The position numbers were made by a program, and so were the translations under genes. Of a stretch of 60,840 bases of DNA, positions 1 through 60,840 are shown in pieces (positions within the stretch are counted from its first letter, which is position 1; every line of letters begins with the position of its first letter). The DNA lies in contig DSCJ01000107.1 in assembly GCA_011049175.1 (NCBI GenBank), forward strand, positions 1 to 60,840. Direction: 5' to 3'. The notes beneath the pieces were generated by a model. The model did no database searches. It had not been told where the DNA came from and saw only the letters and a list, made by a program, of their open reading frames with translations. The DNA is from Bacteroidota bacterium. Its GTDB lineage: Bacteria; Bacteroidota; Bacteroidia; Bacteroidales; VadinHA17.

Positions 1-130
1 TGGCCCTATTTACTAAAGATATGGGGGGAGGTCAATTTGAAAAATGAAAAACCAATGCCCTGTTTATGGGCATTACAAAAGAAAAAATACCGACTTTAGA
101 ATTTAGTCGGATAACAGTGTAAAACAACCC
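1..130. other. Leading intergenic stretch with two small inverted repeats
   Basis: No gene is visible before the first start codon. Two short hairpins can be read: AATGCCC (54-60) pairs with GGGCATT (68-74), and CCGACT (90-95) pairs with AGTCGG (105-110). Neither is followed by a T-run on the plus strand. On the minus strand the first hairpin is followed by a T-rich stretch. They could be a terminator of an upstream unit or leader structure of the first gene. Confidence 0.4.
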
Positions 131-679
131 ATGAATAAGGAAAATTCATACGTGCGTGTTTACCTGAAAAACATGCTGCTGACCGCACTGGCAGCGGTTC
201 TTCTCCTGCTCCTGGCATATTTTTCAGTACACAGCGGAAAAAATGCCATTCTCGACCGGCAGCAATTGTGTATGGAGCAGTGGAATGCTATCCATGACCT
301 CTCGGCAACAAAACTTCACCTGCTGGAGAAGCTGCAGGAACCCGGCCTGCCTGTCTTGCCCGAAGAGATGATCAACGGGGTTCCCAATACAAGACCGCTT
401 GCCCGCTTTCTGGAAAATTGTGATTCCCTGGCACTGAAAATGACCGGAAACGAAAACAGGACAGCAGATTACCGGATCCTGCAGGAATATATCAATCATA
501 GCCATGAGATGAAAGCAGCGGTATCACAATATAATGACCTGGTGAGGGAAAGCAACCATTTTATGAAAGAATTTCCCAATAATTTTTATTCATCTCTCTT
601 TTCCATTCCCAGTTTGCCTGATTTTCGGGAGAATGATAATTATTTATCTAATATTGAATTATATTTATTACAATATTAA
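131..679 (+). CDS. LemA-like membrane protein (divergent)
   Basis: A 182-residue protein with a basic N-terminus, one membrane segment at about residues 13-30 and a helical remainder. The pattern recalls LemA: a segment QWNAIHDL after the membrane helix, and near the end YNDLVRESNHFMKEFPNNF, which matches the LemA region where YN...FP precedes a Phe-rich stretch. LemA proteins are membrane-anchored helical bundles of uncertain role. The usual C-terminus (PxF/YFEA...VPxVxF), present in the next gene, is missing. Here the protein ends in an Asn/Leu/Tyr-rich tail that runs into an AT-rich island, so the end may be eroded. It lies directly upstream of lemA and the TPM genes and probably belongs to that unit. 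The family call is by motif only. Confidence 0.6.
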   Translation: MNKENSYVRVYLKNMLLTALAAVLLLLLAYFSVHSGKNAILDRQQLCMEQWNAIHDLSATKLHLLEKLQEPGLPVLPEEMINGVPNTRPLARFLENCDSLALKMTGNENRTADYRILQEYINHSHEMKAAVSQYNDLVRESNHFMKEFPNNFYSSLFSIPSLPDFRENDNYLSNIELYLLQY

Positions 680-753
680 TATTATTGAATTAATTATTTA
701 ATTTATTTATTTATATATTAATTATATTTAACTATCATTTAACACAATAACCG
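660..753. other. AT-rich island between the LemA-like gene and lemA
   Basis: About 90 bases are almost pure A/T, with repeated TTAAT, TTTAT and TATTA words. The island includes the last codons of the upstream gene. Its right end supplies a TATATTTA box that could drive lemA. A similar island lies at 46017-46110. Confidence 0.7.
723..730 (+). promoter_or_regulatory. Possible -7 box (TATATTTA) for lemA
   Basis: Matches TAnnTTTG except for the last base and lies 31 nt before the lemA start. The setting is so AT-rich that chance matches are likely. Confidence 0.3.
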
Positions 754-1347
754 ATGAAAAAGATGCAAAGACGTTCGTTGCTGACCATCCTTCCGGTAGT
801 CATGCTGGCCCCTCTGTTCACGGGATGCGGATACAACAGCATGGTAACTATGGACGAACAGGTGGCCAGTCAGTGGGCCCAGGTGGAAAATGCCTATCAG
901 CGCCGGGCTGATCTGATTCCCAACCTGGTAAACACTGTGAAAGGGTATGCCGATTTTGAGCAGGAAACCCTTACCCGGGTCATTGAAGCCAGGGCGCAGG
1001 CCACATCGGTAAACATTCAGCCCGACAATCTGAACCCCGAGGCCCTGCAGCAGTTCGAACAGGCCCAGGAGGGTTTATCCTCGGCTCTTTCCAGGCTGCT
1101 GGTAACGGTTGAACGTTATCCCGAACTGAAAGCCAACCAGAATTTCCTGGAGTTGCAGGCACAGCTGGAAGGAACGGAGAACCGGATTGCGGTGGAACGC
1201 CGAAGGTTCAATGAAGTAACTCAGCAGTACAACTCCTACATCCGGCGTTTCCCACAGCTTATCACGGCGGCTATTTTCGGATTTGAGAAAAAAACCTATT
1301 TCGAAGCGGCTCCGGGTGCCGAGGAAGTACCGACCGTTGAATTTTAG
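754..1347 (+). CDS. LemA family lipoprotein
   Basis: A 197-residue LemA family protein, the usual length. The N-terminus is a lipoprotein signal: basic start, hydrophobic run and lipobox LFTGC with Cys25, so it is probably lipid-anchored in the envelope. The family hallmarks are in order: QWAQVENAYQRRADLIPNLV after the anchor, KGYADFEQETLTRVIEARA, a Pro-Glu-Leu-Lys-Ala segment, the RIAVERRRFNEVTQQYN helix, and a C-terminus with FP, FGFE and YFEA ending VPTVEF. LemA function is not settled. It commonly sits beside TPM-domain genes, exactly as here, where the next gene starts two bases after this stop. Confidence 0.93.
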   Translation: MKKMQRRSLLTILPVVMLAPLFTGCGYNSMVTMDEQVASQWAQVENAYQRRADLIPNLVNTVKGYADFEQETLTRVIEARAQATSVNIQPDNLNPEALQQFEQAQEGLSSALSRLLVTVERYPELKANQNFLELQAQLEGTENRIAVERRRFNEVTQQYNSYIRRFPQLITAAIFGFEKKTYFEAAPGAEEVPTVEF

Positions 1348-1349
1348 CA

Positions 1350-1799
1350 TTGCCTATGAAACCATCCGATTTTATTTCAAAACAGGAAGAGGAAAGAATC
1401 CTGACGGCCATCAGGGAAGCGGAAACCACCAGTTCGGGAGAGATCAGGGTACACCTGGAAAAGCACTGCCCCGACGAAAATGTACTGGACAGGGCAGCTT
1501 ATGTTTTCGAAAAACTGGGCATGCATAAAACCGAACTCCGGAACGGGGTTCTGTTCTACCTGGCTGTGGAAGACAAAAAGTTTGCCATACTGGGCGATGC
1601 CGGTATCAATGCCGTAACCCCCGATGATTTCTGGGACCGGGCCAGGGACCGTATGCAGGATTATTTTACTGAAGGCAGGTTTGCCGAGGGACTGGAAGAA
1701 GGGATCAGAATGGCGGGAGAAGCCCTGAAAGAATATTTTCCATACCAGGAAGACGACATCAATGAATTATCCAATGAAATATCAAGTGGAAAAATTTAA
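1350..1799 (+). CDS. TPM domain protein, cytoplasmic type
   Basis: A 149-residue protein made almost entirely of one TPM (YgcG-like) domain. It starts PSDFISKQEEERILTAI, continues ETTSSGEIRVHLEKHC, and has the LGMHKTELRNGVLFYLAVED and FAILGDAGIN strands typical of the fold. There is no signal peptide, so it should stay in the cytoplasm. TPM domains occur in membrane-maintenance and photosystem-repair proteins, and some have phosphatase activity. The role in this bacterium is unknown. It is sandwiched between lemA (2-bp gap) and a secreted TPM paralogue that overlaps its 3' end, so the three are clearly translated as one unit. Confidence 0.88.
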   Translation: MPMKPSDFISKQEEERILTAIREAETTSSGEIRVHLEKHCPDENVLDRAAYVFEKLGMHKTELRNGVLFYLAVEDKKFAILGDAGINAVTPDDFWDRARDRMQDYFTEGRFAEGLEEGIRMAGEALKEYFPYQEDDINELSNEISSGKI

Positions 1800-2595
1800 G
1801 GAAGTGCAAAGACGGGTTCTGGCCGGCTTGATGCTCATCGCGTTACTGACCCCCGGCCTTTCACAGGATATCCCTCCGCGACCCCAGCCACCCAGGCTGG
1901 TGAACGACATGGCCGGAATTCTGAAAGAGCCGGAAGCCGCCCAACTGGAATCCATGCTGGTAGAGTTCGACCGTGCCAGCTCAACCCAGATTGCCGTTGT
2001 AACCATCCCCGATCTCGGAGGGTATGACATTTCCGACTATGCCTTCCGGCTGGGAGAAGCCTGGGGAGTGGGACAGGAAGGATTCGACAACGGGTTTGTG
2101 GTGCTGGTCAGGCCAAAAGCAGCAGAAAGCCGGGGGAGAGTATTCATTGCCACCGGCTACGGGGTTGAGGAATACGTTCCCGATGCCGTGGCCAAACGGA
2201 TCGTGGAAACCGAAATGATCCCTCTTTTTGAGCAGAACCAATATTTTGAAGGCATCAAACGCGGGGTGGACATTTTGATATCCCTTACCGAAGGGAAATT
2301 TACGGCCAGGGAATACATGGAACAGACGGAAGGCAGCGGCGCCGGCTGGGGCCTTCTCGTGTTCCTCATCTTTTTTATCGTATTCATCCTGAGAAGCCGG
2401 AAAAGCCGTTACCGTACCATGGGAGGCGACCTGCCCTTCTGGGCCGCCCTTTTCCTTCTGGGAAGCTCCGGACGATCGCACAGTGGACATTTCGGTAATT
2501 TCAGCTCGGGTTCGGGCGGATTCGGCGGAGGCGGTGGTTTCGGTGGTTTCGGTGGCGGAAGCTTCGGCGGAGGAGGGGCCGGGGGAAGCTGGTAA
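1762..2595 (+). CDS. Secreted/membrane TPM domain protein (YgcG-like)
   Basis: A 277-residue TPM protein with a signal peptide ending near TPGLSQ (about residue 35), then a TPM domain (VNDMAGILKEPEAAQLE, STQIAVVTIPDLGGYDI, GFVVLVRPK, GRVFIATGYGVEEYVPD). Next come a membrane helix at about residues 194-208 and a C-terminus rich in Gly, Ser and Phe (GSGGFGGGGGFGGFGGGSF). This layout is standard for YgcG-type TPM proteins, with the domain outside the inner membrane. The start overlaps the previous gene by 38 bp. An ATG at 1774 is equally possible. The stop abuts the stop of the convergent TPR gene with no gap. Confidence 0.9.
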   Translation: MNYPMKYQVEKFKEVQRRVLAGLMLIALLTPGLSQDIPPRPQPPRLVNDMAGILKEPEAAQLESMLVEFDRASSTQIAVVTIPDLGGYDISDYAFRLGEAWGVGQEGFDNGFVVLVRPKAAESRGRVFIATGYGVEEYVPDAVAKRIVETEMIPLFEQNQYFEGIKRGVDILISLTEGKFTAREYMEQTEGSGAGWGLLVFLIFFIVFILRSRKSRYRTMGGDLPFWAALFLLGSSGRSHSGHFGNFSSGSGGFGGGGGFGGFGGGSFGGGGAGGSW

Positions 2596-4077
2596 TCAGC
2601 TGTTTCCTGTCTCCTGCCCTGCCAGAGACCGAAGCGACCGGCGGGCCTTTCTGCGGATGAACGAACGGTATTCCATGGTTTTCATCCGTAAGCACAGCCG
2701 GTAATATTCTCCGGCCCTCCGGGTGTATCCGTTTTTTTCGCATATCTGTCCGGCCTGCCAGGCAGCATAGGCCGGATAATACCAGGGAGCTTCCATCCCC
2801 ATCCCGATGGTCTGGTCAAAACTTTTCAATGCGGCCTCATCCTTCCCCAGTTTCTGAAGAATACGTCCCATACGGTAGGTATATTCCAGTGCAAAACGTC
2901 CCGACCGGGTTATCTCTTCCGGCCGGATGTGTTGCATCACCTGCAGAGCCTCGTAATAATACCCCCCGTCAAACAACAGCCTGGCATGAAGCAACCCGCG
3001 ATGAACACCCGTGGAATAACCCGCCTCAGCCACAGCCTGCCGGTCAGCTTCTGTCACCTGATATCCTTCGGTTTTCACCCGGCCGATGAAATGCAGGTAC
3101 TCGTTCTCCCTTCCAAGCAGCAAAGCAGCCCATGCCCGTTTCAGCAGGGCCGACTTCCTATAGTGACCTCCCCGGTAACTCTCCAGGAACCTGTCCAGGC
3201 AGGCGCCTGCTTCTTCAATGCCTTTTCTGAGCCAGGCTTCTCCCATCAGATACTCAAACCAGGGAATGTCAGACCGGATGGTCCAGTAACCGCATTCCCT
3301 GATCACCTCTTCATTTTTTCCGGCTTTTTTCAAAGAAACCAGCCTGATCAGGGCAGGTAAGGCTTCCGCACCACAGGCAGAACCCACCAGGGAACCGGCC
3401 ATCAACGGCTGGTCATCCGCCAGGAGGCAAAGGGCATGGAGCACCTGGATCTCCCGGCGGAAGATACTGCATTCAGGATACATAGATGCAGCCTCTTCCA
3501 GGTAGGGGGCATGCCCTTCCGGGGAAAAAGACATGCCAGGAAGAAAAGATATCAGTGGACGGGGAAAGTTGCCGGCCAGAAAAATAAAAAGCCCTTTTGT
3601 CTTCAGATATTGTGGATCGGCAGGCGCAGCGGGAATAGCCGTGAAGGTTCGGAAAGCCTGCAAAATACGCCGGCCAGCCTTTATTTCTTCCCCGAAACAA
3701 AGATACACCATGGCCGACTGCAGGTACATGGCACTGAGCTGGAGAGATGAACCGGTGGAACGGGTAGCATTACGCACAAAGAGTTCCATCCTTTCGCCCT
3801 CTCCTTTCAGAAAAAAATCATAATCCACAGGGTCCTGAAATAACACCGTTTGCACGGCCAGAGAATAATGTGTATAATAAACCGGGGAAAGTGACGTATC
3901 ATGCAGTGAACGACCAAACACCCTCCTTTCCTTGCCCGGATGAAGCACTGCCCGGAGCATTTCCTCTTCAGAAAAAAAGCTATTCTGACAGGAGACTTTC
4001 CATGGCAGCAAAGTGCAGCTGAAAATGAAAATTACAGAAACGACCGCATGCGACAGTGTTGCGGCAGGGAGCCGCAT
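2596..4077 (-). CDS. TPR-repeat secreted protein of unknown function
   Basis: A 493-residue protein. I chose the ATG at 4077 because it opens a clean signal peptide (hydrophobic stretch VVSVIFIFSC, cleavage near VSCQ). Starting further upstream would overlap the zinc-ribbon gene and add unlikely residues. The mature part is helical, with degenerate TPR-like units. The clearest are in the C-terminal third, for example YTYRMGRILQKLGKDEAALK and AGQICEKNGYTRRAGEYYR. No catalytic motif is recognised. It lies 94 bp downstream of the zinc-ribbon gene and is the last gene of the leftward block. Bacteroidota genomes carry such proteins, but I know no assigned function. Confidence 0.8.
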   Translation of the reverse strand: MRLPAATLSHAVVSVIFIFSCTLLPWKVSCQNSFFSEEEMLRAVLHPGKERRVFGRSLHDTSLSPVYYTHYSLAVQTVLFQDPVDYDFFLKGEGERMELFVRNATRSTGSSLQLSAMYLQSAMVYLCFGEEIKAGRRILQAFRTFTAIPAAPADPQYLKTKGLFIFLAGNFPRPLISFLPGMSFSPEGHAPYLEEAASMYPECSIFRREIQVLHALCLLADDQPLMAGSLVGSACGAEALPALIRLVSLKKAGKNEEVIRECGYWTIRSDIPWFEYLMGEAWLRKGIEEAGACLDRFLESYRGGHYRKSALLKRAWAALLLGRENEYLHFIGRVKTEGYQVTEADRQAVAEAGYSTGVHRGLLHARLLFDGGYYYEALQVMQHIRPEEITRSGRFALEYTYRMGRILQKLGKDEAALKSFDQTIGMGMEAPWYYPAYAAWQAGQICEKNGYTRRAGEYYRLCLRMKTMEYRSFIRRKARRSLRSLAGQETGNS

Positions 4078-4171
4078 AAATGGGGAACCAGCAGACAACG
4101 GCAGCCAGCGTTTTCTTCCGGAAGGGTCAGGACTCTTCCTGGTAAAAAAAAGAGCGGGCAGGAAAGGGAGG

Positions 4172-4954
4172 TTATTTTTTGCCGGTCTTTTCTGCAGGTT
4201 CCGGTTTTTTGATATCCACAAGAATTCGTCCGCAGTATTCACATACGATGATCTTCTTTCCCGACTGGATATCCAGCTGGCGCTGGGGTGGGATTTTGTT
4301 GAAACACCCACCGCAGGCATCCCTTTCGATGGTTACCACAGCCAGGCCGTTCCGGGCATTTGCCCTGATACGCTTATAGGCGGAAAGCAAACGGGGTTCG
4401 ATGATCTTCTGGTACTCTTCCGAACGCCTGATCAGCTCTTCTTCTTCCTTTCTGGTATCGTTTGTAATATCGTCCAGGTCCTTCTTTTTATTTTCCAGGT
4501 CGACTTTCCGCTCATTGAGAATCTGTGTTGATTCTTCGATAATTTCAGTTTTTTCTTTTACCTGGGCGGTGAATTCCCTGATCCGTTTTTCACACAACTC
4601 AATTTCAAGGGTCTGGTATTCAATCTCTTTGGAAATGGAATCGAACTCGCGGTTATTCCGCACGTTCATCTGCTGTTCTTCGTATTTTTTGATCAGGTTC
4701 CTGGCCTCCTCGATCTCATTCTTTTTCCCTGCAATAGCAGCTTCCAGTTGTTTGATTTCATCTTCGTAATTCCTGATCCTGGTTTCCAGGCCAGCAATCT
4801 CATCTTCCAGGTCCTGTACTTCCAGGGGAAGCTCCCCACGGAGGGTTTTTATTCGGTCGATGGCCGAATCTATCTGCTGCAATTCATAAATGGCTTTCAG
4901 TTTTTCTTCAACTGTCATTTCCTTTGTGGAGGTAGGATTTTTCTCTTTGGCCAT
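4172..4954 (-). CDS. Coiled-coil protein with C4 zinc ribbon (CdsZ-like)
   Basis: A 260-residue protein. Residues about 10-200 are a highly charged antiparallel coiled coil. The C-terminus has a four-cysteine zinc ribbon, CGGCFNKIPP followed by IVCEYCGRILVD. This matches the C4-type zinc-ribbon family (zf-RING_7) that is often encoded next to Nif3, as here, where the gap is only 3 bp. In some bacteria relatives regulate transcription or RNA, which may not hold here. The Lys-rich tail (KKPEPAEKTGKK) could help nucleic-acid binding. The family call is strong and the molecular role is inference. Confidence 0.9.
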   Translation of the reverse strand: MAKEKNPTSTKEMTVEEKLKAIYELQQIDSAIDRIKTLRGELPLEVQDLEDEIAGLETRIRNYEDEIKQLEAAIAGKKNEIEEARNLIKKYEEQQMNVRNNREFDSISKEIEYQTLEIELCEKRIREFTAQVKEKTEIIEESTQILNERKVDLENKKKDLDDITNDTRKEEEELIRRSEEYQKIIEPRLLSAYKRIRANARNGLAVVTIERDACGGCFNKIPPQRQLDIQSGKKIIVCEYCGRILVDIKKPEPAEKTGKK

Positions 4955-4957
4955 GGT

Positions 4958-6052
4958 TTAGAGATAATTTACCGGATTCGTATTGGTTTCAGAAAATTGA
5001 ACTGCAAAATTAGGGAATTTTTTACTTATTAATTCATAAAATATCTCTTTTGTGAACTGTTCGCTTTCATAATGGCCAATATCGGCCAGAAGAATTTTCC
5101 CGTCGGCATCAAAAAACCGGTGATAGCTTATATCTGCCGTAAGAAAGGCATCGGCACCGGTACCAATGGCATGTTCTGTAAGGTGGCTACCGCTACCGCC
5201 GCATACGGCCACTTTTTTCACCTTTTTCCCCCTGAGCGGGGAATGCCGGATACAGGGGATATGGAAAACATCCTTCAGGAACTTCAGAAAATCTTTTTCT
5301 GTCATTTCTTTTTCCAGTGAGCCGGTCATTCCCTGCCCTGCTCCCGGCCATTCATTTTCCAGGGGATAGATATCGTATGCCACTTCTTCATAGGGATGGG
5401 CGTCGATCATGGCCTTCACCACCCGGCTCTGAAGGAAGAAAGGGAAAACCGTTTCCCATCTGACCTCGGGTTCAGTGTGTATCTCTCCTGTTTTACCCAC
5501 GTAAGGATCGGCTCCATCAAGAGCCCGGAAGGTCCCCTCCCCTTTTGTGTGGTATCCGCACCGGTCATAATTTCCTATATGGCCGGCGCCGGCATCAAAT
5601 ACCGCCCGGCTGACTGACTCCAGATGACCGGACGGAATAAAGCACACCAGTTTTTTCAGCCTGCCGCGTTCAGGTTTTAAAACCGAACAATTTTGCAGTC
5701 CGATTTTCCGGCAAATACGTCCGTTCACGCCTCCATGTACCGCGTCGAGATTGGTATGGGCGGCATATACTGCCACCCCTTCACGAAGGGAAGCTATCAC
5801 GGCTTTTTCCACAGGACCGGATCCCGTGATCTTCTTCAGCGGTTGAAAGATCAGGGGGTGATGTGCCACTACCAGGTTCATTTTTTTCTTTACCGCTTCC
5901 ATAATCACCTTTTCGGTCACATCCACCGATATCAGAGCACCCGACAGGGTTGCCCCGGGATCGCCCAGAAGCAGTCCGGCGTTATCATAGGATTCCTGTA
6001 AACCCGGAGGGGCAAATGCATCCAGGAATTCCACCAGCTCAATTACCTTCAT
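4958..6052 (-). CDS. Nif3-like dinuclear metal centre protein
   Basis: A 364-residue member of the Nif3/YbgI family (GTP cyclohydrolase I type 2 homologue), of the long form with an inserted domain between the two Nif3 halves. Visible hallmarks are ESYDNAGLLLGDP near the start, VVAHHPLIFQPLKK and AAHTNLDAVHGGVN (metal ligands) in the first half. The second half has CGGSGSHLTEHAIGTGADAF, TADISYHRFFDAD and DIGHYESEQ. These ring-shaped hexamers bind two metals, and the substrate is unknown. The ATG at 6052 (MKVIELVEFL) fits the family start better than one 12 codons earlier. It lies between merR and the zinc-ribbon gene. Confidence 0.93.
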   Translation of the reverse strand: MKVIELVEFLDAFAPPGLQESYDNAGLLLGDPGATLSGALISVDVTEKVIMEAVKKKMNLVVAHHPLIFQPLKKITGSGPVEKAVIASLREGVAVYAAHTNLDAVHGGVNGRICRKIGLQNCSVLKPERGRLKKLVCFIPSGHLESVSRAVFDAGAGHIGNYDRCGYHTKGEGTFRALDGADPYVGKTGEIHTEPEVRWETVFPFFLQSRVVKAMIDAHPYEEVAYDIYPLENEWPGAGQGMTGSLEKEMTEKDFLKFLKDVFHIPCIRHSPLRGKKVKKVAVCGGSGSHLTEHAIGTGADAFLTADISYHRFFDADGKILLADIGHYESEQFTKEIFYELISKKFPNFAVQFSETNTNPVNYL

Positions 6053-6092
6053 GGATCTTGATATTGTTATTTTGCATGTTATCAGCAAGCAC

Positions 6093-6428
6093 TCAGAGGG
6101 AATCGCGGATATCGATCAGCATTTTCCGGATATTCTGGAGGCTTTCGATCACCTGAAAATTGTTTACAGTATCCTCACGGTTCTCACGCAGTTTCTTTCT
6201 GGCACCTTTCAGGGTCATCCCTTTCTCCTTTACCAGGTGGTAAATAAGATGAAAATTCTGCACATCCTGGGGAGTGAACAGTCGGTTTCCCTTTTTATTC
6301 TTTTTAGGTTTGATAATATCGAATTCCTTCTCCCAGTACCTTACAAGCGAGGTGTTTACATGAAACATTTCGGCCACCTCTCCGATGGTGTAAAATACTT
6401 TTTCAACCTTGGGTTCCTTATAGGGCAT
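6093..6428 (-). CDS. MerR family transcriptional regulator
   Basis: A 111-residue protein holding a MerR-type winged helix-turn-helix: FYTIGEVAEMFHVNTSLVRY, then WEKEFDIIKPKKNKKGNRLF and TPQDVQNFHLIYHLVKEKGM. A short C-terminal helix for dimerisation follows, with no room for a large effector domain. I chose the ATG at 6428. The upstream extension is Phe/Tyr-rich and unlike the family. Small MerR proteins like this are common beside M23 peptidase genes in Bacteroidales. It is 40 bp upstream of the Nif3 gene and probably shares its transcript. Its targets are unknown. Confidence 0.9.
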   Translation of the reverse strand: MPYKEPKVEKVFYTIGEVAEMFHVNTSLVRYWEKEFDIIKPKKNKKGNRLFTPQDVQNFHLIYHLVKEKGMTLKGARKKLRENREDTVNNFQVIESLQNIRKMLIDIRDSL

Positions 6429-6511
6429 TCCGCTGTTCAAATAAGGGATATAAATGTAACAAAAATTCTCTGACAATTCAATGAAGAAAAAGACCAAAAG
6501 AAATAATCCGG

Positions 6512-7714
6512 TTACCCTCCCGTTTTTCGGATCATCCCTTCCTCATCGATCATCAGGGGAACTTCAGGAAAATCATGCTCGAGCAGCTCCTGCAGTTTCC
6601 TGATCACTCTTTTTTCCGGATCGTGAAATGTGCCACCCCATCCCGGCTGGTATACGGGCACCACCTGAGCTTCCAGAAATTCTCCCCGGCGGTTGACTTT
6701 CACCCTGACAATGGGGGCAATCCCGTTGGGTCCGCTAAGGTTGAACCGTCCCCAGGTACAGAAATTCCCCAGGCTGTAAATGATAAAACGGTCGCGGTAC
6801 AGGTCAACGCTTCGGGTCACGTGGGGGCCGTGGCCGAATACCACATCTGCTCCCGCATCCACCACCGCATGGGCAAAAGCATATACATCGCCCCGGTCTG
6901 TACCCAGAAATTCTTCCGTGGTACGGGGAACATGCTCATGATCTTTCCCTTCGGCACCTCCGTGAAAAGACACGATCACCACATCGCTCAGACTGTCCAT
7001 TTGCGCCACCAGGCGGGCAGCCGTTTCCAGATCCTGAATGAGCGGAGTGCCACCAGAAGTTGAAAAGGCACAGAACCCGTACCTGACACTGTCCTTTTCC
7101 CAGAGGGCACAGGGAACATGATCGAAACCTGCCCAGGCAAGGCCGGCTTCCGTTAACACGTTTCCCGTATTTTTCCTTCCGGCAAGGCCAAAATCATTGG
7201 AATGGTTATTGGCCACGCTAATCAGGTCGAATCCCGCATCCACCAGACAGTGCACAAATTCTTCGGGCATTCTGAACACATAGCAATTCAGGGTATCGCG
7301 GCAGAATTTCGGTTCACCGCATTCGCCTGCAAAAGTCCCTTCCAGGTTTCCCACCGCCACATCGGCTTCTTCAAGCCATGATTTTACTTCCTGCATCAGT
7401 GGAAAACAATCTTTTCCGGGAGGAAGATACCGTTCAGAAGGATAATCGGTTCCCAGCATGATATCTCCCACCCCGGCAATAACCAGTGTATCGAAAGGAA
7501 CAGAAGCCACGAATTCGCCCTGCCCGGCGATCACCAGGGTATCGCCTGGAACAATATGCAGGGTATCCTCTGTCCCGATGATGGTAATAGTGTCGGCCGA
7601 GAATAGCCTCAGGGTATCGGACACCCCGATGCGGAGAGTATCCGGCACCTGGGCATGGAGCCCGGCAGACACCGCAAGCAGGAACAGGAGCAAACCGGAA
7701 CGAGACCGTATCAT
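6512..7714 (-). CDS. CapA family (PGA_cap) metallophosphoesterase-like protein
   Basis: A 400-residue secreted protein. The ATG at 7714 opens a signal peptide ending near LHAQ. Residues about 24-84 are a run of short DTL-centred repeats (PDTLRIG, SDTLRLF, ADTITII, EDTLHIV, GDTLVIA, FDTLVIA). The last leads into the CapA core: GVGDIMLG, VGNLEGTFAG, ISVANNHSNDFG, VIVSFHGGAE and VFGHGPHVTR, which carry the metal-binding Asp, Asn and His of this calcineurin-like family. Family members act in polyglutamate capsule synthesis in Bacillus, but in Bacteroidota the role is open. It sits between the M23 and merR genes. The repeat region is not part of the usual family. Confidence 0.88.
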   Translation of the reverse strand: MIRSRSGLLLFLLAVSAGLHAQVPDTLRIGVSDTLRLFSADTITIIGTEDTLHIVPGDTLVIAGQGEFVASVPFDTLVIAGVGDIMLGTDYPSERYLPPGKDCFPLMQEVKSWLEEADVAVGNLEGTFAGECGEPKFCRDTLNCYVFRMPEEFVHCLVDAGFDLISVANNHSNDFGLAGRKNTGNVLTEAGLAWAGFDHVPCALWEKDSVRYGFCAFSTSGGTPLIQDLETAARLVAQMDSLSDVVIVSFHGGAEGKDHEHVPRTTEEFLGTDRGDVYAFAHAVVDAGADVVFGHGPHVTRSVDLYRDRFIIYSLGNFCTWGRFNLSGPNGIAPIVRVKVNRRGEFLEAQVVPVYQPGWGGTFHDPEKRVIRKLQELLEHDFPEVPLMIDEEGMIRKTGG

Positions 7715-7784
7715 TATGCACGAAAAAAGGCAGGAAAAGACTGAGCCCTTTCCTGCCGTATATCTTTGTTCCATGGTATTCAGA

Positions 7785-8756
7785 TCAATCAAACGTTTGA
7801 CCTGAATTCATGGATATTTCGATCATTCTGTCATATTCATCAGGAGACAGGTCGTTGAAGAAATAATTGATCGGATTTACTTTCTTCCCGTTCTGGTGCA
7901 CTTCATAATGCAGATGGGGAGCGGTGCTGGTTCCGGTGCTACCCACAAAACCGATCACGTCGCCCCGTTTCACTTCCTGTCCCTTTTTCACATTGAACCG
8001 GCTCATGTGGGCATACAGGGTCGCAAACCCGAAACCGTGATCAATGACAACATGGTTTCCGTACCCCCGCCGGGAAGAGATAACTTCCTTCACCACGCCG
8101 TCGCCTGTGGCATAGATTTCGGTGCCTGTGGGAGCGGTAAAATCGATACCGTAGTGGAATTTTTTGATCTTGTAAATGGGATGTATCCGGTATCCCCAGC
8201 CGGAAGCGGTGCGTGTCAGGTCCTTGTTCGAAACAGGTTGAATGGCCGGGACATGGGATAGCATCAACTCTTTGTTCCGCGCCAGGTCAATCACCTCATC
8301 ATAGGATTTCGATTGTACGTATAGCTTTTTGGTGATCTTATCAAGCCGGGCGGCAGTTTCAATAACAATTTCGGAATTCTGATACCCTTCCAGACTGGTA
8401 TACCGGTTCGTCCCGCCAAATCCGGCTTCCCTGATGGAAGTCGGAATGGGATCGGCCCCGAAGATCGTCCGGTAAATATTATCATCCCGCTGTTGGATAT
8501 CGGCCAGCACCTTTTCCATCTGGCTAAGCTTTTCATTCATGATCTCGTACTGCAACACCAGTTGTTCATTCTCCTTCTTCAGGAGTCTTTCCTCAGGTGA
8601 ATCAAAAAAAGTGGTGAAAAGCAGGCCGTATATTATAGCCACCAGGATGCTGCCAATGAAGTAGGTAATAAACCGGAAAAATTTTTGCCTCACCGACGGA
8701 GATACCTTTTCATAGGTGAGCAATTCAGGATTATACCTGTACCTTTGCTTCGGCAT
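7785..8756 (-). CDS. M23 family metallopeptidase with membrane anchor and coiled coil
   Basis: A 323-residue protein: short cytoplasmic N-terminus, one membrane helix at about residues 29-50, a coiled coil (KKENEQLVLQYEIMNEKLSQ), and a C-terminal M23/LytM endopeptidase domain. The zinc and catalytic residues are visible in HYGIDFTAPTGTEIYA, ATLYAHMS and APHLHYEVHQNGK. All are intact, so it should cut peptidoglycan cross-links from the periplasmic face, unlike the degenerate LytM regulators. It is divergent from alaS, with its own promoter-like boxes, and heads the leftward block. Confidence 0.94.
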   Translation of the reverse strand: MPKQRYRYNPELLTYEKVSPSVRQKFFRFITYFIGSILVAIIYGLLFTTFFDSPEERLLKKENEQLVLQYEIMNEKLSQMEKVLADIQQRDDNIYRTIFGADPIPTSIREAGFGGTNRYTSLEGYQNSEIVIETAARLDKITKKLYVQSKSYDEVIDLARNKELMLSHVPAIQPVSNKDLTRTASGWGYRIHPIYKIKKFHYGIDFTAPTGTEIYATGDGVVKEVISSRRGYGNHVVIDHGFGFATLYAHMSRFNVKKGQEVKRGDVIGFVGSTGTSTAPHLHYEVHQNGKKVNPINYFFNDLSPDEYDRMIEISMNSGQTFD

Positions 8757-8806
8757 ACAATTGCTTATTTGCTTTTAAAATTAATAAAAAACTATTTCAA
8801 AAAGAG

Positions 8807-8837
8807 CAAAACTAATTTAAATAAATTAATTTTACAA
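8807..8837 (-). promoter_or_regulatory. Bacteroidota-type promoter for the M23 gene
   Basis: On the minus strand TTG (8837-8835) is followed after 20 bp by TAGTTTTG (8814-8807), a perfect TAnnTTTG. The distance to the M23 start is about 50 nt. The shared 150-bp divergent region with alaS is very AT-rich, and no equally good box was found for alaS. Confidence 0.5.
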
Positions 8838-8906
8838 CCTTGACCGGAAAATACATAAATTCCTTTATTAAATAATATATTCCATTCGCCTTACACACAG
8901 TTTGAT

Positions 8907-11534
8907 ATGACAGCAAGTGAGATAAGAAAGGCATTTTTTGATTTTTTTACCGGAAAGGGCCATGAGATCGTTCCTTCGGCACCCATGATAGTAAAGAATG
9001 ATCCCACGCTGATGTTTACCAATGCCGGGATGAACCAGTTCAAGGACATTTTTCTGGGGAACCGTTCTCACCCATCGAGCCGTGTGGCCAACTCCCAGAA
9101 ATGCCTTCGCGTTTCGGGAAAACACAACGATCTGGAGGAGGTTGGACATGATACTTATCACCATACCATGTTCGAGATGCTGGGGAACTGGTCGTTCGGC
9201 GATTATTTCAAGAAAGAAGCCATTGCCTGGGCAATGGAATTCCTTACCGGGGTATTGAAAATCCCGGCCGGAAACCTGTATGCCACAGTATTTGAAGGAG
9301 ACCGGGCTGAAGGCATCCCCATGGATGAGGAAGCCCTGAAATTCTGGCATGACCATCTTCCCGGCGATCATATTCTTACGGGATCAAAAAAGGACAATTT
9401 CTGGGAAATGGGGGAAACCGGGCCCTGCGGCCCCTGTTCGGAAATTCATGCAGACCTCAGAACCGACCGCGAGAAGGCGGAAAAACCGGGACATGAACTG
9501 GTAAATGCCGGCGACGCGAGGGTAATTGAAATATGGAACCTGGTATTCATACAATTCAACAGAAAAGCCGACGGAAAGCTGGAGCAGCTTCCGGCCAGGC
9601 ATGTGGATACCGGCATGGGCTTTGAGAGGCTCTGCCGGATTGTGCAGAATAAAGCATCGAACTATGATACCGATCTTTTCCAGCCCATTATCCGTGAGAT
9701 CGGATTCCGTACCGGTCATTCCTACGGAGAGGATCTGAAAACCGACACAGCCATGCGGGTGGTGGCCGACCATCTCAGGGCCATTTCCTTTTCCATTGCC
9801 GACGGGCAGATCCCTTCAAACACCGGAGCTGGATATGTAATCAGAAGGATCTTACGCCGGGCCGTGCGATACTGCTTTTCTTTCCTGAAACAGGAACATC
9901 CGGTTATTTACAGTCTGGTTCCCACGCTGGTCGAAACCATGGGAAACGATTATCCTGAACTGGTAAAGCAGCAGGAACTCATTATGAAAGTGATCAAAGA
10001 AGAAGAATCATCCTTTTTACGCACACTTGAAACAGGTATACGCAAACTGGACGAGCAGGTGCGGAAAACCCTGGCTACCGGAGAAAGGTCGATCAGCGGA
10101 AAAGCGGCTTTCGAATTATATGACACATACGGTTTCCCCCTCGATCTCACTGAGCTCATTCTGAGAGAACATCAGCTTTCGGTGCGCAGAGAGGAGTTTG
10201 ACCGTGAAATGAAAACCCAGAAAGAACGTTCCCGGAACGCAGCTTCGGTGGAAACAGGAGACTGGGTCAGGGTCCACGATGAGAAAGAAGCGGAATTCAC
10301 CGGGTATGACAATCTGGCTTCCGATGTTTTGATCACGCGGTACCGGAAAATCCGGAAAAAGGGGAAAACATTGTACCAGCTGGTATTCAACCGCACACCC
10401 TTTTATGCCGAATCAGGGGGACAGGTAGGCGATACGGGATACATTTCCTCCGGAGGGGAAAAGATCCGGATTGTCGACACCCAGAAAGAAAACGAGCTGG
10501 TGGTGCATATCACCGACACCCTGCCGCAGGAACCTGCCGGCACGTTCCATGCCACTGTCGACCGGAAACTCAGGGAAAATACCGCCAGGAACCATTCGGC
10601 CACCCACCTGCTGCATCATGCCCTGCGCGAAGTGCTGGGCAAGCATGTGGAACAGAAGGGTTCGCTGGTACATCCCGATTACCTCCGGTTCGACTTCTCC
10701 CATTTCAGAAAGGTAACGGAAGAGGAACTGTCAGAGATCGAAAAACGGGTAAACCGGATGATCAGGCAGGATATCCGTTCGGAAGTGCATTCCGGAATGA
10801 AAATGGAAAAAGCAAAAAATTTGGGTGCCCTGGCCCTTTTCGGGGAGAAATACGCAGATGAGGTGCGCGTGGTGAAATTCGGCGATTCGATCGAGCTTTG
10901 CGGAGGGACCCATGTGCATTCCTCCGGCCAGATCGGTATTTTCAAGATCGTTTCCGAATCGGCTGTGGCTGCTGGCATCCGGAGGATTGAAGCCGTAACA
11001 GGGCAAAAAGCCGAAGAGTATTTCCGCGAACTGGAAAATACACAGAAAGAACTCCAGCACCTGCTTCGGGTAAAATCCGGTCAGCTGGTACAGTCAGTAA
11101 AAAAACTTCAGGAAGAAATCCAGGAACTGAGGAAGAAAACAGCCAGCCTTCACCGGGAAAGCCTGCATGAGATCAAAAAAAGGCTCAGGGGCTCGGCACG
11201 TGAAATAGACGGTATTTATCTCATTGCCGAACGCATTGATGTGGAAGATGCCGGACAACTCCGCGACCTTTCGTTTCAGCTGAGACAGGAAATTTCCCCT
11301 CTTTTCCTGGTGCTTGGCACCGAATCGGAGGGAAAAGCTCTTCTTTCGGTCATGATCTCCGACGATCTGGTCAAAGACCGTGGATTTCATGCCGGGAACA
11401 TGATCAGGGAAATGGCACGGGAAATACAGGGTGGCGGCGGCGGGCAGCCTTTCTTTGCCACGGCAGGAGGAAAAGATCCGGCCGGGCTGGACCGTGCGCT
11501 GGAAAAAGCCGTTTCGATGGTTACATCAACCTGA
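8907..11534 (+). CDS. alaS: Alanine--tRNA ligase
   Basis: An 875-residue alanyl-tRNA synthetase of standard length. The class II core has [36 protein letters not shown] and [16 protein letters not shown]. The editing domain has the HSATH motif (about residues 563-567) and CGGTH (about 664-668), the four metal ligands used to clear Ser- and Gly-tRNA(Ala). A coiled stretch and a DHHA1-type C-terminal domain with the Gly-rich [16 protein letters not shown] follow. All catalytic and editing motifs look intact. It is divergent from the M23 gene and convergent with the ChaN-like gene, 23 bp away. Confidence 0.98.
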
Positions 11535-11557
11535 CAAAATTACGGTCAGCGGTCAGG

Positions 11558-12424
11558 TCAGTAGGTTGTGGTCATGTTTGCCGGCACCACAATCAGATAA
11601 TCGGCCTTCCCCCTGTGTTCTTCATCCAGTTCTTCCGTATTTTCCTGCAATACGGTAGCCACAGTCACCACTTCCGTTCCCGGGCGATAGTGTTCGATGT
11701 ACCAGAGAATTCCTTCATGGTTCTCGGAATGATAGGAGCCATTGATATGAAAAACCAGTTGCCCGGGCTCCCAGGCTGCGAGGATAAAATGTGCCATGGT
11801 AGCATCTTTCAATGCCTGAGCCTTCGGCAGATGATCACTCGTCATACCTCCCCCGTGATCCATTTTGAGCATTTTTCTGTACGAGCCCACCTGCGGATCA
11901 TAAGGAACCGGCAGGGGGGCAATCCAGGAAAGCGCTTCGCAGGTAAGTTTCTCCAGTTCTTCAAAGCCTCCGGCCGCCACCATGGCAGCATACCGTCTGG
12001 GAACATTCGAGGCAACAAACCTGAGCTGGTGTTTCCGGGCAAATTCAACCAGCGGCTTGTAATCGGTTGAATAATTTTTCCATAATCTGGCGTCCTCTTC
12101 AAACCGACCGGTGCTGATCCATCCGCTGAGATATTCATCGAGCAGTAACTGGTTATCGGCTTCGAACATTTCTGCAGCCAGCATCAGCCGGTTTCCCACT
12201 TCGCGGTAAAGGTCCGTTACCATTTCAATTTCCATCCAGTGAGCAATAGGATTGTTGTGCAATTCGCCGAAAAAGACCATATCTGCCCCGGTCATTTCCT
12301 GTAACATAAGCGAATACTCCACCTCCATGCCATGAGCGGTAAACAGGCGGCAGGCCGGTTTCCCGGAGGCCTGTACCAAGACACTGCCGGCAAGAAGGAT
12401 CCCTGTCAAGCATATAGTTTTCAT
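11558..12424 (-). CDS. ChaN-like (Tiki superfamily) secreted protein
   Basis: A 288-residue protein with a signal peptide (MKTICLTGILLAGSVLVQAS). Its fold-defining motifs match the ChaN/DUF399 family: MVFFGELHNNPIAHWMEI (the GE-H motif), LAAEMFEADNQ, and a C-terminal VFHINGSYHSENHEGI-type stretch. ChaN of Campylobacter is a haem-binding lipoprotein, and related Tiki proteins are metalloproteases. The Glu and His residues of the GExH-like motif are present. No lipobox is seen. No iron-uptake genes surround it, so a haem role is not supported locally. The gene is divergent from the acyl-CoA synthetase pair. Confidence 0.85.
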   Translation of the reverse strand: MKTICLTGILLAGSVLVQASGKPACRLFTAHGMEVEYSLMLQEMTGADMVFFGELHNNPIAHWMEIEMVTDLYREVGNRLMLAAEMFEADNQLLLDEYLSGWISTGRFEEDARLWKNYSTDYKPLVEFARKHQLRFVASNVPRRYAAMVAAGGFEELEKLTCEALSWIAPLPVPYDPQVGSYRKMLKMDHGGGMTSDHLPKAQALKDATMAHFILAAWEPGQLVFHINGSYHSENHEGILWYIEHYRPGTEVVTVATVLQENTEELDEEHRGKADYLIVVPANMTTTY

Positions 12425-12500
12425 GTTCACCACAGATTGATTGTCAATTCAAAACTACACAATATTCTTCCGAACCGTTCGCCCGAGGTGCAAATTTTCG

Positions 12501-12508
12501 TATATTTA
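12501..12508 (+). promoter_or_regulatory. Possible promoter -7 box (TATATTTA)
   Basis: Lies 26 nt upstream of the ATG at 12527, and a TTCG is 19 bp further upstream (12478-12481). It resembles TTTG/TAnnTTTG with one mismatch in each box. It supports the 12527 start, since earlier in-frame codons would lie upstream of the transcript. Confidence 0.35.
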
Positions 12509-12526
12509 AGCATCAGGGATCGCCGG

Positions 12527-14296
12527 ATGAAAAGAGTATTCGACATTCTGAAACAATACGAAGAGAAAGGGCACAAACCCGATGTATTCGGAGAAAAAAA
12601 GGACGGGTGCTGGAAATACGTAAGTAGCCGGGAATATGCGGAACAATCTGATCTGGTCAGTATGGGGCTGCTGGCCATGGGTCTGCGGAAGGGCAATACG
12701 GTTGTCAGTATCATGGTGCACAGTTTCCCCGAATGGAATTTTCTGGATATGGGGCTGAGGCAGATCGGAGTAATTCACGTGCCGGTATATCCATACCTTG
12801 GAGAAGCGGATTTGGAATATATTTTATCCCAGTCGGTTCCCTCTCTGGTTTTTGTTGAAGATGAGACCCTCATGGCCCGTATTCAGCCCGTTCTTCAGAA
12901 GACAAACCCGGGCGCCGGGTTGTACTCTTTCTCCCCGCAAACGGGCATCCCGCATTCTTTGCAGGAAATTACCAGACTGGGCATGAAAGCAAGAGGGAAA
13001 CAGGAAGGAGCGCTGCAACGGATCAGGGGAAAAATAACAGAGGAAGACGTGGTCACCCTGATCTATACTTCAGGCACCACGGGGAATCCGAAAGGAGTAC
13101 TTCTCACCCACAGGAATCTGGTAAGCAATATCCTCACCTCCTCCACCCTGCATCCCCTCGGACCAGCTGACAGGGTGCTGAGTTTCCTGCCCCTGTGCCA
13201 TATCTACGAGCGCACATCCAATTATCAGTTTCAGGTTTGCCGCACCACCATTTGCTACGCTGAAGGGTTTGGCACCATTGTCGACAATCTGAGAGAAATA
13301 CGGGCAAACGGTTTTGTGACTGTACCTCGTGTTCTGGAAAAGATACAAGAGGGCTTTATCACAAAAGCCAGCCGGGAAAAGGGCTTGAGCGGTCATATTT
13401 ACCGCAGGGCCATGGTCCTGACTGGGGAATACCCGCCCGATCATCGAAAGTCCCTGGGATTCAGGATCAGGAGGAAATTTTACGATCTGCTTGTTTACAG
13501 GCACATCAGGAATTTTCTGGGGGGCAGGATACGCTTTATAGGAGTGGGTGGTGCTTCCTGCTCCCTGAAAATCGAAAGGTTCATGTGGACAGCCGGACTG
13601 AGAACCTGTCAGGGTTACGGCCTGACCGAAACCTCCCCCCTGGTCAGTCTGAACCGTTATCCTCCCCGGCAACACCGCCTGGAAACGGTAGGGCCTCCCA
13701 TTCCCGGGGTAAAGGTAAGGATTGCTCCCGACGGCGAAATCCTGTGCCGGGGGCCCAATGTGATGAAAGGCTACCTGCACAACGAAGCCGCCACCCGCAA
13801 AGCCATTGATTCCGGCGGATGGTTCCATACGGGGGATATGGGCATGCTGACGGAAGACGGTTTTCTGATCATCTCCGGAAGAAAAAAGGAAATTTTCAAA
13901 ACCTCCTACGGAAAATACATCAGTCCGCAGCACATTGAGGATGTATTCAGGGAATCCCCTTTCATCGATCATATCCTGGTAGTGGGCGAAGGGAAAAAAT
14001 ATGTAGCAGCCCTCATCTGTCCGAACCCCGGCCGGCTGAAAAACTGGCTTAAAGAAAATTATCTGCAGGTCCCCGGCAGCCTTACCGGACTGATCTCCCA
14101 TCCTTTGGTCATAAACATGATGGACCGGGAAGTGGAAAAACAAAACCGGCAGCTGGGAGAGACCGAAAGGATTAAAAAGTATGTACTTCTTTCCGACAGC
14201 TGGGGGATCAAAACAGGGGAAATCACCCTGAGCATGAAGCTAAAACGCGATATTCTTCATGAGAAATACCGAAGGGAGATCGAAAGTCTTTTCTGA
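12527..14296 (+). CDS. Long-chain acyl-CoA synthetase (AMP-binding), copy 1
   Basis: A 589-residue ANL-superfamily ligase. The ATP/AMP motifs are LIYTSGTTGNPKGVLLTH (A3), GYGLTETSPLVSLN (A5), GWFHTGDMG (A7) and SGRKKEIFKTSYGKYISPQH (A8-A10, with the Lys region). It should activate long-chain fatty acids to acyl-CoA through an acyl-adenylate, at the inner face of the membrane. It begins MKRVFDILKQYEEKG, collinear with the next gene's MKVTRTFDILDHALES. The two are tandem paralogues 158 bp apart, but clearly diverged, so the duplication is old. There is no signal peptide. Confidence 0.93.
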   Translation: MKRVFDILKQYEEKGHKPDVFGEKKDGCWKYVSSREYAEQSDLVSMGLLAMGLRKGNTVVSIMVHSFPEWNFLDMGLRQIGVIHVPVYPYLGEADLEYILSQSVPSLVFVEDETLMARIQPVLQKTNPGAGLYSFSPQTGIPHSLQEITRLGMKARGKQEGALQRIRGKITEEDVVTLIYTSGTTGNPKGVLLTHRNLVSNILTSSTLHPLGPADRVLSFLPLCHIYERTSNYQFQVCRTTICYAEGFGTIVDNLREIRANGFVTVPRVLEKIQEGFITKASREKGLSGHIYRRAMVLTGEYPPDHRKSLGFRIRRKFYDLLVYRHIRNFLGGRIRFIGVGGASCSLKIERFMWTAGLRTCQGYGLTETSPLVSLNRYPPRQHRLETVGPPIPGVKVRIAPDGEILCRGPNVMKGYLHNEAATRKAIDSGGWFHTGDMGMLTEDGFLIISGRKKEIFKTSYGKYISPQHIEDVFRESPFIDHILVVGEGKKYVAALICPNPGRLKNWLKENYLQVPGSLTGLISHPLVINMMDREVEKQNRQLGETERIKKYVLLSDSWGIKTGEITLSMKLKRDILHEKYRREIESLF

Positions 14297-14319
14297 TTCG
14301 AAAAGCAGTCGAAATTTTT
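14297..14319 (+). terminator. Weak hairpin plus T-run after acyl-CoA synthetase 1
   Basis: TTCGA (14297-14301) pairs with TCGAA (14309-14313) and is followed by ATTTTTC. The stem is only 5 bp, so termination may be partial. Confidence 0.3.
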
Positions 14320-14428
14320 CATTTTTCTTAAATTATCCAATATGTTGTTATTCTATTAGTTATAGCGCTTCATTTTATATTTTCCCCAAACAAAGAACAG
14401 GCGGTCGAATTCCGGTAAAAATATTTTC

Positions 14429-14436
14429 TATATTTG
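14429..14436 (+). promoter_or_regulatory. Promoter -7 box (TATATTTG) for acyl-CoA synthetase 2
   Basis: A perfect TAnnTTTG box 26 nt before the ATG at 14455. No convincing -33 TTTG is seen at the expected distance. It implies that copy 2 can be transcribed independently of copy 1. Confidence 0.45.
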
Positions 14437-14454
14437 GGCATAAAACCACCCGAT

Positions 14455-16263
14455 ATGAAAGTAACACGTACGTTCGACATCCTGGATCATGCTCTGGAGA
14501 GCTATAACAAAGAGGTAGCCCTGGCGGGGAAGGTCAACAAAAACTGGGCAACTTACAGTTCCCGTGAATATTTCGAAAAAGCCACCCTGTTCAGCTACGG
14601 ATTGCTGGCCATGGGATTGCAGCCCGGAGATAAGGTGGCCATGATCTCCAATAACCGGCCGGAATGGAATTTTGCCGATATGGGCATGAGCCAGGCGGGT
14701 ATTGTTCATGTACCGGTTTACCCTACCCTGAGTAACGAAGAGTACGAATATATTTTCAATCATGCCGAACCCAAACTGATTATCGTATCCGACCAGGCCC
14801 TGTATAAAAAGATCCGCCCGCTGATGGAAAAGGCTCCCAGCCTGAAGGATATTTATACGTTCAACGAGGTAGAAGGAGCCAGAAACTGGAAGGAACTGAT
14901 GGAACTGGGAAGGAAAAATGAAGAGAAATTCAGGGATGAACTGAAGAAGATCAGGAACAGTATTGGAGAAAACGATATGGTTACCCTGATCTACACATCG
15001 GGCACTACCGGGCTTCCCAAAGGAGTGGCACTGAGTCACCGGAATCTGGTGAGTAATGTGATGGGAACCATCAAGGTTCATCCTTTCGGGCCAGAATCGA
15101 AAAGCCTGAGTTTTCTGCCCCTCTGCCACATCTACGAAAGAATGCTGAATTACCATTACCAGTACAAGGGTATCAGCATTTACTACGCAGAAAGCCTGGG
15201 AACCATTGTGGATGACCTGAAAGATATCAAACCCGATCTCTTTACCAGTGTGCCCCGTTTGCTGGAAACCGTATACAACAAGATCATCGGAAAAGGAAAG
15301 GACCTTCCCGGCATAAAAAAGCGCATTTTTTTCTGGGCGGTGAATCTGGGACTGCGTTATAAACTGCACAACCAGAACTCCTGGTTTTACAGGCTTAAAC
15401 TGAGAATAGCCGACAAGCTGATTTTCAGCAAATGGAGAGAAGCGCTGGGCGGAAACATCAAAATAATCGTGTCGGGAAGTGCAGCCCTTCAGCCCCGCAT
15501 TGCCACCATTTTCTGGGCAGCAGGTATCAAGGTGCTGGAAGGATACGGCCTGACCGAAACTTCACCTGTCATTGCGGTAAACAATTACAACACCAATGAA
15601 ATCATGATCGGCACCGTGGGACCGGTCATTGAAGGTGTGGATGTCAAAATAGCCGAAGACGGGGAGATCCTGTGCAAGGGGCCCAATGTTATGCTGGGTT
15701 ATTACAAAGATGCGAGAATGACCGATGAGGCCATTGACAATGATGGCTGGTTTCATACGGGAGATGTAGGTCAGATCATTGATGGCAAGTACCTGAAAAT
15801 TACCGACCGGAAAAAGGAAATATTCAAGCTTTCCAGCGGCAAATACGTGGCACCGCAGGTGATCGAGAACAAATTCAAGGAATCGTTTTTCATTGAACAG
15901 ATCATGGTGGTAGGCGAAAATGAAAAGTTTGCCAGTGCGCTGATCGTGCCGAATTTTGAATTCCTGCACAACTGGTGTTTTCTGCATAAGATCAAGTTCC
16001 GCGACAATAAAGAACTGATCGGAATCCCCGAAGTAGTGGCCCGGTACCAGAAAGAAGTTAACGAGATCAATCAAAAACTGGCCTTTCATGAACAGATCAA
16101 GCGGTTCAGGCTGGTGCATGAAGAATGGTCCATTGCCACCGGTGAATTATCCAATGTATTGAAGCTGAAACGTAAAATTATTTACCAGAAATACGAATCC
16201 CTTCTCTTGGAAATTTATTCCTATACCAACGGAGAGAGGAACCGGGCGGAAAAAAATCACTAA
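14455..16263 (+). CDS. Long-chain acyl-CoA synthetase (AMP-binding), copy 2
   Basis: A 602-residue paralogue of the preceding ligase, with LIYTSGTTGLPKGVALSH, a SGSAALQPRIA loop, GYGLTETSPVIAVNN, GWFHTGDVG and TDRKKEIFKLSSGKY. The start at 14455 agrees with the -7 box and with copy 1. Sequence differences across the fatty-acid tunnel region suggest a different chain-length range, but this cannot be read from motifs. The C-terminus is longer than copy 1 by a polar tail (SYTNGERNRAEKNH). It ends 45 bp from the convergent symporter gene. Confidence 0.94.
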   Translation: MKVTRTFDILDHALESYNKEVALAGKVNKNWATYSSREYFEKATLFSYGLLAMGLQPGDKVAMISNNRPEWNFADMGMSQAGIVHVPVYPTLSNEEYEYIFNHAEPKLIIVSDQALYKKIRPLMEKAPSLKDIYTFNEVEGARNWKELMELGRKNEEKFRDELKKIRNSIGENDMVTLIYTSGTTGLPKGVALSHRNLVSNVMGTIKVHPFGPESKSLSFLPLCHIYERMLNYHYQYKGISIYYAESLGTIVDDLKDIKPDLFTSVPRLLETVYNKIIGKGKDLPGIKKRIFFWAVNLGLRYKLHNQNSWFYRLKLRIADKLIFSKWREALGGNIKIIVSGSAALQPRIATIFWAAGIKVLEGYGLTETSPVIAVNNYNTNEIMIGTVGPVIEGVDVKIAEDGEILCKGPNVMLGYYKDARMTDEAIDNDGWFHTGDVGQIIDGKYLKITDRKKEIFKLSSGKYVAPQVIENKFKESFFIEQIMVVGENEKFASALIVPNFEFLHNWCFLHKIKFRDNKELIGIPEVVARYQKEVNEINQKLAFHEQIKRFRLVHEEWSIATGELSNVLKLKRKIIYQKYESLLLEIYSYTNGERNRAEKNH

Positions 16264-16308
16264 CCGGCACATCCCGTTTCTCTCGTCGTCAGGCTTGAAC
16301 AAGGATTC

Positions 16309-17763
16309 TCATTGTGTACGGGGTTTCAGGCTGATCAGCCACAATCCAAGAAATGAAATGAACCCGTTCACAATAAGTATTTCGAAACCGAAACGGTAAC
16401 CCCGGAACCATTCTTCAGAAAATGCGGAAAGGACTCCGCACAAAACCGGTGATAACAGGGCTACCACCGGGACCCATCTGTCGTGCACCTCTCGCCTGGT
16501 CAATAATCCGTATGCATAAAGCCCCAGAATAGGACCGTAGGTATAACCGGCTGCCGTAAACAGGGCACTGATTACGCTCTGGTCATTGACCAGCCTGAAG
16601 ATCATGATCACGACAAAAAGTACGAAAGAAATTCCGATATGTACACGGGTTCTCAGCCGGCGCATCCTGTTTTCGGGTATATCCCCCGGATTCAGAATAT
16701 CCACTGTGAAGGAGGTGGTGAGGGCTGTCAGGGCACTGTCGGCACTGGAATAGGCAGCGGCAATCAGCCCGAGGATGAAAAGCACCGCCAGGGCGGGCCC
16801 CAGTCCCTGCTGCAGGGCAACCAGGGGAAACAGATCGTCGGGATGCGCCGGAAGGTCCATACCCGTTTGCGCAGCATAGGAATAGATCAAAACACCCAGC
16901 GAAAGGAATAACAGATTCACCGGCACCAGAATCATGCTGAACCAGTACATATTTTTTTTTGCTTCCCGGATATTCCGGCAGCTGAGATTCTTCTGCATCA
17001 TATCCTGGTCAAGTCCGGTCATGACAATGGTAATAAAAGCCCCGCTTAAAAACTGCTTCAGAAAATGCCTTTCATCATTCCAGTCGCCAAAAAAGAATAC
17101 CTGCGACAAATCATTCTGTTTCACTGTTCTGAAAATACCCTCCACATCAAGGTTCAGGGCCCGGCTGATATAGTAAACGCTGAAACCCACCGCAGTCAGC
17201 ATCAACAGGGTTTGCAGGGTATCGGTCCAGATAATGGTCCTGATCCCTCCCCGGAAAGTATACAACCAGATAAACAGGATGGTGACCGTTACCGTTACGG
17301 AAAAAGGAATCCCCCATTGACCGAAAACACTGATATGCAACACATTGGCAACAAGAAACAAACGAAACGATGCCCCAATAATACGGGATAACAGAAAAAA
17401 AGAAGCACCGGTTTTGTATGACCAGAATCCGAATCTTCCCTGCAGATAGGTATAAATAGATGTCAGCTTCAACCGGTAATACAGTGGCATCAGTACTTCC
17501 GCTATTACGGCATATCCCGCCAGGTAACCCAGCACCATTTGCATGTAAGACATCTGGCTATCGCCCACCCAGCCCGGTACTGAAATAAAAGTCACTCCCG
17601 AAAGAGAGGCTCCCACCATGCCAAAAGCTACCACATACCACGGAGATTGTCTGTTCCCGATAAAAAATCCTGCGGAGTCAGTTTTTCTGCCCGTGAAATA
17701 AGAAATAATGAGAAGGACCAGGAAATACAGAAGTATTATTAGAATGACACCAATGGGTTTCAT
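16309..17763 (-). CDS. Sodium:solute symporter (SSS family)
   Basis: A 484-residue integral membrane protein with about 13 hydrophobic segments, the size and pattern of SSS transporters. Family features include the N-terminal FTGRKTDSAGFFIGNRQSPW loop (the GxR...FxxgxR pattern), VGASLSGVTFISVPGW, the GGIRTIIWTDTLQ loop and the Na+-site region AAYSSADSALTALTTSFTVDI. It should import a small solute with Na+. The substrate cannot be read, and relatives carry sugars, amino acids or carboxylates. It is divergent from recR, 128 bp apart. Confidence 0.92.
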   Translation of the reverse strand: MKPIGVILIILLYFLVLLIISYFTGRKTDSAGFFIGNRQSPWYVVAFGMVGASLSGVTFISVPGWVGDSQMSYMQMVLGYLAGYAVIAEVLMPLYYRLKLTSIYTYLQGRFGFWSYKTGASFFLLSRIIGASFRLFLVANVLHISVFGQWGIPFSVTVTVTILFIWLYTFRGGIRTIIWTDTLQTLLMLTAVGFSVYYISRALNLDVEGIFRTVKQNDLSQVFFFGDWNDERHFLKQFLSGAFITIVMTGLDQDMMQKNLSCRNIREAKKNMYWFSMILVPVNLLFLSLGVLIYSYAAQTGMDLPAHPDDLFPLVALQQGLGPALAVLFILGLIAAAYSSADSALTALTTSFTVDILNPGDIPENRMRRLRTRVHIGISFVLFVVIMIFRLVNDQSVISALFTAAGYTYGPILGLYAYGLLTRREVHDRWVPVVALLSPVLCGVLSAFSEEWFRGYRFGFEILIVNGFISFLGLWLISLKPRTQ

Positions 17764-17836
17764 AGGCTGCCAGGGATGTTATGCCCGAATATTCATTGGA
17801 CGCTGCAAGAATACTAAAAACATGCGAAAGAAAAAA

Positions 17837-17868
17837 TTGCCGGATCACTCATTAATTCATTATTTTTG
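17837..17868 (+). promoter_or_regulatory. Bacteroidota-type promoter for recR
   Basis: TTG (17837-17839), a 21-bp gap, then TATTTTTG (17861-17868), a perfect TAnnTTTG. It lies 31 nt upstream of the GTG start at 17892. Confidence 0.55.
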
Positions 17869-17891
17869 GAGATCGCAAAAAACAGGTTCAG

Positions 17892-18515
17892 GTGTTGCAC
17901 CAATATTCATCAAAACTGCTGGATGAAGCTGTGAGGGAATTCTCGAAGCTTCCCGGCATAGGTAAAAAAACCGCCCTCAGGCTGGTATTATACCTGCTAA
18001 GACAGGACGAGGAAGAAGTGACCCGTTTCGGCGAAAGCATGATCCGGCTCAGGAAAGAGATCAAACATTGCAGGGAGTGTAACAACATTTCCGATACCGA
18101 TATCTGCGAAATATGCGCCAATCCGCGTCGCGACCGTCATATTGTGTGCGTGGTGGAAAGTATCAGGGATGTAATATCGATTGAGAACACCCAGCAATAT
18201 AACGGATTGTACCACGTACTGGGAGGGATCATTTCTCCCATGGACGGTGTTGGCCCCGGAGACCTTGAAACCGGCAAGCTGGAAGAAAAAATAAAACAGG
18301 GAGCAGTGAAAGAGATGATACTGGCCCTGAGCACTACCATGGAAGGAGATACCACCAATTTTTATCTCTACCGGAAATTCCATAACTACGATATAGAGAT
18401 CAGCATACTGGCCCGAGGCGTATCCTTCGGTGATGAACTGGAATATGCCGATGAGATCACACTGGGAAGGTCCATCATTAACCGGCAGCCTTTCCGGGGA
18501 GATATTTCCCGCTGA
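17892..18515 (+). CDS. recR: Recombination mediator protein RecR
   Basis: A 207-residue RecR, normal length. It has an N-terminal helix-hairpin-helix ([20 protein letters not shown]), a Cys4 zinc finger formed by Cys60, Cys63, Cys72 and Cys75, and a Toprim domain ([15 protein letters not shown]...YHVLGG). The C-terminus has [12 protein letters not shown]. RecR works with RecO and RecF to load RecA on gapped DNA. The start codon is GTG (17892), because the family begins a few residues before the SSKLLDEAV segment and there is no ATG there. TTG at 17895 is the alternative. It is followed by a good terminator. Confidence 0.97.
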
Positions 18516-18549
18516 TATATTCTGATATTCTCCTGTTTTCCCTCTTCCT

Positions 18550-18586
18550 CCGTCCTGATATGGTATATAACAGGTCGGTTTTTTTT
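18550..18586 (+). terminator. Rho-independent terminator after recR
   Basis: CCGtCCTG (18550-18557) pairs with CAGGtCGG (18571-18578), with one mismatch, and is followed directly by a run of eight T. A single-gene recR transcript is therefore likely. Confidence 0.7.
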
Positions 18587-18665
18587 GTCTTCATGAAAAC
18601 TATTCGGAATTTAGCATGCACCAAATCCAAATAGAATAACCAACCCACATTAAAATCTACCTGCC

Positions 18666-19883
18666 ATGATTCCAGATCTTGAAGGGACATTTTCAACGGT
18701 TGCCCGGAACATGAAAAAATCGGAAATCAGGGAACTGTTGAAATTAACCCAGAAACCCGGTTTAATTTCATTTGCCGGCGGTTTGCCTTCTCCCGATTCC
18801 TTTCCCATTGAAGAACTAAAAGAAATTTGTTACGAGATTCTCGAAAATGATGGTGCCGCCGCACTACAATACAGTACCACCGAAGGGGATACACTGCTGA
18901 GGGAACAGTTGATAAAAAGGTACCGCAGCTACGGACTGGATATTGGTCTGGAAAACCTGGTCATCACAACAGCCTCCCAGCAGGGCCTGGATTTACTGGG
19001 TAAAATTTTTATTGATCCGGGCGATCCCATCATCTGCGGATTACCGAGCTACCTGGGAGGAATCAGCGCTTTTGCTTCCTACGGAGCCAGAATGATAGGG
19101 ATACCGTTTGATGAGCATGGAATGCGCAGTGATGAACTCAGGCAGGTGTTGTCGGAAATGAAGAGTGAGGGGAAAAAGCCCAAATTCATATATATCATTC
19201 CCGATTTCCAGAACCCGGCCGGCATTACCATGCCCGAGTTCCGGAGAAAAGAAATCATCAGTCTTGCTCATGAATTCGATGTGCTCATTATCGAGGACAG
19301 TCCCTATCGCGAAATCCGCTTCGAAGGGGAACACCAGCCGATGATTTACGGCCTTGACGGGAAGGGACAGGTGATCACCCTGGGCACTTTCTCGAAAACA
19401 TTTGTACCCGGTTTCCGTATCGGCTGGGTCATCGCCCATCCTGACATCATTGATAAGTTTGTCATGGCCAAGCAATCGGCCGATTTGTGCACCCCTACCT
19501 TTGTGCAGAAAATTGCCGCCAGGTACCTGGAAAAGGGCCTGTTTGAAAAGAACCTGAAGAAGATCATCGCCTCATACCGGGAAAAACGGGATCTGATGCT
19601 GGAAAGCTTCCGGAAATATATGCCGGAGGGAGTCTCCTGGACAGAACCCGAAGGGGGGCTGTTTCTGTTCCTGACCCTCCCTCCCCACCTGGATGCACAA
19701 AAGTTGTTCCTGAAAGCGGTGGAAAAAAATGTGGCATTCGTTATCGGTTCGGTATTCCACTGCAACGAAACAGGGAAAAATACCATGCGCATCAATTTCT
19801 CGTATGTTTCGAAGGAACAAAATGTGGAAGGGGTAAAACGCCTGGCCGGTGTGATCAGGGAAGCCCTGGAAGAGAGCGCCTGA
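18666..19883 (+). CDS. PLP-dependent aminotransferase, fold type I
   Basis: A 405-residue class I/II aminotransferase of the 2-aminoadipate/MocR-like group. Landmarks are KPGLISFAGGLPSPDSFP near the start, ALQYSTTEGDTLLREQL, the cofactor region YIIPDFQNPAGITM, IIEDSPYREIRFEG, and the PLP lysine in GTFSKTFVPGFRIGWV. The C-terminal Arg that binds the substrate carboxylate is in NTMRINFSYVS. Relatives transaminate aromatic, branched-chain or 2-aminoadipate substrates, and the exact one is not evident. It stands between terminators and promoters as a single gene. Confidence 0.93.
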   Translation: MIPDLEGTFSTVARNMKKSEIRELLKLTQKPGLISFAGGLPSPDSFPIEELKEICYEILENDGAAALQYSTTEGDTLLREQLIKRYRSYGLDIGLENLVITTASQQGLDLLGKIFIDPGDPIICGLPSYLGGISAFASYGARMIGIPFDEHGMRSDELRQVLSEMKSEGKKPKFIYIIPDFQNPAGITMPEFRRKEIISLAHEFDVLIIEDSPYREIRFEGEHQPMIYGLDGKGQVITLGTFSKTFVPGFRIGWVIAHPDIIDKFVMAKQSADLCTPTFVQKIAARYLEKGLFEKNLKKIIASYREKRDLMLESFRKYMPEGVSWTEPEGGLFLFLTLPPHLDAQKLFLKAVEKNVAFVIGSVFHCNETGKNTMRINFSYVSKEQNVEGVKRLAGVIREALEESA

Positions 19884-19913
19884 AAAAAATACGCGTTCCA
19901 TTCGGTTACTTCG

Positions 19914-19944
19914 TTTGAAATGACAGGGGTAGTACCTATTTTTG
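19914..19944 (+). promoter_or_regulatory. Strong Bacteroidota promoter giving a near-leaderless mRNA
   Basis: TTTG (19914-19917), a 19-bp gap and TATTTTTG (19937-19944) match the consensus at both boxes. The ATG of the glycosyltransferase follows only 6 bases after the box, so the transcript should start at or just before the start codon. It rules out the in-frame TTG at 19942 as start. Confidence 0.6.
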
Positions 19945-19950
19945 ATCCCG

Positions 19951-21894
19951 ATGAAGCTATCCGTTGTCATTGTCAATTACAACGTCAGGTTCTTCCTGGA
20001 ACAATGTCTGCATTCCGTTCAGAAAGCAGCCGGTAAAATACAAACAGAAATCATTGTGGTTGACAATCATTCGGTGGACGGTTCCTGCCGGATGGTCAGG
20101 GAAAAATTCCCCGGAGTCATTCTCATTGAAAACAGAAACAACACAGGGTTTTCTCATGCCTGTAATCAGGGCATCCGGCATTCCTCAGGCGAATATGTGC
20201 TTCTCCTGAATCCTGATACCGTGGTTGGGGAACATACGCTGGAAAAATGCATAGGATACCTTGATCAGTATCCTGATGCCGGGGCACTCGGCGTGAGGAT
20301 GGTAGACGGAAAAGGAAGATATTTACCCGAATCGAAAAGAGCCCTACCCACCCCTTCGGTGGCATTCTTCAAATTATCCGGACTTACCCGGCTGTTTCCG
20401 AAATCCAAAACCCTGGGCAAATATTATCTGGGGCACCTCAACGAATTTGAAACAACTGATATTGAAGTCCTTACCGGCGCCTTCATGATGATCAGAAAAA
20501 CGGTGCTGGACAAAGTGGGATTGCTGGATGAGGACTATTTTATGTACGGGGAAGATATTGATCTTTCGTACCGGATACTGCAGTCAGGTTACCGGGTGAT
20601 ATACTTCCCCGAGACCTCTATCATACATTACAAGGGAGAAAGCACAAAAAAATCGAGCATTCAGTATGTGATCCTGTTCTACCGGGCCATGTTGATCTTC
20701 GCAGAAAAGCACCTGACATCCCCCCATGCCCGGTTGCTTTCCTTTCTGATCAAAGGAGCCATATATTGCCGTGCAGGGTTATCAATCCTAAGGCGTTTTT
20801 TTATGAGGATCCTGTTTCCGGCAATGGATGCCCTGCTGATTCTGGCCGGTTTCTTGATACTAACCCCGCTGTGGGAAAAGATCCGATTCCCTGAAGGAGG
20901 CAGTTATCCTGATGGTTTTTACCTGTTTCTGGTCCCGGGCATGATCATGATCTGGCTGATCAGCCTTCTCCTGGCCGGAGGATACGACCCGCCGGTACGC
21001 CTTTCACGTATAGCAGCAGGCTGGTTGGCCGGAACCGTTACCATCCTGATAATCTATGCCCTTCTCCCGGAGCATTTCAGGTTTTCCCGTATGCTGATCC
21101 TGGCAGGAAGTGGTTGGACCCTGGGAACTCTTCTGATTTTCAGGCTCGGGATGCACTGGATGCCATGGACCCAGTTCAGGCTGGCCGGTGACAGAAAGAA
21201 AAGAATACTGGTTGCCGGAAGCGAAGAAGAAGCCCGGCGGGTTTACGAGCTGATAAATCTTTCCGGAACATCCTGTGAACTGGCCGGTGTGGCTTCACCC
21301 CCGGGCGGTTCTTCTGATGCATCAGATCTGGCAGCCGACCTGGAAGAGATGATCAGGGTTCATCAGGCCTGCGAAGTGATTTTCTGTGCCCGGGATATCC
21401 CTGCCGGTTTAATCATTCATTGCATGAACCGGCTGAACCGGTTTCCGGTCGAGTATAAAATAGCCCCTCCCGAAAGTGCGTCGGTCATTGGCAGTCGCTC
21501 CATCCACACCCCGGGGGAACTCTTCCTGCTTCATTTCAATACCATTACCCAGGCCTCTTCCAGAAGGAACAAACGGTTGCTGGATATGACACTTTCCGTC
21601 CTGCTTCTGGTTTGTTTCCCGATTACTTTTTTCCTTTTCCGCAAACCGCTTCGACTGCTCAGGAATATTTTCCTGGTTCTATTGGGAAAATGCAGCTGGG
21701 TAGGATTTTATCCTCTTCATAACACAGAGGATCAGTCACTTCCCGATATCCGTCCGGGAATATTGTATACACTGCCCCCCGATACGGAACAAAAAGAAGT
21801 GATCGAAAGAGGGAATCTTGTTTACGCCAAAGACTACAGTCCGGCCACGGATATAAAAATTATTTGGAAGGCCCGTAAACATTTGGACAGGTAA
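19951..21894 (+). CDS. GT2 glycosyltransferase fused to a degenerate sugar-transferase module
   Basis: A 647-residue protein. Residues 1-250 are a family 2 glycosyltransferase: LSVVIVNYNVRFFLEQCL, VVDNHSVDGSCRMV, the NPDT metal-binding motif and VLTGAFMMIRK followed by YGEDIDLSYRI. Then come four membrane segments (about 283-400), a Rossmann-like part starting KRILVAGSEEEARR (about 415), and a C-terminal part with RNKRLLDMTLSV (about 537), WVGFYPL, RPGILYT and YSPATDIKIIWK. The last two parts resemble the CoA_binding_3 and bacterial sugar-transferase domains of WbaP/WcaJ enzymes. The normal PRP and catalytic Asp-Glu signatures are altered or absent, so priming activity is doubtful. It probably glycosylates a polyprenyl-linked glycan. 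Confidence 0.85.
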   Translation: MKLSVVIVNYNVRFFLEQCLHSVQKAAGKIQTEIIVVDNHSVDGSCRMVREKFPGVILIENRNNTGFSHACNQGIRHSSGEYVLLLNPDTVVGEHTLEKCIGYLDQYPDAGALGVRMVDGKGRYLPESKRALPTPSVAFFKLSGLTRLFPKSKTLGKYYLGHLNEFETTDIEVLTGAFMMIRKTVLDKVGLLDEDYFMYGEDIDLSYRILQSGYRVIYFPETSIIHYKGESTKKSSIQYVILFYRAMLIFAEKHLTSPHARLLSFLIKGAIYCRAGLSILRRFFMRILFPAMDALLILAGFLILTPLWEKIRFPEGGSYPDGFYLFLVPGMIMIWLISLLLAGGYDPPVRLSRIAAGWLAGTVTILIIYALLPEHFRFSRMLILAGSGWTLGTLLIFRLGMHWMPWTQFRLAGDRKKRILVAGSEEEARRVYELINLSGTSCELAGVASPPGGSSDASDLAADLEEMIRVHQACEVIFCARDIPAGLIIHCMNRLNRFPVEYKIAPPESASVIGSRSIHTPGELFLLHFNTITQASSRRNKRLLDMTLSVLLLVCFPITFFLFRKPLRLLRNIFLVLLGKCSWVGFYPLHNTEDQSLPDIRPGILYTLPPDTEQKEVIERGNLVYAKDYSPATDIKIIWKARKHLDR

Positions 21895-21989
21895 TTCTGT
21901 TATTATTTTAGTATTTTTATATTTAAATGTTCTGATTTTAGTGATCATTAGCAGAATAAATTTTACATACATTTCAATCATTACTATTC

Positions 21990-23375
21990 ATGGCTCAAGT
22001 AGAAATAATGCTCCCTGCCATGGGAGAAGGAGTAATTGAAGCAACCATTACCAAATGGCTGGTTAAGGAAGGTGACCATGTGAATGAAGACGATTCGCTG
22101 GTTGAAATTGCCACAGACAAAGTTGACTCGGAGGTCCCTTCCCCGTACTCCGGCGTGGTGAAGGAGATTCTGGTCAGGGAAGGTGAAACCCCTCAGGTTG
22201 GGCAGGTTATTGCGCGACTGGAAACCGAAAAGGAAATGGAAAGTTCCGCTACGGAAGAAGTCAGGAAAGAGGTGGAAAGGATCAAAAGTACTCCTTCCGG
22301 AAAGAAAACAGAACCTGTATCAGAGGAAAAAGAATCTCCGGCACAGGAAAAGCGGTTGGAAAAGGTTGCTGAAGCCGAGGAGATCCCTCTTCCCCCGGAA
22401 CAAACAAGTCATACCCCATCGGGAAGATTCCTCTCACCCCTTATCCGTCGTATTGCGGAAAAAGAGAACCTCGGCGCTGAAGAACTGGACAGCATTCAGG
22501 GCACAGGATTGAATAACCGGCTTACCAAGAACGACATATTGCAGTTTCTGGAAAAGAGAAAAACCGGAAAGGTAAAACAGCCCGAACAGGCTGCAACTGA
22601 AACAACTGCCCGGAAACCGGACCTGGAGCAGCAGGCCGCAGCCGGCGCCGTAACGGCATCGTCAGGTGAGGATGAAATCATTCAGATGGACCGTATGAGA
22701 AAGCTTATTTCTGAACATATGGTTCGTTCCAAGCAGATTTCCCCTCATGTTACCTCCTTTATAGAAGTGGATATGACAGCAGTGGTTGAATGGAGGAACC
22801 GGGTAAAAGATGGTTTCCTGCAGCGCGAAGGCCAAAAATTCACATTCATGCCCATATTCATTGAGGCAGCAGCCCTTGCCCTGCGTGATTATCCCATGGT
22901 TAACGTTTCGGTGGACGGCGACCGGATCATTAAAAAGAAAAACATCCATGTAGGAATGGCCACGGCTCTGCCCAATGGGAACCTGATTGTGCCGGTGATT
23001 AAAAATGCTGATGAAAAGAATCTCATAGGGCTGGCAAAAACGGTAAATGATCTGGCCAGAAGGGCCCGCAGTAACCAGCTGAAACCTGATGAGATTACCG
23101 GAGGCACTTTTACCATCACCAATTTCGGTACTTTTGACAGCCTTACAGGAACTCCTATCATCAATCAGCCGGAGGCCGCCATTCTGGGAATCGGAGCCAT
23201 CAGGAAGAAACCAGCCGTTATTGAAACCCCGGCAGGCGATGCCATCGGGATCAGGCACATCATGATCCTTTCTCTTTCCTATGATCACCGGGTGGTTGAC
23301 GGAGCACTGGGTGGCATGTACCTGAAAAAAGTGGCCGAATATCTTGAAGATTTCGACACCGGCAGGGTAGTGTAG
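21990..23375 (+). CDS. 2-oxo acid dehydrogenase E2 (dihydrolipoamide acyltransferase)
   Basis: A 461-residue E2 with the classical order. A lipoyl domain at residues 1-77 has Lys44 in the EIATDKVDSEVPSP turn. A Glu/Lys/Pro linker follows, then an E3/E1-binding domain at about 145-185 (SPLIRRIAEKENLGAEELD...IQGTGLNNRLTKNDI), an Ala-rich linker, and the catalytic domain ending with SYDHRVVDGALGG (His433, Asp437). It transfers acyl groups from E1 to CoA. Its E1 partner is probably the alpha/beta fusion at 43.6-46.0 kb, since that family accompanies branched-chain or mixed 2-oxo-acid complexes. No E3 gene is seen in the window. Confidence 0.95.
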   Translation: MAQVEIMLPAMGEGVIEATITKWLVKEGDHVNEDDSLVEIATDKVDSEVPSPYSGVVKEILVREGETPQVGQVIARLETEKEMESSATEEVRKEVERIKSTPSGKKTEPVSEEKESPAQEKRLEKVAEAEEIPLPPEQTSHTPSGRFLSPLIRRIAEKENLGAEELDSIQGTGLNNRLTKNDILQFLEKRKTGKVKQPEQAATETTARKPDLEQQAAAGAVTASSGEDEIIQMDRMRKLISEHMVRSKQISPHVTSFIEVDMTAVVEWRNRVKDGFLQREGQKFTFMPIFIEAAALALRDYPMVNVSVDGDRIIKKKNIHVGMATALPNGNLIVPVIKNADEKNLIGLAKTVNDLARRARSNQLKPDEITGGTFTITNFGTFDSLTGTPIINQPEAAILGIGAIRKKPAVIETPAGDAIGIRHIMILSLSYDHRVVDGALGGMYLKKVAEYLEDFDTGRVV

Positions 23376-23418
23376 AAATTCCCTCCAAACATTTTTCTTC
23401 CATAATTATATTCCACAA

Positions 23419-23454
23419 CAGGACGTAAACATCCGACCCTTCCGTCCTGCTTTT
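23419..23454 (+). terminator. Hairpin terminator after the E2 gene
   Basis: CAGGACG (23419-23425) pairs with CGTCCTG (23443-23449), then CTTTTGC. The loop is 17 nt and the T-run short, so strength is moderate. Confidence 0.45.
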
Positions 23455-23558
23455 GCTATGCGCATAAAGGAGATATTGCCTTCCCATTTTTATAGGCAGC
23501 CTTCCACTTTATTTTAGCGGAAATCGAAAATTTAATAAAGAGTTTCACTTAAAATTAC

Positions 23559-23566
23559 TATTTTCG
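23559..23566 (+). promoter_or_regulatory. Possible -7 box (TATTTTCG) of the PD40 array
   Basis: TAnnTTTG with one mismatch, 24 nt before the ATG at 23583. It supports that ATG over the in-frame TTG two codons earlier. Confidence 0.35.
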
Positions 23567-23582
23567 TATAAACCAATTGCCC

Positions 23583-26414
23583 ATGAAGCGGTATACACTC
23601 CTGATCATTCTTGTATCACTGCTTTTCACGTATAACGTTTCTTCTCAGGAAGGTATTGACTGGAGAGAACGGTTTAAAGAAGCCAATGCCTATTTTCTGT
23701 ATGAAGAATACAACGAGGCGCTCCCCATTTATCTTCAGATGCTGCGGGAATTCCCCAACAACCAAAATATCAGGTACCGTATCGGAGTATGTTATCTGAA
23801 TACTCCCGGGCAGAAAGACAAAGCCATTGACTACCTGGAAAGAGCTTCCCGGCACACTTCGGATAAATACAGGGGAGAAAATATCCGGGAAAACAATGCC
23901 CCGCCCGAGGCCCTGTTCCGCCTGGGCGACGCCTACCGTGTAAACAACCGTCTTGACGAAGCATTGGAAGCATACCGGCGATTTAAAAATTCTGTCGACG
24001 AAAAAAAGTATGACCTGGATCTTGTTGATGAACAGATCCGTGCCTGTGAAAATGCCAAAAAGATCATGCAAAACCCTATGTTTCTGGATATGAGGAATAT
24101 GGGCGAAGTGATCAATTCCAGGTTTTCCGACTATAATCCTGTTGTGTCGGCCGACAGGACCATGATGGTTTTCATGCGGAAACTTCAGTTCTACGATGCC
24201 GTTTTCTTCTCCAAAAAAGTGGACGGAAAATGGACCGAGCCGGAAAACCTCACCTTCCAGCTGGGAGAAGACGATGACCTCTATACCAGTTCTCTTTCTG
24301 CCGACGGAAAAGAACTGTACCTATACAAAGTTGATGGTTACGACGGGAATATATACGTTAGTTATTATGACGGGAAGGAATGGTCCCGCATTAAGAGACT
24401 GAACGATCATATCAACACAAAATACTGGGAATCACATGCCTCCATTTCAGCCGACAGAAAAACCCTGTATTTTACCAGCAACCGGAAAGGGGGTTACGGG
24501 GACCTGGATATCTATGTATCCACACGTGACAGTGTGGGCGGTGAATGGGGCCCACCCGTGAACCTGGGAAACAAAATCAACACTCCGTACAATGAAGATG
24601 CCCCGTTCATATCCCATGACGGCAAAACACTCTATTTCAGCTCCTACGGCCATTTCAATATCGGAGGGTACGATATTTTTTATTCCAACCTGTTGAGCGA
24701 CAGCACCTGGTCGGCTCCAATGAACATGGGATACCCGGTAAACACCCCTGATGACAATCTTTTCTACTATCCCATTGGCGAGGGATACCTTGCCTATTAT
24801 GCCATGTACAGTGAAGAGGGTTTCGGTGAACAGGATATTTTTGAACTCGAAATATATTCCGAAGAACATCCCAAGAAATACCTTATCAGTGGAATGGTTG
24901 GACTGAAAACCACCCAGGGCTATCTACCCGAGGCCATTACGGTTCGTTTCATCAACACGGAAAGCGGCGATACGGCGTCCGTTGTCATGGCCGATGCATC
25001 GGGGCGTTATCAAACCGACCTGGTTCAGGGCAATTATCATGTAGTTTTTGAGGCAGACCGTTTCATTCCTGCCACAGACCGGCTGGTGATTGAGCCTTCT
25101 GAACACAGGGATTCCTTCACCCTGAACAAAACCCTTGAAGAAGCCGATCTGATTGCCGAACTTGAAGTTTCTGATACGGCCGTTTACATTACCAAAGGGA
25201 AAGTCAGAATTGACCTGGATACTGAAAAGAATGCCACACTGGTTGTGGAAACCATCAGGGACAGTGTGGTAGTGAACCGCGAGGAGTTCAATATCAGAAA
25301 AACGGAAACCCGGTATACCCTCGATCCCCTGCCAGGTGAAACCATTTTGCGTTTTACACTGACAGATCAGGCCGGCAACCGTACCGTAAAAGAAACGGTG
25401 GTTACTTACGAACCTCCGCGTGCGAAAGTCAAACCGGTTCCCGACGATGTATTGAGCGCAATGAAAGAACTCAAAGCCATTTCCGGGAAGGAATGGAGAA
25501 AGATCATTGAAAATACTGATCCTCAGCAATCGAAATTGTATTCTGTCAGTGATCTGCGGAAGTACCTGGTGAATGAAAGCAACCAGCCGGCTGAGGTCGA
25601 TACCCTTTTCATGTACCGCCACCAGGTGGCTTCTCTGAACACCACCGGCATAATGGAAAAACTGAACAGATATGCCCACGGTGAAATGAAGGAGGCAATA
25701 AGCCGTATCGACAGTGTCATATGGGCTGACAGCACCTCATTCCGACTCATCGAACACCTGAATGCCCTCTCGGAAAACTATGCATTCAGTGACAAAGATA
25801 TACGCAGGATCCTGATGATCTCACCAGCCACTGAGAAACAAAAAGTCAGGGAACTGATGGGTAAAATGGAGGAAATGGCCGAAGGTTCACTGAAATCATC
25901 CATTGAACAGCTTGAACCTGAACGCGAAGGGATTACAAACAACCAGGAACTCGTGGAATACCTCATTGGAAAAGCCGAAATCTTCGGATACGAAAAGGAA
26001 GAAGTCTTCAGACTCGTGTCCGCCCTGGCTTCAGGGGGAAAGATAGATGTACTGGCATTTCTTGAAAGCCTGACAAATTCATCGGAAGGAGCTTTGAATG
26101 ATTTCCTCTCAGGCCTTGACTATGAAATGGTCCGGAAAATGACACCGGAACAATTGATGGAATATATATTGCAACAGTCGGTTAATTATCCCTATACTGC
26201 CGACCAGGTTTGGGACCTCCTCTTCAAACTGATGGATAAACACAGCGAGCTGGCCGATGAGGTAATTGAAATACTTTCGGAAGAAAAGGTGCCGGGCCGA
26301 TTATGGATCGTATGGCTTACTGGCGGCGGTATTTTGTTCCTGGTTGTTCTGTTCCTTATTCTGACCAGAAGAAAGAAAGGAAAAAACAGAGAAAACCATG
26401 ACCTCCGGGGATAA
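23583..26414 (+). CDS. PD40 array protein A: TPR, PD40, Ig-like domains and C-terminal membrane anchor
   Basis: A 943-residue protein. It has a signal peptide (to about residue 22), TPR-like helices (about 30-165, with YEEYNEALPIYLQML and CYLNTPGQKDKAIDYLERA), and PD40/WD40-like strands (about 175-420, with LYFTSNRKGGYGDLDIYVS and YFSSYGHFNIGGYDIFYS). Next come a carboxypeptidase-regulatory-like domain (about 435-525), a further Ig-like domain (about 545-625) and a 270-residue helical region. It ends in a membrane helix (WIVWLTGGGILFLVVLFLIL) and a basic tail. The first half matches PorE-like proteins, but instead of OmpA it ends in a helix that should sit in the inner membrane. It is the first of five paralogues. 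The function is unknown. Confidence 0.85.
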   Translation: MKRYTLLIILVSLLFTYNVSSQEGIDWRERFKEANAYFLYEEYNEALPIYLQMLREFPNNQNIRYRIGVCYLNTPGQKDKAIDYLERASRHTSDKYRGENIRENNAPPEALFRLGDAYRVNNRLDEALEAYRRFKNSVDEKKYDLDLVDEQIRACENAKKIMQNPMFLDMRNMGEVINSRFSDYNPVVSADRTMMVFMRKLQFYDAVFFSKKVDGKWTEPENLTFQLGEDDDLYTSSLSADGKELYLYKVDGYDGNIYVSYYDGKEWSRIKRLNDHINTKYWESHASISADRKTLYFTSNRKGGYGDLDIYVSTRDSVGGEWGPPVNLGNKINTPYNEDAPFISHDGKTLYFSSYGHFNIGGYDIFYSNLLSDSTWSAPMNMGYPVNTPDDNLFYYPIGEGYLAYYAMYSEEGFGEQDIFELEIYSEEHPKKYLISGMVGLKTTQGYLPEAITVRFINTESGDTASVVMADASGRYQTDLVQGNYHVVFEADRFIPATDRLVIEPSEHRDSFTLNKTLEEADLIAELEVSDTAVYITKGKVRIDLDTEKNATLVVETIRDSVVVNREEFNIRKTETRYTLDPLPGETILRFTLTDQAGNRTVKETVVTYEPPRAKVKPVPDDVLSAMKELKAISGKEWRKIIENTDPQQSKLYSVSDLRKYLVNESNQPAEVDTLFMYRHQVASLNTTGIMEKLNRYAHGEMKEAISRIDSVIWADSTSFRLIEHLNALSENYAFSDKDIRRILMISPATEKQKVRELMGKMEEMAEGSLKSSIEQLEPEREGITNNQELVEYLIGKAEIFGYEKEEVFRLVSALASGGKIDVLAFLESLTNSSEGALNDFLSGLDYEMVRKMTPEQLMEYILQQSVNYPYTADQVWDLLFKLMDKHSELADEVIEILSEEKVPGRLWIVWLTGGGILFLVVLFLILTRRKKGKNRENHDLRG

Positions 26415-26440
26415 AAAGGTCTGACAGACTGAATGGCTTC

Positions 26441-26480
26441 ATGAAGGGATTGATCAAATGAACAATCCCTTCATTTCTTT
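26441..26480 (+). terminator. Strong terminator between PD40 genes A and B
   Basis: A perfect 12-bp stem, ATGAAGGGATTG (26441-26452) with CAATCCCTTCAT (26463-26474), a 10-nt loop, then TTCTTT. Gene A is therefore probably transcribed apart from B-E. Confidence 0.75.
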
Positions 26481-26500
26481 CCTCATGTGAATTAAATTAT

Positions 26501-26508
26501 TAAATTTG
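26501..26508 (+). promoter_or_regulatory. Promoter -7 box (TAAATTTG) for PD40 gene B
   Basis: A perfect TAnnTTTG, 31 nt before the ATG at 26532 and just after the terminator of gene A. The -33 position carries only a weak TTTC. Confidence 0.45.
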
Positions 26509-26531
26509 TTTGGTTTCAAATCCCAAGGCCC

Positions 26532-28514
26532 ATGAAAAAAGCTCTGGTATTTCTGTTATCCTGTCTATTATTTTCCTCCACATTCGCACAGGAAGTCAAT
26601 TTCAAGGAAACCTTCCTTGACGGGGATTATTTCTTGTTATACGAAGAATATGCCGATGCCCTGCCCTTCTTTCTTGAACTATATGAAATAGATCAAGACA
26701 ATGCCAACATCTGTTACCGGATTGGCATGTGTTATATCAATATGCCGGGACAAAAAGAGAAAGCCATTCCCTATCTGGAGAAAGCCGTTAAAAATACCAC
26801 CTCAAGTTACAGAGAAGGGAATTACAGGGAAGACAGAGCCCCCCTGGAGGCCTATTATTATCTGGGAGCCGCCTACCGGATACAGGAACGATTTGATGAA
26901 GCCTGCCAGATTTTTGACCAGTATCTGTCATTAATAGAAAACGGAGATACCATTAACCGCAATTTTATCCTACAACAGATCAATGCATGCGAGAACGCCA
27001 GAGAATATATGAAAGATCCCGTCCCCTTCGATGCAGTAAATCTGGGTCCACCCATAAATGATCAGTTTCCCAATTTCAAACCGGTTACCACACCCGATGA
27101 AGAAACCCTGATATTCGTTACCGGCCTGAAATTTTATGATGCGATATTTTATACCGAAAAATCTGGCACCCAGTGGAGCGATCCGGTCAATCTCAGCCCG
27201 GAAATCCTTTCAGACGGGGACATGTATCCCACATGCCTTTCATCAGACGGGAAACAATTGTTACTTTCCAAAGACGACGATTTCAACAGCGATATTTACC
27301 TCAGCCGGAAAATAGACGGAGAATGGCAACCGGCAGAAAAACTCGGGAAGAATATCAATACCAAATACTGGGAAAACCATGCCTGCGTTTCTGAGGACGG
27401 GTCTGTTCTGATTTTTGCCAGCAACAAACCCGGAGGATACGGCGGTTTTGATCTGTATCTTTCCCGCTGGGATGAAACCATCGGCGACTGGGGCCCCGCT
27501 GAAAATATGGGGCCTGCAATCAATACCCCTTTCAATGAAGAAACCCCCTTCCTGGTGAATAACGGAAAAACCATTTATTTCAGTTCCCAGGGGCACGAAA
27601 CCATGGGAGGCTACGATGTTTTTACTTCCTCCCTTCGCGATGACGGGAACTGGAGCACACCGGTCAACCTGGGTTATCCCATTAACACCTCCGACGAGGA
27701 TCTTTTCTTCATGCCAGTGAATGACGGTATAAACGCCTACTTCGCCAGATATACCGAAGATGGTTACGGGCAGGAAGACATTTACCGATATGAGATTTAT
27801 TCTGATAATAACCCAAGACCCGTATTAATAACCGGAAAAGTAACCCTTGAGGATAAGACCGTAACGGAAGCAACCGAAATAAAGGTTAATATATCCGGCC
27901 CCTCAGGTACTCAGCCCTCAACCCTGCCGGTCGATCCTTCAACCGGCGTATATCACTACACCAGCAAGGTGCCAGGCACCTATACCCTCACATTCGAGTG
28001 TGAAGGTTACGAACCCCTTGTCAGGGAAGCTCATCTTCCATCCGATTATTCTCTTTCGGAAGTAATGGTAGACGCCACACTGGTTGCGGTTCCCCCCGAA
28101 ATCATTACCCTGAAACATATCTATTTCGCTTTTGACAGGGCAACCATCACCACAGAAGAAAAGGTTAAACTTGACGAACTGGTAAAAATCCTGGAGGAAC
28201 ACGCCAGATTGAATATTGAAATTATCGGCCATACCGATGCCATTGGTCCGGCTGCATACAATCAGAAACTTTCCGAACGCCGTGCAGGTGCCGTACGTGA
28301 TTACCTCATATCAAAAGGGATTGGGAAGGCGAGGATCAGCATATCGGGAGAAGGTGAAAACAACCCGATAGCCCGAAACCGGTACGAAAACGGTACCGAT
28401 TGTCCCGAGGGACGGGCACTGAACAGAAGGGCAGAAATTCGTGTTCCTGAATCAGGTGATCTGATCATGGAATACGAACCGATCGAAATGCCGGACGATA
28501 TCAAAATCCGGTAA
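26532..28514 (+). CDS. PD40 array protein B: OmpA family, PorE-like
   Basis: A 660-residue protein with a signal peptide (cleavage after TFAQ, about residue 19) and TPR-like helices (about 25-160; CYINMPGQKEKAIPYLEKA). PD40 strands follow (about 170-420; FASNKPGGYGGFDLYLSR, GGYDVFTSS), then a carboxypeptidase-regulatory-like beta domain (about 435-520) and an OmpA-C peptidoglycan-binding domain (about 530-645; IYFAFDRATITTEEK, IEIIGHTDAIGPAAYN, LSERRAGAVRDYL, NRRAEIRV). This is the architecture of PorE, the peptidoglycan-bound T9SS protein of Porphyromonas, and of many gliding-related paralogues. It is co-transcribed with gene C, 7 bp away. Confidence 0.9.
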   Translation: MKKALVFLLSCLLFSSTFAQEVNFKETFLDGDYFLLYEEYADALPFFLELYEIDQDNANICYRIGMCYINMPGQKEKAIPYLEKAVKNTTSSYREGNYREDRAPLEAYYYLGAAYRIQERFDEACQIFDQYLSLIENGDTINRNFILQQINACENAREYMKDPVPFDAVNLGPPINDQFPNFKPVTTPDEETLIFVTGLKFYDAIFYTEKSGTQWSDPVNLSPEILSDGDMYPTCLSSDGKQLLLSKDDDFNSDIYLSRKIDGEWQPAEKLGKNINTKYWENHACVSEDGSVLIFASNKPGGYGGFDLYLSRWDETIGDWGPAENMGPAINTPFNEETPFLVNNGKTIYFSSQGHETMGGYDVFTSSLRDDGNWSTPVNLGYPINTSDEDLFFMPVNDGINAYFARYTEDGYGQEDIYRYEIYSDNNPRPVLITGKVTLEDKTVTEATEIKVNISGPSGTQPSTLPVDPSTGVYHYTSKVPGTYTLTFECEGYEPLVREAHLPSDYSLSEVMVDATLVAVPPEIITLKHIYFAFDRATITTEEKVKLDELVKILEEHARLNIEIIGHTDAIGPAAYNQKLSERRAGAVRDYLISKGIGKARISISGEGENNPIARNRYENGTDCPEGRALNRRAEIRVPESGDLIMEYEPIEMPDDIKIR

Positions 28515-28521
28515 CGTATCC

Positions 28522-30486
28522 ATGAGCTGTTGCAACGAAATGTCTAAAAAAACACCCGGGTTGAAAATGACCGGAGTCATCCTCCTCCTTTCCTGGTCAT
28601 TCGCAACAGCACAGTCGGGTAAGGATTACCAGAAAACCTTCTATGAGGGGAATTTTCATTACCTCTACGAAGAATATGAAATGGCCTTACCCTATTTTTC
28701 CGGGCTGGTTGAGAAGCATCCCGATAATGCCAACCTGAATTATAAAACCGGGATTTGCCTGCTACATATTCCGGGTTACGAATCCCTGGCCGTTCCTTAT
28801 CTTGAAAAGGCTACAAACCGTGTGAAAAAACGTTACAGGGATGACTCCCACAGAGAAATGTCAGCACCGCGCGAGGCATTTCTGTATCTGGGGATAGCCT
28901 GCAGGATAAACGGAAATCTCGATGCCGCCCTGGAACATTTTGCCAGGTACCGGAGATGGTTCGGACAGGATGATCCGGAAACAAAAGAAGCCGAACGGCA
29001 GATAAAAATGTGTGAAACCGCAAAAAGATTTTATTCTGCTCCGGTTTCTGAACCTCCTGTTGAAATCCCCGTAATAAATACCGGCATCTATGTTTATAAT
29101 CCCTGTCTGGCCCCCGATGGTTCGGCTTTGGCATTTATGCACCGGAAGGATTATTACCGGGCTGTGATGCTTTCGGAAAAATACGACGGCAGCTGGCATG
29201 AACCCCGGAACATCACTGCTTCCATTGAATCTGACGGATATTTTGAATGTGTATCCCTTTCAGGAAACGGAAAGGTGCTTTTCCTGACCAGACAACAGAA
29301 TGAGCAGTACGACCTGTATTATTCCAGGTATAAAGAGGGGCGCTGGAGCCCTGTCAGACCTCTCGAGGGGGTGAATACACGGTGGAATGAAACTGCCGCA
29401 TTCCTGACAGATGACGAAAATACCCTGTATTTCTCCAGCGACAGACCGGGGGGATATGGAGGATTGGATCTGTACGCAGCGCAGCTGGATGAAGAATTTG
29501 TGGTTGCCGGCCTGCAATTGCTGGACAATCAGATCAACACACCCTACGACGAAACCTCGCCTTACCTGAAGCATCCCGATACTCTGTTTTTTGCCTCCGA
29601 TGGACACATAACCATGGGCGGGCTTGATATTGTCCGTTCCATCAGATCCGGAGATACCTGGACGGTTCCGCAAAACCCCGGGTATCCTGTCAATTCAACC
29701 CTGAACGACCGGGCCTTCTCTCCTGCCCCTGGTGATGCTGATTTTATTCTGACAAGGCACAAAGAACCCGGAACGAGCCAGTTAGCATGGTTCATGCCGA
29801 CCCACACATTTCAACCTGCCCAGGTTGTGGTTTCAGGGAATGTACATGTTACCAGCCCCACCGGCAGGGTTTCTCCCCTTGAAACCACGCTGACACTAAC
29901 CAGCGTGGAAAAAGGCGACACCCTTCTGGTAACAACGGATAGTACAGGCCATTTTATATTCCACCTCCCCCCGGACATATATGAAATAACCCTGCAGGAC
30001 AGCAGTTTAGAATCATTTACTCAACGGTTTCATATCACCGACAGGGAAGAAAGCCATTCCCTCGACATTTCCGTCAGGGAAAAAATCAGCGAAACCATCA
30101 CACTAAGAAATATTTATTTCGGTTTCGACAGATATGATCCGCTCCCTTCATCGGAAAGCGCCCTCAGAGAGCTGGCCACAATACTGGAACAGTTACCCGA
30201 TTTAAAAATTGAGATCCGGGGCCATACCGATGCCATTGGAACGGAAGATTACAATTTACGATTGTCGGAACGCCGGGCACTGTCGGTTAAAAACTACCTG
30301 GTAAAGCAGGGCGTTCTGCAAAACAGACTGGTAATCAAACCGCTCGGAGAATGTTGCCCCATTGCTCCAAACCACCTGCCCGACGGATCGGACAACCCGG
30401 AAGGAAGGAAATTCAACCGCAGAGTGGATTTTGCCGTTACGGAAAATAAATACCCCTTTAGTCAATCGGAAAAACCTGTCTTTTAG
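28522..30486 (+). CDS. PD40 array protein C: second OmpA family, PorE-like
   Basis: A 654-residue paralogue of B with the same order: signal peptide (cleavage near ATAQ, about residue 31), TPR-like helices, PD40 strands (LYFSSDRPGGYGGLDLYAAQ, GHITMGGLDIVRS), a regulatory-like beta domain (about 430-510), and OmpA-C (IYFGFDRYDPLP, IEIRGHTDAIGTEDYN, LSERRALSVKNYL, NRRVDFAV). The PD40 blades are shorter and more diverged than in B. The start may be at 28540 (MSKKTPGLK). Two OmpA proteins in tandem would give two peptidoglycan anchors in the same unit. No PorP partner lies beside them. Confidence 0.88.
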   Translation: MSCCNEMSKKTPGLKMTGVILLLSWSFATAQSGKDYQKTFYEGNFHYLYEEYEMALPYFSGLVEKHPDNANLNYKTGICLLHIPGYESLAVPYLEKATNRVKKRYRDDSHREMSAPREAFLYLGIACRINGNLDAALEHFARYRRWFGQDDPETKEAERQIKMCETAKRFYSAPVSEPPVEIPVINTGIYVYNPCLAPDGSALAFMHRKDYYRAVMLSEKYDGSWHEPRNITASIESDGYFECVSLSGNGKVLFLTRQQNEQYDLYYSRYKEGRWSPVRPLEGVNTRWNETAAFLTDDENTLYFSSDRPGGYGGLDLYAAQLDEEFVVAGLQLLDNQINTPYDETSPYLKHPDTLFFASDGHITMGGLDIVRSIRSGDTWTVPQNPGYPVNSTLNDRAFSPAPGDADFILTRHKEPGTSQLAWFMPTHTFQPAQVVVSGNVHVTSPTGRVSPLETTLTLTSVEKGDTLLVTTDSTGHFIFHLPPDIYEITLQDSSLESFTQRFHITDREESHSLDISVREKISETITLRNIYFGFDRYDPLPSSESALRELATILEQLPDLKIEIRGHTDAIGTEDYNLRLSERRALSVKNYLVKQGVLQNRLVIKPLGECCPIAPNHLPDGSDNPEGRKFNRRVDFAVTENKYPFSQSEKPVF

Positions 30487-30605
30487 GCAACAATATTCCC
30501 GCCGGGCTGATCAGTACACACCAACCTGTGTGAAGCATGGTTCGTAATACAAGATTTTTTATTATCTTTCTTTTCTGTTCAAGAGGCTGGCTAAAATTAC
30601 TTCAA

Positions 30606-32075
30606 ATGAGAAATGTCCTTTTCCTTTTTAGTTTACTGTTATTCTGCACTCCTGCCGTGGCACAGGATGATCAGAGCCCGGAAGAATTGCTTGATAACGG
30701 GTTCTTCTTTTTCCAGGAAGAAGATTATGAAGAAGCTATTTATTATCTGCTGCGGCTCGAAGATACACCCTATTTCAATGCCAATGTACATTTCAGGATC
30801 GGAATGTGTTATTTACACATTCCCGGAGAAGAATACAAAGCCATCCCCTACTTTGAGAAAGCGCTCGAGAATCTTACCGGAAAATACTCGGCAAGATCCA
30901 CAAAAGAAAAAAAAGCTCCCTACCATACCTGGTTTTACCTGGGCAGGGCATACCGGATCAATAACGAACTGGAAAAAGCCCTGGATGCTTTTTATGCTTT
31001 CAGGGAAGTTCCGGGCTTTGACAGGAATTACAATATCGGAATTGTGGAAAACGAAATCCGTGCCTGTGAAATAGCAAAAATCATAAAGGATATTCCCCTG
31101 AATGTGAACATCGTAAACCTGGGGTCGCCTGTCAATGATGCCTCGGACAATTACCACCCTGTCATTTCTGCCGATGAACAGACAATGGTATACATGACTG
31201 ATTTAAAGTTTTATAATGCCATCTTTATGAGTAAAAAACTGGCCGGCATATGGACTGAACCCGTTAATATTACCCCACAGGTAGAATCGGACGGGGATGC
31301 CATCCCGGTATGGATTTCACCGGAAGGAAATAAATTGCTTCTCATAAAAGGCACAGGGAATAAACGTGATATCTACATCAGCACCTACAGTGCCGGATCC
31401 TGGTCCAGAATGGAGCCTTTTCCGGGTCCGGTTAATTCGAACCGGGCTGAATCCTTTGCTTCCCTGTCAACCGATGAAAAAACCCTTTATTTTTCAAGTA
31501 ACCGGAGAGGAGGAATGGGCGGATTCGACATTTACCGCTCAGTACTTGACCAGTCCGGACAGTGGTCGGAACCGGAAAATCTGGGAGATGTGATAAACAC
31601 CCCCTTCAACGAGGCCTGTCCACATCTGTCAGAAGACGGGAACACACTGTATTTTGCATCGGAGGGACATTACAACATGGGGGGATACGATATTTTTTAT
31701 TCCACCAGGGAGCCGCCAGGGCAATGGCAAGATCCGATAAATATCGGATACCCGGTTAATACCACTTCCAATGAAACCTTTTTCTATCCCGCCAGGAACG
31801 GTAAGTTCGTGTATCTTTCCAGAAATATGCCGGAGGGATTCGGGCAGCAGGATATTTACCGCATTGAAATTATACCGGAAGAAACCCCCGGTATTGAAAC
31901 GGTTTCAGGAAAACTGGATGCAACATGGGACTGTAAAACACCCTTTATCATCAGGCTGGTAGACAGGAATACGGAAGAAATACTGACCGAAATCATTATT
32001 GATCCTGAATCAAAGAAAATTAGCTACAAATCAAGTAGTAAAAATCTGAAAGTACTTATTGAAAAAAACAATTGA
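30606..32075 (+). CDS. PD40 array protein D: TPR-PD40 without C-terminal anchor
   Basis: A 489-residue paralogue. The signal peptide begins at the ATG at 30606 (MRNVLFLFSLLLFCTPAVAQ), and an earlier in-frame start would spoil it. TPR-like helices (CYLHIPGEEYKAIPYFEKA) and PD40 strands (LYFSSNRRGGMGGFDIYRS, GHYNMGGYDIFYSTR, GYPVNTTSNETFF) are complete. The following beta domain is cut to about 50 residues and the protein ends in a Ser/Lys tail with no OmpA, SPOR or membrane helix. Either it is a soluble periplasmic form or a truncation. The following 38 bases are AT-rich and hold the promoter-like box of gene E. Confidence 0.85.
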   Translation: MRNVLFLFSLLLFCTPAVAQDDQSPEELLDNGFFFFQEEDYEEAIYYLLRLEDTPYFNANVHFRIGMCYLHIPGEEYKAIPYFEKALENLTGKYSARSTKEKKAPYHTWFYLGRAYRINNELEKALDAFYAFREVPGFDRNYNIGIVENEIRACEIAKIIKDIPLNVNIVNLGSPVNDASDNYHPVISADEQTMVYMTDLKFYNAIFMSKKLAGIWTEPVNITPQVESDGDAIPVWISPEGNKLLLIKGTGNKRDIYISTYSAGSWSRMEPFPGPVNSNRAESFASLSTDEKTLYFSSNRRGGMGGFDIYRSVLDQSGQWSEPENLGDVINTPFNEACPHLSEDGNTLYFASEGHYNMGGYDIFYSTREPPGQWQDPINIGYPVNTTSNETFFYPARNGKFVYLSRNMPEGFGQQDIYRIEIIPEETPGIETVSGKLDATWDCKTPFIIRLVDRNTEEILTEIIIDPESKKISYKSSSKNLKVLIEKNN

Positions 32076-32088
32076 ATTTTTAGATTTG
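32059..32088 (+). promoter_or_regulatory. Promoter-like boxes before PD40 gene E
   Basis: TTG (32059-32061), 19 bp, then TAGATTTG (32081-32088), a perfect TAnnTTTG 33 nt before the ATG at 32114. The -33 part overlaps the end of gene D. Gene E may have a second, separate transcript. Confidence 0.45.
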
Positions 32089-32113
32089 TCAATATGTTAA
32101 TAGCACATGCCTC

Positions 32114-34036
32114 ATGCATAAAAGCCTGATATTTCTGTGCTGCTTATTTCTGCCGGGAACGATCACAGGCCAGACAAGGTCTGAAATGCGTGAGATTTTC
32201 GTCGAGGCCGAATCACATTACCTTTACCGGGAATATGAAGATGCCATATTGCTTTATCTTCTGCTGGAAGATGATGATAACGCCAATATCCTGTACAAGA
32301 TCGGGGTATGTTACCTGCATATTCCCAACGAAAAGGAAAAGGCCATTCCATACCTCGAAAAAGCAGTGAAAAATGCATCCTACGATGCCCGGGATCATCT
32401 TCCTGCCGAAACCCGTGCTCCGCTCGATGCTTATTTCTATCTGGGCAATGCCTACAGGATCAACAATCAGCTCGATAAAGCCATCGCCACATACCAGCAC
32501 TTCAGGGAACTGATCAGGCAGAACAATCCCATGGAAAATGATGAATTCATTAACCAACAGATCAGGGCATGTGAAATAGCAAAAGAACTGAAAAGGAATC
32601 CTGTCAGTTATATCCCCCAAAATCTGGGTAGCCAGGTCAATGTGGTATCCCTGAATATTCATCCGGCCGTATCGGGCAATGAAAATACCCTGGTATTTAC
32701 TGCCAAGTACGGGGATGAGGATGTCCTTTATCAAAGTACCCGTACCACGGGCGGGACATGGAAGCCGGCGGAAGACATCACCCGCCAGGTCCACTCCGGC
32801 CGGGACGGAATGTCCTCTTCCCTTTCATCTGACGGAACGGAACTGTATCTGTATAAATCCGATATGGAAGACGGGAATATTTATGTCAGTTTTAAAAACG
32901 ATGGAGAATGGACCCGGGCCCGAAAGATGAACCGGAACATTAACACCCGTTATTACGAATCGCATGCCTGTATCTCAAGCGATGGAAATACTCTGTATTT
33001 TACCAGCAACCGGCCTGGGGGAAGGGGAGAACTGGACATATATTTTTCAAAAAGGGACAAACGCGGTAACTGGGGACCTGCGGAAAATATAGGAAATAAT
33101 ATCAATACCCCCTTCAATGAGAATTATCCCTTTATTACAGAAAATGATTCACTGCTGTATTTTTCTTCGGAAGGCCATTACAACATGGGTGGATATGACA
33201 TATTCTACTCTCAGCGAATGCCAGATGGATCCTGGAGCAAGCCCGTGAATATAGGATATCCCCTGAATACCACCGACGATGACCTGTTTTTCAATCCGGT
33301 GGAAAACGGCAAAGCCGCCTATATTTCCATGCTTGACGGTTACAAGGAAATAAACCTGTACCGAATTGAGATCCTTCCTGCGGGAACTACCCGTGACTTC
33401 ACAATCAGGGGGCAATTGTCACTGGCCGACACCACCCGGGAGTTCGGCAGGGATTTTCAGATCATCATGATCGACAGGGAATTGATGGATACGGTAGATG
33501 TGGGATTCCCGAACCGGCAATCGGGACAATACTCTTTCATCACCAAATCAGGCAATTATGACCTGATTTATACCGGAAACGGATACCTTCCCCATCAGGA
33601 AGAAATACAGATCGATGAATATGCCCGAAAATCGGAATTTGTTATTGATGTGGAACTAAGCCCTGCAGAACCTTCCATAAAACCCGTCAGGCAAAAATGG
33701 CTGAAAGACAGCATCGATATCAGCCAGGCCAGGCCGCTCGATTCGGCAATGGTCATTACAGACCTTGACATCCAGGACCTTGAAACCATTGATCAGGAAA
33801 GGGACGTGTTGTATTATACCATTCAGTTAATGGCATTGAAAGTCCGGCCGGTGGATGTTTCCTATTTCGCCCCCCTTGAAAATGTACGGGTCATTCTGGG
33901 GAAAGACGGCTTTTACCGGTATACCTACGGCGAATTTGACACCATAGAAGAAGCGGAAAAAGTAAGGCAGCAACTGGTTGATGAAGGCTATCATGAAGAT
34001 CTGTGGGTGAAAAAAGTTTACCAGGATTCGGAATAA
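32114..34036 (+). CDS. PD40 array protein E: TPR-PD40 with C-terminal SPOR-like domain
   Basis: A 640-residue paralogue with signal peptide (LFLPGTITGQ), TPR-like helices (CYLHIPNEKEKAIPYLEKA), PD40 strands (LYFTSNRPGGRGELDIYFSK, GHYNMGGYDIFYSQ, GYPLNTTDDDLFF) and a shortened beta domain. The last 80 or so residues look like a SPOR domain: YYTIQLMALKVRPVDVSYF, then LGKDGFYRYTYGEFDTIEEA, EKVRQQLVDEGY and DLWVKKV, the usual beta-alpha-beta pattern of SPOR. SPOR domains bind denuded septal glycan strands. The rest resembles the other four proteins. The SPOR call is by pattern only. Confidence 0.85.
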   Translation: MHKSLIFLCCLFLPGTITGQTRSEMREIFVEAESHYLYREYEDAILLYLLLEDDDNANILYKIGVCYLHIPNEKEKAIPYLEKAVKNASYDARDHLPAETRAPLDAYFYLGNAYRINNQLDKAIATYQHFRELIRQNNPMENDEFINQQIRACEIAKELKRNPVSYIPQNLGSQVNVVSLNIHPAVSGNENTLVFTAKYGDEDVLYQSTRTTGGTWKPAEDITRQVHSGRDGMSSSLSSDGTELYLYKSDMEDGNIYVSFKNDGEWTRARKMNRNINTRYYESHACISSDGNTLYFTSNRPGGRGELDIYFSKRDKRGNWGPAENIGNNINTPFNENYPFITENDSLLYFSSEGHYNMGGYDIFYSQRMPDGSWSKPVNIGYPLNTTDDDLFFNPVENGKAAYISMLDGYKEINLYRIEILPAGTTRDFTIRGQLSLADTTREFGRDFQIIMIDRELMDTVDVGFPNRQSGQYSFITKSGNYDLIYTGNGYLPHQEEIQIDEYARKSEFVIDVELSPAEPSIKPVRQKWLKDSIDISQARPLDSAMVITDLDIQDLETIDQERDVLYYTIQLMALKVRPVDVSYFAPLENVRVILGKDGFYRYTYGEFDTIEEAEKVRQQLVDEGYHEDLWVKKVYQDSE

Positions 34037-34080
34037 CCCCTCCCCGGCAGGGTGCGTCAGGGGAACGATCGCTGCATTTC

Positions 34081-34617
34081 ATGAATACGCTTCTGGAAAA
34101 TAAACGAATCAGACTCAGAGCCATGGAGCCCGAAGACCTGGAAGTACTGTACCTGTGGGAAAATGATCCCCGTCACTGGAAGGTAAGCCAGACCCTCATC
34201 CCCTTTTCAAAATTTACCCTGAAACAGTTCATCAAACAATCCACCAACGACCTGTATACCACCAGGCAATTCAGACTCATGATCATTCGCAGGAACGACG
34301 ACCATCCCCTGGGAGCAATCGATTTGTTCGATTTTGATCCCTACCACAAGCGGGGCGGGGTGGGTATTCTGATACATGACGAAAATGACCGGAACAAGGG
34401 ATATGCTTCCGAAGCTCTCCAATTGTTCAAGGAATACTGTTTCGGGCACCTGAAACTCCACCAACTTTACTGCCATATCGCCACTGACAACCAGGCCAGC
34501 CTGCGTTTGTTCACCGGGAACGGATTCACCGTTATCGGCGAAAAAAAAGAATGGTTGTTCAATGGGAATGGTTATTCCAGCGAGTGGATGCTGCAGTGCA
34601 TCAATCCGTCGTCTTAA
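34081..34617 (+). CDS. GNAT family N-acetyltransferase
   Basis: A 178-residue acetyltransferase of the RimJ/RimL type. It begins MNTLLENKRIRLRAMEPEDL and has YLWENDPRHWKVSQTL, the acetyl-CoA loop in GGVGILIHDENDRNKGYASE, and the C-terminal TDNQASLRLFTGNGF motif. It transfers acetyl groups to amines, protein N-termini or small molecules; the substrate is unknown. I took the ATG at 34081, since the longer reading overlaps PD40 gene E. Its 3' end overlaps the convergent HsdR_N gene by 17 bp. Confidence 0.9.
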   Translation: MNTLLENKRIRLRAMEPEDLEVLYLWENDPRHWKVSQTLIPFSKFTLKQFIKQSTNDLYTTRQFRLMIIRRNDDHPLGAIDLFDFDPYHKRGGVGILIHDENDRNKGYASEALQLFKEYCFGHLKLHQLYCHIATDNQASLRLFTGNGFTVIGEKKEWLFNGNGYSSEWMLQCINPSS

Positions 34618-35062
34618 GCGAATGATAATCGGGTATTTCTTTCAGAAAATTATAGCTGTTCGTCCGGTAATCCATGGCACAGGCATAATGCTTCAATCCG
34701 TTGGTAACCACCAGGTAATCTACCTTTAACTTCAGATTATAAGCAGCCACCTGGTCAAAGGTTTTCTGGCTGATCCTGACCTCCGGAGCCTTGCATTCCA
34801 CAATCATTCGGGGAGTACCTTTTCTGTCGAAAAAAACAACATCACACCGTTTACCCATGCGGTTTATTTCCAGATACATCTCTACCCGGGTTAGCGCGGC
34901 CGGATAATTTTTCTCCCTGATCATGTAACTGACAAAATGCTGCCGAACCCATTCCTCGGGAGTCAGCACCACATACTTCTTCCTTATGGGGTCAAAAATG
35001 TAATCCCTCCCTTCTTTTGATTTTATATTGAAGGAATAAGTTGGTAAATTTAGCCGCTCCAC
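34601..35062 (-). CDS. Small HsdR N-terminal domain protein (orphan)
   Basis: A 153-residue protein matching the HSDR_N_2 family of Bacteroidales: NLPTYSFNIKS, YIFDPIRKKYVVLTPEEWVR, QHFVSYMIREKNYPAALTRV, then the nuclease-like core KRCDVVFFDRKGTPRMIVEC with KAPEVRISQKTFDQVAAYN. The PD-(D/E)XK pattern D...EcKAP is visible. The start is probably GTG at 35062, as family members begin a few residues before LNLPTYSF and no ATG is suitable. It is not part of a restriction system, since no hsdM or hsdS is near. It is divergent from AMP nucleosidase by 54 bp. Role unknown. Confidence 0.82.
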   Translation of the reverse strand: MERLNLPTYSFNIKSKEGRDYIFDPIRKKYVVLTPEEWVRQHFVSYMIREKNYPAALTRVEMYLEINRMGKRCDVVFFDRKGTPRMIVECKAPEVRISQKTFDQVAAYNLKLKVDYLVVTNGLKHYACAMDYRTNSYNFLKEIPDYHSLKTTD

Positions 35063-35116
35063 AAAGTGAGTTGATTGTACAGGAACAAAGGTAAAAAGAA
35101 GATTGAACAATATACT

Positions 35117-35887
35117 ATGAAAACAAAAGCCGAAATCGTCAAGGACTGGCTTCCGCGATATACAGGTATTCCTGTTGAAAATTTCGGGAAATATATCCTG
35201 CTGACCAATTTTATGAATTACATAGAAATGTTTGCAGATATGCACCATTTGCCCATTCCCGACAAAACGGTGAACATGCCAGCCCTAACCGGAAATGGAA
35301 TTACCATGATCCATTTCGGAATGGGAAGTGCCAACGCGGCAACCATTATGGATCTTCTGGGAGCCGTTCAGCCACAGGCGGTTTTGTTTCTTGGAAAATG
35401 CGGGGGATTAAAGAAAAAAAACCAGCTGGGTGATTTTATTCTGCCCATAGCCGCCATTCGTGGAGAAGGAACCTCGGCCGATTATCTGCCCCCGGAGGTT
35501 CCGGCTCTTCCTGCTTTCAGCCTGCAGCGGGCCGTTTCAACCAGCATACGGAACCACCAGCGCGATTACTGGACCGGCACCGTATACACCACAAACCGCC
35601 GGGTATGGGAATATGATCAGAAATTCAAAAAATACCTCAGAAAAACCCGGTGCATGGCCATCGATATGGAGACCGCCACCATTTTTACCGTGGGATTCGC
35701 CAATGAAATTCCCTCAGGCGCATTATTGCTCGTTTCCGATCAACCCATGATCAGCTCCGGCATAAAAACACAGCAAAGCGATAAACTGGTGACTGGAAAA
35801 TTCACCGAAATTCATTTGAAAATTGGCATTGATTCCCTGATGGAAATAAAAAACGAAGGCATGTCGGTAAAACACCTCAGATTCTGA
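35117..35887 (+). CDS. AMP nucleosidase
   Basis: A 256-residue nucleoside phosphorylase-like enzyme of the short Bacteroidota AMP nucleosidase type. It begins MKTKAEIVKDWLPRYTG, has the phosphate/ribose region TMIHFGMGSANAATIMDLLG, then LFLGKCGGLKKKNQLGDFIL, and the purine-binding region CMAIDMETATIFTVGF with SDQPMISSGIK. It should split AMP to adenine and ribose-5-phosphate in purine salvage. The ATG at 35117 gives the family length (near 258). It is 4 bp upstream of holA and co-transcribed with it. Confidence 0.9.
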   Translation: MKTKAEIVKDWLPRYTGIPVENFGKYILLTNFMNYIEMFADMHHLPIPDKTVNMPALTGNGITMIHFGMGSANAATIMDLLGAVQPQAVLFLGKCGGLKKKNQLGDFILPIAAIRGEGTSADYLPPEVPALPAFSLQRAVSTSIRNHQRDYWTGTVYTTNRRVWEYDQKFKKYLRKTRCMAIDMETATIFTVGFANEIPSGALLLVSDQPMISSGIKTQQSDKLVTGKFTEIHLKIGIDSLMEIKNEGMSVKHLRF

Positions 35888-35891
35888 ACCT

Positions 35892-36899
35892 ATGAAAATG
35901 TCCTACGAACAGATCATGAAGGATCTGAAAAACAAGGTCTACCGGCCTGTATATTTCCTGGCGGGTCAGGAACCCTATTTTATTGACAGGATTACCGAAT
36001 ACATTGCATCTCATGCGCTTCCTGAAGAAGCCCGGTCGTTTAACCAGATGATTGTGTACGGCAGGGATACCAGCGCCCATGAAATTGTGGACCTTGCCCG
36101 CCGATTCCCTATGATGTCCAGTCACCAGGTGGTTATTGTCAAAGAAGCACAGGATCTGCCGTCACTTGAGGCTTTTGAACATTATCTCAATGATCCAATG
36201 AAATCAACCATTCTGGTAATCAATTATAAATACAAAACCCTCAGCAACCGGCTGAAGGTATACAAAGCTTTGGAAAAAAACGGAATATATTTTGAATCAA
36301 AAAAATTGTATGAAAACAGTATTCCCCTGTGGATCGAGAATTATTTAAAAAGCAAAGGGTATTCCATGAATCCCGGGGTGGGAATGCTCCTGACCGAACA
36401 CCTGGGAAGCGACCTGAACCGGATTGCAGGTGAACTGGACAAACTGATGATCGTTCTTCCGAAAAATGAAAATACCGTTACGGCAAAACATATTGAAGAG
36501 TATATAGGCATCAGCAAAGAATACAATAACTTTGAACTGACCAGTGCACTGGCCAGAAAAGATATTCTGAAATCGAACCGTATTGTAAAGCATTTCGGGA
36601 ACCATCCGAAAAACTATTCCATTACCCTCACCCTGGCGGCCATCTACTTTTTCTTCAGCAAAAGCCTTGTGTACCATTACCTCAGCAACAAATCAAGGGA
36701 CGAAGCTGCCCGGGTGCTAGGGATTCATTCTTTTCACATGAAGGATTACGAAGCGGCCGCCAGAAACTACAGTGCGGAAAAATTGAAGCAAATCATCAGC
36801 TTACTGCGTGAATACGATGTGAAATCAAAGGGATTCATACCGGTTTCCGCCGAAGATGGAGACCTGTTAAAGGAATTGATCTATAAAATATTACACTGA
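35892..36899 (+). CDS. holA: DNA polymerase III subunit delta
   Basis: A 335-residue HolA, the clamp-loader subunit that opens the sliding clamp. It begins MKMSYEQIMKDLKNKVYRP, followed by VYFLAGQEPYFIDRITEYIA (delta equivalent of the P-loop), a central domain with GSDLNRIAGELDKLMIVL, and a C-terminal helical collar containing FHMKDYEAAARNYSAEKL. There is no true Walker A, as expected for delta. MSYEQ at 35898 is an alternative start. It lies in the AMP nucleosidase-holA-rhomboid-gmhB run with gaps of 4 and 7 bp. Confidence 0.92.
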   Translation: MKMSYEQIMKDLKNKVYRPVYFLAGQEPYFIDRITEYIASHALPEEARSFNQMIVYGRDTSAHEIVDLARRFPMMSSHQVVIVKEAQDLPSLEAFEHYLNDPMKSTILVINYKYKTLSNRLKVYKALEKNGIYFESKKLYENSIPLWIENYLKSKGYSMNPGVGMLLTEHLGSDLNRIAGELDKLMIVLPKNENTVTAKHIEEYIGISKEYNNFELTSALARKDILKSNRIVKHFGNHPKNYSITLTLAAIYFFFSKSLVYHYLSNKSRDEAARVLGIHSFHMKDYEAAARNYSAEKLKQIISLLREYDVKSKGFIPVSAEDGDLLKELIYKILH

Positions 36900-36906
36900 A
36901 TTCATC

Positions 36907-37521
36907 ATGACCATTCTGATCGTTGCCATTATATCGCTTATTTCCATCCTGGCCTTCAACAACCCGCGGTTGATTACCCGGTTACAGTTTAATCCCTACC
37001 GGGTAGTCCACTACCGCGAATACCACCGCTTTCTTACACACGGCCTGATCCATGCCGACTGGATGCATTTGATAATCAATATGATGGTGCTTTTTTTCTT
37101 CGGCACGGCAGTGGAAAGTTATTTTCATCAAATGGCTGAAGCGGGAATGATCAGGTGGCCCGAAATACACTACCTGATCCTCCTGGTGGGATCGATGGCC
37201 ATCGCTACCCTCACCACATTGAAGAAATACCGGAATGAACCCGGTTACAACTCGGTAGGGGCCTCGGGAGCGGTTTCCGCCTTTATCTTCACCAGCATCT
37301 TCTTCAATCCCTGGCAAACCCTTTTGTTGTATTTCATTCCCATTCCGGGCATCATCTTCGGGATTGCCTACCTGATCTATTCGCACATCATGAGCCGGCG
37401 TGCTTCCGACCATATCAACCACGATGCACACTTTCTGGGAGCCGTCGCCGGATTCATCTATCCGGCCATCATCGCTCCTTCCCTTATCGGTTACTTTTTT
37501 CAGCAACTGTTAAATCCATGA
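36907..37521 (+). CDS. Rhomboid family intramembrane serine protease
   Basis: A 204-residue protein with six hydrophobic segments. The rhomboid residues are present: H54 and N58 in HLIINMMVLFFFG, the GASG motif with Ser120, and His175 in NHDAHFLGAVAG as the partner of the dyad. The size equals the minimal bacterial core. It should cut substrates inside the membrane. It overlaps gmhB by 4 bp (ATGA). Confidence 0.93.
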   Translation: MTILIVAIISLISILAFNNPRLITRLQFNPYRVVHYREYHRFLTHGLIHADWMHLIINMMVLFFFGTAVESYFHQMAEAGMIRWPEIHYLILLVGSMAIATLTTLKKYRNEPGYNSVGASGAVSAFIFTSIFFNPWQTLLLYFIPIPGIIFGIAYLIYSHIMSRRASDHINHDAHFLGAVAGFIYPAIIAPSLIGYFFQQLLNP

Positions 37522-38030
37522 AACAGCAGGCCATATTTCTTGACCGCGACGGAGTGATCAATGAAGAAAGAGGGGAATATACCTATCTGATAAAGGATTT
37601 TCGCTTCAATGAAGGAGTGTTCACAGCCCTGCGGATGTTTCAGGAAACAGGATACCTGCTGATTGTGATTTCCAATCAGGGAGGCATTGCCAGAGGCATG
37701 TACACCAGGGAGGATATTGACCGCCTTCACCGGTTCATGGAAAATGAACTCATTGCGGAAAATATCCGTCTTACCGAAATATATTACTGCCCCCATCATT
37801 CCGATGTGGAAAAATGCCTGTGCAGGAAACCGGGAACCCTCATGCTGGAAAAAGCCATGGCACGTTTCGGTATTGATCCTGCCCGTTCCTTCTTTATCGG
37901 CGATCATGAAAGGGATGCGCAAGCGGCCATTAAAGCGGGGATCACAGCTGTTACCATACGGCCCAACCAGCCGCTGACAGAGATAGTGGACCAGATCATA
38001 CCCGGCTACCAAAAGCGCCGAACGGATTAA
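37518..38030 (+). CDS. gmhB: D-glycero-manno-heptose 1,7-bisphosphate 7-phosphatase (HAD-IIIA)
   Basis: A 170-residue HAD phosphatase of the HAD-IIIA group. It has the nucleophile/acid pair in IFLDRDGVINEE (Asp9, Asp11), SNQGGIARGM, the zinc-binding loop YYCPHHSDVEKCLCRKPG and the metal-binding IGDHERDAQAA. It removes the 7-phosphate during ADP- or GDP-heptose synthesis for LPS core or glycoproteins. No other heptose genes are in the window. The gene overlaps rhomboid by 4 bp and its end overlaps convergent YqgE by 4 bp. Confidence 0.9.
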   Translation: MKQQAIFLDRDGVINEERGEYTYLIKDFRFNEGVFTALRMFQETGYLLIVISNQGGIARGMYTREDIDRLHRFMENELIAENIRLTEIYYCPHHSDVEKCLCRKPGTLMLEKAMARFGIDPARSFFIGDHERDAQAAIKAGITAVTIRPNQPLTEIVDQIIPGYQKRRTD

Positions 38031-38620
38031 TTATTGGCAGGGTTTTCTGGAAAATCAGCCCAGAGACGGTATTTCTTATCCTTCATCTTCCTGAGAACAG
38101 CCCGCCATTCTTCCCTGTCGGAACAGGACATGATGGTAGCCGGATCTACCCGGGTAACCAGCCAGGAATTCTCGTGAATTTCATTTTCAAGTTGCCTGGG
38201 CATCCATCCGGAATAACCCACAAAAAACCTGATCTGCCCGGGCCGGATCAATCCTCCGTTTAATAACTCTTTCACCGTATTAAAATCACCTCCCCAGTAT
38301 ATATCATGAAAAACCTGCATGCTGTTCGGGATCCGTTCTCCAAGGGTGTGAATATAATGTACCGTATTGGTTGCCACCGGCCCGCCCAGCGATACGGAAA
38401 CTTCCGCATCCGGAAAATTTTTCAGTAATTCCGACAGGGCAATATGTACCGGCTTGTTCAGAATAAAACCTACCGAACCTTCTTCGTTATGCTCTACCAG
38501 AAAAACGATGGAGCGCTTGAAATACTGATCTGACAAGAAAGGTTCGGAAATCAGGACCCTCCCTTTTCCCACTTTGTGATCTTTTGGCTCTACATGAAAA
38601 AAATCAAAATTCAGATCCAT
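38027..38620 (-). CDS. YqgE/AlgH family protein
   Basis: A 197-residue protein with the YqgE signature: KGRVLISEPFLSDQYFKRSI near the start, then FLVEHNEEGSVGFILNKPVH, VSLGGPVATNTVHYIH, YWGGDFNTVKELL and RFFVGYSGWMPRQLENEI. The family is widespread, cytoplasmic and of unsettled function; AlgH is linked to alginate regulation in Pseudomonas. It is convergent with gmhB and divergent from the polysaccharide-export gene. Confidence 0.94.
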   Translation of the reverse strand: MDLNFDFFHVEPKDHKVGKGRVLISEPFLSDQYFKRSIVFLVEHNEEGSVGFILNKPVHIALSELLKNFPDAEVSVSLGGPVATNTVHYIHTLGERIPNSMQVFHDIYWGGDFNTVKELLNGGLIRPGQIRFFVGYSGWMPRQLENEIHENSWLVTRVDPATIMSCSDREEWRAVLRKMKDKKYRLWADFPENPANN

Positions 38621-38737
38621 CTGTTCCGTTTATTCTGTTTTCCTTTGAAAAATACGTATTTTTACCATGGAAATCAAAAAATATTCCATTGCTGAAGCAT
38701 GTTTTATTTTCCATTCCCTCATTCCGAAAACCGAATC

Positions 38738-39538
38738 ATGAGTAAAGCCATACCCACTGTCAATCAGGGCAATAAAAACCGAAAAAGCAAGTGTATACCG
38801 GTTATTCTTGCAGTTGGCTTGTTTCTTGCCGCCTGTACCACACAGAAAGACCTGCTTTATTTACAGGGGCTGAACTCAGCCGGCGAAGAACTGCCACTGC
38901 AGCTCCCCGGCGATTACCTGATACAGGAACAGGACATTCTGTACATCAGGCTATTATCCTATAACCAGGAATTCAACAACCTCCTTGACATTTCCGAAAC
39001 CGGCACCTATGCCATCGGGGAAGGATACCTGTACATCAACGGGTATCAGGTGAACGATTCCGGATATGTGGAAGTCCCCTTCATTGGACAGGTTCCGGTG
39101 CTTGGAACTACTGTGGAAGAAGCCAGGAAAAGGATTACCAGGAAAGCCCAGGAATTCATTAAAGATCCGGTGGTCATTGTAAAATTGTTAAGTTTTAAAT
39201 TTACTATTCTGGGTGAGGTAAAAGTTCCCGGAACCTATCAGAACTACAACAAACAGCTTACCGTGCTTGAAGCCATTGGAATGGCAGGAGATATTACCGA
39301 TCTCGGGAACCGGAAAGACATACTGGTGGTTCGCAGAACACCCGATTCCATCCGTACCTTTCACCTGAATCTGCTGAACAAGGATATCCTTGCATCCGAA
39401 GCCTTTTTCGTTCAGCCGAATGATGTGATCTATGTAAAACCCACGCATAACAGAATCATACGGATCAATATACCCACCCTTTCCTTTATATTCGCATCAC
39501 TCTCTACTGTCTTACTCGTGTTAAATTACTTTAAGTAA
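38738..39538 (+). CDS. Wza-type polysaccharide export lipoprotein
   Basis: A 266-residue lipoprotein with lipobox LAAC (Cys33) after MSKAIPTVNQG.... It has a Poly_export domain (GDYLIQEQDILYIRLLSYNQ, VPFIGQVPVLGTTVEEARKR, PVVIVKLLSFKFTILGEVKV) and one SLBB-like segment (GTYQNYNKQLTVLEAIGMAG). A C-terminal membrane helix (IPTLSFIFASLSTVLLVLNY) is typical of Bacteroidota members. It should form the outer-membrane channel for a surface polysaccharide together with the next gene, 4 bp away. The ATG at 38738 gives a proper lipoprotein signal. Confidence 0.93.
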   Translation: MSKAIPTVNQGNKNRKSKCIPVILAVGLFLAACTTQKDLLYLQGLNSAGEELPLQLPGDYLIQEQDILYIRLLSYNQEFNNLLDISETGTYAIGEGYLYINGYQVNDSGYVEVPFIGQVPVLGTTVEEARKRITRKAQEFIKDPVVIVKLLSFKFTILGEVKVPGTYQNYNKQLTVLEAIGMAGDITDLGNRKDILVVRRTPDSIRTFHLNLLNKDILASEAFFVQPNDVIYVKPTHNRIIRINIPTLSFIFASLSTVLLVLNYFK

Positions 39539-39542
39539 GCCT

Positions 39543-41996
39543 ATGGATCCTCATCAGGAATATATTTACCAGGAAGAGAACATTGACATAAAAAAGTTTC
39601 TGCTCAGAATACTGGGAAACTGGTACTGGTTTGCCATTTCCCTATTCATTGCCATTACGGCGGCCTATCTGTTCAACCGGTATTCCGAACCCATTTACAG
39701 TGTCAGCGCTACCCTGATAGCCCGGGGGGAAGAGAAAGGAAAAACCGGGATGGAAGGTTTCATCGAAGGGATGGAAATCGTTACCCGGCAGGTGAATGTG
39801 GAAGATGAAATGGAAATTCTCCGTTCGTACACACTCACCAACCAGGCTCTGCGGAAACTGGACGATTTCGATGTTTCGTATGTCCTGGTGGGAAGAAGGG
39901 GTATCAAGGAATCGAAACTTTACAACCGTTCCCCGTTTGTGGTGGAACTCGATACCCTTTATCCGCAGCTGCCGGGTCACAAAATTTACATTACTCTCCT
40001 GAACAGGGAAGAATTCCGACTGGAAATCGACGAACATTACGATATCGACCGGGTGATGAAATTCGGAGAGCCGTTTGTGCATCCTCCGCTGGCATTTACA
40101 GTAAAACAACGCAATCCTGAAGAATTCGATCCAACAAGCTGGTCATCCAACAAGTTCTATTTCGTTGTCAATAACCTGAACGCTCTTACCAATGCCTACC
40201 GTTCGAAATTGTCGGTCGAGGTAAACGATCCGAAAAAAGGTTCGGTACTGACCCTGACCACCCAGGGGTTTGTGGCGCAGCAGGAAGCCGATTACCTGAA
40301 CAAGCTCATTGAAGTATACATTGATTACGGCAGGGAGGAAAAAAGCAAAAATGCCACACTGGCCCTCCAGTTCATTGATGAACAGCTGAAAGAAATTGTC
40401 GATTCTCTGGAATCGGTGGAACAGGAAATGCTCGAATTCAGGCTCAGATACAATATCATCGATCTGAGCCAGGAGGGTGCGGCCATTGCCCAGAAACTGA
40501 TTGACCTGCAAAAGGAAAAAACCATGCTGGGCATGCAGCAAAAATATTACCATTACCTTCAGGGTTATATCCGGGAAAGAGGTGATTTTTCCGATGTCAT
40601 TGCCCCTTCTGTAATGGGAGTGAACGAACCGCTCCTCACCAACCTCATTGCCAGGCTTACCGAATTATATTCCGAACGGACCACCCTGGAACATTCTGCC
40701 CAGCGATTCAATCCTTCAGTCACCCTGAATGCCCGCCAGATTGAGGAAACACGTCAGATCCTGCTGGAACATGTGAGCAGCATGATCGAATCGGCTGCCC
40801 TGAGCATGAAGGATATTGACCGCCGCATGGCGGAAGTGGAAAAAGACATCCAGCAGTTACCGGTAACGGAACGGGCATTGATCGGAATTGAACGGAAATT
40901 CCAGGTAAACGACGAAATATATACCTACATGCTGCAAAAACGCATGGAAGCGGGTATTGCCAAAGCTTCAAACCTGCCCGACAACCGGATGCTCGATCAG
41001 GCCCGGGCTGAAAATGCCGCAAGGGTAAAACCCAAAACCTCCATGAACTATATGATCGCCCTGATCCTGGGATTTGTTGTACCGGTGGTGATCATTCTGC
41101 TGATCGATTTTTTCAACAACCGGATCGTTGACCGGAAAGACATTGAAGATCATACCAGCGTACCCGTGATCGGCTCGGTGGGTCACAATAAAACCGATTC
41201 CGAAATCCCGGTATTCCTGCAGCCCAAATCATCCATTGCCGAATCGTTCCGGGCACTGAGAACCAATCTGCAGTACATGCTCAGGGAGAAAGGGGAAAAT
41301 ATTGTTCTGATTTCATCCACGGTGAGCGGGGAAGGAAAAACATTCATTGCCACTAACCTGGCAGTGATCGTTGCCATGTCGGGCAGAAAAACCCTCCTGG
41401 TAGGCCTCGATCTGCGTAAGCCGAAAATCCACAGGGATTTCAATATTACAAACGAAACAGGCCTGAGCACATACCTTATCAACCAGAGCGAACTGGACGA
41501 TATTATTCATCCCACCGATATTGAAAACCTATACGTGGTCACGTCGGGGCCTGTTCCCCCGAACCCTGCTGAATTACTGGAAACCGGGCGAATGGCCACC
41601 TTCATGGAACATATCCGTAAGGAGTACGATATGGTCATTCTCGATACCCCTCCTGTGGCCGTGGTTACCGATGCCATTCTGGTGAGCAAATATTCCCATG
41701 CCAACATTTTTGTGGTACGGCATAATTTCTCACATAAAAACGTTATCCAGTTTATTGACGAGATATACAAAAGGAAAGACATCCGCAACATTTCCCTGCT
41801 GATCAATGATATTAAGCTGCATGGATATTACGGTTACGGATACGGTTACAGATATGGATACGGATACGGCTATAACTATGGATACGGTTATGGATACGGA
41901 TACGGAAGCGACTACTACTCGGATGATGATAATGCACAAGGCAGCCTTTTCAGGCGGTTGCTGCATTCGGCAGGAAAACGGAACCGGAAAGAATAA
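39543..41996 (+). CDS. Wzc-type chain-length regulator / tyrosine autokinase with Tyr-Gly tail
   Basis: An 817-residue fusion of a Wzz domain (membrane helix near residues 25-45, periplasmic coiled coil, second helix near 505-525) and a cytoplasmic BY-kinase. The kinase has Walker A in SSTVSGEGKTFIATNLA, a Walker A' region at LLVGLDLRKPK, and Walker B in MVILDTPPVAVVTDA. After residue 761 there is a 31-residue tail with 16 tyrosines in YG repeats, followed by an acidic Ser/Asp stretch. The tail is the autophosphorylation site in this family and controls export of long chains. Such a long uninterrupted YG run is unusual. No glycosyltransferase cluster follows. Confidence 0.93.
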   Translation: MDPHQEYIYQEENIDIKKFLLRILGNWYWFAISLFIAITAAYLFNRYSEPIYSVSATLIARGEEKGKTGMEGFIEGMEIVTRQVNVEDEMEILRSYTLTNQALRKLDDFDVSYVLVGRRGIKESKLYNRSPFVVELDTLYPQLPGHKIYITLLNREEFRLEIDEHYDIDRVMKFGEPFVHPPLAFTVKQRNPEEFDPTSWSSNKFYFVVNNLNALTNAYRSKLSVEVNDPKKGSVLTLTTQGFVAQQEADYLNKLIEVYIDYGREEKSKNATLALQFIDEQLKEIVDSLESVEQEMLEFRLRYNIIDLSQEGAAIAQKLIDLQKEKTMLGMQQKYYHYLQGYIRERGDFSDVIAPSVMGVNEPLLTNLIARLTELYSERTTLEHSAQRFNPSVTLNARQIEETRQILLEHVSSMIESAALSMKDIDRRMAEVEKDIQQLPVTERALIGIERKFQVNDEIYTYMLQKRMEAGIAKASNLPDNRMLDQARAENAARVKPKTSMNYMIALILGFVVPVVIILLIDFFNNRIVDRKDIEDHTSVPVIGSVGHNKTDSEIPVFLQPKSSIAESFRALRTNLQYMLREKGENIVLISSTVSGEGKTFIATNLAVIVAMSGRKTLLVGLDLRKPKIHRDFNITNETGLSTYLINQSELDDIIHPTDIENLYVVTSGPVPPNPAELLETGRMATFMEHIRKEYDMVILDTPPVAVVTDAILVSKYSHANIFVVRHNFSHKNVIQFIDEIYKRKDIRNISLLINDIKLHGYYGYGYGYRYGYGYGYNYGYGYGYGYGSDYYSDDDNAQGSLFRRLLHSAGKRNRKE
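41826..41918 (+). repeat. In-frame Tyr-Gly codon repeat at the 3' end of the wzc-like gene
   Basis: Codons for Tyr and Gly alternate (TAC GGA or TAT GGT units), giving 6-bp and 12-bp tandem repeats. The codons vary (TAC/TAT, GGA/GGT/GGC), which suggests selection for the peptide, not only slippage. The repeat could still be length-variable between strains. Confidence 0.85.
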
Positions 41997-41998
41997 AT

Positions 41999-42042
41999 CC
42001 GGAATCCTCATCGTTGCGTATTTGAAAATCCGGCTTTTTTTT
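41999..42042 (+). terminator. Possible terminator after the wzc-like gene
   Basis: CCGGA (41999-42003) and TCCGG (42029-42033) can pair across a long loop, followed by CTTTTTTTT. The stem is short. Confidence 0.35.
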
Positions 42043-42089
42043 GCATCTTCCCTGCCCTATTCAGGTAAAATTCAAGCAGCCGGCGCCGT

Positions 42090-43574
42090 ATGCAGGAATT
42101 AAAAAAACAACCCACCCTTTTTCAGGCATTCATTCCCATCATTTTCCTGATTGTTCTCCTGTTTCTGAATGTCCGGTTCTTTGAGGATACCCTGGGCGGA
42201 GCCAATCAAATCGTACTGATCCTGTCGGCTTCCATTGCAGGGATCATAGCTACCCGTCTTGGCCTTCCCTGGAAATCGGTCAGAAGCAGTATGGTGAAGA
42301 GTATCAGCTCGGCCATGCCATCCATCCTCATCCTGTTTCTGATCGGATCGCTGGCAGGAACCTGGATGATCAGCGGGGTGGTGCCGGCCTTGATTTATTA
42401 CGGGCTGAAAATACTGAACCCCACTATTTTCCTGTTCGCCACCGTGGTCATCTGCTCCATTGTTTCACTGGCTACCGGAAGTTCCTGGTCAACAGTGGCA
42501 ACCATCGGGATTGCCCTGCTGGGCATAGGAAATGCCATGGGATTTCATGCGGGAGTTACTGCCGGTGCTATCATTTCAGGGGCCTATTTTGGCGACAAGA
42601 TGTCGCCCATGTCCGATACCACCAACCTGGCGCCGGCAATGGCCGGTACCGACCTGTTTACCCATATCAGGTATATGGTCTATACCACCGGACCATCCAT
42701 TCTCATTTCCCTGGTTATTTTCCTGATCATCGGACTTACTGTCAAATTGCCTGAAGAGAACACCAGTATCGAAGGGGTACTGGCCGCCATTGATCATCAT
42801 TTTCACATCACACCCTGGCTGTTTATTGTACCGGCATTTCTTATTTATATCATTGTCAGGAAAGTGGCTCCACTGCCTTCCCTCCTGGCAGGAACCCTGA
42901 TGGGGGGCATCTTTGCCGTGATTTTTCAGCCGGATGTGATCAGGGAAGTGGCAGGAACGGATGGAACCTACCTGAAAGATTCCTACATCGCCGTCATGAA
43001 ATCCATGTTCGGGTCGGTAAGCGTGGTGACCGATAATGCGCAGGTGAACGAACTGCTTGCCACAAGGGGTATGGCCGGCATGCTGAACACTATCTGGCTG
43101 ATCCTGTCTGCCATGGTTTTCGGAGGAGCCATGGAATCGGCCGGATTGCTTGTCAGGATCACCCAGTCCATCATTCGTTTTGTCCATTCGGCCGGTTCGC
43201 TGGTAGCTGCCACGGTAGGGTCCTGCCTGTTTTTCAACGTCACCGCATCCGATCAGTACATATCCATTGTGGTCCCCGGCCGCATGTTTGCGAAAGCCTA
43301 TCGTGATCAGAGACTGAAACCCGAGGTGCTGAGCCGTTCCCTGGAAGATTCGGGCACCGTCACGTCGGTGCTTATCCCCTGGAATACATGCGGGGCCACC
43401 CAGGCAGGTGTCCTGGGAGTATCCACCTGGACCTACATGCCCTATTGCTTCTTTAATATCATCAGCCCTTTCATGAGCATATTCATGGCAGCTTTCAATA
43501 TCAACATCCGCCGATATAAAACGGGCGATCCTGAGTATGTTGAATTCAAGGAAGAAGACCGCATGGATTACTGA
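42090..43574 (+). CDS. nhaC: Na+/H+ antiporter, NhaC family
   Basis: A 494-residue polytopic membrane protein of NhaC size with about 12 helices. Landmarks are VVICSIVSLATGSSWSTVAT, the SGAYFGDKMSPMSDTTNLAP motif, FNVTASDQYISIVVPGRMFA, and LEDSGTVTSVLIPWNTCGAT. It exchanges Na+ for H+, using or shaping the gradient made by NQR encoded nearby. The name NhaC is a family label; some members carry malate/Na+-lactate. It is convergent with the E1 gene (9-bp gap), where CCACTCT/AGAGTGG (43579-43597) can form a shared hairpin. Confidence 0.92.
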   Translation: MQELKKQPTLFQAFIPIIFLIVLLFLNVRFFEDTLGGANQIVLILSASIAGIIATRLGLPWKSVRSSMVKSISSAMPSILILFLIGSLAGTWMISGVVPALIYYGLKILNPTIFLFATVVICSIVSLATGSSWSTVATIGIALLGIGNAMGFHAGVTAGAIISGAYFGDKMSPMSDTTNLAPAMAGTDLFTHIRYMVYTTGPSILISLVIFLIIGLTVKLPEENTSIEGVLAAIDHHFHITPWLFIVPAFLIYIIVRKVAPLPSLLAGTLMGGIFAVIFQPDVIREVAGTDGTYLKDSYIAVMKSMFGSVSVVTDNAQVNELLATRGMAGMLNTIWLILSAMVFGGAMESAGLLVRITQSIIRFVHSAGSLVAATVGSCLFFNVTASDQYISIVVPGRMFAKAYRDQRLKPEVLSRSLEDSGTVTSVLIPWNTCGATQAGVLGVSTWTYMPYCFFNIISPFMSIFMAAFNINIRRYKTGDPEYVEFKEEDRMDY

Positions 43575-43583
43575 TACACCACT

Positions 43584-46016
43584 CTAATACAGAGTGGGAT
43601 GTTTCACAGGATCGGCTTCGTGCATCATGTCGTACAGGGTCTCGAAAACATCCTCTGCATTGGGATTGGAAAAATAATCCCCGTCGGTGGTATAGGCCGG
43701 GCGATGCTCCCTGGCGGTAATGGTCCTGGGTTCCGCATCCAGAAAATAATAGGCCCGCTGTTCTTCCACCACTTTCTGCATCATGAAGGCAGTGGCGCCT
43801 CCCGGCACATCCTCGTCGAAAAATACCACCCGGTTGGTTTTCTTCACCGATTCCAGAATGGTATGGTCCAGATCAAAAGGAAGCAACGTTTGCACATCGA
43901 TCAGTTCCACCGATATGTCAAATTCGGCCAGCTGTTCCACGGCTTCCTGGGCAATACGCACACAGGATCCGTAAGTTACCAGGGTAATGTCCGTTCCTTC
44001 ATTCAGTATCTCGGGTTTCCCAAGCGGAACCTTGTATTCGCCTATATTGGCCGGCATTTTTTCCTTCAGCCGGTAACCGTTCAGGGGCTCGATCACCAAG
44101 GCCGCATCATCCCCTTCCATTAAAGTATTGTACATTCCGGCAGCCTGCGTCATATTTCTGGGCACACACACATACACACCCCGAATGGAATTGATCACCA
44201 TGCTCAGGGGAGATCCCGAGTGCCATATCCCTTCCAGCCTGTGCCCGCGGGTTCTTACAATAACGGGTGCTATCTGATTCCCTCGGGTGCGGTAATGTGT
44301 ACTGGCCAGGTCGTCGCTCAGGGTCTGGAGAGCGTACAGAAGGTAATCAAAATACTGAATTTCAGTAAGCGGTTTCAGTCCACGCAGTGCCAGCCCGATC
44401 CCCTGGCCCAGAATGGTGGTTTCCCGGATACCGGTATCGGAGATCCGCAACTTTCCGTATTTTTCCTGCAAACCGGCCAGGGCCTGATTCACATCCCCGA
44501 TGTTTCCGGTATCCTCACCGAAAGTAACCAGTTTGGGATATTTCTCAAACAGGTAATCGAAATTGGCCCTTAAAACCTCCCGCCCGGGGACCATGGGGGC
44601 ATCGTCATCAAAAACCGGCTTGACTTCTTCCACCTTCAGCACGGAAGCTTTGGTTTCATTGTAAAGATAACTGTTGTACCGCTCACGGCTGTCTTCGTAA
44701 TTTCTTTTCAGCCACTGTGAAAGGTCATCCTGCAATTTTTCACGCTGGGTGCAATCGAGGCAGACATGCCTCAACATTTTTTTTGCCGCACTGAAAATAT
44801 CTTTCCGAATGGGATGGATCACTTTTTTCAAATCGTTGGTGATCATCCCTATTTTATCGATCTTATCGCGTTTGCAAACACAGGAACGGTTGTCGATAAT
44901 GCTTACCAGGGCATCCCGCTCCAGTTTGATGGGATCGGTAAAAGCTTTCCAGGCATTCTTTCTGGCCTGTTTTGCCTCTTCCTCAGCTTTTTTCTCAATC
45001 TCGTCGCATTCTTCCGCCGTAGCCAGTTCCGATTCGACCATCCATTCCCTCATTTTTCTGATCGGATCAAACTCTTCCTCCCACTTCAGCCTCTCTTCTG
45101 ATTTGTAGCGCTCATGGGAACCCGAGGTGGAATGCCCCAGGGGCTGGGTCACTTCTTCAATATGAAATACCACCGGGATGTGTTTTTCCCTGCATATGGC
45201 AATCCCTTCCTCATACATCTTCACCAGGCCGGGATAATCCCATCCTTTGCCTTTATACACCATGATCCCGCCCGGGTGTTCCTCGTCCTTCACAAAACCC
45301 CGGAGCAATTCGGAAATACTGCCTTTGTTCGTTTGATATTCTTTGGGAACAGAAATCCCATAACCGTCATCATACACCGAGAGCGCCATGGGCACCTGCA
45401 ACACACCCGAAGCATTGACCGTTTCCCAGAAATGCCCTTCCGAAGTACTGGCATCACCGATGGAACCGAAAGCCACCTCATCACCGTTGTGTGAGAGGGT
45501 GGTAAACTCCTTGAGTTCGGGAATCTCCCTGAACAGTTTGGATGCCCAGGCCAGTCCCAGCAAACGCGGCATCTGACCGGCAGTTGGACTTATATCGGCC
45601 GAAGAATTTTTCTGTGCGGACAGGTCTTTCCATGTGCCATCCCTGTTTATGTTGGGAGTGGAGAAATGATTGTTGAACGACCTGCCTCCGTTGTGTGGGT
45701 TCAGTTCACCGTCGGTATTCCCGTACAATTGATGAAAAAACTGCTCGGCAGTAAATAATCCGGCTGCCATCATCCAGGTCTGGTCGCGGTAATACCCCGA
45801 CCGCCAGTCGCCGTTCCGGAACTGCTTGGCCATGGCAATCTGCACAATCTCCTTGCCATCACCGAAAATACCGAATTTCGCCTTTCCGGTCAGCACTTCC
45901 TTACGGCCCAGTATACTAAGATTCCTGCTGACATTGGCCAGGTGATAATCCGCAAGAACCTCTTTTTTAAAATCCTGAAAAGAAATATCACCCTTTTCTT
46001 TATTTTTTTCAACCAT
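43584..46016 (-). CDS. 2-oxo acid dehydrogenase E1, alpha and beta fused
   Basis: An 810-residue protein with E1 alpha (about 1-450) and E1 beta (about 480-810) in one chain. The alpha half has the TPP motif GDASTSEGHFWETVN...YDDGYGISVP and a loop with QPLGHSTSGSHERY. The beta half has VTFGEDTGNIGDVNQ, ISDTGIRETTILGQGIGLAL, EIQYFDYLLYALQTLSDDLA and a C-terminal transketolase domain (LVTYGSCVRIAQEAV, FFDEDVPGGATAFM). It decarboxylates 2-oxo acids, probably branched-chain, and passes the acyl group to E2 (22.0-23.4 kb). The fused form is frequent in Bacteroidota. The alpha C-terminal linker has a CxCK/C-rich stretch (RSCVCKRDK, RHVCLDCTQREK) not typical of E1. Confidence 0.93.
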   Translation of the reverse strand: MVEKNKEKGDISFQDFKKEVLADYHLANVSRNLSILGRKEVLTGKAKFGIFGDGKEIVQIAMAKQFRNGDWRSGYYRDQTWMMAAGLFTAEQFFHQLYGNTDGELNPHNGGRSFNNHFSTPNINRDGTWKDLSAQKNSSADISPTAGQMPRLLGLAWASKLFREIPELKEFTTLSHNGDEVAFGSIGDASTSEGHFWETVNASGVLQVPMALSVYDDGYGISVPKEYQTNKGSISELLRGFVKDEEHPGGIMVYKGKGWDYPGLVKMYEEGIAICREKHIPVVFHIEEVTQPLGHSTSGSHERYKSEERLKWEEEFDPIRKMREWMVESELATAEECDEIEKKAEEEAKQARKNAWKAFTDPIKLERDALVSIIDNRSCVCKRDKIDKIGMITNDLKKVIHPIRKDIFSAAKKMLRHVCLDCTQREKLQDDLSQWLKRNYEDSRERYNSYLYNETKASVLKVEEVKPVFDDDAPMVPGREVLRANFDYLFEKYPKLVTFGEDTGNIGDVNQALAGLQEKYGKLRISDTGIRETTILGQGIGLALRGLKPLTEIQYFDYLLYALQTLSDDLASTHYRTRGNQIAPVIVRTRGHRLEGIWHSGSPLSMVINSIRGVYVCVPRNMTQAAGMYNTLMEGDDAALVIEPLNGYRLKEKMPANIGEYKVPLGKPEILNEGTDITLVTYGSCVRIAQEAVEQLAEFDISVELIDVQTLLPFDLDHTILESVKKTNRVVFFDEDVPGGATAFMMQKVVEEQRAYYFLDAEPRTITAREHRPAYTTDGDYFSNPNAEDVFETLYDMMHEADPVKHPTLY

Positions 46017-46110
46017 TATTTATTATAATTAATATAATTATTAATATTATTTATTTCTTATTTAATATTATTTATATAATTTTTCATTTCTATAAATTAT
46101 CTGCTTCTTT
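46017..46110. other. AT-rich island upstream of the E1 gene
   Basis: Nearly pure A/T with repeated TTAAT, TATTA and TTTAT words, directly before the E1 start codon. It probably contains the E1 promoter, but box assignment is meaningless at this composition. Nothing coding is seen. Confidence 0.6.
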
Positions 46111-46160
46111 TATTGTTCCCGCGTAAATAACTAAAGTTAAGAACTGTTCATCAATTTACC

Positions 46161-46168
46161 TATATTTG
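46161..46168 (+). promoter_or_regulatory. Promoter -7 box (TATATTTG) for the small membrane protein pair
   Basis: A perfect TAnnTTTG 28 nt before the ATG at 46189, the best evidence that this short reading frame is expressed. Confidence 0.5.
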
Positions 46169-46188
46169 TAAACAAATCCGCCGAAAAA

Positions 46189-46404
46189 ATGTTCCTGAAA
46201 CTGGTCATTCTTTCCCTGCTTCTTCTCACCTTTTCAATTCTGGCCATGGCTTCAGGCATCCTCCTCAAAAGTAACGGGCGGTTTCCTGCCATTTCCATTG
46301 GTAAAAACAGGGAAATGAAACGGAGGGGTATAACCTGTCCCCGGCATGATGAACTGATCTGCCACAGGAGAACCGGAAAAGGAAAGACCTGCGGATGTCA
46401 GTAA
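46189..46404 (+). CDS. Small membrane protein with four cysteines (1 of 2)
   Basis: A 71-residue protein. One membrane helix (residues 3-24) is followed by SGILLKSNGRFPAISIG, a basic stretch (KNREMKRRGITC) and a tail with Cys50, Cys58, Cys68 and Cys70 (KTCGCQ). The next small gene shares the layout MFxK-helix-xNGxFP, so the two are probably ancient duplicates. I recall short 'membrane or secreted' proteins with NGxFP next to nqr/apbE genes in Bacteroidota. Metal binding or help in NQR assembly is inference. Confidence 0.7.
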   Translation: MFLKLVILSLLLLTFSILAMASGILLKSNGRFPAISIGKNREMKRRGITCPRHDELICHRRTGKGKTCGCQ

Positions 46405-46464
46405 GCTGTTGAACCAATTTCTCCTCCGGTTGTTACTGTATCAGAGAACAATAAATCAAAGACG

Positions 46465-46650
46465 ATGTTCATCAAGATCCTGATCGTGGCCGTTGTATTG
46501 ATGGTACTGGCCGTTCTGGGGCTCATGCTGGGCTTGCTGAGGAAAAAAAACGGACAGTTTCCCACCCGGGGCTGCGGAGTATCTGCCGGAGGTGTGGACC
46601 ATCCTTCCGGATGCTGCTGTATGGATCACTGTGCGGGCTCTTCCGTGTGA
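46465..46650 (+). CDS. Small Cys-rich membrane protein with NqrM-like pattern (2 of 2)
   Basis: A 61-residue protein. One membrane helix (residues 3-25) is followed by RKKNGQFP and a cytoplasmic tail with Cys37, Cys50, Cys51, Cys52 and Cys56 (GCCCMDHC). NqrM, needed to put iron into NQR in Vibrio, is likewise a single-helix protein with a first Cys and a C-x-C-x3-C cluster about 12 residues on. Here the spacing is 13, then C50-x-C52-x3-C56. It is encoded convergently with apbE, overlapping its 3' end by 25 bp. The likeness is from memory and needs a profile search. An NqrM-type role is plausible. Confidence 0.68.
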   Translation: MFIKILIVAVVLMVLAVLGLMLGLLRKKNGQFPTRGCGVSAGGVDHPSGCCCMDHCAGSSV

Positions 46651-47687
46651 TCTTCCCGCAGGTATTGCCTGAACCCTTCTGTCATCCAGGTTTTGAATGC
46701 CCCATTCTCATCGGAATAGATAAAATACCCCTCCAGTTCAGGCATTTCGCTAACCAGGCTCATCCCTTCCTCCAGGCCCATCACCATGCAGGCCGTGGCA
46801 TAGGCATCGGCCGTCATGCAATCGGGCGCCGTAATGGTCACACTCAATAGCCGGTCAAGAACGGGATACCCGGAGCGGGGGTCTATGGAGTGAGCGTATT
46901 TTACACCGTTTTTTTCATAGAATTTCCGGTAATTTCCCGATGTAGCCAGATTGATTTCAAAACATTCCATTATCACCTGCAGGTCCTGTCCCGGAATAAG
47001 GTTGTTGTCAACGGGCCTGTCAATACCAACGGTCCAGGGTCGCCTGTTTATTTTATGTCCGCTGGTACGTATTTCACCGCCCAGTTCAACCAGGTAATTC
47101 CGTATGCCCCTGCTTTCCAGAAAACTGCCCACCACATCCACTGCGTAACCCTGGGCAATGGCATTCACATCCAGCTGTACGCCGGGCACCTTCTTTACCA
47201 GTTTCCTTCCCTGCAACACCACTTTGTCCATTCCCACCAATTGCAGCAGGCTGTCGATGTTCACGGTATCGGAATCTGCCGGTCCATCCGGGCCGAAGCC
47301 CCAGGCATTCACCAGGGGCCCTACGGTAATATCGAAAGCCCCGCCGGTTTTACGGGTTACCTCAGTGGCTGTTTTGAAAATTTCCACAAAATAATCGTCG
47401 GCCACCACCCCGGAATCATTCCGGTTGACCCTTGAAATAACCGATTCGGGCACATAAAGGGATAACGACCGGTCGAATCCGGCCAGCAGTGAGTCGATCT
47501 CATCCTGCAGCATGACTGAACCGCGGTTGAACATGTACCTCCATCCGAAAGGATACTGATAGATCACCCGGTAGGTAGTACCCTGGGCAAAGCCGTCCAC
47601 TGTATAGTACGATTGCTGCCGGTATGAAAGCCAGGCGAAAAGGGGAATCAGCAAAAGCAACACTATGACCGGTATAATTTTTCGCAT
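46626..47687 (-). CDS. apbE: FAD:protein FMN transferase (ApbE)
   Basis: A 353-residue ApbE. It has a signal anchor (residues 4-20), the family motifs GFAQGTTYRV (substrate side), FDITVGPLVNAWGFGP, VQLDVNAIAQGYAVDVV and YLVELGGEIRTSGHK, and the C-terminal TADAYATACMVMG with the metal-binding Asp and Thr. It attaches FMN to a Thr in SGA(S/T)T sites of NqrB and NqrC, both encoded upstream in the same operon. It is the last gene of the nqr operon, 52 bp after nqrF. Confidence 0.95.
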   Translation of the reverse strand: MRKIIPVIVLLLLIPLFAWLSYRQQSYYTVDGFAQGTTYRVIYQYPFGWRYMFNRGSVMLQDEIDSLLAGFDRSLSLYVPESVISRVNRNDSGVVADDYFVEIFKTATEVTRKTGGAFDITVGPLVNAWGFGPDGPADSDTVNIDSLLQLVGMDKVVLQGRKLVKKVPGVQLDVNAIAQGYAVDVVGSFLESRGIRNYLVELGGEIRTSGHKINRRPWTVGIDRPVDNNLIPGQDLQVIMECFEINLATSGNYRKFYEKNGVKYAHSIDPRSGYPVLDRLLSVTITAPDCMTADAYATACMVMGLEEGMSLVSEMPELEGYFIYSDENGAFKTWMTEGFRQYLREDHTEEPAQ

Positions 47688-47739
47688 AGGCAGAAAAAGT
47701 CATTCACTGATTGGAACATCCATTCATAAAACCGGAAGA

Positions 47740-48984
47740 TTATCCGCCGAAATCATCATAATCGATCATTTCTTCGGGAACTCCCAGATTGTAAAGCATT
47801 TTAAAAACGGCATCGTTCATCATGGGCGGACCACACAGGTAATATTCAATTTCTTCCGGTTCTTCGTGCTGGCTGAGGTAATTGTCGTACAGCACCTGGT
47901 GAATGAAGCCCACATACCCGTTCCAGTTATCTTCCGGCCTGGGCTCGGAAAGGGCGATATGGAATGAGAAATTGGGGAACTCCTTTTCGATTTTCCGGAA
48001 TTCCTCCTCGTAAAATATTTCCCCTTTTGACCGGGCACCGTACCAGTACGACACTTTCCGGTTGGTTTTGAGGGTATGGAACAGATGAAAGAGATGAGAG
48101 CGCAGGGGGGCCATGCCGGCGCCGCCGCCGATGTATACCATTTCCCGGTCGGTATCCTTAATGAAAAATTCGCCGTAAGGCCCGGAAATCATAACCTTAT
48201 CGCCCGGTTTTCTGGAAAATATATAGCTGGAGCAAACCCCCGGATTCACTTTCATAAACCGTCCCTTTGAGCGGTCCCATGGGGGGGTGGCAATACGCAC
48301 ATTCAGCATAATGATGTTCCCTTCGGCCGGATGATTGGCCATGGAATAAGCCCTGAAGGTTTCCTCGGCATTTTTCATTTTCAAATCCCACATGCCGTAT
48401 TTGTCCCATTCCTTGCGGAAAGGTTCGTCCACATCAATATCTTTTGAAAAGTCCACTTCCATCCGCGGAACATCGATCTGCACATATCCGCCTGGTTTGA
48501 AATCCATTTTCTCCCCTTCCGGCAAACGCACCACAAATTCCTTGATGAACGTGGCCACATTGCGGTTGGAAACCACCGTGCATTCCCATTTTTTAATACC
48601 CATCACCTCTTCCGGTACCCGGATGACCATATCATTCCGGATCTTCACCTGGCATCCCAATCTCCAGTGGTTTTGCTGTTCCTTGCGGGTAAAAAAGTTT
48701 GTTTCTGTAGGCAGGATCGATCCTCCGCCTTCCAGTACCTGGCATTTGCACATTCCGCAGGTACCTCCCCCTCCACAGGCAGAAGGCAGGTAAATATCCA
48801 TTGAGGAAAGTGTGGACAGAATGGTTCCTCCCGGGTCCACTTTCTTTTCCTCTTCATTGATTTTCAGGGTAACTTCGCCCTGCGGGGTAAGCTTTCTCCG
48901 TGCATATAACAGGATCATAGTCAGCAGCAGAATGATGAGCAGGAAAACAGCGATGCTGGTGAGAATGATCCCGGTATTTGTCAT
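47740..48984 (-). CDS. nqrF: Na+-translocating NADH:quinone reductase subunit F
   Basis: A 414-residue NqrF. It has an N-terminal membrane helix and a 2Fe-2S domain with Cys70, Cys76, Cys79 and Cys111 ([19 protein letters not shown]; Cys81 is an extra). The FAD domain has RAYSMANHP, and the NADH domain has [12 protein letters not shown] and [10 protein letters not shown]. It takes electrons from NADH and starts the chain that pumps Na+. Starts at 49008 and 48996 are also possible; MTNTGIIL fits the family best. Confidence 0.96.
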
Positions 48985-49014
48985 GATTGTGATCATCTTG
49001 CCGTGCAATTTGTA

Positions 49015-49632
49015 TTACAGTTTAATGCCCATGAAACTCATGAAAGCGATCCCCATCAGCCCGGTGATAATAAATGTAATGCCCAGTCCGCGCAGGGGAG
49101 CCGGAACATTCGAGTACCTGATCTTTTCCCGGATGGCGGCAATGCCCACAATGGCCAGGAACCATCCCACCCCCGACCCCAGGCCGAAAACCGTGGCTTC
49201 GGCCAGGTTGTGGTATTCCCGCTCCTGCATAAAGAGCGATCCCCCCAGTATGGCACAGTTCACGGCAATAAGAGGCAGGAAAATACCCAGCGAGTTGTAC
49301 AGGGCAGGAGTAAATTTCTCCACAATCATTTCCACCAGCTGGACCATGGATGCGATCACCGCAATAAACACAATAAAAGTAAGAAAGCTGAGATCCACAT
49401 CGGCAAATCCGGGACTCAGCCAGGTAAGGGCTCCTTCCTTCAGCAGGTAATTTTCGATGAGGTAATTAACCGGAACAGTGATCCCGAGGACAAAGATCAC
49501 GGCAATACCCAGCCCCACCGAGGTTTTCACCGTTTTCGACACCGCCAGGTAGGAACACATTCCCAGAAAATAGGCGAAGATCATATTGTCGATAAAGATC
49601 GACCTGACAAAGATATTGATCAGATTTTCCAT
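49015..49632 (-). CDS. nqrE: Na+-translocating NADH:quinone reductase subunit E
   Basis: A 205-residue, six-helix protein. It carries Cys26 ([12 protein letters not shown]) and Cys126 (AVNCAILGG), two of the four residues that hold the iron centre shared with NqrD inside the membrane. [22 protein letters not shown] is a typical loop. The gap to nqrD is 8 bp. Confidence 0.97.
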
Positions 49633-49640
49633 GGCTGGTA

Positions 49641-50291
49641 CTAATTTTCTTCAATCAGTTTGGTATTCTTTGCCCTCTGCACCCAGATAATGATACCTAC
49701 GATAATCAGGGCCATAGGAGGCAGGATCATCAATCCGTTATCTTCATATCCGATACGGTACAGCCCGATTTTTTCCAGTACCGGATAACCGAATACTTCC
49801 CCCGAACCGAGCAATTCCCGGAAAAACCCTACAATGACCAGGATCAGTCCGTATCCCGCCGCATTGCCCACTCCGTCGAGAAAAGCAGGCCAGGGACGGT
49901 TGCCCATGGCAAAAGCTTCCAGACGCCCCATAATGATGCAGTTCGTAATGATCAACCCCACGAACACCGAAAGCTGCTTGCTTACCTCGTAGGCAAAAGC
50001 TTTCAGAATCTGGTCTACCAGAATCACCAGCGAGGCGATAACCACCAGCTGAACAATGATTCTGATCCTGGGGGGTATCATTTTCCTCAGCAGGGAAATA
50101 ATCACATTGGCAATAGATAACACGGCTATCACACTGATAGCCATCACAATAGAAGGCTCCAGCTTTACGGTAATGGCCAGCGCCGAACAGATACCCAGCA
50201 CCTGAACCGTTATAGGGTTCTCATCATTCAGCGGATTGGTCAGCAATTTCATGTTCCTTGCCGAGAATAAGGATTCCCTGTCAGATTTCAT
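49641..50291 (-). CDS. nqrD: Na+-translocating NADH:quinone reductase subunit D
   Basis: A 216-residue, six-helix protein with Cys35 ([10 protein letters not shown]) and Cys118 ([10 protein letters not shown]), the partners of the NqrE cysteines. [20 protein letters not shown] and FFRELLGSG are family motifs. The N-terminal extension [13 protein letters not shown] is slightly long but normal for NqrD. It is 2 bp from nqrC. Confidence 0.97.
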
Positions 50292-50293
50292 GA

Positions 50294-50995
50294 TCAGATC
50301 CCCTCCTTTTTAAAATATGATTCATAACTCAGCAAACAATCGTATAACATGGATTCCAAACCTTTGCTGGTAATCGTTCCTCCTGAAATGGCATCCACGG
50401 CGTGGGGGTCGCCGGGTTCGGCTCCTCCCCTCTCCACCTCAATGGAAGTAAACCGACCCGATTCATCGAATATCGATTTACCGGCAAACGGTTCCTGGAA
50501 CCACGATTCACTGATTTCGGCCCCCAAACCCGGTGTTTCCTTGTCGTGACCGAAATTGACCCCGTAAATGGTTTTCATATCCTCTTCCAGGGCCAGGTAT
50601 CCGTATATGGGTCCCCACAATCCCTTACCATGCAGCGGAACAATAATTTTCCGCCCGTCGTTCTTCATGCCCACAAAAACAGGAAGATGTCTTTCTTCCA
50701 GGGGTTTCCGCATCTCTGCGCGCATATCGATGGTAAAAGCATCGAACCCCTCGATTTTTTCTCCTTCCGAATTAATAACAAAGGTTTCGACAATATATTG
50801 GTTGTATTTTTCCTGCGCATCGGCAGCAGTAGATTGCACCTGAATGGAAGAAAGAATATTGCGCATCTTCTCAATGGCCACGTTCCTTTCCTGCAGAGGC
50901 TGCAGGATAAGGGCGGCAACCGACAACACGGCAGCAACCACGATCACCATGATCGAGGCAAAGGAAAAAATATAGATGTTACTGAACTTTTTCAT
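50294..50995 (-). CDS. nqrC: Na+-translocating NADH:quinone reductase subunit C
   Basis: A 233-residue protein with an N-terminal membrane helix and a periplasmic FMN domain. The flavinylation site is [10 protein letters not shown] with Thr207, the target of Apb[14 protein letters not shown] and [14 protein letters not shown] are the expected motifs. The alternative start at 51007 adds only four residues. The next gene, nqrB, ends 12 bp upstream. Confidence 0.96.
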
Positions 50996-51007
50996 GGCAT
51001 ATCGCAT

Positions 51008-52207
51008 TTATTGAGCCCGCATTTCCCATCTTCTCAGCCTGCTTCTGATATTGGCCCGTATCACATAATGATCGATCAGGGGAGCAAAAACATTCATAAA
51101 CAGAATGGCCAGCATAACCCCTTCTGGATAAGCCGGGTTGAGCACCCTGATCAGGATAGCCAGTATACCGATGAGGAATCCGTAAATCCATTTCCCTTTC
51201 TCGGTTTGCGCTGCGCTTACGGGGTCGGTAGCCATAAAAACCGCCCCGAAAGCAAAACCTCCCAGCATCAGGTGCTGCCAGAAAGGGATGTTGAATAACT
51301 GATTGGTATCGGAACCCACCAGGTTCAGTAAACCGGCCATTGCGGCTCCTCCGGCAAAAACCGCCAGAATGATTTTCCAGCTGCCCACTCCGGTATATAT
51401 TAGCAAGAGGGCTCCCAGCAGAATGGCCAGAGTTGATGTTTCCCCAATGGAGCCGGGAATATTCCCGAGGAACATTTGCATGGGGCCGTATTCCAGGCCC
51501 AGGCCGTTTGAAAAATTCTCCATTCCGGCGGCAGCCTGTCCCAGAACCGTCGCTCCGGAAAAAGCATCGACTGTTCCGGCCCCATCCAACAATCCGCCGA
51601 TCCAGACCTTATCACCCGACATCCTGGCAGGATAGGCAAAAAACAGGAAAACCCTTGCGGTAAGCGCCGGATTCAGAATATTCATTCCGGTCCCCCCGAA
51701 TACTTCCTTTCCGATCACCACGGCGAAAGCGGTTGCCAGGGCCACCATCCACAAGGGCACGTCCACCGGCATTACCAGGGGGATCAGGATACCTGTTACC
51801 AGGAATCCCTCATTCACTTCATGCCCGCGCCACTGGGCAAAACCAAATTCTATACCCAGTCCCACCACATAAGAAACCACGATTATGGGAAAAACTCGCA
51901 GAAATCCATACCAGAAAGCATCCCACATATTCACTGTTTCCCCATAGGTTTCTCCCACAGCCAGAAAATGCTGGTAACCGGTATTCCAGCATCCAACCAG
52001 CAGAGCCGGCAGTGTGGCAAGCACCACAATGATCATGGTGCGTTTCATATCCATGATGTCACGGACATGGGCCCCTTTTTCGGTCACATGGTCGGGGACA
52101 AATAGAAAAGTTTCAAAGGCATCAAAGGTGGAATGCAATTTCTCGAACTTTCCCCCTTCCTGGAAATGAGGTTTTATCCGGTCAACGTACCTGCGTAATC
52201 TTTTCAT
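51008..52207 (-). CDS. nqrB: Na+-translocating NADH:quinone reductase subunit B
   Basis: A 399-residue polytopic subunit with the covalent FMN site DAFSGATVLGQ (Thr220), riboflavin-region motifs such as MNILNPALTARVFLFFAYP, and the C-terminal FMATDPVSAAQTEKGKW loop. NqrB is the central Na+-translocating subunit with about ten helices. The N-terminal amphipathic part (RRYVDRIKPHFQEGGKFE) is typical. It is 25 bp from nqrA. Confidence 0.97.
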   Translation of the reverse strand: MKRLRRYVDRIKPHFQEGGKFEKLHSTFDAFETFLFVPDHVTEKGAHVRDIMDMKRTMIIVVLATLPALLVGCWNTGYQHFLAVGETYGETVNMWDAFWYGFLRVFPIIVVSYVVGLGIEFGFAQWRGHEVNEGFLVTGILIPLVMPVDVPLWMVALATAFAVVIGKEVFGGTGMNILNPALTARVFLFFAYPARMSGDKVWIGGLLDGAGTVDAFSGATVLGQAAAGMENFSNGLGLEYGPMQMFLGNIPGSIGETSTLAILLGALLLIYTGVGSWKIILAVFAGGAAMAGLLNLVGSDTNQLFNIPFWQHLMLGGFAFGAVFMATDPVSAAQTEKGKWIYGFLIGILAILIRVLNPAYPEGVMLAILFMNVFAPLIDHYVIRANIRSRLRRWEMRAQ

Positions 52208-52232
52208 GAATGCAATGAATATAATGGATGGT

Positions 52233-53588
52233 TCACGATCCCATTTCTTTGATCATTAACTGGATACCTTCTCTCAATATTGATTGTACATCGGTTTTCG
52301 AGGTGCAGACAAATTCACACAGGGCCAGGTCTTCCTCCACCACCTCGTAAATGCCCAGCTGTTCCATTTTATCGATATCACCGATGAGGATTGATTTCAA
52401 CAACTGTAACGGGTAAATGTCCATAGGAAGCACCTTTTCATACTCACCGGTCATAACAAAAGACCGTTTCCCCCCATGGAGGTTGGTATCCAGGCGGAAT
52501 TTCCGGTTCGGCTGAAGCCAGCTGAAGAAAGCACGTGAAGCGCTGAATTTATCCAGACGGGGCATGGCCCAACCCAGAAATTCGTGGTAATTCCCTTCCG
52601 GAATAACGGTAATCTGGGAATCGTAGAAACCGATAAATCCTTCCCGGCTGATACGCCGGCCGGTCAGTACATTCCCGCTGATCACACGAATTCCCTCGCC
52701 GGTCAGGTTATTCTCAAGCAGTTTCTTTACCGAGGCTCCCACCATGGTGCGGTAATACCTGGGTTTTAAAACTTCCGAACCGGTCAGCGCCACAATACGC
52801 GTTGCATCGAGCAAACCTTTAGAAAAAAGCCTGCCTATCAGCAGCACGTCCTGAGGGTTCACCGTCCATACTTTCTCACCCCTGTTCACCGGAGCTATAT
52901 GATGGATCTGTATCCCCACATTGCCCGACGGGTGTGGTCCGCTGAACAGATGGGACTTCACATTTTCCGCTTCCTTAAACACCGGCGAAAAAGTAAGTTC
53001 GGCATGCATTCCCAGGTGCACTTCCCCGGAAGTCAGTTTCCTCAGCACCTGAATACCGGTCCGGAAATCTTCCTTCCCGTCGTTAATAACGAAATCCATA
53101 TCGGGAGCCAGGGGGGCAGTATCGAAAGCTGAGATAAATATGTCACGCGGCACATCTTCCGGACTGGCAACGATCCCATAGGGACGCTGCCTGATGAGGG
53201 AGAAGAGCCCGCTTTTCAGCAGGTTTTGCACTATTTCGTCACGAGACATACGGGCGGGGTCTCCTTTGGCGAAGGATTCGTATTTCATTTCACCGTCAAA
53301 CTCCACCACCACCTCCAGTATCCTTCTCCGGTCGCCCCTGTTCACTGCCACCACCGTCCCGCTCACCGGGGAAGTAAAACGTATTTCCGGCCGGTACTTA
53401 TCAAAAAATAAGGAACTGCCGGCCAGCACCCGGTCATTCACCTTAACGGAAAGCCTGGGAGTGAGACCCGGAAAATCGGGTGGTTGAAGGGCAAACCATT
53501 CCGGCATATCCGCCTGTGTCAGGATCTTTTCAGCCTGTCCCGCCATTGGAATATCCAGCCCTCGTTTTAACTTGATAACCTTCGACAT
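52233..53588 (-). CDS. nqrA: Na+-translocating NADH:quinone reductase subunit A
   Basis: A 451-residue NqrA, the cytoplasmic peripheral subunit and first gene of the operon. Recognisable segments are VIKLKRGLDIPMAGQAEK, RLSVKVNDRVLAGSSLFFDK, TSPVSGTVVAVNRGDRRR (a Rnf-like barrel-sandwich part) and IRQRPYGIVASPEDVPRDIF. It is involved in quinone binding. An 88-nt leader follows a good -7 box. Confidence 0.97.
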   Translation of the reverse strand: MSKVIKLKRGLDIPMAGQAEKILTQADMPEWFALQPPDFPGLTPRLSVKVNDRVLAGSSLFFDKYRPEIRFTSPVSGTVVAVNRGDRRRILEVVVEFDGEMKYESFAKGDPARMSRDEIVQNLLKSGLFSLIRQRPYGIVASPEDVPRDIFISAFDTAPLAPDMDFVINDGKEDFRTGIQVLRKLTSGEVHLGMHAELTFSPVFKEAENVKSHLFSGPHPSGNVGIQIHHIAPVNRGEKVWTVNPQDVLLIGRLFSKGLLDATRIVALTGSEVLKPRYYRTMVGASVKKLLENNLTGEGIRVISGNVLTGRRISREGFIGFYDSQITVIPEGNYHEFLGWAMPRLDKFSASRAFFSWLQPNRKFRLDTNLHGGKRSFVMTGEYEKVLPMDIYPLQLLKSILIGDIDKMEQLGIYEVVEEDLALCEFVCTSKTDVQSILREGIQLMIKEMGS

Positions 53589-53675
53589 TTCAAGCAGTTA
53601 ATCTGTTTTTTTATCTCAGACAAAAATAACATATTTTTCAGTCAGGACAAGATGTTCCTGAATGGGTTGAAAACA

Positions 53676-53683
53676 CAAATATA
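53676..53683 (-). promoter_or_regulatory. Promoter -7 box (TATATTTG) for the nqr operon
   Basis: A perfect TAnnTTTG on the minus strand, 88 nt upstream of nqrA. A TTG at 53718-53716 is too far (32 bp) for a normal -33, so only the -7 part is supported. Confidence 0.4.
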
Positions 53684-53746
53684 CAGATTTACTAATATGT
53701 CGATGTGTTTATTCTCAACATCCCTTCAGATGTTCTAAAACATTCG

Positions 53747-53754
53747 TACCTTCG
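53747..53754 (+). promoter_or_regulatory. Possible -7 box (TACCTTCG) for the T9SS plug-like gene
   Basis: One mismatch to TAnnTTTG. It lies 48 nt before the TTG start candidate and 69 nt before the ATG. Confidence 0.25.
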
Positions 53755-53815
53755 TATCAACTGATTAAACACACAGCGTTATTGTGGAAACCTGTTGAAA
53801 AAAATATTTCATTTG

Positions 53816-55111
53816 ATGCGTTTTCTTTCGGTCATAGCCATTTTTCTCGCCCGCGGAATCTTTTGCTTTCCTCTTGCCGGGCAGGTATCTCCCGCGTGGC
53901 TGGAAGACAGGATCCACAGGGACAATATCCATACGGTCATTCTTTCACCGGCCGACAGGGAACTTGGGTATCCGGTCATGGAACTCGGTTCTTCCGACCG
54001 GCTAACCCTTAAATTCGATGAGCTTACCGATCAACCCGGCAATTATACATATACCTTTATTCACTGTGATGCGTACTGGCAACCTTCCGGACTCTCGCCC
54101 TACGAGTTTCTCGACGGATTTACAGAAGACCAGATCCAGGATTACCGCTTTTCTTTCAATACCACCGTTGATTATATCCACTACTCCCTCACCTTTCCCA
54201 ACGAGCAGATTGATTTCCGGCTTTCGGGAAATTATATTCTTCTGGTTTACCAGGATTATGACCAGTCGAAACCTGTTCTCACCAGAAGGTTTTCCGTGTA
54301 TGAGAATCTGGTTCAAATATCTCCTGAAATCAAGCCCCCCGTGCTAACCGAACTCAACCGGTCGGGCCAGGAAATCGATGTGCAGGTCAGCCTCGGTTCA
54401 TACCCTATGAGGGATCCCATGGATGAACTGCATCTGGTGATCAGACAAAACGGCCGCTGGGACAATGCCGTCATGGGCCTAAAACCTTTATTTATCAGGG
54501 GGAGCAACCTGTCGTACGATCACAACAATGAAAATGTATTTCCGGGCATTAATGAATTCCGGTATTTCGACATCAGGAGTTTCCGATACCAGTCGGAATT
54601 TGTAAGAAATATTGATTACAGAGCACCCTGGTATTATGTTGAACTGGCTCCCTGCCGGGAAAGGGCGGGAAAAGGATATTTTTCCGATCCCGAGATCAAC
54701 GGGAAATTCAGGATCGAGGTACAGGAGGGTCACCATCCGCACACCGACGCAGACTATGCCAGGGTATTTTTCAGTTATCCTGCAGCATTCCCCTTCAGAA
54801 ATACCGATCTGTTCATTATGGGGGATCTGACCGACTGGCAATTATCGAAAAGGTCGATAATGGTTTACAACGAAAGCCGTCATCAGTATGAACTGACCCT
54901 TCTTCTCAAACAGGGATACTACAATTACTGGCTGGCCACCCGGGCTTCAGGGGAATCTTCAGCAGATCCTTCTCCTATTGAGGGAACCTATTACGAAACA
55001 GAGAATGATTACCTGATCTATCTGTACCATCGCCCGTCGGGTTCACGCTATGACAGACTGATTGGATACACCCTGGCAAACAGCCAGGGTCCCGGCCGTA
55101 ACTTCAGATAA
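53816..55111 (+). CDS. DUF5103 protein, type IX secretion plug-like
   Basis: A 431-residue secreted protein. Its signal peptide ends near FPLAGQ. Family landmarks are IHRDNIHTVILSPADRELG, LKFDELTDQPGNYTYTFIHC, then DAYWQPSGLSPYEFLDGF, the YSLTFPNEQIDFRLSGNYIL strand and DYDQSKPVLTRRFSVYE. The C-terminal part has NTDLFIMGDLTDWQLSKRS and KQGYYNYWL. DUF5103 contains the 'plug' proteins that close the SprA translocon in T9SS. A TTG at 53795 giving MKKIFHLMRF is an alternative start. It is divergent from nqrA. Confidence 0.9.
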   Translation: MRFLSVIAIFLARGIFCFPLAGQVSPAWLEDRIHRDNIHTVILSPADRELGYPVMELGSSDRLTLKFDELTDQPGNYTYTFIHCDAYWQPSGLSPYEFLDGFTEDQIQDYRFSFNTTVDYIHYSLTFPNEQIDFRLSGNYILLVYQDYDQSKPVLTRRFSVYENLVQISPEIKPPVLTELNRSGQEIDVQVSLGSYPMRDPMDELHLVIRQNGRWDNAVMGLKPLFIRGSNLSYDHNNENVFPGINEFRYFDIRSFRYQSEFVRNIDYRAPWYYVELAPCRERAGKGYFSDPEINGKFRIEVQEGHHPHTDADYARVFFSYPAAFPFRNTDLFIMGDLTDWQLSKRSIMVYNESRHQYELTLLLKQGYYNYWLATRASGESSADPSPIEGTYYETENDYLIYLYHRPSGSRYDRLIGYTLANSQGPGRNFR

Positions 55112-55183
55112 CCGGCACACTGCATCCTCACCGCTTCCCCTGACACATTGTCCCGTCACGGTCCGGGCAAATACAACCAGGGG

Positions 55184-55223
55184 AACATCTGGCAGATGTT
55201 ATGAAACATCTATTTTTTCTTTT
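55184..55223 (+). terminator. Terminator with competing hairpins after the DUF5103 gene
   Basis: AGATGTT (55194-55200) pairs with AACATCT (55205-55211) across ATGA, followed by ATTTTTTCTTTT. The same AGATGTT can instead pair with an upstream AACATCT (55184-55190) across GGC. The remaining bases up to pruA (295 bp in all) show no gene. Confidence 0.6.
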
Positions 55224-55406
55224 ACAGGCGCAACAAGCCAAAGGAGTGATATCGGATTGTTCTGCAGGTGTCAAGTATGACAAAAGTCTTTTTAAATATA
55301 CGGGTAAGCCATTAATTTTCATTTGTGAAAACCCTGGAAACAGGTTCACTTCATTACGGGCAGTGAATAATTATACAAAAAGATAATAACCAAACACTTA
55401 TAGATC

Positions 55407-57038
55407 ATGTCACACACTTCATTTTATGTACCGGTGGCAGCCAATGAACCGGTCAAATCGTATGCCCCGGGCACACCCGAAAGGCATGAGCTGAAAGCTG
55501 CACTGAAAGAACTCCGGTCCATGGAAATGGACATACCGATGATCATCGACGGTAAAGAAGTAAGAACAGGGAACAAGGTGGCCATTCACCCTCCTCATGA
55601 CCGGCAGCATGTGCTGGGATATTTTCACAAGGGAGACGGATCGCATGTAAAAATGGCTATTGATGCCGCGCTCAGAGCGCGCAAGAAATGGGCAGAAATG
55701 GGCTGGCGGCACAGAGCCGGGATTTTCCTGAGGATTGCCAACCTGCTGTCGGGTCCATACCGGGCCAAAATCAACGCAGCTACCATGCTGGCCCAGTCAA
55801 AAAATGCTTTTCAGGCAGAAATCGATTCGGCCTGTGAACTGATCGATTTTTGCCGGTTCAATGTTCAATACATGGCTGAGATTTATTCGCACCAGCCCAT
55901 GTCCACACCAGATGAATGGAACCGCCTGGAGCAAAGGCCTCTGGAAGGGTTTATCTTTGCCCTGACACCTTTCAATTTCACTTCCATTGCCGGGAATCTT
56001 CCCACTTCCCCCGCCCTGATGGGGAACGTGGTGGTATGGAAACCTTCGAATAATCAGGTTTATTCGGCATACTGGCTGATGAAAATCTTTCAGGAAGCAG
56101 GAGTACCCGATGGAGTAATCAACCTGGTATATGTTTCCGGTCCGGTTGCCGGAAAAGAAATTTTCAGCCATCCTGATTTTGCAGGGATTCATTATACCGG
56201 CTCTACGGAAGTTTTCCAGAATATATGGAAAGAAATTGGCAACAACATTTCCCGGTACAAAACCTATCCCCGGATTGTGGGCGAAACAGGAGGCAAGGAT
56301 TTTATCATGGTCCATCCCTCGGCCAATATACGGCAAACGGTGGTAGCCATGGTAAGGGGGGCCTATGAATACCAGGGGCAAAAATGTTCGGCGGTATCAA
56401 GGACATACATCCCTGAGAGCTTATGGCCTAAGCTCAGAAAGGAACTCGAAAACCAGATTGCATCGATCAAAATGGGCGGACCCGAAGATTTCACCAATTT
56501 CATGAATGCGGTGATTGATGAAGCGGCGTTCGATAAAATTACCTCATATATTGAACAGGCCAGGAAAGATAAGGAAGCCGATGTAATCATCGGAGGAGGC
56601 TATGACAAATCGAAGGGATTTTTCATTGAACCCACGGTGATCCTGACCACCGATCCACGGTATGTCACCATGCGGGAAGAAATTTTCGGCCCCGTACTAA
56701 CCGTGTACATTTATCCGGACAGCCGGTTTGAGGAAACCCTCGATCTGCTCGACCAGACTTCTCCCTATGGTCTCACCGGCGCGGTTTTCGCAACCGACCG
56801 GTATGCACTGGAGCTGGCAACAAAAAAGCTGATGCATGCCGCCGGGAATTTCTACATCAATGACAAACCTACAGGAGCAGTGGTTGGACGCCAGCCTTTC
56901 GGAGGATCCAGGCAATCGGGGACCAATGACAAAGCCGGATCCATGATCAACCTGATGCGTTGGGTTACGCCACGCACCATTAAGGAGAACTTCCTGCCGC
57001 CTGAAGATTATACCTATCCCTTTATGCGGGAAGAATAA
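55407..57038 (+). CDS. pruA: 1-pyrroline-5-carboxylate dehydrogenase
   Basis: A 543-residue aldehyde dehydrogenase of the P5C dehydrogenase branch. It has RPLEGFIFALTPFNFTSIAG, TGSTEVFQNIW, VGETGGKDFIMV (Glu), YEYQGQKCSAVSRTYI with nucleophile Cys327, and FGPVLTVYIY. It turns P5C into glutamate in proline catabolism. This monofunctional type, not the PutA fusion, is usual in Bacteroidota; no proline dehydrogenase gene is in the window. It is followed by a strong terminator. Confidence 0.96.
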   Translation: MSHTSFYVPVAANEPVKSYAPGTPERHELKAALKELRSMEMDIPMIIDGKEVRTGNKVAIHPPHDRQHVLGYFHKGDGSHVKMAIDAALRARKKWAEMGWRHRAGIFLRIANLLSGPYRAKINAATMLAQSKNAFQAEIDSACELIDFCRFNVQYMAEIYSHQPMSTPDEWNRLEQRPLEGFIFALTPFNFTSIAGNLPTSPALMGNVVVWKPSNNQVYSAYWLMKIFQEAGVPDGVINLVYVSGPVAGKEIFSHPDFAGIHYTGSTEVFQNIWKEIGNNISRYKTYPRIVGETGGKDFIMVHPSANIRQTVVAMVRGAYEYQGQKCSAVSRTYIPESLWPKLRKELENQIASIKMGGPEDFTNFMNAVIDEAAFDKITSYIEQARKDKEADVIIGGGYDKSKGFFIEPTVILTTDPRYVTMREEIFGPVLTVYIYPDSRFEETLDLLDQTSPYGLTGAVFATDRYALELATKKLMHAAGNFYINDKPTGAVVGRQPFGGSRQSGTNDKAGSMINLMRWVTPRTIKENFLPPEDYTYPFMREE

Positions 57039-57062
57039 GCACATACGGCCACTTTGTTGAAA

Positions 57063-57112
57063 ACAAGCGGTGAAAGTTCATAATTCTGACTTCCACCGCT
57101 TGTCTTTTATTG
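57063..57112 (+). terminator. Rho-independent terminator after pruA
   Basis: A perfect 10-bp stem, ACAAGCGGTG (57063-57072) with CACCGCTTGT (57094-57103), then CTTTTATTG. The loop is long (21 nt) and can extend pairing by a few bases. Confidence 0.65.
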
Positions 57113-57114
57113 TT

Positions 57115-57122
57115 TAACTTTG
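57115..57122 (+). promoter_or_regulatory. Promoter -7 box (TAACTTTG) for the FtsB/DivIC gene
   Basis: A perfect TAnnTTTG 26 nt upstream of the ATG at 57141. It overlaps the in-frame TTG at 57120, so that codon is not the start. Confidence 0.45.
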
Positions 57123-57140
57123 CGGAAAGCATTCAGGAGC

Positions 57141-57449
57141 ATGTCAGGTTTGAAACGAATATTCCGGGTATCCATCCCCATCCTGAGGAACAAATATGTT
57201 CTCTCATCCATTCTGTTTCTCCTCTGGATTGCTTTTTTCGACACAAACAACCTGATTGACCGTGCAAAGCAACTGAAAGAGCTGCATCAGCTTGAAGCTG
57301 ACCGGGAATATTATATCCGGCGCATCGAACATGATACACGAAGAATGAACGAACTGGAGACCGACCAGAAAAGCCTGGAAAAATTTGCCCGTGAGCAATA
57401 TCTCATGAAAAAAGACAATGAGGATGTATTCATCATTGTGGAAGAGTAA
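57141..57449 (+). CDS. Septum formation initiator family protein (FtsB/DivIC-like)
   Basis: A 102-residue protein. It has a short basic N-terminus, one membrane helix (about residues 20-36, YVLSSILFLLWIAFF) and a coiled coil (RAKQLKELHQLEADREYYI). It ends with LEKFAREQYLMKKDNEDVFI, the FAREQY/MKKxNEDVF pattern of Bacteroidota FtsB/DivIC. It should act in the divisome with FtsL and FtsQ, though no other division gene is near. Its 3' end overlaps the convergent glycosyltransferase by 17 bp. Confidence 0.92.
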   Translation: MSGLKRIFRVSIPILRNKYVLSSILFLLWIAFFDTNNLIDRAKQLKELHQLEADREYYIRRIEHDTRRMNELETDQKSLEKFAREQYLMKKDNEDVFIIVEE

Positions 57450-58725
57450 TCCCTTTGTATCCTTCCCGGTCCAGTTCCCTGAAAACTTCCAGCAATCCTG
57501 CCGCATCCCGGTATTGAGGTTTTAACCCCAGGGCATTCAGCAGTTTTACAGCCTCCCGTGTCACCGGCTGTTTCTCCAGAAACCGCGTATGCACATCATT
57601 CATGTATTTAACCGTCCTGAAGCCATTGAACCAGCGAAATAATCTTTTCCGGTACGATGCCAGCGAGGCCACATTCCGGTTGATTTCCTCATTCGCTGCA
57701 GGGAATCCGTTTCGCAGCAGAAATTCTCCGATAGCCGGATGCAGGGTTTCCTTCAGCAGTTCTTCGGTTTCTCCGGCCCCCAGCAGGTAATATCTGTTCA
57801 TCTGCCTGAAAAAATTCCTCAGCCAACAATAGGCTTCGAATGCATAGGTTAAAAAGGAGTGGTCTTTACGTCGGATCCATTCGGTAACGACCGGTCCGGT
57901 TCCGAAAGGAACCCGCCCGGAAGGCCTGGGTGAAGGGATAACACGTGTTTCATTCAGTTCTCCGAACTTTCCCAGATCCATAATCTTCTGCAGGAAATAA
58001 AAATCTTCGGCTCCCTGCCTGGCCTTCATGCCGCCCAAACGCGCATAGGCAGAAGCACGAACAGCAAAAGCCGACCCCAGGGTATGAAAAGCATACGGCG
58101 ACCCGGCAAACTTCATTCCCCCCACATGATACCTGAGATGGATCTCATAATCCGTAATGGCCCGGTACACATCCGGCGGATAATCGTCGCCCTTCAGAGG
58201 ATGCTCATAATAAACAGCACATCCCTCCATTTGAAGTTGGGTGGTAAAATAACGGTCAATCTCCTCGAAATAGTTACCGTCAACCAGGGTGTCGGCATCA
58301 AGCGAAATGAGTATCCCGTCACCTCTCCCGGCCCGGAGAAACCTGACTATTCCTTCATCCATCCCGGTTTTCCGCGCGTGGCCCACTCCTGAATATTTTG
58401 GCGGCACGGCAGGAGCATGCACCAGGTAGACGGGCAGGGAAGGATTTGCATAATACCCGATCCATTCTTCAACATCCCGGACCGATTTATTATGAAGCCT
58501 TCTTTCTTCATCAGAAGCATGGGCAGGGCAATTGAATACCACAATCACTTCGGCATGAAAACGGGGAAAAAAGGTACACTGTGCAAGTGATTCGAGGGTG
58601 AGGGGCAGGTTCTCTTCCGCAAAGGATGGAAGAACCACCGCCATATTCAGGTCAGGATTGGGCATATCGGGAACAAGCCATGGCCGTTGCCCGATCCTGT
58701 CAAGATACCGGTCAAGGTCGTTCAT
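57433..58725 (-). CDS. GT2-type glycosyltransferase
   Basis: A 430-residue soluble glycosyltransferase of family 2-like fold. It has MAVVLPSFAEENLPLTLESL at the start, EVIVVFNCPAHASDEERRLH, the donor metal motif in GILISLDADTLVDGNYF (DAD), then SAFAVRASAYARLGGMKARQ with the AEDFYFL acidic motif that supplies the catalytic base. A helical C-terminus of 150 residues is specific to this group. There is no membrane segment. The acceptor is unknown. It lies 15 bp downstream of the OmpH-like gene and is probably co-transcribed with it. Confidence 0.86.
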   Translation of the reverse strand: MNDLDRYLDRIGQRPWLVPDMPNPDLNMAVVLPSFAEENLPLTLESLAQCTFFPRFHAEVIVVFNCPAHASDEERRLHNKSVRDVEEWIGYYANPSLPVYLVHAPAVPPKYSGVGHARKTGMDEGIVRFLRAGRGDGILISLDADTLVDGNYFEEIDRYFTTQLQMEGCAVYYEHPLKGDDYPPDVYRAITDYEIHLRYHVGGMKFAGSPYAFHTLGSAFAVRASAYARLGGMKARQGAEDFYFLQKIMDLGKFGELNETRVIPSPRPSGRVPFGTGPVVTEWIRRKDHSFLTYAFEAYCWLRNFFRQMNRYYLLGAGETEELLKETLHPAIGEFLLRNGFPAANEEINRNVASLASYRKRLFRWFNGFRTVKYMNDVHTRFLEKQPVTREAVKLLNALGLKPQYRDAAGLLEVFRELDREGYKGITLPQ

Positions 58726-58740
58726 CCGGCTCCAGATGCC

Positions 58741-59352
58741 TTATTTTCTAGTGGCCAGGTATTCTTCATTCAATCCTTCCAGCACTTCCCAGGTGATATT
58801 CATGCTGTTGTCGGCCACCAGAATATTCCCTCCCAGGGTGCTGCTGAAAATGAACTGGTATCCTTCCTGTTTATTGTATTCCTTAAGATAATCCAGGATT
58901 CTGTACAGCACTTTTCGGTTCATCACCTGTTCCTCCTCCGCAAGTTCCTGTGTGGCGGTTTGCTGCATCTGTAGCAGATTGTCCCTCTCTGCCAGCAGTC
59001 GCTGGCTGTTCTGTTCATAGGTTTGCCGGGTAATAAGCAATTTCTGGCGCTGATCCTCCAGATTCGAAGCTTCTTTTTCCCACTGGCGGAAACGGGTTTC
59101 CAGTTCAGCTCCTTTCTGCTCCTGCTTGGCCATCAGTTCATCTCTCAAATCAAGGAAATATTCATAATGGGTCAGGAGTGTATCAATATTGATGTATGCC
59201 ATTTTCCCGGCTTGCACATATGCAGCGGAAGAGTCACCGGGAACCATTTCCTTTTTCCCTTCGGCAGGCTGCCGGCTGGTAAAATGCAATACATACAATA
59301 CGATGAGACCTGCCAGAATAATGATCTGCAATACAAGATTTGTTTTTTTCAT
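58741..59352 (-). CDS. OmpH/Skp family protein
   Basis: A 203-residue protein. A signal anchor (MKKTNLVLQIIILAGLIVLY) is followed by AYVQAGKMAYINIDTLLTHY, a long charged coiled coil (about 75-150) and NILVADNSMNITWEVLEGLN at the end. This is the OmpH/Skp fold, a jellyfish-like periplasmic chaperone for outer-membrane proteins. The N-terminal segment looks uncleaved, so it may be membrane-tethered. The ATG at 59352 is chosen by the signal sequence and by the -7 box behind it. Confidence 0.9.
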   Translation of the reverse strand: MKKTNLVLQIIILAGLIVLYVLHFTSRQPAEGKKEMVPGDSSAAYVQAGKMAYINIDTLLTHYEYFLDLRDELMAKQEQKGAELETRFRQWEKEASNLEDQRQKLLITRQTYEQNSQRLLAERDNLLQMQQTATQELAEEEQVMNRKVLYRILDYLKEYNKQEGYQFIFSSTLGGNILVADNSMNITWEVLEGLNEEYLATRK

Positions 59353-59379
59353 GCTGTATTCATCTGGATTAAGCTGCCA

Positions 59380-59387
59380 CAAATATA
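59380..59387 (-). promoter_or_regulatory. Promoter -7 box (TATATTTG) for the OmpH-like gene
   Basis: A perfect TAnnTTTG on the minus strand, 28 nt before the ATG. The upstream start candidate at 59382 lies within the box and is therefore unlikely. Confidence 0.45.
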
Positions 59388-59489
59388 ATGGATTCTGTCT
59401 TTACGGGAAAAAACAAATAAAATTAAATTTCCCGCCACTTTCATTTCCTGATTGATAAAAAATTCATTGTTCCGGAAAGGAAATCCGTT

Positions 59490-60473
59490 TTAAAATTCCG
59501 GACAGGGAATGGCATGTACTTTAATTTTCCTCCGGGGGTTACTCCTGAATTCATACACCAGGGATATTTCGTGAGCGCCACCGGTATGTGTTATGAGTGA
59601 AGAAATGGTCAGATCATAACTATAGCCGATATGCAGGTTGCTGGTTTTATATCCCACCAGTAAAATAACAGCATCTCTGTCGAAATGTCCTTTGAAAAAG
59701 GGCAACCCCCGCCACCAAACACCAAAAACCAGGGGTTCTTTGAACCAGTACATGCCCAGGTCCATCTGTGTGTAGCCACCCTGTGTTTTGAAGAGGAAAG
59801 CGGCGGAAAGACTTTCGTCAATGGGATTCAGCAACCTGCATCTCTTAATAATCTGCATGCCTCCGAAAACAGAAAATTTGAGAGGTACAATGGTTTCTTC
59901 CCCGTAAAGCGATTGATTCGGTTTCAGGAGATGATCAACGGTACTTCCTATCCATATCCTTTCATTGTATGCCAGTACCGAAGAAGAAAAATCAATATCC
60001 GGCTTGCTGTCGAAAGGAGGGGGTTCTGTCTGAGGGGTGGTGCCCCCGGGAGAAAGCTGATCATTGAATACCAGCCGGTTGAAATCAATTCCCAGGCGTG
60101 TATACATAAAATTCACTCCGGGACGAATATGCCACGATTCATTCAACTGTATGTTATAAGAATATAACAGGCCCACAATGGTATTGCTCAGGCGGCCGCT
60201 GCCAGCCCGGTCGTGCAGGGCAATCAAACCCACCCCTGAATTGAAGTTTGAAAAATACCTGTCGGCTGAAAAACTGTAGGTCAGAAAAACACCCGGTAAA
60301 GCAGGCCACTGGTTCCGGTGGTTGAGCGAAATCCTGTTTTCTTCGGTAGCTCCTGCAAACGAGGGGGCCAGATATAACTGATTGGCATAGAACTGGGAAA
60401 ACTGAGGATCCTGGGAAACTCCCTCGGTCCAAACCACCCAGAAGATACCAAAAACAATGAATATTCTTTTCAC
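59490..60473 (-). CDS. PorP/SprF family type IX secretion membrane protein
   Basis: A 327-residue outer-membrane beta-barrel protein. It has a signal peptide (cleavage after GVSQ) and family motifs QFSQFYANQLYLAPSFAG, NHRNQWPALPGVFLTYSFS, GVGLIALHDRAGSG, LNESWHIRPGVNFMYTRLG, NLHIGYSYDLTIS, GGAHEISLVYEF and the C-terminal CPEF. The PorP/SprF family belongs to T9SS/gliding machines and often pairs with PorE-like OmpA proteins. Here it stands alone, about 26 kb from the PD40 array. Downstream CGGGAAA/TTTCCCG (59404-59434) may form a weak hairpin. Confidence 0.93.
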   Translation of the reverse strand: MKRIFIVFGIFWVVWTEGVSQDPQFSQFYANQLYLAPSFAGATEENRISLNHRNQWPALPGVFLTYSFSADRYFSNFNSGVGLIALHDRAGSGRLSNTIVGLLYSYNIQLNESWHIRPGVNFMYTRLGIDFNRLVFNDQLSPGGTTPQTEPPPFDSKPDIDFSSSVLAYNERIWIGSTVDHLLKPNQSLYGEETIVPLKFSVFGGMQIIKRCRLLNPIDESLSAAFLFKTQGGYTQMDLGMYWFKEPLVFGVWWRGLPFFKGHFDRDAVILLVGYKTSNLHIGYSYDLTISSLITHTGGAHEISLVYEFRSNPRRKIKVHAIPCPEF

Positions 60474-60600
60474 AAAATATAATATTTCACTTTCTCCCAG
60501 CCCTCGTTTGATGCGTCTTATTGTCGAATATACGAAATAAATTCTATTTCACTATTCTTTGCTATTGTATACGGATCATGCATTCGAAAGTTAGTCAAAA

Positions 60601-60708
60601 TTAATCCTTTTTCTTTTCGTGCTCTTTCCTCTGCCAGGTTACAGCATCAGTTTTTGGATGAACGGCAGTTTTTCTTGTATGAACGACCGGTTTTTTCACA
60701 CGAAACAT
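60601..60708 (-). CDS. Possible very short basic protein (35 residues)
   Basis: ATG at 60708 to TAA at 60601. The product starts MFRVKKPVVHTRK and is Lys/Arg-rich with two VHxxKT-like units. It begins 13 nt past the hairpin at 60721-60760. There is no recognised family and no promoter box directly upstream, so it may be chance. Confidence 0.25.
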   Translation of the reverse strand: MFRVKKPVVHTRKTAVHPKTDAVTWQRKEHEKKKD

Positions 60709-60720
60709 TATCACGACGAA

Positions 60721-60765
60721 AAAGAGGCTGTCTCAAAAGCATATTTGAGGCGGCTTCTTTTTTAT
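60721..60765. terminator. Strong terminator-like hairpin, possibly bidirectional
   Basis: AAAGAGGCTGTCTCAAA (60721-60737) pairs with TTTGAGGCGGCTTCTTT (60744-60760) over 17 positions, three of them G-T, with a 6-nt loop. T-runs follow on the plus strand and, in reverse, on the minus strand. Hairpins with this GGCTGTCTCA word are frequent between genes in Bacteroidota. It probably ends a transcript of a gene outside the window. Confidence 0.65.
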
Positions 60766-60840
60766 TTATGGAGTTATTTATTGCTACTTCAGGAAAATAA
60801 GTTTTTCAGGATTGTTTGTCACAAAAAAAAGAAAAAGGAA

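Follow-up and report, generated by a model that had tools for sequence, protein, structure and literature searches.

Five consecutive genes, here termed A to E, lie on the plus strand between 23583 and 34036 of the window (i.e., the whole stretch of 60,840 nucleotides analysed), and all five open reading frames were confirmed. Gene A (23583..26414) encodes 943 aa counted from 23583 and ends in a hydrophobic helix followed by the basic sequence RRKKGK. Gene B (26532..28514; 660 aa) and gene C (28522..30486; 654 aa) each possess a TPR block (below the cut-off in C), a propeller, a CRD-like domain, and an OmpA_C domain with a D/N/R triad, starting at D569 in B and at D570 in C. Gene D (30537..32075; 512 aa) consists of TPR (below the cut-off) and propeller, and Pfam matched no anchor domain at its C-terminus. 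Gene E (32114..34036; 640 aa) contains TPR, propeller, a CRD-like beta domain recognized in the model, a linker, and a SPOR domain at about 551–637. A to E are paralogues with a common signal peptide, TPR block, and PD40 propeller and with differing tails; the same protein-binding head is carried on different tails, and such rows are kept in place in many Bacteroidota genomes. Directly upstream is a gene for a lipoyl E2 acyltransferase of a 2-oxoacid dehydrogenase (21990..23375, plus strand), named from its sequence without a family search, and downstream an open reading frame (34003..34617, plus strand; true start probably inside) for what we take to be a GNAT-type acetyltransferase.

A Sec-type signal peptide is visible by eye at the start of all five translations, and PD40 exceeds the Pfam cut-off in all five proteins; TPR models match all five as well, the cut-off being passed in A, B, and E only. 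OmpA scores 84.0 bits in B and 66.1 bits in C (cut-off 27.2), and SPOR in E reaches 21.3 bits, just above the gathering score of 21.0 of PF05036, or 25.6 bits with the tail alone. A CarboxypepD_reg match under the cut-off is found in A, B, and C; none is listed for D and E, and the model of E has a beta domain at the equivalent place. The shared head and the series of tails (helix, OmpA-C twice, none, SPOR-like) given in a preliminary description of this DNA are thereby confirmed. Concerning its two sequence motifs, (M/V)CYxxxPGxxxKAI(P/D)Y is matched exactly by A, B, and D, whereas E has PN and C has ICLLHIPGYESLAVPY; GGYD(I/V)F occurs in A, B, D, and E, whereas C has GGLDIV.

Modelled by AlphaFold from a 12-sequence alignment (pLDDT 78.8, pTM 0.43), A contains TPR at 27–163, the propeller at 167–425, a CRD-like domain at 432–520, a second beta domain at 533–609 (Ig-like by eye), a long helical repeat at 621–900, and one final helix at 906–934, predicted to be a single C-terminal membrane helix and followed by the basic tail. 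In the model of E (pLDDT 78.3, pTM 0.57), the C-terminus follows the SPOR order of strands and helices, beta-alpha-beta-beta-alpha-beta (565–575, 582–585, 591–595, 601–608, 611–623, and 631–637). The PD40 and SPOR assignments, on which the preliminary description depended, held in profile searches, and SPOR is better backed by the relatives and the model: it was matched in 14 of 16 tails of E orthologues at E<=0.1, and of two whole orthologues scanned with Pfam one passes (L096, 22.0) and one fails (L100, 17.0). Among the PDB sequence-search matches to the E tail no SPOR chain was found. The match lists of Foldseek (E and A) and VIA-align (E) are filled by the propeller and carry no information on the helical repeat of A or the SPOR tail of E, such that the absence of a SPOR chain from them is no evidence.

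Two kinds of putative transcription signal are found within the row. A terminator-like hairpin between A and B (26441..26474, plus strand) has a perfect 12-bp stem and a loop of 10 bases and folds with -20.1 kcal/mol (z -2.7); it is unlisted in the consensus terminator scan, which allows loops of 3–8. Boxes of the form TAnnTTTG, presumably the Bacteroidota-type -7 promoter consensus, precede B (TAAATTTG, 26501..26508, plus strand) and E (TAGATTTG, 32081..32088, plus strand). Over the whole window TAnnTTTG is not commoner than chance (33 versus 37.4 expected), and the numbers from consensus promoter and terminator scans are likewise at chance level; only position across relatives is informative. 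There, 45 of the 64 gaps that follow the membrane-helix member contain the box (200 shuffles: mean 6.4, highest 13), as do 33 of the 75 remaining gaps (mean 4.3, highest 8), excluding gaps shorter than 20 bases (10 of 74 after A and 39 of 114 others) and gaps of 300 bases or more. This recurrence indicates that A and the remaining genes probably start separately, with further starts inside the row, and suggests that expression of A can be uncoupled from that of its neighbours. From the split transcription read earlier in this sequence, the box after A is thus borne out by relatives, whereas the hairpin is not general (perfect stems of at least 10 in 3 of 15 related loci).

Concerning the anchors themselves, Asp, Asn, and Arg are the peptidoglycan-contact residues of PorE in the available part of PMC7192894 (this and the other papers cited here by PMC number are drawn on in part), and their spacing, D-x7-N-x6-R, is kept in 77 of 79 OmpA-ended members, both others being from locus L094; a stricter pattern with more fixed context matches 72 of 79. 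The OmpA tails of the array would be of a kind that binds peptidoglycan. Among A-type proteins, 77 of 88 have a more positive net charge behind the helix than in front of it (means +4.0 and +0.1, respectively), as expected for an inner-membrane protein with a cytoplasmic tail, and we infer this side for A. A C-terminal helix plus basic tail is also the form of sortase-type signals, such that the last helix of A might serve sorting or processing in place of permanent anchorage; this is very unlikely, since inspection by eye of the 36 uncut tails (of 37) revealed no constant motif ahead of the helix, aromatic residues alone being frequent there. A lipobox pattern near the start is present in none of 137 family ORFs (L061–L100 and the window), judged by pattern only and from uncurated starts.

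Matches to the A protein were found in 56 of 60 genomes, the own genome included. From the named-genome scan the best 80 of 338 relatives were retained, all MAG-titled records and about half of them titled 'Bacteroidales', some titles naming other groups (e.g., Chlorobiota for L108 and Chitinophaga pinensis for L120). After removal of duplicates, and with the own-genome locus L080 excluded, 94 non-redundant relative loci remained; rows cut by contig ends were retained and labelled 'cut', and counts over these loci, as well as over gaps, are not corrected for shared descent. A membrane-helix member is present in 87 of the 94 loci and is the first of its row in 86 of these 87. Conservation of the genes as neighbours thus stands, A-first rows being widespread, whereas the exact five-gene order (T-O-O-none-S, i.e., membrane helix, OmpA, OmpA, none, E-type tail) is complete in 6 of 94 loci only, the rest having other sets or cut rows. 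It is nearly complete in two more, one with the first and one with the last gene cut by the contig end, and one locus adds an extra E-type-tailed member. The commonest patterns are T-none-S-OS (20 loci) and T-none-S (13 loci), where S denotes an E-type tail recognized by a profile built from E tails, which SPOR tails unlike E's would escape, and OS denotes OmpA plus such a tail.

In seven loci A stands alone: three have long flanks (L173, L175, L178), three are near contig ends, and in L144 A adjoins a cut member that fell below the score filter of the count. The genomes of L173, L175, and L178 hold paralogues elsewhere. When six A-alone genomes were searched, three of them apparent only through a contig end, four (G041, G454, G455, G457) yielded no match reaching the SPOR part of E.

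A sixth type of paralogue, of about 835–890 aa, possesses OmpA and one or two stretches resembling the SPOR tail of E (e.g., L100 5658–8165 and L061 8966–11476). It ends the row in many relatives, and in the own genome it is located elsewhere, on contigs C16 (L080 6574–9249) and C37 (L183 6084–8645), both with OmpA and a weak E-type tail (34 and 58 bits by profile, respectively). Of three proteins of this type scanned with Pfam, one has a listed SPOR match; in the C16 paralogue none is listed at E<=0.01.

The preliminary description had called the anchors interchangeable, and this was not borne out. On a tree of 285 heads, from which the tails were excluded, tail type changes 11 times, compared with a mean of 163 and a minimum of 147 in 200 shuffles. 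All 87 membrane-helix proteins group in a single clade (support 0.83; 0.988 for 86 of them), 52 of 53 E-type-tailed proteins fall into one clade (support 1.0), and 23 D-type proteins into another (0.999). Exceptions are a protein of L083, in which an E-type tail (108.9 bits by profile; no SPOR listed by Pfam at E<=0.01) is joined to a B-like head, and short B-like proteins without OmpA. Judged from these clades of the head-only tree, each paralogue appears to be an old lineage with its own tail, the tails being tied to old orthologous groups.

The row also has a fixed chromosomal place between conserved flanks. The E2 gene is directly upstream in 43 of 94 loci and the GNAT gene directly downstream in 56; the same upstream glycosyltransferase occurs in 63 and recR in 61 (the names of these four flank genes being presumptive). 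Flank groups were built by single linkage, and contig ends make the counts lower bounds. Concerning other orders of the class, TPR-PD40 genes directly follow E2 in 17 of 20 loci picked by score. In a second sample, of 60 genomes not picked by score, the E2 gene is present in 58, the own genome included, and it was recovered in 56 of the 57 other loci fetched; the next same-strand gene is a TPR-PD40 gene in 29 of the 56, one lies further on in 2 more, and 25 have none. At least two TPR-PD40 genes occur in the stretch in 21 of these 31 cases, two of them counting opposite-strand genes. No membrane-helix tail was seen in arrays of other orders in either sample, contig-cut ends aside, and A-type proteins thus look confined, in these samples, to the order of the window. 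Members of other orders without OmpA often end, by eye, in GP(E/Q)Y...N...YE(Q/K)(Y/F)Q(Y/F)(I/V)K(I/V); this recurring tail (L205, L211, L213–L218, L221) is possibly one more anchor or binding type.

Elsewhere in the window, a presumably Wzc-like protein (39543–41996) has an unusual run of YGYG repeats as its C-terminus, and on the minus strand (46626–53588) six genes in a row, which we take from their sequence to be Na+-translocating NADH:quinone reductase-like, are accompanied by a presumed ApbE-like gene. A type IX secretion system (T9SS) plug protein (53795–55111; 419.5 bits by NCBIfam) and a barrel of the PorP/SprF family (59490–60473, minus strand; 222.6 bits) also occur, the latter 25 kb from the array.

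SprA was found in 59 of 60 genomes searched, the own genome included. The NCBIfam model NF052230 for PorE (cut-off 600 bits) scores A at 134.5, B at 249.9, C at 192.7, D at 142.7, and E at 156.7, such that none passes, and the own genome's PorE is a gene on contig C3 with 707.2 bits. The PorE architecture of TPR, propeller, CRD, and OmpA_C is found in B and C only, with CRD below the Pfam cut-off in both and, in C, TPR below it as well. The own genome also contains a row that we presume to be porKLMN-like, beside a PorP gene. The array is PorP-free and encodes no barrel partner nearby, since the PorP profile finds one gene in L061–L180 and none in L202–L221 or L252–L308; the earlier remark that no PorP gene sits beside the row therefore holds in the window and nearly so across the relative loci.

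According to the consulted parts of PMC9143113 and PMC7192894, PorE binds PorP and peptidoglycan, and PorE, PorP, and PG1035 form a complex (PMC9143113). In Flavobacterium johnsoniae, six porP-like genes adjoin porE-like genes (PMC9143113), an arrangement also given in PMC12618676, where five operons combine a PorE homologue, a type B cargo, and a shuttle. Much like this published arrangement is one in the own genome (L184 4016–11650), in which a 481-aa TPR-PD40-like gene has a PorP gene and a large protein as neighbours. The F. johnsoniae operons would be compatible with a reading in which each array protein serves as an independent adaptor for a different PorP-like barrel or cargo encoded elsewhere, the row having arisen by duplication in place. 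The own genome has eight PorP-family matches, none of them beside the array, and the numbers of TPR-PD40 and PorP genes rise together across 24 other families represented by one genome each (rho 0.91; 0.88 after genome size). Within the window's family, however, no relation between the two numbers is seen (rho -0.07, n=36), no more than 14 candidates per genome were scored for the TPR-PD40 counts, and a first position of A in 86 of 87 rows is more order than independent adaptors need. The correlation, which is seen between families but not inside that of the window, is not relied upon, and we regard independent adaptors as rather doubtful.

Alternatively, the array might replace Tol-Pal as an envelope tether that links the wall and both membranes for integrity or division, with no tie to T9SS. 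TolB and Pal exceed their curated cut-offs in none of 20 genomes, the own one included; each cut-off was passed in 2 of 14 control genomes. The cut-offs may not suit Bacteroidota. SPOR domains often go to the septum, and TolB propellers, which are six-bladed, rank high in Foldseek. The VIA-align list for the E model, by contrast, is led by glycosidase-type propellers (Z about 16–19), presumably five-bladed, and the propeller of PorE is called five-bladed as well (PMC7192894). In Cytophaga hutchinsonii, outer-membrane integrity depends on CHU_0125, a related protein with TPR, PD40, and OmpA whose loss damages this membrane, but this species also has tolA and tolB (PMC5891637, in its accessible portion). 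We regard a substitute for Tol-Pal as unlikely.

The reading we prefer is that A to E are old, vertically inherited, PorE-like periplasmic subunits which divide their work by tail, each anchored in a different layer; we put it at about even odds (roughly 0.5). Each protein would be exported by Sec, and the shared TPR-propeller head would dock on a partner, be it a PorP-like barrel, another array member, or both; a barrel is proposed because the partner of PorE is the outer-membrane barrel PorP. A would stop in the inner membrane via its last helix, B and C would hold peptide stems of peptidoglycan via their OmpA domains, E would bind glycan strands via SPOR, and D, lacking an anchor, would have to be held by a partner. 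The resulting scaffold would span from the inner membrane through the cell wall to the outer membrane in organisms using type IX secretion. The genes with their domains and tails, their order, synteny, and orthology are directly shown. A scaffold, which the preliminary description had offered next to a receptor set, is, with domain knowledge as its basis, the best reading that can be supported; the function of the array proteins, their binding to peptidoglycan, and any complex among them are inferred. In its favour are the A-first order, the match of tails with orthology, the conserved flanks, E2 adjacency, the kept D-x7-N-x6-R, SPOR, the charge difference across the helix of A, the presence of SprA, and the binding of PorE to PorP and peptidoglycan; against it are the genomes with A alone, the unmatched SPOR part in four of six of them, the missing correlation of counts within the family, the arrays of other orders without a membrane-helix member, the absence of PorP nearby, and the promoter box after A. 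A more far-reaching version, in which five tail-specialised paralogues with like heads build one trans-envelope machine not described in the literature covered, a column from the inner membrane through the wall to outer-membrane barrels, with A as an inner-membrane PorE-like subunit joined to B and C (peptide stems) and E (bare glycan), is tentative and rather less than probable.

Sister proteins with different tails, in rows kept at the same place in many Bacteroidota genomes, suggest an undescribed scaffold inside the bacterial envelope. They bear on an open question, namely the means by which type IX secretion and surface proteins are linked to the wall in Bacteroidota. For this the array offers definite genes, kept at a single chromosomal site in numerous members of a class and including an inner-membrane and a SPOR member in one order, and it suggests a placement of PorE-type proteins beyond the outer-membrane side.

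Among known systems, Tol-Pal likewise combines a beta-propeller, OmpA-type peptidoglycan binding, and an inner-membrane part, whereas in the array propeller and OmpA are fused in one chain, TolB or Pal matches over the cut-off are lacking, and the propeller probably belongs to another class. CHU_0125 shares the architecture of TPR, PD40, and OmpA (PMC5891637, as far as accessible), but the best score of the array with NF053607 is 224.6 bits (B) against a cut-off of 620. Many species have one PorE, Tannerella forsythia has fourteen homologues, and F. johnsoniae over twenty, mostly with a signal peptide and none predicted to be lipidated (PMC7192894, portions available), such that the claim of going beyond the single PorE holds for the PorP-free row, which was not encountered in the literature covered, and fails for multiple homologues, which are already in print (PMC7192894, PMC9143113). 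Many paralogues per genome are thus common to the array and the porE-like genes of F. johnsoniae and T. forsythia. In contrast to A, D, and E, the porE-like proteins described retain an OmpA tail with its peptidoglycan-binding residues (PMC7192894), and unlike the array, porE-like genes of F. johnsoniae have six porP-like neighbours (PMC9143113); the available parts of both papers mention neither a tandem row nor membrane-helix or SPOR tails for them. The accessible main text of PMC12635249 makes no mention of PorE by name, and the available part of PMC9950754 contains nothing bearing on the row; the literature covered, which comprised few subscription papers and no bioRxiv preprints, yielded no PorP-free syntenic or tandem row that includes a membrane-helix and a SPOR member. 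With PorE itself (PG1058), B and C share the order of TPR, propeller, CRD, and OmpA_C as well as the peptidoglycan-contact residues (PMC7192894, portions available), whereas the array proteins score 134.5–249.9 bits against the cut-off of 600, have no lipobox by pattern while PorE is a lipoprotein, stand in a row without PorP, and in A, D, and E carry other tails. Many PorE-like paralogues are therefore known, and what appears to be new is the conserved PorP-free row with its membrane-helix and SPOR members.
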